Program-made: the position numbers and the translations under genes
IMG/VR virus record: IMGVR_UViG_3300025120_000696
Span: 1 to 21,060 of that record
Source of the DNA: a virus
Length of the DNA stretch: 21,060 nt
Strand: one strand, 5' to 3'
Notes under the pieces: model-generated
The model's database searches: none
What the model was told of the DNA's origin: nothing
The model's input: only the letters and a program-made list of their open reading frames with translations
Shown here: one piece after another, positions 1 through 21,060 of the stretch
How the letters are laid out: each line of letters opens with the position of its first letter
Numbering within the stretch: the stretch's first letter is position 1

Positions 1-517
1 GTTCTGCTCTTAATTCATTTGTGTCAGGCATTGATACCATTGCATTCATTAAGAAGTGGGGCAACTCAAAGTGACCAAACACGTACGGCATTGATTTAGC
101 CTCTTTGAGTTCCTTCCATTCTTCACCGACCAACCACGGGATAAACGCACAATCCTCTGTGTAGTACGGTTCGTGAATAATTTCTACGTTGGGAATATTC
201 TTTGCCCATTCAACTGAATTCACAACACGTGAATCTTTGAAATACAAGTCGTGATTGCCTAGTAGGAAATATGTTTTTTCAAATGCTTTAGCAAGTTTTT
301 CTAAGCCTTTAAGTGAATACCCTAGAGTGTCAATATTAATGTTGGCTCTGTGATGATGCCAGTCACCCATGAATATAAATGTTTCACAACCTTTGGCTTG
401 GGCATCTTCAATGAACCAATCTATAAATCTATCACAGTCTTGGTTGAACTGCCTTGAGTTGCCTTTGTTGCCGAAATGTATGTCAGTGAAAACGGCCGCA
501 CGTTTAAATGTCTGCAT
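1..517 (-). CDS. 47: gp47-like recombination endonuclease subunit (SbcD/Mre11-type metallophosphoesterase), 5' part
   Basis: The ATG lies at 517-515 and the frame stays open for 172 codons to the left edge, so only about the N-terminal half of a protein of T4 gp47 size (about 340 residues) is present. The metal-binding signatures of the calcineurin-like phosphoesterase fold appear in order: D12-x-H14 (TDIHFG), G51-D52-W53-H54, G87-N88-H89-D90, and G148-H149. In T4, gp47 pairs with the ATPase gp46 to resect DNA ends during recombination-dependent replication; gp46 would be expected further left but is not visible. The gene lies 24 bp downstream of gp55 on the same strand. No Shine-Dalgarno sequence precedes the start. 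The family assignment is firm; the gp47 label rests on motif spacing plus the T4-like context. Confidence 0.9.
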   Translation of the reverse strand, partial: MQTFKRAAVFTDIHFGNKGNSRQFNQDCDRFIDWFIEDAQAKGCETFIFMGDWHHHRANINIDTLGYSLKGLEKLAKAFEKTYFLLGNHDLYFKDSRVVNSVEWAKNIPNVEIIHEPYYTEDCAFIPWLVGEEWKELKEAKSMPYVFGHFELPHFLMNAMVSMPDTNELRAE

Positions 518-555
518 ATAAAAAATATTTTACTATCTTTATTAAAGTGTGTCTA
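518..555 (-). promoter_or_regulatory. Possible sigma-70-type promoter for gp47
   Basis: On the minus strand, TAGACA (555-550, 5/6 match to the -35 consensus) is separated by 17 bases from TAAAAT (532-527, 5/6 match to -10). The -35 lies inside the last codons of gp55. The predicted start near base 520 would leave a leader of about three bases before the gp47 ATG. Such matches arise easily in AT-rich DNA, so this is tentative. Confidence 0.35.
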
Positions 556-1354
556 GTTTCTTTTTTCGTTCTACTTCTTTTTGATCTTCAATCTTAACCA
601 ATTCTTTTTGTCTCAGCTCATGTTCAATTTGTCTAGTATGTGAAGGCATCATACCATTCTCTTGCAATAGATCATCACGAAGAGACTGATTCTTTTTTTC
701 AACATTTAATATTCTAGTGAACGAGTTTGTTATTGCGGCTGTGTAATAAGCAAAAGGATTTTCTGATTTAGATTCATCAAATTGTAAACCTATTTGTGAC
801 AGTTGCATCAGTGCCTGCCCTTGCATCTCATCGTTATAGGTATAACCACGCCAGTTACCTCTTGTGCCGTATCTTTGTACCAGCAACACAAACATCTTAG
901 CAAGTTTTGGTGTCATAGCTCCGTGATCCACAGAAAAATGTCCGTTTTCCATGCCACCTTTCCAATGCGATTTCCCAACACATTTGAGTTTTTCTTTATC
1001 GTCAAATCTATAGTGTTGAAAAGGTGGAAAGTTACATTTCACCTTTGATTCTGCTATTGTTTTTGGTTTTGATTTTCGGTTCGAATTTGGTACATGATCA
1101 AAGGTCATCACGCGAAAAACCAAGTGTTGTTTCAACATAGTTTTCGGATTTATCTTCTCGCCTGTTGCTTTTTCTAACTTTTTTATTTTGTTACGTCTTG
1201 CTTCAGCGATAGATCTAATATTGATCTTTTTTACATCAGGAACAATTATATCGAAATCGGTATCTTCGTCTGAGATGTATGAACTGTACTTTTTTTTGCT
1301 TTTATGTATTTCCAACAACAAGTCTTTGTTGTTTAAGTATTTTGATTTAGCCAT
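542..1354 (-). CDS. 55: gp55-like sigma factor for late transcription
   Basis: This 270-residue protein matches T4 gp55 in two blocks I recognise. The N-terminal Y6-LNNKDLLLEI aligns with T4 YVNNKELLQAI. Residues about 145-221, including GYTYNDEMQGQALMQL and the FDESKSENPFAYYTAAI segment, align with the sigma region 2-like core of T4 gp55, which recognises the TATAAATA late box. The C-terminus ends in LDTL; T4 gp55 carries a clamp-binding motif with LDFL near its C-terminus, so the tail may bind the sliding clamp (inference). The protein is about 85 residues longer than T4 gp55 (185), with nearly all the excess at residues 22-140, between the two matching blocks. The only plausible start is the ATG at 1354. 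The gene diverges from the baseplate cluster whose promoters it should activate. Confidence 0.88.
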   Translation of the reverse strand: MAKSKYLNNKDLLLEIHKSKKKYSSYISDEDTDFDIIVPDVKKINIRSIAEARRNKIKKLEKATGEKINPKTMLKQHLVFRVMTFDHVPNSNRKSKPKTIAESKVKCNFPPFQHYRFDDKEKLKCVGKSHWKGGMENGHFSVDHGAMTPKLAKMFVLLVQRYGTRGNWRGYTYNDEMQGQALMQLSQIGLQFDESKSENPFAYYTAAITNSFTRILNVEKKNQSLRDDLLQENGMMPSHTRQIEHELRQKELVKIEDQKEVERKKKLDTL

Positions 1355-1360
1355 ATCATA

Positions 1361-1389
1361 ATTATAAACTACTAGTTTAATTTATGCAA
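1361..1389 (-). promoter_or_regulatory. Putative host sigma-70 promoter for gp55
   Basis: The minus strand carries a perfect -10 hexamer TATAAT (1366-1361) and, 17 bases upstream, TTGCAT (1389-1384, matching only the TTG of the -35 consensus). The expected transcript start, about seven bases after the -10, falls at 1354, the A of the gp55 ATG. The -35 overlaps the late box of the opposite strand (1388-1395). An early or middle promoter is required for a late sigma gene, which supports the call, but the -35 is weak. Confidence 0.45.
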
Positions 1390-1395
1390 TAAATA
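1388..1395 (+). promoter_or_regulatory. T4-type late promoter box upstream of gp48
   Basis: AATAAATA at 1388-1395 matches seven of eight bases of the T4 late box TATAAATA. Six bases separate it from the ATG of gp48 at 1402. With the box at -13 to -6 as in T4, transcription would start at about 1401, leaving a one-base leader. It is the first of the boxes in the window placed at this distance from a start codon. Confidence 0.65.
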
Positions 1396-1401
1396 TTTTA
1401 T

Positions 1402-2271
1402 ATGAGTTTCTTCACGAAATCTTTACAGAACATAGGTAAGGTAGCAAGACAAATGGGCACTGGCGGCTTTAATGCTGTACAGGCAAGATTATCACAGGCA
1501 GGATTATTTCCTGGCGGAGTAGCTGGTCAATCTAGACGAGCATTGGGTACTAACGCAGGTTCACCATCATCAACAGGTGATTGGGCAGTAAAACTAACTT
1601 TACCCACTGCAACATATTCACAATTAATGGCTGATTCTCCTGTCATGACAGATACCATGATGGCAGACAATGGCATGCGTTTTCCTACCACTCCATTTAT
1701 CAATTTACAGCACACAGCGGCATATGACAGTAGAGCAGTGTTGCACAACAATTATCCATATTATGCATATCAAAATTCACAAGTGCAACAGATTACAATA
1801 TCAGGAGATTTTCCTGTACAGGATCAAGCAAGTGGCAGAAGATGGATATCAACTGTGCATTTCCTACGCACTATCACAAAAATGTATTATGGTGGAGAGC
1901 TTAACAAAGGTAATCCTCCTCCCATTGCAAGATTAAATGGATATGGCGATCATGTGTTCAGCAATGTACCTTGTGTAGTAATGGACTTTACAGTTGAATT
2001 TAGGCAAAATGTTGATTACATTTCTATATACAATGATCCTGAAGATCTTACTGGCATATCACCGGGCGAACGAATGGCAAGATTTGGACCTAGTCAGTTC
2101 ACTGAATCTCAACCAGCACAAGCGAGACAGTCTGGCATAGTAAACAAAGTGCCTACAGACTCTTTGATCACAGTAACAGTGATGCCAGTATACTCACGTA
2201 ATAAAATATCTAACCAATTTGATCTTAAATCTTTTGCAAACGGATCATTGGCCAAGGATGGATTTATATAA
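1402..2271 (+). CDS. 48: gp48-like baseplate tail-tube cap protein
   Basis: This 289-residue protein fits the gp48 tail-tube cap/initiator family of T4-like phages (T4 gp48 has 364 residues), which sits on the baseplate hub and nucleates tail-tube polymerisation. I base this on the block at residues 95-165: FPTTPFINLQHTA, then an NNYPYYAYQNSQVQQITISG segment (residues about 116-135), then RRWISTVHFLRTITKMYYGG, which is the tube-like beta-sandwich segment I associate with marine gp48 proteins. The N-terminus is basic and Gly/Ala-rich. The start at 1402 lies directly behind a late box, with no room for a Shine-Dalgarno sequence on the predicted transcript; the next in-frame Met is residue 18. 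The stop overlaps the next start by one base (TAATG). The related cap protein gp54 is a less likely identity. Confidence 0.78.
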   Translation: MSFFTKSLQNIGKVARQMGTGGFNAVQARLSQAGLFPGGVAGQSRRALGTNAGSPSSTGDWAVKLTLPTATYSQLMADSPVMTDTMMADNGMRFPTTPFINLQHTAAYDSRAVLHNNYPYYAYQNSQVQQITISGDFPVQDQASGRRWISTVHFLRTITKMYYGGELNKGNPPPIARLNGYGDHVFSNVPCVVMDFTVEFRQNVDYISIYNDPEDLTGISPGERMARFGPSQFTESQPAQARQSGIVNKVPTDSLITVTVMPVYSRNKISNQFDLKSFANGSLAKDGFI

Positions 2272-2570
2272 TGGCAAATTACGAATCTACATCACCTTAT
2301 TATGCTACTGCTGAGTTTACAGAAACTTTAGGTATACTTAACAAACGACAATTTGAATTTCAACCAGATGACGTGGTTTATGAAATTGACTCTTTCTATG
2401 AACATAGGCCAGACTTATTGAGTTTTGATTTGTATGGTACTCCTAAACTATGGTGGGTATTTCAACATCGAAACATGGATGTAATTACAGATCCAATTTG
2501 GTCTTTTGAAGCAGGAACATTAATAAGGATTCCTAAAAAATCAATCTTACAGGAATTCTTGAACGTATAA
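2271..2570 (+). CDS. 53: gp53-like baseplate wedge subunit
   Basis: This 99-residue protein resembles the conserved part of T4 gp53, which links baseplate wedges around the hub. The segment from F51 to I87 (DLYGTPKLWWVFQHRNMDVITDP, broken here after 20 residues only in spirit of brevity: core DLYGTPKLWWV and AGTLIRIP) has the LysM-like pattern typical of this family. It is about half the length of T4 gp53 (196 residues), so accessory regions are missing. It begins one base before the end of gp48 (TAATG). AAGGAT at 2254-2259 lies 11 bases upstream and could act as a distant Shine-Dalgarno, although coupling to gp48 translation seems at least as likely. Its end overlaps the next start in the same way. 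Confidence 0.78.
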   Translation: MANYESTSPYYATAEFTETLGILNKRQFEFQPDDVVYEIDSFYEHRPDLLSFDLYGTPKLWWVFQHRNMDVITDPIWSFEAGTLIRIPKKSILQEFLNV

Positions 2571-5077
2571 TGAAGCCTCCTCTTAGCAAAAAATACAAAT
2601 TCAATGAAACTTATGTAGGGCGTGGCAATGCTAACAAATGGCAAAGATCCAGCAAACTAAATGATACTAAACTTCCGCAAGATGACTTTTCCTTTAAAAA
2701 ATTAAACGACGCACTTTCAGGTTTTCTATCTGGTGGAGGAATTGAAGGTGCTATATCTGGCGGAATTGCAGGAATTGAAGGTGCTATATCTGGCGGAATT
2801 GCAGGAATCCAAAATGCTATATCTGGTGGAATAAATGCAATAGTTGGAGACACGTTAAAAAAAATTGACCCCAAAGTTCAATCTATTGCTAATAATATAG
2901 GAGTTGGAGACTTCACAGCCGCAGATGATGTAAGGCAAAATTATGGAAGTGGGTTAGGTGCAGGCGTCACTGATGGAATCAGCAAAGGCTTGAACATTCA
3001 TGGACCAAGTTTTGATGATGCCGCTTTAGGCAAATCAAAAAGATTAAAAAATTTAGTAAACGGGTCCTCGGCTAATATTTTCTTTAACAATCCAACAGGA
3101 GTCAATCCTTTACACGATTACGAGACTTACAACTATGAAATATCTTTTTCTTGTATTAGTGCAGGCGTTTATGAATCAAACAATTTTGAAAGCAATCGTG
3201 GAACACTGATTGCACAATCAGGAGGTAAAGGTAAGCAAGGCAGGGGTGTGCTTGGTGTTGATTATTATATAGAAAGATTAAGTTTTAGAACAGTGGTAAC
3301 AAACTCCTCACAGTCTCCAGACACTAATGCTTTTTCCATCATAATGAATATAAGTGAACCATATGGGGTTGATTTAATTTCGGCATTTGTTGAGGCAAGC
3401 AAGAGAGAAGGGTATGGCAATCATATGAATGCTGTGTACCTATTAGGAATCAGATTCCAAGGTCATGATGATGCAGGCAATCCACAGAACATTCCTTTTG
3501 GTGGTCGTAAATTTATACCTTGCAAAATATACAATGTTGATTTAGATGTTGATGCAGGTGGCGGCAACTATGTGATCGAGGCAGCTCCGTACAACTACAC
3601 AGCAAAAAATAGTGCATATGATGAGATACCATTTAATGTTACCTGTAACGGAACAACTGTAAAAGAAGTAATAGAAAGTTTTTTTAATAATCATAATAGA
3701 CAGTTACAAGATATTGCAAAAAAAACTTCATTAGGTACCCCTAATACATTTGAATTGGATATCAGCAACTCTGAGGCAGATATATTAAGTTCGTCGTTAA
3801 ACTTAAATGAGATCGACAAAGTAAGTCAGAAACAAGCTATTAACTTTTCCATTACTGGCAATGGTGGCCCAAAGGCAGTAAGCAGAAAAATCAATGTTGA
3901 AAAAGGTGAATCAGTAATAGCATTTTTGAGATCTGTAATCGATAATTCAGCAAAATTCTTAGAAAGAGTGAATGAAGCAGGCGAAGTAGTAGGCGAGTCA
4001 ATACCTACACCAAACATAATGACAACCACAACTATATCTGCCACAAATAATGGAAAAGGTGATCAAGCATATAAATTTTCTTATGCACTGAGATCACAGA
4101 ACAGAGATGTTAGTCACATAGATGGTGCCGATGCACCAAGTCAGGCAGCTCCGGTAAGAATATATGATTTTCTCTACACAGGCCAAAATAAAGATATCTT
4201 AGATTTCAGTTTAAAATATAAATTTGCTTATTTTCAACCAGGTCTGTCTTACAACAAGGATGGTGACAAAACAAAGGAAAATGATCCAAATATTTCTAGT
4301 GTAGGAAGAGATGGAGGAAATCCAGGAGGAAATCCTAACGGTGACAATGCTGTACCAAGCACTGTTACACCATCAAAAAGTGCAAGAGGAATGTCAATGG
4401 GAAATTCAAGCAGTGACATTGTGCCAGATGCATCATCTGACAACAAAGAATCCATTGACAAACTTAAGCAAATTTTAGAAGATCCAGCTGCCGATATGAT
4501 AGTTTGTGACTTGCAAATTTTAGGTGATCCATATTGGATAGAGCAAAAAACTGTGCGTACAGGAACAAAAACAACAAGTCAGGCTGGTGCCTACATTGAG
4601 CCGGATGGTTCTATATCTGTTGACGGTTATGAACCTATCATACAAATAAATGCAAAATTACCCACTGATATCAATGATGCAAACGGTTTGTATAACTTAA
4701 CAGACACAGCATTCTTCCAAGGCACATTTTTAGTTTGGATGTGTGAGTCTAACTTTGAAGGTGGAGTATTCACACAAACTTTATCTCTAGTAAGACAGAA
4801 AGGTCAAGCTAGGGACAGAACAAAAGGCGGCATTCAACCGCAAGTTTTTTCTGGTAATGCTTTTTCAAATGCATTAGGTTCAGCTTTCAAGGATTTTGCT
4901 ACTGGAAAATTCAATGCTGTATCTAAAGGATCAACATCTAATGTTAGTAATCAAGGTAAATCTGCTTTTTCAAGACCTCCAAGGGATATTAAAAAATTCG
5001 TAAATAATAATGGAAAAGCAATCAAGACATCCAGTGGTTACTTAACATATGGTAATCCACGTCCGAGACAAAGATAA
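2570..5077 (+). CDS. Large baseplate structural protein, probable hub component (gp27-like by position)
   Basis: This 835-residue protein shows no motif that I can match confidently to T4. Visible parts: a basic N-terminus (1-50); a Gly/Ile-rich repeat (57-92); a globular region (about 160-560) with the look of tail hub/tube proteins; a Gly/Asn/Ser-rich, probably disordered linker (about 558-630); a second globular part (about 640-760) with WIEQK and a C-terminal FLVWMCESNFEGGVFTQTL strand pattern often seen at the end of baseplate hub domains; and a basic tail ending RPRQR. It sits directly before the gp5 spike gene with a one-base TAATG overlap at each end, where a hub partner for gp5 is expected, as gp27 is in T4. 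The hub assignment is inference from position and strand pattern; it is about twice the length of T4 gp27 (391). Confidence 0.55.
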   Translation: MKPPLSKKYKFNETYVGRGNANKWQRSSKLNDTKLPQDDFSFKKLNDALSGFLSGGGIEGAISGGIAGIEGAISGGIAGIQNAISGGINAIVGDTLKKIDPKVQSIANNIGVGDFTAADDVRQNYGSGLGAGVTDGISKGLNIHGPSFDDAALGKSKRLKNLVNGSSANIFFNNPTGVNPLHDYETYNYEISFSCISAGVYESNNFESNRGTLIAQSGGKGKQGRGVLGVDYYIERLSFRTVVTNSSQSPDTNAFSIIMNISEPYGVDLISAFVEASKREGYGNHMNAVYLLGIRFQGHDDAGNPQNIPFGGRKFIPCKIYNVDLDVDAGGGNYVIEAAPYNYTAKNSAYDEIPFNVTCNGTTVKEVIESFFNNHNRQLQDIAKKTSLGTPNTFELDISNSEADILSSSLNLNEIDKVSQKQAINFSITGNGGPKAVSRKINVEKGESVIAFLRSVIDNSAKFLERVNEAGEVVGESIPTPNIMTTTTISATNNGKGDQAYKFSYALRSQNRDVSHIDGADAPSQAAPVRIYDFLYTGQNKDILDFSLKYKFAYFQPGLSYNKDGDKTKENDPNISSVGRDGGNPGGNPNGDNAVPSTVTPSKSARGMSMGNSSSDIVPDASSDNKESIDKLKQILEDPAADMIVCDLQILGDPYWIEQKTVRTGTKTTSQAGAYIEPDGSISVDGYEPIIQINAKLPTDINDANGLYNLTDTAFFQGTFLVWMCESNFEGGVFTQTLSLVRQKGQARDRTKGGIQPQVFSGNAFSNALGSAFKDFATGKFNAVSKGSTSNVSNQGKSAFSRPPRDIKKFVNNNGKAIKTSSGYLTYGNPRPRQR
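2738..2839 (+). repeat. In-frame tandem repeat encoding Gly/Ile-rich 11-residue units
   Basis: Two identical 33-bp units (2738-2770 and 2771-2803) encode GIEGAISGGIA, followed by a diverged 36-bp unit (2804-2839) encoding GIQNAISGGINA. The perfect identity of the first two points to a recent duplication. The peptide has repeated small-xxx-small spacing (glycine-zipper-like) with Ile at regular intervals, at residues 57-92 of the probable hub protein. Confidence 0.9.
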
Positions 5078-7020
5078 TGCCAGAATTAAGAAGACAGTCA
5101 ACTGTGTTACCTATGCCAGGTCCATACATTGGATTTGTAAAAGGCACAGCTGATGTAAACAGAATGGGAAGATTGGATGTTTTTATTCCTGAGTTGCAGG
5201 ATCAATGGGATAACTCAGATGATACTCCATTATCAGAAAGAACAATCACAGTTGAATACTGTTCACCGTTTGCTGGACAAACACCTTATGTAGACACAGG
5301 AGGCGGCGGTGCATTTGGCCAGACACAAAAATCGTACGGATTTTGGATGGTACCACCAGATGTGGAAACAAAGGTACTTGTTATGTTTGCAGGTGGCAAC
5401 ATTAATCAAGGTTATTGGATAGGGTGTATTCCTGAAATAGGAGTGAACCATATGACGCCTGGAATTGCCTCAGCTAAAACTGCTGGAGTAAGTGAAAGCC
5501 AGCAAGAGAAAGCCAGCACACTCAAAGGCAAAGGCGGTAGAAGATCTTCGAAAGCGGCAGAACCATCAACTGAAGGAAAATATAGTACTCTTCCTGGTGT
5601 AGAATTTATTCCTGTTGCTGAACCTAATAGACGTTCAGACACTATTAAAACCAGCAGTAGTTATGATAAAGATGGATCAGTATCATCAAGACCCTCACAT
5701 GACTATCATGCAGATGAATTAGTAAAACAAGGGTTGCTTCCAGATCCTATCAGAGGGACCACAACATCATCGGCAAGACGAGAAACACCATCGCAAGTGT
5801 TTGGCATCAGCACACCAGGTCCTATAGATCCAAAAGGCAACAAGGTGCCTTTGCGTGAATCAGGAAACAGACATGCTATCACAGAAGATGGAGCTACCTT
5901 AGTACATTCAAGATTAGGTGGACACACTTTTGTAATGGACGATGGAACTCCACCTAAACATGACGGATCAAAATTTACTACAGATATTGAAAATGAATTA
6001 ATAAGAATTAGAACACGTTCAGGTGCACAAATACTGTTACACAATTCAGAAGACATTGTGTACATTATTAATAATTCAGGCGATGCTTGGATCGAACTAA
6101 CTGCTAACGGCAAAATTGATGCATATGCAAATGATTCAATCAGTTTTCACACAAACACTGATTTTAATTTTAGAGCAGAACGTGATGTTAACATAGAAGC
6201 AGGAAGAAATATAAATCTTAAAGCGGCAGGCACAAACAAAAAAGAAGGTGAAGACGATTATTTGATCAACTCCGGTGAAGAAGTAGTCACAGGAAGAATT
6301 CATATGGATGCTAAAGAAGACATTGAAATGATTGCAGAACTAGATATCAAAGCCAAAGCAGGGGTTGATATTGAAATGTTTGCTACAAAAGATGTTGCAC
6401 TTAAATCTGAAGAGAACATGATATTTGAAACACAAGAAAATATGCAATTACAATCAAGGAAGAATTTTACATTGTATGTTCAAAATTTTGCAGAGGTTGA
6501 AATTGGTAGTCCAGCTGTGGCACCAGACAGTACTGGTGTAGGGACACTACAACTGAGAGTAAAAAATGATCTAAAAACTTTTATAGGTGACGATCATAAA
6601 ACATATGTTGGTGGTGATCACCTCTTAGAAGTTGTAGGAGATGATAAAATATTTGCCGCAAATCATTGGGCCAATGTAACTGGTGAAATACATTTTAATA
6701 CATCAGGAAAAGTTGCCGCAGGAGTCGTTGGTGAAACTATAGTAACAGAAAATGTTGTTGGCGACAAAGGTGAACGTGTGCCTCCTGATGTTGTGGTACC
6801 ACTTACTACATTTTTGAATGTGGGTGTAGATCCATTGTATCCTGAAGAGGAAAGATTATCTATCATGAAACGTGTGCCTACAGCTGAACCATATGCAGAG
6901 CATGAAAATATCAAATTGTTTAGATCAGATCAAACACGTACAGACAGAGAAATTGAACTTGAACAAAGATTTGAAGAAGAATCTACAACAGAGTCAGTTC
7001 CTAATCCAGGAGGAAGATAA
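5077..7020 (+). CDS. 5: gp5-like baseplate spike protein lacking the lysozyme domain
   Basis: This 647-residue protein has an N-terminal OB-fold (about 14-135) with the gp5/VgrG pattern GFVKGTADVNRMGRLDVFIP, WMVPPDVETKVLVMF and GYWIGCIPE. A polar linker rich in Ser, Lys and Pro follows (about 140-260). Residues about 265-330 (ETPSQVFGISTPGPIDPKG, then the HAITEDGATLVHSRLGG segment) lead into a C-terminal beta-helix (about 330-560) with repeats such as RDVNIEAGRNINLKAAG, the needle that pierces the outer membrane. T4 gp5 carries a lysozyme between OB-fold and helix; no such domain is visible here and the linker is too short and low in complexity to hold one. The C-terminus (about 600-647) is acidic and charged. 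The gene overlaps both neighbours by one base, and the PAAR tip follows immediately, as 5.4 follows gene 5 in T4. Confidence 0.87.
   Translation: MPELRRQSTVLPMPGPYIGFVKGTADVNRMGRLDVFIPELQDQWDNSDDTPLSERTITVEYCSPFAGQTPYVDTGGGGAFGQTQKSYGFWMVPPDVETKVLVMFAGGNINQGYWIGCIPEIGVNHMTPGIASAKTAGVSESQQEKASTLKGKGGRRSSKAAEPSTEGKYSTLPGVEFIPVAEPNRRSDTIKTSSSYDKDGSVSSRPSHDYHADELVKQGLLPDPIRGTTTSSARRETPSQVFGISTPGPIDPKGNKVPLRESGNRHAITEDGATLVHSRLGGHTFVMDDGTPPKHDGSKFTTDIENELIRIRTRSGAQILLHNSEDIVYIINNSGDAWIELTANGKIDAYANDSISFHTNTDFNFRAERDVNIEAGRNINLKAAGTNKKEGEDDYLINSGEEVVTGRIHMDAKEDIEMIAELDIKAKAGVDIEMFATKDVALKSEENMIFETQENMQLQSRKNFTLYVQNFAEVEIGSPAVAPDSTGVGTLQLRVKNDLKTFIGDDHKTYVGGDHLLEVVGDDKIFAANHWANVTGEIHFNTSGKVAAGVVGETIVTENVVGDKGERVPPDVVVPLTTFLNVGVDPLYPEEERLSIMKRVPTAEPYAEHENIKLFRSDQTRTDREIELEQRFEEESTTESVPNPGGR
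7008..7013 (+). promoter_or_regulatory. Strong Shine-Dalgarno for the PAAR gene
   Basis: AGGAGG lies six bases before the ATG at 7020, inside the last codons of the spike gene. It is the only textbook ribosome-binding site I find at any start in the window and may boost synthesis of the PAAR tip relative to its coupled upstream gene. Confidence 0.7.
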
Positions 7021-7280
7021 TGTCAGGAGTATGCAGAGATAATGATGCGGCAGGAGGAGATTTAGTTCCTTCACAGACCACAGTAATAGCTAATGGCGAA
7101 GAAATAATTGTAAATGGTGATACCGTAGCAGTTCACGGTATTGCTCCCCACTTAGAACAAACCATAATAGCAGGATCAAATGCAGTGTTTGTTGGTGGCA
7201 AGGCAGTGTGTAATGCTGGCGACGTTGCGTCAGTTTGTGGTGAGGCTGCCACAGGCTCCAGTGATGTATTTGTAGGATAA
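7020..7280 (+). CDS. PAAR-domain spike tip protein (gp5.4-like)
   Basis: This 86-residue protein has the PAAR-family build: short beta repeats with Gly turns (IIVNGDTVAVHG, AVFVGGKAVCNAGD) and candidate metal ligands H39, H44, C64 and C73. PAAR proteins form the metal-stabilised conical point on the gp5/VgrG spike. The length matches the family (T4 gp5.4 has 97). The start overlaps the gp5 stop by one base and has a strong Shine-Dalgarno. Its TAA stop (7278-7280) lies within the late box that serves the next small gene. Confidence 0.88.
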   Translation: MSGVCRDNDAAGGDLVPSQTTVIANGEEIIVNGDTVAVHGIAPHLEQTIIAGSNAVFVGGKAVCNAGDVASVCGEAATGSSDVFVG

Positions 7281-7283
7281 ATA
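7276..7283 (+). promoter_or_regulatory. T4-type late promoter box upstream of the cysteine-rich gene
   Basis: GATAAATA matches seven of eight bases of TATAAATA and overlaps the PAAR stop codon. Only five bases separate it from the ATG at 7289, so T4 geometry puts the transcript start exactly on the A of that ATG. Confidence 0.55.
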
Positions 7284-7288
7284 TTTGT

Positions 7289-7429
7289 ATGGACAAAGAT
7301 ATATGTAAAAAATGTGATTGCCCAAGTCATTGCAGTGGTGGCAAATGTCAGCGTTGTTATGAAGCAGGAGATGAATGCCTAACTTGTGATTGCGTAAATT
7401 GTGATGGTTCTAAAACTATAAACAAGTAA
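7289..7429 (+). CDS. 46-residue cysteine-rich microprotein, possible metal binder
   Basis: The frame ATG 7289 to TAA 7427-7429 encodes 46 residues with ten cysteines (6, 9, 11, 15, 20, 23, 30, 33, 35, 38) and one histidine (14). The motif CxxCDC occurs twice (CKKCDC at 6-11, CLTCDC at 30-35), and a CxxC (20-23) lies between, so it looks like a compact zinc-ribbon, metallothionein or small Fe-S protein. There is no signal peptide or membrane segment. It fills the space between the PAAR and gp25 genes, is preceded by a late box, and ends one base before the gp25 start. I do not recognise a named family. Its reality is supported by the exact fit between neighbours, the late box and the strongly non-random cysteine pattern; its function is unknown. 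Confidence 0.75.
   Translation: MDKDICKKCDCPSHCSGGKCQRCYEAGDECLTCDCVNCDGSKTINK
7417..7424 (+). promoter_or_regulatory. Degenerate late promoter box upstream of gp25
   Basis: TATAAACA differs from TATAAATA at one position. It sits six bases before the gp25 ATG, so the predicted start is base 7430, one base before the ATG, the same geometry as at gp48. It lies in the end of the cysteine-rich gene. It is weaker than the other boxes and could be chance. Confidence 0.35.
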
Positions 7430-7430
7430 A

Positions 7431-7883
7431 ATGGCAGTCAAAAATTTCAACGAAATAGATGGTACTCAACAGGGTGTTAACAACACCAGGATATTTCGTG
7501 GACATTCTACAGTAGGCAGAACGTTTGCTGACACAAAAATTTACGATATTGAACTAGTAAAGCAAGATTTACTCAATCATTTCAACATTATCAAGGGAGA
7601 AAAACTTGAAAATCCTGATTTTGGCACCAATATTTGGTTATATTTGTTTGATCCGCTGGATGATGAGTTAAAACAATCAGTACTTGATGACATAGATTCA
7701 ATTATTGCTTATGATCCTAGGATTGAGTTAGACAAAGTGGAAGTTAATCAATATGAGCATGGATTATCTATAAGGGTATCGGTGCTGTATACCGGCTACG
7801 GATTAGGCGAAACAATGGATCTTTTGTTTGATCAAACCGAAGGATTACTCACTAACGGATCTCAAGTATATTCTGCCGCCTAA
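7431..7883 (+). CDS. 25: gp25-like baseplate wedge subunit
   Basis: This 150-residue protein matches the gp25/GpW-gp25 family (T4 gp25 has 132 residues). Landmarks are the leading DIELVKQDLLNHFNI, then the KGEKLENPDFGTNIW turn, LFDPLDDELKQSVLDDI helix and DPRIELDKVEV strand. gp25 forms part of the wedge core bundle that contacts the sheath and transmits the contraction signal; a lysozyme-like name in older literature is not supported by activity residues here. The start is 1 base after the preceding stop (TAAAATG) and no Shine-Dalgarno is visible. It is followed by a 39-bp gap that holds the gp6 promoter. Confidence 0.9.
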   Translation: MAVKNFNEIDGTQQGVNNTRIFRGHSTVGRTFADTKIYDIELVKQDLLNHFNIIKGEKLENPDFGTNIWLYLFDPLDDELKQSVLDDIDSIIAYDPRIELDKVEVNQYEHGLSIRVSVLYTGYGLGETMDLLFDQTEGLLTNGSQVYSAA

Positions 7884-7909
7884 ACATTATCATAGCACAT
7901 TTTAAAAAC

Positions 7910-7917
7910 TATAAATA
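7910..7917 (+). promoter_or_regulatory. Perfect T4-type late promoter box upstream of gp6
   Basis: TATAAATA is an exact match to the T4 late consensus and lies in the only sizeable gap of the cluster (7884-7922). Five bases separate it from the gp6 ATG at 7923. With the box at -13 to -6 the transcript starts at the A of the ATG. I find no second ATG nearby that would supply a leader. Confidence 0.75.
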
Positions 7918-7922
7918 TTATT

Positions 7923-10900
7923 ATGCCATCAACCGATAGACAAAACGCCTTGCTGGTTAACACTGCTTGGCAAAAGATTTATAGAACGTTTTCACAAGCA
8001 GACTTCAAATCGTACGATTTTGACACTGTAAGAAGAACGCTGATAGATTATCTTAGATTAAACTATTCAGAATCTTTCAATGACTACATTGAGTCTTCGG
8101 AATATGTTGCATTAATTGATTTAATATCATATGTTGCTCAATCAATATCCTATAGAGTAGATTTGAATGCAAGAGAAAACTTTATTGATCTTGCAGAAAG
8201 AAAAGAATCTGTATTAAGATTAGCAAGACTTATTTCCTATCAACCAAAGAGAAATATTGCCGCATCTGGTCAATTGAAAATTGTTTCTATAACAACTACA
8301 GAAACAGTGTTTGACGCAAACAATAACAATTTAGCAAATACTCCTATTCTTTGGAATGATGTCACAAATAACAATTGGCAAGAACAATTTAACGCAGTGC
8401 TTAACTCTGCGTTGCCTAGAGCACAATCAGTAGGCAGACCTACTGCTTCTAGCACAGTTGGAGGAACAACCACTGAAACTTATAGATTTAATTCCACAAA
8501 CCTAGGATTACCTATTTTTAATTTTTCAAGGAATATAAATGGCATAAACACAACATTTGAAATTGTACCAAGTGAATTGAAAGATGGGTTTGTAGTAGAA
8601 GAAGCACCAGTGCCAGGAAACGCACTTAGTTTCCTTTACAAAAATGATACAAAAGGATTTGCCTCAAGTAACACAGGATATTTTTTACAATTTAAACAAG
8701 GCTCTTTGGTGAATGAACAATTTACTATTACATCGCAACTGCCTAACACAAAATATTCTATTACTGATGCTAACATTAATAATGACGATGTATTTTTGTT
8801 CAAAATGGATCAAAATAATATTTTAGAAGAGTATTGGGCAAAGGTGCCTGCAATTACTGGCAACAATGTAATATACAATTCATTAGCAAAAAATATTATA
8901 AATCAATATGCAGTAGTGACTAAAGAAAATGATGCAATTGATCTTGTGTTTAGTGACGGTACATATGGGGCAATGCCAGTTGGAAACTTTGTAGCATATT
9001 ATAGACAATCAAACGGATTATCATACAGAATACAAACCACAGATATGCAAAATGTAAACATTGATTTACAGTATGTGTCTAGAGACAATCAGGTTAACAC
9101 AATGACTATCACAATGTCATTACAAAATGCAGTTACTAATGCGGCAGCTTCTCAGTCAATAGCTGATATAAGAACACTTGCTCCACAATCTTACTACACA
9201 AATAACAGAATGATATCTCCTGAAGACTATCAAATTGTTCCTTTGATTGAAAATCCTTCATTAGTGAAAGCTAGATCACAAGTAAGAGCAATAAGTGGAA
9301 CGTCGCGATTTTTAGATGTGACAGATCCAAGTGGTGTTTATTCTGAAACAGACATTGTTGCAGATGACGGCATGCTGTATAGAAATATTACTACAGAAAC
9401 TTTTGACTTTAGTTTTACAACAAGAGATGATGCTAGAAAAGTTGTAGTCAGTTCAGTATCGGATATTTTTGAGTCGGAATCATTAAAACAATATTACTAT
9501 GACAATTTTCCTAGACCACAAATTGCAGGACAAAAATTGTGGAATAAAACCACGCAAAGCACAAGTCAAGTATCTGGGTATTTCAAAGATGTTGCTGACG
9601 ACTCAAGCGTTTTTGCAGTTGGTACTTCGGCTTTAAACAATTTACAATACATAAAAACAGGAGCACTTGCTAGATTTATTCCAACATCAGGAAATCACTT
9701 CATGCCGGAGCTAGGAACACAAATGGCAGGCACTGGAGGGCATCCGGGCAGTGCAGATATTATGTGGACAAAAGTAATAAGTGTAGAAGGAGATGGATCC
9801 AATGGCGGTCTAGGAGATCTTGCAGACGGTTCTGGTCCAATTTTGTTATCCGATTTTATTCCTACTGATGCACAAATTACAGAAATAATTCCAACATTTG
9901 TAGATTCAATTTCATCAACTTTAGAAAGTTCGATTGTTGATAAAATTATTGCGTATAAAAACTTTGGACTAGGATACAACAAAGAAAAAAGTGAATGGTA
10001 CATAATTGAAGAAGATGACATAAAAACAACAGATAGGTTTGATTTAACTTATGCCCAAAATACGCAAAGTTTAAATTTAGATGCATCTTGGCTCATTAGA
10101 TTTTCGACAAACGGTGTGACATACACAGTAACAAATAGAGCTACTCAATACATTTTTCAAAGTTTTAGTAGAAATAAATTTTATTTAGATGAATCAGAAA
10201 AAGCAACAGATCCTGAAACAGGATTTACTATAAAGGATTCAGTCACAGTTTTAAAATCAAACACACAACCTGATTTTGTAAGCAACTTGACATACGATTA
10301 CAAATGGCGTATAGTAAAAAATATAATTGCAAGTGATGGCTATAATGATACAAGAAAAATGCAAATTGGATTATTTGATTCAGATGATGATGGTGTGTAT
10401 GACAATCCCGACTTATTCAAATTAATTGTTGCTCCAACAACCAGTGAAGAAAACAAATATGTGTTTTTCCAAACAGTAACAAAAAATGGATTTGAACAAG
10501 ACGATCCTGTATCTAATGTAAACTTTGTAACAGTGTCAGCTGAAACAGATATTACTAACCCAGGAATATATGCAGATGGACAGAAATTTTATTTGTACAG
10601 CACTAACGAATTTAAAACTTACAATGCAGTGCCTGATACTTTAGACGCACTGGAAGGATATAAAGCTTATCCAGGAAGGCAAGATTTAATTTACAAATAT
10701 AATCATGGAGCCCCTAGAACAAGACGATTAGATCCTTCAGTTAGTAATATCATTGAATGCTATGTAATGACTAAAAATTATGATACTGACTTTAGAAGTT
10801 GGCTCAATAATAATCAACTCACTACAAAACCAACAGCGCCTACTATATCTACATTAAATGATACATATGGCCCAACATTAAATCAACTTAAGAGTATAAG

Positions 10901-11432
10901 TGACACATTTATATTTGTTCCAGGAGAATATGTATTGTTGTTTGGTCAAGGAGCTGAATCAGATTTACAAGCAACATTTAAGGTAGTAAAAAATCCTAGC
11001 ACCGCAGTATCAGACAATGCAATCAAATCACAAATGATTAATGCCATTAATAATTTCTTTTCGATACAATTATGGGATTTTGGTGATACATTTTATTTTA
11101 CTGAATTAGCCGCATATTTGCACAATGTCTTAGCACCAGATGTATTAAGTGTTGTGATTGTGCCTTCTAGTTCATCTGTATCTTTTGGTTCATTATTTGA
11201 AGTTACTGTAAAAGACAGCCAAATTCCTATTTCATCTGCAAATGTAGATAATGTTGAAGTGATAACTTCGAATACAGCAGATCAATTAAAGGCAACTGGT
11301 ACAGTTGTATCGTCTACCGGCACAAATACTTCAACTGTCACAAATGGAACAACATCTACTTCGTCATCAACATCGACAAGTTCTGTAACATCTACAGTGA
11401 CTTCAGGATCATCAGGCTCAGGATATTATTAA
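7923..11432 (+). CDS. 6: gp6-like baseplate wedge protein, expanded
   Basis: The 1169-residue protein begins with the gp6/J-like pattern of T4-like wedges: SFNDYIESSEYVALIDLISY (about 57-76) and VDLNARENFIDLAERKESVL (about 80-99), followed by LISYQPKRNIAASG. gp6 dimerises to tie wedges into a ring and forms part of the core bundle with gp25 and gp53. T4 gp6 has 660 residues, so about 500 are extra; they are spread through the middle and C-terminal half, where I recognise no domain apart from alternating strand patterns. A region near residues 1040-1095 (helical, then APDVLSVVIVPSS) resembles the conserved C-terminal dimerisation part. The last 40 residues are almost entirely Ser, Thr and Gly. 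The start has no Shine-Dalgarno and lies directly behind a perfect late box. The stop is one base before the next ATG (TAAAATG). Confidence 0.87.
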   Translation: MPSTDRQNALLVNTAWQKIYRTFSQADFKSYDFDTVRRTLIDYLRLNYSESFNDYIESSEYVALIDLISYVAQSISYRVDLNARENFIDLAERKESVLRLARLISYQPKRNIAASGQLKIVSITTTETVFDANNNNLANTPILWNDVTNNNWQEQFNAVLNSALPRAQSVGRPTASSTVGGTTTETYRFNSTNLGLPIFNFSRNINGINTTFEIVPSELKDGFVVEEAPVPGNALSFLYKNDTKGFASSNTGYFLQFKQGSLVNEQFTITSQLPNTKYSITDANINNDDVFLFKMDQNNILEEYWAKVPAITGNNVIYNSLAKNIINQYAVVTKENDAIDLVFSDGTYGAMPVGNFVAYYRQSNGLSYRIQTTDMQNVNIDLQYVSRDNQVNTMTITMSLQNAVTNAAASQSIADIRTLAPQSYYTNNRMISPEDYQIVPLIENPSLVKARSQVRAISGTSRFLDVTDPSGVYSETDIVADDGMLYRNITTETFDFSFTTRDDARKVVVSSVSDIFESESLKQYYYDNFPRPQIAGQKLWNKTTQSTSQVSGYFKDVADDSSVFAVGTSALNNLQYIKTGALARFIPTSGNHFMPELGTQMAGTGGHPGSADIMWTKVISVEGDGSNGGLGDLADGSGPILLSDFIPTDAQITEIIPTFVDSISSTLESSIVDKIIAYKNFGLGYNKEKSEWYIIEEDDIKTTDRFDLTYAQNTQSLNLDASWLIRFSTNGVTYTVTNRATQYIFQSFSRNKFYLDESEKATDPETGFTIKDSVTVLKSNTQPDFVSNLTYDYKWRIVKNIIASDGYNDTRKMQIGLFDSDDDGVYDNPDLFKLIVAPTTSEENKYVFFQTVTKNGFEQDDPVSNVNFVTVSAETDITNPGIYADGQKFYLYSTNEFKTYNAVPDTLDALEGYKAYPGRQDLIYKYNHGAPRTRRLDPSVSNIIECYVMTKNYDTDFRSWLNNNQLTTKPTAPTISTLNDTYGPTLNQLKSISDTFIFVPGEYVLLFGQGAESDLQATFKVVKNPSTAVSDNAIKSQMINAINNFFSIQLWDFGDTFYFTELAAYLHNVLAPDVLSVVIVPSSSSVSFGSLFEVTVKDSQIPISSANVDNVEVITSNTADQLKATGTVVSSTGTNTSTVTNGTTSTSSSTSTSSVTSTVTSGSSGSGYY
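11310..11429 (+). other. Ser/Thr/Gly-rich low-complexity C-terminal tail of gp6
   Basis: Residues 1130-1169 are made almost wholly of Ser, Thr, Val, Asn and Gly and end GSGYY. Several codon choices for Ser and Thr are mixed, so this is not a simple DNA microsatellite. It is probably a disordered or extended surface tail. Confidence 0.8.
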
Positions 11433-11433
11433 A

Positions 11434-14400
11434 ATGGGTAAGAGTACACGCAAAACGCAGACTCTATTGCCAAGTGTCTTTCAAACGCCAAAGAATAATG
11501 ATTTTCTAGAGGCAACATTAGACCAATTAATTGAACCAGCTAAAACACAAAAATTATCACAATTTATTGGCAGGACTACGATCCCAAGTTATAAATCTGT
11601 TGATGGATATGTACCGGAAGCTACTGCTGATAGAAAAAATTACCAATTAGAAACGGCAACGGTATATAAGTCAGATGGAGACACTATCGATTTTGCCGCA
11701 CCTTATATTGATGTAATAAACGAAATAAGTGCAAGTGGTGGCAACAATAGCAAACATGATAGAATGTTGTCTAACAACACTTTTTCATATACACCGCCAA
11801 TTGATGCAGACAAGTTTACAAATTATCGCGAATATTATTGGATGGGCATAGGTCTATCTCCTGTAAGATTATATGCAGGTACCCCAGGTGCTAACATATC
11901 TTTCAATGTTGTAAACAATGCCGCCGGAGGTTATAAATTTAGTCACCGAGGAGCCAGCAATCCTGATATTATTGTTTACAGAGGCAACACATATAATTTT
12001 GATATAAGTGCCTATGGACATCCTTTTTGGATTAAATCTCAATATGGCACCGGCACTGACAACGCGATTGGGTCAAATTTAGTAACAAATAATGGCCAGC
12101 AGAATGGAAGAGTAACATTAAAAGTTCCTGCAAGTGATTCCAGCACGAGTTATCCAGAAGTATTGTACTATCAATGTCAATATCATACAGCAATGCGTGG
12201 CAGAATAATTGTAAGAGATTTGAATGACGAACTGTTTGATATAAATGAAAATTTAATAGGTGTGACAGAATTTACTGATTTCACAGGATTAAAATTATCT
12301 AACGGACTGACAGTATCAACGTCATCGGATGTTTCAGAAACTTATCAAAATAAAACTTTTTATATAGAGGGTGTTGGTAGCACTATTGATCTTGTACCTG
12401 AAACTGAAATGCGTACATATGGAGACTGGGCACAAGACTTAGGAGCCATATGGGATGAAAATGGAGTTGAAGGTTGGGATACTACAGGTTTTGATAATTC
12501 GACAGGACAACTTGTAAGCACTGATTACTTCACAATATCTAGACAATCTCCAGACAGAAATGCTTGGTCAAGATCTAATAGATGGTTTCATAAAGATGTA
12601 ATACTTGAATCGAATAAAAGAAACAACTATGCTCAAGTGTTGCCTGAAACAGCAAGAGCAAAAAGGCCTATTATTGAATTCCAGTCAGGCTTAAATTTAT
12701 TTAATTACGGATCATTGCATAGAGTGGTTGATGTTGTAGACACATTAACAACAGATGCATTGTCTTTAGTTTCGGGAACAATTGGATTTACTGCTGATGG
12801 TACATTATTGCGAGAAGGCGACAGAGTAGTGTTTACAAAAGATGAAAATGAAAATAATAAAATCTTTACAGTAAGATACCTATCTCTAGATTCATCGACT
12901 GCAACTGCAAATATTGATAATCCTTCACAAATACATCTTCAACTAGAAGACGACTCAACAGTTATTGCTGACGACACTTCTATTATAGCTAAACGTGGTG
13001 ATAGGAATAAAGGACAAGCATATCATTATAGTAGAAGCAATGTAACATGGACAAAGTCACAGCAAAAAACAGGGGTAAATCAAGCACCGTTATTTGATGT
13101 GTACAATACATCTGGGATATCTTTAGGTGATTTAACTGCATATACATCAACTAATTTTACTGGTACGACAGTGTTTGAAATAAACACTGATGAACAAGGA
13201 ACACCTGATACGATATATGGACAAAATGTTTTGTATTCTAGGTTAGGATTATTATCAGACATTCAAGTTAAAGATACATTTGACAGTGATACTTTTGCCT
13301 ATGTGACTGGATCAGCAACACAAGTAGATAATGTTAAACAATATTATCTTAGAAAAACAGATAAACTTGGGAATCAAACTTACCATACAAATTATACCAA
13401 ATCAAGCACTGCTGTAAAACAACGTGTAATAGAACAATATGTGGCAGACAAAAATCAAACTGATTTTGAAATATCATCTTATGACAAACCTTCTACACTT
13501 TCGGATCTAGATGTAACTATTTTTGTTAATGGTTCAAGAGTCAATAAATTTATACAGGTAGATGGTACTGACAATAAATTGTTTGTGCGGTTAACCAACG
13601 CATCAAAAAATAATGATATTGTTACAGTAAAAACACACAGCACTTTAGGAAAAAGAACGTCTAATGGATATTATGAAGTATCTGTTTCAGCTGAAAAAAA
13701 TCCTCTCAATGAAAGTATTTCATTATTCACAGTTGGCGATATAAATGATCATTACATATCAGCACTTAACAATCTAAACACAGTGACAGGTCCACACATT
13801 GGTAACAACAACACCAGAGACTTGCCGCCTGTGTTTGAAAGTGGAACTAATATTTTACAGCATGAAGGCAGTATGCCTCTTGCATCAATTTTTAGTAGAG
13901 ATGAAACTGTAAATTTAATAGATGCATGGCGACAATCAGGCACACATTATGAACAATTTAAAGCAAATATTCTTAAGACTGCAGAAAAAGTTGTACTTGG
14001 GGATACAGCAAAAGATAATCTTGATATAATTTTAGAAGAAATAAATCTTAATAAAAACGAAACATTTGCATATCACGATTCAGATATGATGGCTTTTGGC
14101 GAAGACAAAACAGTCTTAACATACACAGTTACTGATGCAAGTGTAATTTTTTATCCAATGACTAATGCTTTTGATCTTAGTACATTGAGTGATACCGCAG
14201 TTTATTTGTATGTGAATAACATACAATTGACACATGGCACAGATTATGAATTTGTAGGAGTGAGTGATAGTGCAAACTTTAATGGTGTAGAAATTAAAAG
14301 CAGTTTGTCTGTTAACGATGTAATCAAAATTGAAGAGCATACATTAACTACTGCAAGTTTTATACCTCCTACTCCTGCGAAACTTGGCCTTGCTCCTGCT

Positions 14401-17400
14401 TATGAGCCAACGTTGGCATTTGATAATACATATCAGGCTGAGGATAGCACAGATACCGGATTAAAAGTTTTACGTGGTCATGATGGAAGTAAAATGATAG
14501 CATATGATGATTTACGAGATGACCTAATGCTTGAATTTGAAAAGCGAATTTACAACAATATTAAAATAGAACATACGCCAGAATCAGTTGACCTTTCCTT
14601 CGGCAGATTTAAAACAAATGATTATACAAGGACTGAGTTAATAAATTTATATTCTAGGGATTTTTATTATTGGACCGGAGTAAATGGTATAGATTATACA
14701 ACAAATGATATCTACACAGGCGAAAATAGTTTTACATGGAACTATGGTGATTATTCTAAAAATGTAAACAGATCTACTGATACTGATCCGTTGCCTGCGT
14801 CATGGAGAGGAATGTATCTAGAATATTTTGGAACAACTTCACCACATACAACTCCATGGGAAATGTTTGGGTTTTCAGTCAAGCCAACATGGTGGGAAAA
14901 TCAATATGGTCCAGCACCTTACACATCAGGAAATGAAATACTATGGGACCATGTTGCAAGGGGACAAATAGCAAAAGGATCACGAGCAGGAAACTATGCC
15001 AAATATGCTCGTCCAGAAGTTTACAAATGTATTCCAGTAAACCAAAACGGTGATTTGATAGATCCAGGTACAGCAAGATTGCTTTCAAATGACACAAATA
15101 ATTCTTTGAATCTTAAAAGAAATTGGTCATATGGTGATGTAGGGCCAGCAGAGCATTCATGGAGGTTTAGTTCTAGTTGGAGATTTGCAGAACAAATTGC
15201 AAAATTTTTAGCATATCCAGTCAAATACGCAGGACTATTTTTTGATGTATCTAGGCAAAAGAAAAATTTTATAGATCAAATTGTTTACGACGAAAAATTT
15301 AGAACAACACCAGTAAATTATACGTTACCTGATTCATTAAATCATATTCATACTTCGGGATACGTGAATGTAATTTTAGATTATTTAAAAACACAAGGCC
15401 TTAATAAAAATGCATTGTCAGTAAGATTACAGAATCTAAGTGTTCAACTAGTATACAAAATGGCAGGATTTACTAACAGCACTAACTTAGATGTGCAACT
15501 TGGCTCATCATCACCACTAAGTTCAAGCACTTCTGTTTTTGCTCCAAAAGAAAATTTTGATCTTATTGTTCATAAGTCAGCACCTAGCACAGTTGCAAAT
15601 TATTCAGGAGTAATTGTTGAAAAATCAACAAAAGGATACAAAGTAAGTGGTTACTCAAATTTTGATAGGGCATTCACAATTTTAGCGCCTATTGAAAATG
15701 GCGACTATGGACAAATAGCAGTTGGGCAGACAACTGAATCATTTACAGAATGGCAAGGCGGTGCATTTTATAATGTTGGCTCCATTGTAAGAAATGGTGG
15801 AAAATTTTATAGAGCTACATCAGCAGTCAATTCCACACAAGAGTTTATTGAAGGAAACTGGACTGTAATAGGAGCAAAACTTCCATTAAAAGGCGGAGTC
15901 ACTGTAAGAAAATTTAAAAGTTATAAAAAAGTTACGTCAACAATTCCGTATGGTACAGAATATAGAACAGAACAAGAAGTAGCAAACTTTGTTTATGGAT
16001 ATGAAAAATATTTAGAATCTATAGGATTTAGTTTTGACGAATTTTCAAAAGATTTAAATCAAACCATGAATTGGGATCTTTCGGTCAAGGAAATATTATT
16101 CTGGAGTACACAAAACTGGGCAGTTGGATCTGTGTTGTCGGTGTCTCCAGCTTCTAGTAAACTAGTTCATTCTAAAGAAACTTCGATCGGAGATGATCTA
16201 GTACAAGGAGATAAGTTTTATACTGTATTACAACAAGATGGTTTGCCTATACAACCTAAAAATTTAAGAGTTAGACGTACAGACGGACAATTTATTATTG
16301 AAACAAATCCTGCAGAAGACGGAATATATAATGCAGATATTAGATCAGTTCAAAAAGAACATCTTTTAGTCATAGATAATTCAACATCATTTAATGATAT
16401 AATATACAATCGTGTTTTAGGTACAAGACAACAAAGACTTAAATTAGTAGGTTTCAAAACAGCAGACTGGCAGGGAGATTTGTATGCTCCAGGATTTATC
16501 ATAGACAGAGCTATTATTAATCAATGGGAAGAATATGTTGACTATGCAATAGGTGACGTTGTTTTCTATCAAGGCCAAACATATGTCGCTACTGATAACC
16601 ATACATCTATAGACAAATTTGACGCATCTAGGTTTAGTGCAAAAGATACACCAGGTCCAGACATACTAAACAACCTTGACAACAAGGCCGAATCGTTTAG
16701 AGATTTTTATTCATTAGACACAGAGAACTTTGATGCCGAACAACAACGATATGCTCAACACTTAATTGGATATCAAAAAAGAGATTATCTTGTAAATCTT
16801 GGATTTGAAGAACAAACACAATACAAATTGTATCAAGGATTTGTAAAAGACAAAGGCACACGAAATGTTATAGACAGATTCCAGTTGCCAGAGCAATTTG
16901 GTCAAGTAAAATCTTTTGAACTGTTTGAAGAATGGTTGTTTAGAATTGGTGAATACGGTGGTCACAGAACATTGTCTCAATATGCATGGCCAGTCAGTGG
17001 TGAAGTCCACAAAGAAAAACAGCATGTGTATGAACTTACATCGGAAACAAAAGATGACACAGAAACAGTGATTAATGTTACAGATTTTGAATTGAACAAA
17101 CGTCCATATAATTTGCCTGCTACAAAATTTGCAACGTACAGTTATGATACAAGCAATTATCCAAGTAACATTTTACGCCTTGGTACTGCAGGTTATCCAC
17201 AACCTGATCAAGTAGATTTTACAGTATGGTCTACAGATGATTTGTTTGATCTTGATACAGCAAATTTTGAAGAAGGAACACTTATCTGGGTAGCAAACAA
17301 TGACAAAGGTGACTGGGATGTCTTTAGAGTTAACACACTTACAACTTCTATAATAGATTATAAACAGTTTGATGCTAAAACTCAATTTACAACACGTGAA

Positions 17401-20400
17401 GAGCATGGATTAGTAAATGGTGATATATTAGTAATAATGGATTTTAGTGGCCAAGCAGAAGGAATGTACAGATTAGAAGAACCATTTGATAGTACAGATA
17501 CTAATAAAACATTTTCTCTAGAGATAACAGATACTTTAGATAGTGTGTTTACTCAAGGCACTTTAGCAAAACTTCAATCAGTAAGAATAAATGATTTTGA
17601 TCAACTGTCAAATATAGTGCCACAAAAAGGTTGGCAGACAAATGACTATGTGTTTGTTGACAATAATTATGAAACTAATGGTGGCTCATGGCAGGTATAC
17701 AAACGTGATTCATTAGGAAACTTTGAACTTGCTGGAGTATCTACACTGCCTATAAATTCTGATCTGTCTGATGCAAAAATTGACAATGAAGAATTTGGAA
17801 GTGCTATGTCTTTGTCGAAGGATACTAAATGGATGGCAGTTGGTTCTGCTAACAAAGAAAGAATATTAATTTATCACAGGGCAACATCAATCGATCCAAT
17901 TATAAACTATTCACAAATAGTGCCTGACATTAAAAATGGCTCAGCCGATGATGAGTTTGGTCAGAGTGTTGCAATATCAAACAATGGAAAAACTATTTTA
18001 GTTGGTGCTCCTAAAACAGGAGACATAGTAAGACTTGTTTCTAATCATCCTGATAGCACAAGGACACTTACTCGTGGACAGGATGTAACAGGTTCGGACA
18101 CAGCGGCGGCTGGAAAAATCCTTAGATATGAAGAAGGTGAATCTCAAGATGTATTGTACATTAAAGTTTCATCAGGCACAAACTTTGCTGATTCGGCATT
18201 AGATATATCGGACTCTTCTTCAGTTTCAATCATAGATGGACTTACAGATGGAGATCGAACAGATCAGGGCACGGTGCACATAGTCACAAGGAATACAGAT
18301 GAGTTATATGCTACAACAGAAAATATTGTTTCACCTGTGTTTGCACAAGGTGAACTATTTGGGCAAAGTGTTGCTATCAGCGGAGACGGAGAATGGGTAG
18401 CTGTTGGCGCTCCTGGAGGACCAAATGATTCAACTTTCAGTAACAGAGGTTCCGTATATGTGTACAGAAAAACTGTTGATAGTAGTACAATTAGCACAGC
18501 AAGGTATGTATATCAGCAAACTCTAGCTCCTGGCGATAATTCAGAACAAAAAGATGATAGTAGTAATCAAGGAATGCAGTTTGGTGACAATATTGTAATG
18601 AGCAATGATGGCAACACTATTGTAGTAGGTGCAAAACTTTATGATGATTCATCTATAACAGATTCTGGTAGAATTTTTGTGTATAGAAAATTAGATGACT
18701 TGTTTGTAAAGACAGAAGAGTTTGGGCCAGACATTGCAACAGACGAAACAAGATTTGGTGAAAGTGTAGTGATTAGTGATGATGGTACCGACTTATTAGT
18801 AGGCAGTCCGCGTGAAAAGAATACATTGACAGAACAAGGCGTAGTGTATCATTATTTGAACAGCAGTTCAACACACGTGGGCGATGGATCAACATCGGCA
18901 TTTACTCCAACATTTACAGTAGACAAAAATACTAAACTGTATGTTTCTGTTGATACTACACAATTTAAATTTGACGATTCTTCAACCACAGCAACATATC
19001 ATATAAATGCATCTACGAACGTAATTACTTTGGCTACTACTCCTGTGTTAGGAGCAAAAATTACAATTCAGCAATACAAAAAACAAGCACGAATATTGTC
19101 TAATCCAATTGAGCAAGGAGCAAGATTTGGTGAATCCATGGCATTAGATAATAACCTATTAGCAGTATATTCTGCAAGTGGAATGACAACTAGATCTACA
19201 TCATTTGATAAGTTTAGACTTGATAGTTCATCAAATGCCGCCAATCAAACTACATTTGACAACAAAGGAACATCATTTTCTACACAAATTCAAGATACAG
19301 GAAATGTGCAAATTTTTCAAAAGTATGATGATACATGGATACACAATGAGATATTAAAAAATACAAGTGGGTCTGTGGATGATAGTTTTGGAAAAAGCAT
19401 TGCAATATCTTCACAAAATGTGTATGTTGCGGCACCTGGAAGAGAAATATCTGTAGGTAGTGATTCAACCAGAGTTGATGCCGGCGAAGTTTATGTGTAT
19501 GCTAAAACAAGCAATGTGAACTATTGGAATGTTGATGTAACACAACCAGACTTAGTGAATCCATATTTGATTAAAAAAACTTTCTTATACACACAAGGAA
19601 ATAATAAACTTGTCCTTGATATGCCAAGAATTGATCCAGTGAAAAATTTATTCTTTGCACAGATTGATCAAGATATAAAATACAAAACTTCTTTCGACCC
19701 AGCAAACTATGAATCATGGAACGATGAACATGTTGGTGAAATTTGGTTGAATACTACTCAACTTAAATTTTTATGGTATGAGCAAGGTGATGCAAATTAC
19801 AAACTTCGTAATTGGGGTAAACCGCATCCGTCTGCAGTTGTATCTGTTTTAGAATGGGTAAAAAGCACACTGACACCATCCCAATGGAACGCACAATCTA
19901 CCACAGTAGATGGATCAAATGAAGGAATCACTGGCACAGCAAATGAAGACTTTAGCACACAAGAAGTCTTTAGTGATATCACTAATAATTTTATAACATT
20001 TTATTATTACTGGGTTGAACAACCAACAATTTTGCCTGATGTAGCAACAAGATCAGTGACAGCGGCACAGATTGCAAACGCAATAAAGGATCCAAAAACA
20101 TTCACAGATAATTTCAGTGCAGTTATTTCGTCTGATTCTTTGCTATTAAGCATACAAGCAAGTATCTTAACAAATAAAAGTTTATCATTTCATATAGAAA
20201 ATACTAGTGATGAAGATGAATTGCAACCACATGTGGAGTATTTGATGGTAGCAGAAGGTGACGATGACGTAAAAATTAATTCTACACTCGTTACAAAAAT
20301 GGAAGATTCATTAATAGGAATTGATAGTTACGGTAGAAAAGTGCCTGATTTAACTTTTCCAGATAATATGCGTTATGGATTAGAAAACAGGCCACGACAA

Positions 20401-21060
20401 ACAATTTTCAAAGATAGAGTTGGCGCACTAAAAGAAATTGTAACCTTTATAAACAGTAGATTGACGTTGTCACCGTATGCAACACAGGTTGATCTGACTA
20501 AATTTAATGAATCTGATCCGATACCTAATCAAAAACTAGGAGAGTGGAATCAACAGGTAGACACAGAAATTGATCTAGATTATATCAATACAGAAACATT
20601 AATATCCGGACATACAGTATTAGTAACTGTAGATTCTCAGGCAGATGGTTGGTCAATATGGACGTATGATGGTAGTAAATTTTCTAGAACTAAATCACAA
20701 ACCTATGACACAACAAGATACTGGTCATATGTCGATTATTATTCAACAGGTTACTCTTCATCAACAGTTCCTGATATTATTGTTGCAGATGAAAAATCTA
20801 AAAAAGAGTTGTCACCAACTGTAGGACAAATTGTTAAGGTTCGTTCAAGTTACAATGGTCAATTTAGAACATATCTAAAAACAGCAACTGGGTACGATGT
20901 AATTGCAATTGGACAAGGCACACTAGAATTATCTAATGCTTTGTATGATTATGCGGCAGCTAATAAAGGATTTGGTGGGTATGCATACGATAGTTTAGTG
21001 TATGACGAAGAAGCAGTGCAAGAAATAAGAAATATTTTACAAGCAATACAAAACTTTAAT
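11434..21060 (+). CDS. Giant virion structural protein, probable gp7-like baseplate wedge initiator, 3' end missing
   Basis: From ATG 11434 the frame stays open for 3209 codons to the right edge. Position right after gp6 is that of gene 7 in T4-like baseplate clusters (T4 gp7 has 1032 residues), and long proteins at this place are typical of marine relatives; I see no residue-level match to T4 gp7, so the name is positional. Modules in order: N-terminal region (1-160); cupredoxin-like domain (about 170-262); several beta modules with the tail-protein pattern of a polar turn, VFVNG-type strand and hydrophobic return (for example about 655-735 and 885-970); an aromatic-rich stretch (about 1060-1280); two short carbohydrate-binding-like modules (1440-1480, 1698-1734); seven FG-GAP-like repeats (about 2110-2691); and a C-terminal part (2700-3209+) with ENRPRQTIFKDRVGALKEIV near 2986-3006. 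No signal peptide or transmembrane segment is evident. It is probably translated by coupling to gp6 (TAAAATG). Confidence 0.75.
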   Translation, partial: MGKSTRKTQTLLPSVFQTPKNNDFLEATLDQLIEPAKTQKLSQFIGRTTIPSYKSVDGYVPEATADRKNYQLETATVYKSDGDTIDFAAPYIDVINEISASGGNNSKHDRMLSNNTFSYTPPIDADKFTNYREYYWMGIGLSPVRLYAGTPGANISFNVVNNAAGGYKFSHRGASNPDIIVYRGNTYNFDISAYGHPFWIKSQYGTGTDNAIGSNLVTNNGQQNGRVTLKVPASDSSTSYPEVLYYQCQYHTAMRGRIIVRDLNDELFDINENLIGVTEFTDFTGLKLSNGLTVSTSSDVSETYQNKTFYIEGVGSTIDLVPETEMRTYGDWAQDLGAIWDENGVEGWDTTGFDNSTGQLVSTDYFTISRQSPDRNAWSRSNRWFHKDVILESNKRNNYAQVLPETARAKRPIIEFQSGLNLFNYGSLHRVVDVVDTLTTDALSLVSGTIGFTADGTLLREGDRVVFTKDENENNKIFTVRYLSLDSSTATANIDNPSQIHLQLEDDSTVIADDTSIIAKRGDRNKGQAYHYSRSNVTWTKSQQKTGVNQAPLFDVYNTSGISLGDLTAYTSTNFTGTTVFEINTDEQGTPDTIYGQNVLYSRLGLLSDIQVKDTFDSDTFAYVTGSATQVDNVKQYYLRKTDKLGNQTYHTNYTKSSTAVKQRVIEQYVADKNQTDFEISSYDKPSTLSDLDVTIFVNGSRVNKFIQVDGTDNKLFVRLTNASKNNDIVTVKTHSTLGKRTSNGYYEVSVSAEKNPLNESISLFTVGDINDHYISALNNLNTVTGPHIGNNNTRDLPPVFESGTNILQHEGSMPLASIFSRDETVNLIDAWRQSGTHYEQFKANILKTAEKVVLGDTAKDNLDIILEEINLNKNETFAYHDSDMMAFGEDKTVLTYTVTDASVIFYPMTNAFDLSTLSDTAVYLYVNNIQLTHGTDYEFVGVSDSANFNGVEIKSSLSVNDVIKIEEHTLTTASFIPPTPAKLGLAPAYEPTLAFDNTYQAEDSTDTGLKVLRGHDGSKMIAYDDLRDDLMLEFEKRIYNNIKIEHTPESVDLSFGRFKTNDYTRTELINLYSRDFYYWTGVNGIDYTTNDIYTGENSFTWNYGDYSKNVNRSTDTDPLPASWRGMYLEYFGTTSPHTTPWEMFGFSVKPTWWENQYGPAPYTSGNEILWDHVARGQIAKGSRAGNYAKYARPEVYKCIPVNQNGDLIDPGTARLLSNDTNNSLNLKRNWSYGDVGPAEHSWRFSSSWRFAEQIAKFLAYPVKYAGLFFDVSRQKKNFIDQIVYDEKFRTTPVNYTLPDSLNHIHTSGYVNVILDYLKTQGLNKNALSVRLQNLSVQLVYKMAGFTNSTNLDVQLGSSSPLSSSTSVFAPKENFDLIVHKSAPSTVANYSGVIVEKSTKGYKVSGYSNFDRAFTILAPIENGDYGQIAVGQTTESFTEWQGGAFYNVGSIVRNGGKFYRATSAVNSTQEFIEGNWTVIGAKLPLKGGVTVRKFKSYKKVTSTIPYGTEYRTEQEVANFVYGYEKYLESIGFSFDEFSKDLNQTMNWDLSVKEILFWSTQNWAVGSVLSVSPASSKLVHSKETSIGDDLVQGDKFYTVLQQDGLPIQPKNLRVRRTDGQFIIETNPAEDGIYNADIRSVQKEHLLVIDNSTSFNDIIYNRVLGTRQQRLKLVGFKTADWQGDLYAPGFIIDRAIINQWEEYVDYAIGDVVFYQGQTYVATDNHTSIDKFDASRFSAKDTPGPDILNNLDNKAESFRDFYSLDTENFDAEQQRYAQHLIGYQKRDYLVNLGFEEQTQYKLYQGFVKDKGTRNVIDRFQLPEQFGQVKSFELFEEWLFRIGEYGGHRTLSQYAWPVSGEVHKEKQHVYELTSETKDDTETVINVTDFELNKRPYNLPATKFATYSYDTSNYPSNILRLGTAGYPQPDQVDFTVWSTDDLFDLDTANFEEGTLIWVANNDKGDWDVFRVNTLTTSIIDYKQFDAKTQFTTREEHGLVNGDILVIMDFSGQAEGMYRLEEPFDSTDTNKTFSLEITDTLDSVFTQGTLAKLQSVRINDFDQLSNIVPQKGWQTNDYVFVDNNYETNGGSWQVYKRDSLGNFELAGVSTLPINSDLSDAKIDNEEFGSAMSLSKDTKWMAVGSANKERILIYHRATSIDPIINYSQIVPDIKNGSADDEFGQSVAISNNGKTILVGAPKTGDIVRLVSNHPDSTRTLTRGQDVTGSDTAAAGKILRYEEGESQDVLYIKVSSGTNFADSALDISDSSSVSIIDGLTDGDRTDQGTVHIVTRNTDELYATTENIVSPVFAQGELFGQSVAISGDGEWVAVGAPGGPNDSTFSNRGSVYVYRKTVDSSTISTARYVYQQTLAPGDNSEQKDDSSNQGMQFGDNIVMSNDGNTIVVGAKLYDDSSITDSGRIFVYRKLDDLFVKTEEFGPDIATDETRFGESVVISDDGTDLLVGSPREKNTLTEQGVVYHYLNSSSTHVGDGSTSAFTPTFTVDKNTKLYVSVDTTQFKFDDSSTTATYHINASTNVITLATTPVLGAKITIQQYKKQARILSNPIEQGARFGESMALDNNLLAVYSASGMTTRSTSFDKFRLDSSSNAANQTTFDNKGTSFSTQIQDTGNVQIFQKYDDTWIHNEILKNTSGSVDDSFGKSIAISSQNVYVAAPGREISVGSDSTRVDAGEVYVYAKTSNVNYWNVDVTQPDLVNPYLIKKTFLYTQGNNKLVLDMPRIDPVKNLFFAQIDQDIKYKTSFDPANYESWNDEHVGEIWLNTTQLKFLWYEQGDANYKLRNWGKPHPSAVVSVLEWVKSTLTPSQWNAQSTTVDGSNEGITGTANEDFSTQEVFSDITNNFITFYYYWVEQPTILPDVATRSVTAAQIANAIKDPKTFTDNFSAVISSDSLLLSIQASILTNKSLSFHIENTSDEDELQPHVEYLMVAEGDDDVKINSTLVTKMEDSLIGIDSYGRKVPDLTFPDNMRYGLENRPRQTIFKDRVGALKEIVTFINSRLTLSPYATQVDLTKFNESDPIPNQKLGEWNQQVDTEIDLDYINTETLISGHTVLVTVDSQADGWSIWTYDGSKFSRTKSQTYDTTRYWSYVDYYSTGYSSSTVPDIIVADEKSKKELSPTVGQIVKVRSSYNGQFRTYLKTATGYDVIAIGQGTLELSNALYDYAAANKGFGGYAYDSLVYDEEAVQEIRNILQAIQNFN
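11941..12219 (+). other. Cupredoxin-like domain in the giant protein
   Basis: Residues about 170-262 read as a small beta-barrel of plastocyanin type. DIIVYRGNTYNFDISAYGHPFWI contributes H196, and the closing strand LYYQCQYHTAMRGRIIV contributes C248, H251 and M254. These are the His, Cys, His, Met of a type-1 copper site; the loop is C-x2-H-x2-M, shorter by two than the plastocyanin loop C-x2-H-x4-M. Related YYxCxxHxxM segments occur in other marine phage structural proteins as far as I recall. Copper binding is inference. Confidence 0.65.
15751..15873 (+). other. Carbohydrate-binding-like (CBM5/12 pattern) module 1
   Basis: Residues 1440-1480 follow the W-x-Y-x-G-x-x-V-x-x-G-x-x-Y pattern of chitin-binding-type 5/12 modules: W1440, FYNVGSIVRNGGKFYRAT and a closing W1476. 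In phage tail proteins this pattern is commonly a small surface-binding or structural module. Sugar binding is not shown. Confidence 0.5.
16525..16635 (+). other. Carbohydrate-binding-like (CBM5/12 pattern) module 2
   Basis: Residues 1698-1734 show the same pattern as the module 260 residues earlier: W1698, YVDYAIGDVVFYQGQTYVAT, then a polar turn and F1734 in place of the closing Trp. The sequences are too diverged to be a recent duplication. Confidence 0.5.
17761..19506 (+). other. Seven FG-GAP-like repeats, possible beta-propeller
   Basis: Seven units begin with an FG dipeptide followed by a short strand, a polar DG-type turn and a VGAP-like strand: F2121, F2175, F2309, F2383, F2441, F2565 and F2652 (for example FGQSVAISNNGKTILVGAP, FGQSVAISGDGEWVAVGAP). 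Several close with a VYVYRK-like strand. This is the FG-GAP_2-type blade repeat. Normal blade spacing is 55-75 residues; two longer gaps (2195-2300 and 2475-2555) hold extra sequence. Seven blades is the number of an integrin-alpha-like propeller; closure is inferred. Confidence 0.75.

Follow-up and report, generated by a model that had tools for sequence, protein, structure and literature searches.

Promoter boxes adjacent to start codons predict leaderless mRNAs in a clade of T4-type phages

A baseplate gene block with a gp55-type sigma factor

The DNA analysed here, called the window at its whole length, is a 21-kb IMG/VR fragment (IMGVR_UViG_3300025120_000696; 21,060 nt; 64% AT). Its plus strand carries gp48-like, gp53-like, structural, gp5-like, PAAR, Cys-rich, gp25, gp6, and gp7-like genes in that order. 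The baseplate block, with homologues of gp6, gp25, gp53, and gp5 in addition to gp55, has the composition of a T4-like or RaK2-related myovirus; judged by this gene content, the source is a T4-type myovirus. ORFs were called mechanically, each from the nearest ATG with 40 or 60 open codons behind it, and the principal genes are as follows.

542..1354, minus strand: gp55-type late sigma factor, 270 aa (phrog_12791, E=1.8e-78); predicted leaderless
1402..2271, plus strand: gp48-like tail protein (name from an earlier note on this DNA); PHROG virion structural protein (phrog_12050, E=5.9e-38)
2271..7280, plus strand: gp53-like, structural, gp5-like, and PAAR genes after gp48, from ORF coordinates, junctions, and families; without a late box of their own
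7289..7429, plus strand: Cys-rich protein, 46 aa, from translation; predicted leaderless
7923..11432, plus strand: gp6-like baseplate wedge subunit, 1169 aa (phrog_10646, E=6.6e-280); predicted leaderless

By gp55 and gp6 protein sequence, the closest cultured relatives were jumbo phages such as PA5oct, Atu_ph07, Phosso, SCTP-2, RaK2, and CBB (31-45% identity), and a search for cultured relatives at the DNA level gave none of use. The gp55 homologue also matched the T4 gp55 structure 7d7c (E=1.7e-4). Behind gp48, one-base overlaps of the form TAATG link the genes at 2271, 2570, 5077, and 7020. Pfam and PHROG gave no match for the Cys-rich protein, which is kept in relatives between the PAAR and gp25 genes at a length of 46-53 aa. 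The gene in the gp7 position (11434-21060) is very long: its product has 4308 aa in a 91-kb relative (G001) and at least 3208 aa in the window, and T4 gp7 is far shorter.

Late promoter boxes next to start codons in the window

The earlier note had placed a late promoter box directly before gp6 and reported the same spacing at the gp48, Cys-rich, and, with one mismatch, gp25 genes. Its coordinates were correct for all four boxes, and the gp6 box ends five bases before the ATG.

7910-7917, plus strand: late promoter box TATAAATA of gp6, then TTATT and the ATG at 7923; predicted +1 at 7923, leader of 0 nt
1388-1395, plus strand: late promoter box AATAAATA of gp48, then TTTTAT and the ATG at 1402; predicted +1 at 1401, leader of 0-1 nt
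7276-7283, plus strand: late promoter box GATAAATA of the Cys-rich gene, then TTTGT and the ATG at 7289
7417-7424, plus strand: one-mismatch box TATAAACA before gp25, then AGTAAA and the ATG at 7431; judged not a conserved promoter

The core motif ATAAATA occurred three times in the window, on the plus strand only, and in 3/3 cases it lay 5-6 nt upstream of an ATG, that of gp48, the Cys-rich gene, or gp6. As the note had held, it was found nowhere else on the plus strand, and the minus strand proved empty as well. The Cys-rich box overlaps the stop codon of the PAAR gene. Because ATAAATA reversed is identical, the control consisted of permutations, namely the other 20 arrangements of its seven bases, and a motif was counted if an ATG followed within 12 nt and began an ORF of 40 codons or more. 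Under this definition, 7/283 scrambled motifs (2.5%) were near an ATG-ORF vs 3/3 for ATAAATA, which was also scarce in the window (3 occurrences vs a mean of 14 per scrambled motif).

Two elements of a T4-type late promoter system are present in the window, a NATAAATA box and a gp55-type sigma factor from the same phage. The region upstream of gp6 contained no Shine-Dalgarno (SD) sequence, and no TAATG coupling of gp6 to gp25 was observed.

Box-to-start spacing in related phages

Fifteen related loci were found with gp25, and two further scans (gp6 alignment and gp55) gave 160 loci. The related contigs are fragments with many near-copies; identical contexts were dropped, and counts by protein family were added. 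Clade A, the window-like group of uncultured marine phages, and clades B and C are working labels, assigned from gp55 identity and the sequence at the gp6 start; a gp6 tree made afterwards agreed with them.

At the 15 gp25 loci, every ATAAATA lay 5-7 nt upstream of an ATG. The whole contigs of the window's group (up to 91 kb) gave 7/7, 4/4, 5/5, and similar counts, all at 5-10 nt; G003 had one ATAAATA site within range, with its ORF cut by the contig end. Among the 94 distinct ATAAATA sites of clade A, 58 lay 3-8 nt from an ATG, including 14 at 5 nt and 26 at 6 nt, vs 4.0% at 3-8 nt for scrambled motifs. The argument of the earlier note that the recurrent geometry exceeds chance was thus borne out in the window and in clade A, and the motif-position count over related phages showed that the box-to-ATG distance peaks at 5-6 nt. 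No AGGA, GGAG, or GAGG was present between box and ATG at these clade A sites (0/58). GTG and TTG starts at 3-8 nt were few (2 and 3 sites). About a quarter of the clade A sites lay at 9-35 nt, so the predicted leaderless state is not universal among clade A late genes. Long clade A contigs were also uneven, with sites at 12 nt or less numbering 15/21 in G009, 5/8 in G012, and 2/5 in G014.

The sister groups, clades B and C, were two-moded, with 31 sites at 4-8 nt without an SD sequence, 0 at 9-13 nt, and 66 at 18-35 nt, 49 of the latter having an SD sequence. The short-distance class comprised 20 protein families in clade A and 16 in clades B/C. In T4, Syn9, RaK2, and Atu_ph07 together, 3/271 sites were at 3-8 nt, and most boxes were placed 18-35 nt ahead of the start, many of them followed by an SD sequence; the earlier note had drawn a contrast with T4, whose late genes have SD leaders.

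For the individual genes, the gp6 box sits identically in every clade A relative having gp6. The gp6 and gp48 boxes were kept through clade A, and the Cys-rich box was kept in the nearer relatives (L002-L009). The gp48 box was at 3-8 nt in clade A, with L239 as the sole exception (16 nt, with AGGAG in the leader). The fourth site of the earlier note did not stand: the TATAAACA near-match was absent upstream of gp25 in L005-L015 (72-84% gp25 identity), and the gp25 match is probably due to chance. In clade B (e.g., L154 and L247), the gp6 box was mostly exactly 14 nt from the ATG without an SD sequence, a spacing that predicts a fixed 9-nt leader lacking an SD site.

Metagenome-assembled genome (MAG) contigs carrying gp6 relatives reached only 42-52% gp6 identity, and none was near enough for clade A. 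These contigs (L337-L342) were labelled Porticoccaceae, Pelagibacter, Betaproteobacteria, Rickettsiales, Puniceicoccaceae, and Gammaproteobacteria, and the conflict among these taxon labels suggests that they are wrongly binned phage contigs.

Conservation of the gp6 start codon

When the window's gp6 was aligned with distant homologues, the start fell on one and the same residue, and M1, R6, and Q7 were invariant. M1 and the RQ motif were unchanged as far as Atu_ph07 and SCTP-2 and aligned with RaK2 and CBB; the start was also kept in Vibrio 2.275.O, and several of these phages have SD-like sequence at this place. Purine-rich, SD-like bases stand directly before the gp6 ATG in Vibrio 2.275.O (AAGGAGATATA-ATG), SCTP-2, RaK2, and CBB, and ATAAATA stands there in clade A. 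After its start, gp6 has no in-frame Met before residue 295. The earlier note would have been refuted by homologues whose starts lie clearly downstream; none was found, the gp6 start being kept down to ~33% identity. Since the start codon is conserved from clade A to RaK2, CBB, and SCTP-2, the alignment indicates that at gp6 the promoter shifted and the start codon stayed.

In the gp6 tree (131 rows), which came from a quick search and has several long outgroup branches, the 3-8 nt state was a single change on one supported branch (SH-aLRT 100). An SD sequence was present in 0/20 rows with the box at 3-8 nt, 1/46 at 14-17 nt, and 35/44 at 18 nt or more. Orthologous genes keep the box at 14-28 nt, often with an SD sequence in between.

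Sigma70-type promoters share the short spacing

The divergent gp55 gene has a promoter of another type at a similar distance.

1361..1389, minus strand: sigma70-type promoter of gp55, with TTGCAT (1389-1384), a 17-nt spacer, TATAAT (1366-1361), and 6 nt to the ATG

This geometry was repeated, with TATAAT at 6-7 nt, in ~11 clade A sequence types whose spacers differ. In other clade A gp55 genes, TATAAT was at ~29-38 nt, and in clade C it was mostly at 18-24 nt with GGAG; part of the clade A gp55 genes keep a leader of ~25 nt without an SD sequence. Over clade A, 33 TTG-N16-18-TATAAT sites were 4-8 nt away from an ATG, with a peak at 6 nt, vs 1 site in the control phages, and these short-distance sites span 14 families. 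Judged by these counts, proximity to the ATG is not restricted to late promoters but is shared by sigma70-type promoters. The scope given in the earlier note, the late mRNAs of this phage, is therefore right for the late genes and too narrow as a limit, as sigma70-type promoters and relatives show the same pattern.

Within 1355-1401 of the window, the -35 element of the divergent gp55 promoter and the gp48 late box have 2 bp in common, and TTTATGCAATAAATA in this interval is kept in much of clade A. The conserved TTTATGCA upstream of the gp48 box is part of the gp55 promoter. Because the late box overlaps the -35 element, gp55-RNA polymerase on the gp48 late promoter may shut off gp55, a putative negative feedback.

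A predicted leaderless route of expression

The T4 late box is at -13 to -6. Transferred to the window, this position would put the first transcribed base on the A of the ATG for gp6 and the Cys-rich gene, or one base earlier for gp48, the boxes being read as T4-type late promoters by the phage gp55 sigma factor with host RNA polymerase. It is consistent with the T4 structure, in which gp55 reads the A at -12 (PMC7892883), and the T4 late box has been placed roughly one turn of the helix ahead of the base where transcription begins (PMC2988020). By a published criterion, leaderless genes of bacteria are recognised by a -10 signal ~12 bp before the start codon (PMC3160421), and here a -10 type element lies ~12 bp upstream of the start with no SD sequence upstream.

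The mRNAs would then open with AUG or one base ahead of it and lack an SD site, and translation would most likely be of the leaderless kind, with the ribosome recognising an AUG at the 5' end. Genes farther along would be reached via TAATG stop-start coupling or their own SD sequence; the overlaps behind gp48 suggest that one leaderless start may serve a coupled chain. The same scheme would apply to many sigma70-type promoters of the clade, that of gp55 included. The observations are box position, start conservation, SD absence, orthologues with a leader and SD sequence, and clade distribution, from which we infer the 5' ends, coupling, and translation mode, with start positions taken from T4. 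On this basis, it is highly probable that many early and late genes next to a promoter are expressed from leaderless (0-3 nt) mRNAs, with translation beginning at a 5'-terminal AUG. The prediction of the earlier note that late mRNAs have no leader or a one-base leader gains support from the 5-6 nt peak, the missing SD sequences, the conserved starts, and the leadered orthologues with an SD sequence.

We lean slightly toward a broader reading, in which many first genes of early (sigma70) and late (gp55) units moved clade-wide to leaderless initiation, so that the -10 element also fixes the translation start; a host or infection-modified ribosome favouring the 5'-terminal AUG is a possible cause, and the sister clades would hold gene-by-gene intermediates. 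A phage bS21 or IF3 altering initiation was considered as a candidate and set aside, as neither was found in the clade A contigs, which are incomplete. A bS21 ribosomal protein is encoded by PA5oct (170985-171143; L343) and SCTP-2 (192508-192666; L344) and was not found in the marine clade contigs searched.

Alternative explanations

It is improbable that the boxes are real late promoters with gp6 and similar proteins coming mostly from leadered read-through of the upstream operon and the leaderless transcript being minor. Although gp6 lies only 39 nt downstream of gp25 in the same direction, and polycistronic late transcripts are common in T4-type phages, internal initiation at gp6 would be weak because it has neither an SD sequence nor TAATG coupling to gp25. 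For gp48, the upstream neighbour is divergent, so no same-strand gene within the window gives a leader, and the 5-6 nt peak over 20 families implies selection for the leaderless product. Read-through from upstream promoters could add leadered gp6 copies to the predicted leaderless mRNAs.

That ATAAATA beside the ATG is an AU-rich translation signal and no promoter is very unlikely. AU-rich sequence around start codons does aid initiation without an SD sequence; however, in orthologous genes this motif stands 14-28 nt away and an SD sequence often lies between, scrambled AT-rich motifs have no such peak, ATAAATA is scarce elsewhere on both strands, and the gp55 gene lies within the window. The chance that the start codons were miscalled, with proteins beginning downstream behind normal leaders, is negligible: start calls were mechanical, but the invariant gp6 M1 and RQ motif, and a next Met only at residue 295, mean that a downstream start would remove conserved sequence, and for PA5oct gp262, a structural protein flagged as detected by mass spectrometry, the annotated start is 5 nt after such a box. 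Coincidence in AT-rich DNA, conceivable for three sites in a window of this composition, is refuted by the clade-wide counts and the scrambled-motif controls (2.5% in the window, 4% in the clade).

Relation to known systems

The box, the sigma factor, and leaderless initiation are each already known. With T4 late promoters (gp55/gp33/gp45 system), the window shares the same box (TATAAATA / NATAAATA), a gp55 homologue beside it, and baseplate genes downstream. T4 differs in having 0/65 ATAAATA sites less than 12 nt from an ATG-ORF and many SD leaders, whereas here the box abuts the ATG without an SD sequence. The RaK2-type jumbo phages CBB and GAP32 have the same consensus before structural genes and homologous gp6 and gp55, but the RaK2 sites are mostly 21-52 nt from the ATG. 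For CBB, ATAAATA was reported as a late motif at 35 places (PMC5259590), and the passages of that paper on the motif describe no leaderless geometry. Searches of open-access papers turned up no account of systematic leaderless late transcription in T4-type phages.

Lambda, in which the leaderless gene is cI, and other single leaderless phage mRNAs share the AUG at the mRNA 5' end that is predicted here; lambda differs in that one gene of a temperate phage is concerned, in contrast to a clade-wide pattern over ~20 late-box and 14 sigma70-type families. Leaderless initiation in lambda is documented (PMC3160421), as are the TA-led (leaderless) bacterial genes, which likewise lack an SD sequence and have a -10 element ~12 bp ahead of the start codon; here, the genes are phage structural genes, and the -10 element often belongs to a phage late sigma factor.

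If the predicted leaderless initiation is true, a lytic phage lineage can switch the translation start of its main structural genes from SD-led to leaderless with promoter and start codon unchanged, and orthologues in both states would form a natural series for why leaderless initiation evolves. It would also provide a simple rule for picking out late genes, and for choosing the right start codons, in uncultured marine phages. Two cultured relatives, Pseudomonas phage PA5oct and Salicola phage SCTP-2, permit a direct test: most of their boxes with a nearby start are farther off (~16-40 nt), but a minority, at PA5oct gp262 with its ATG at 144985, PA5oct gp356 with its ATG at 49602, and SCTP-2 gene 366, lie exactly 5 nt before annotated starts.
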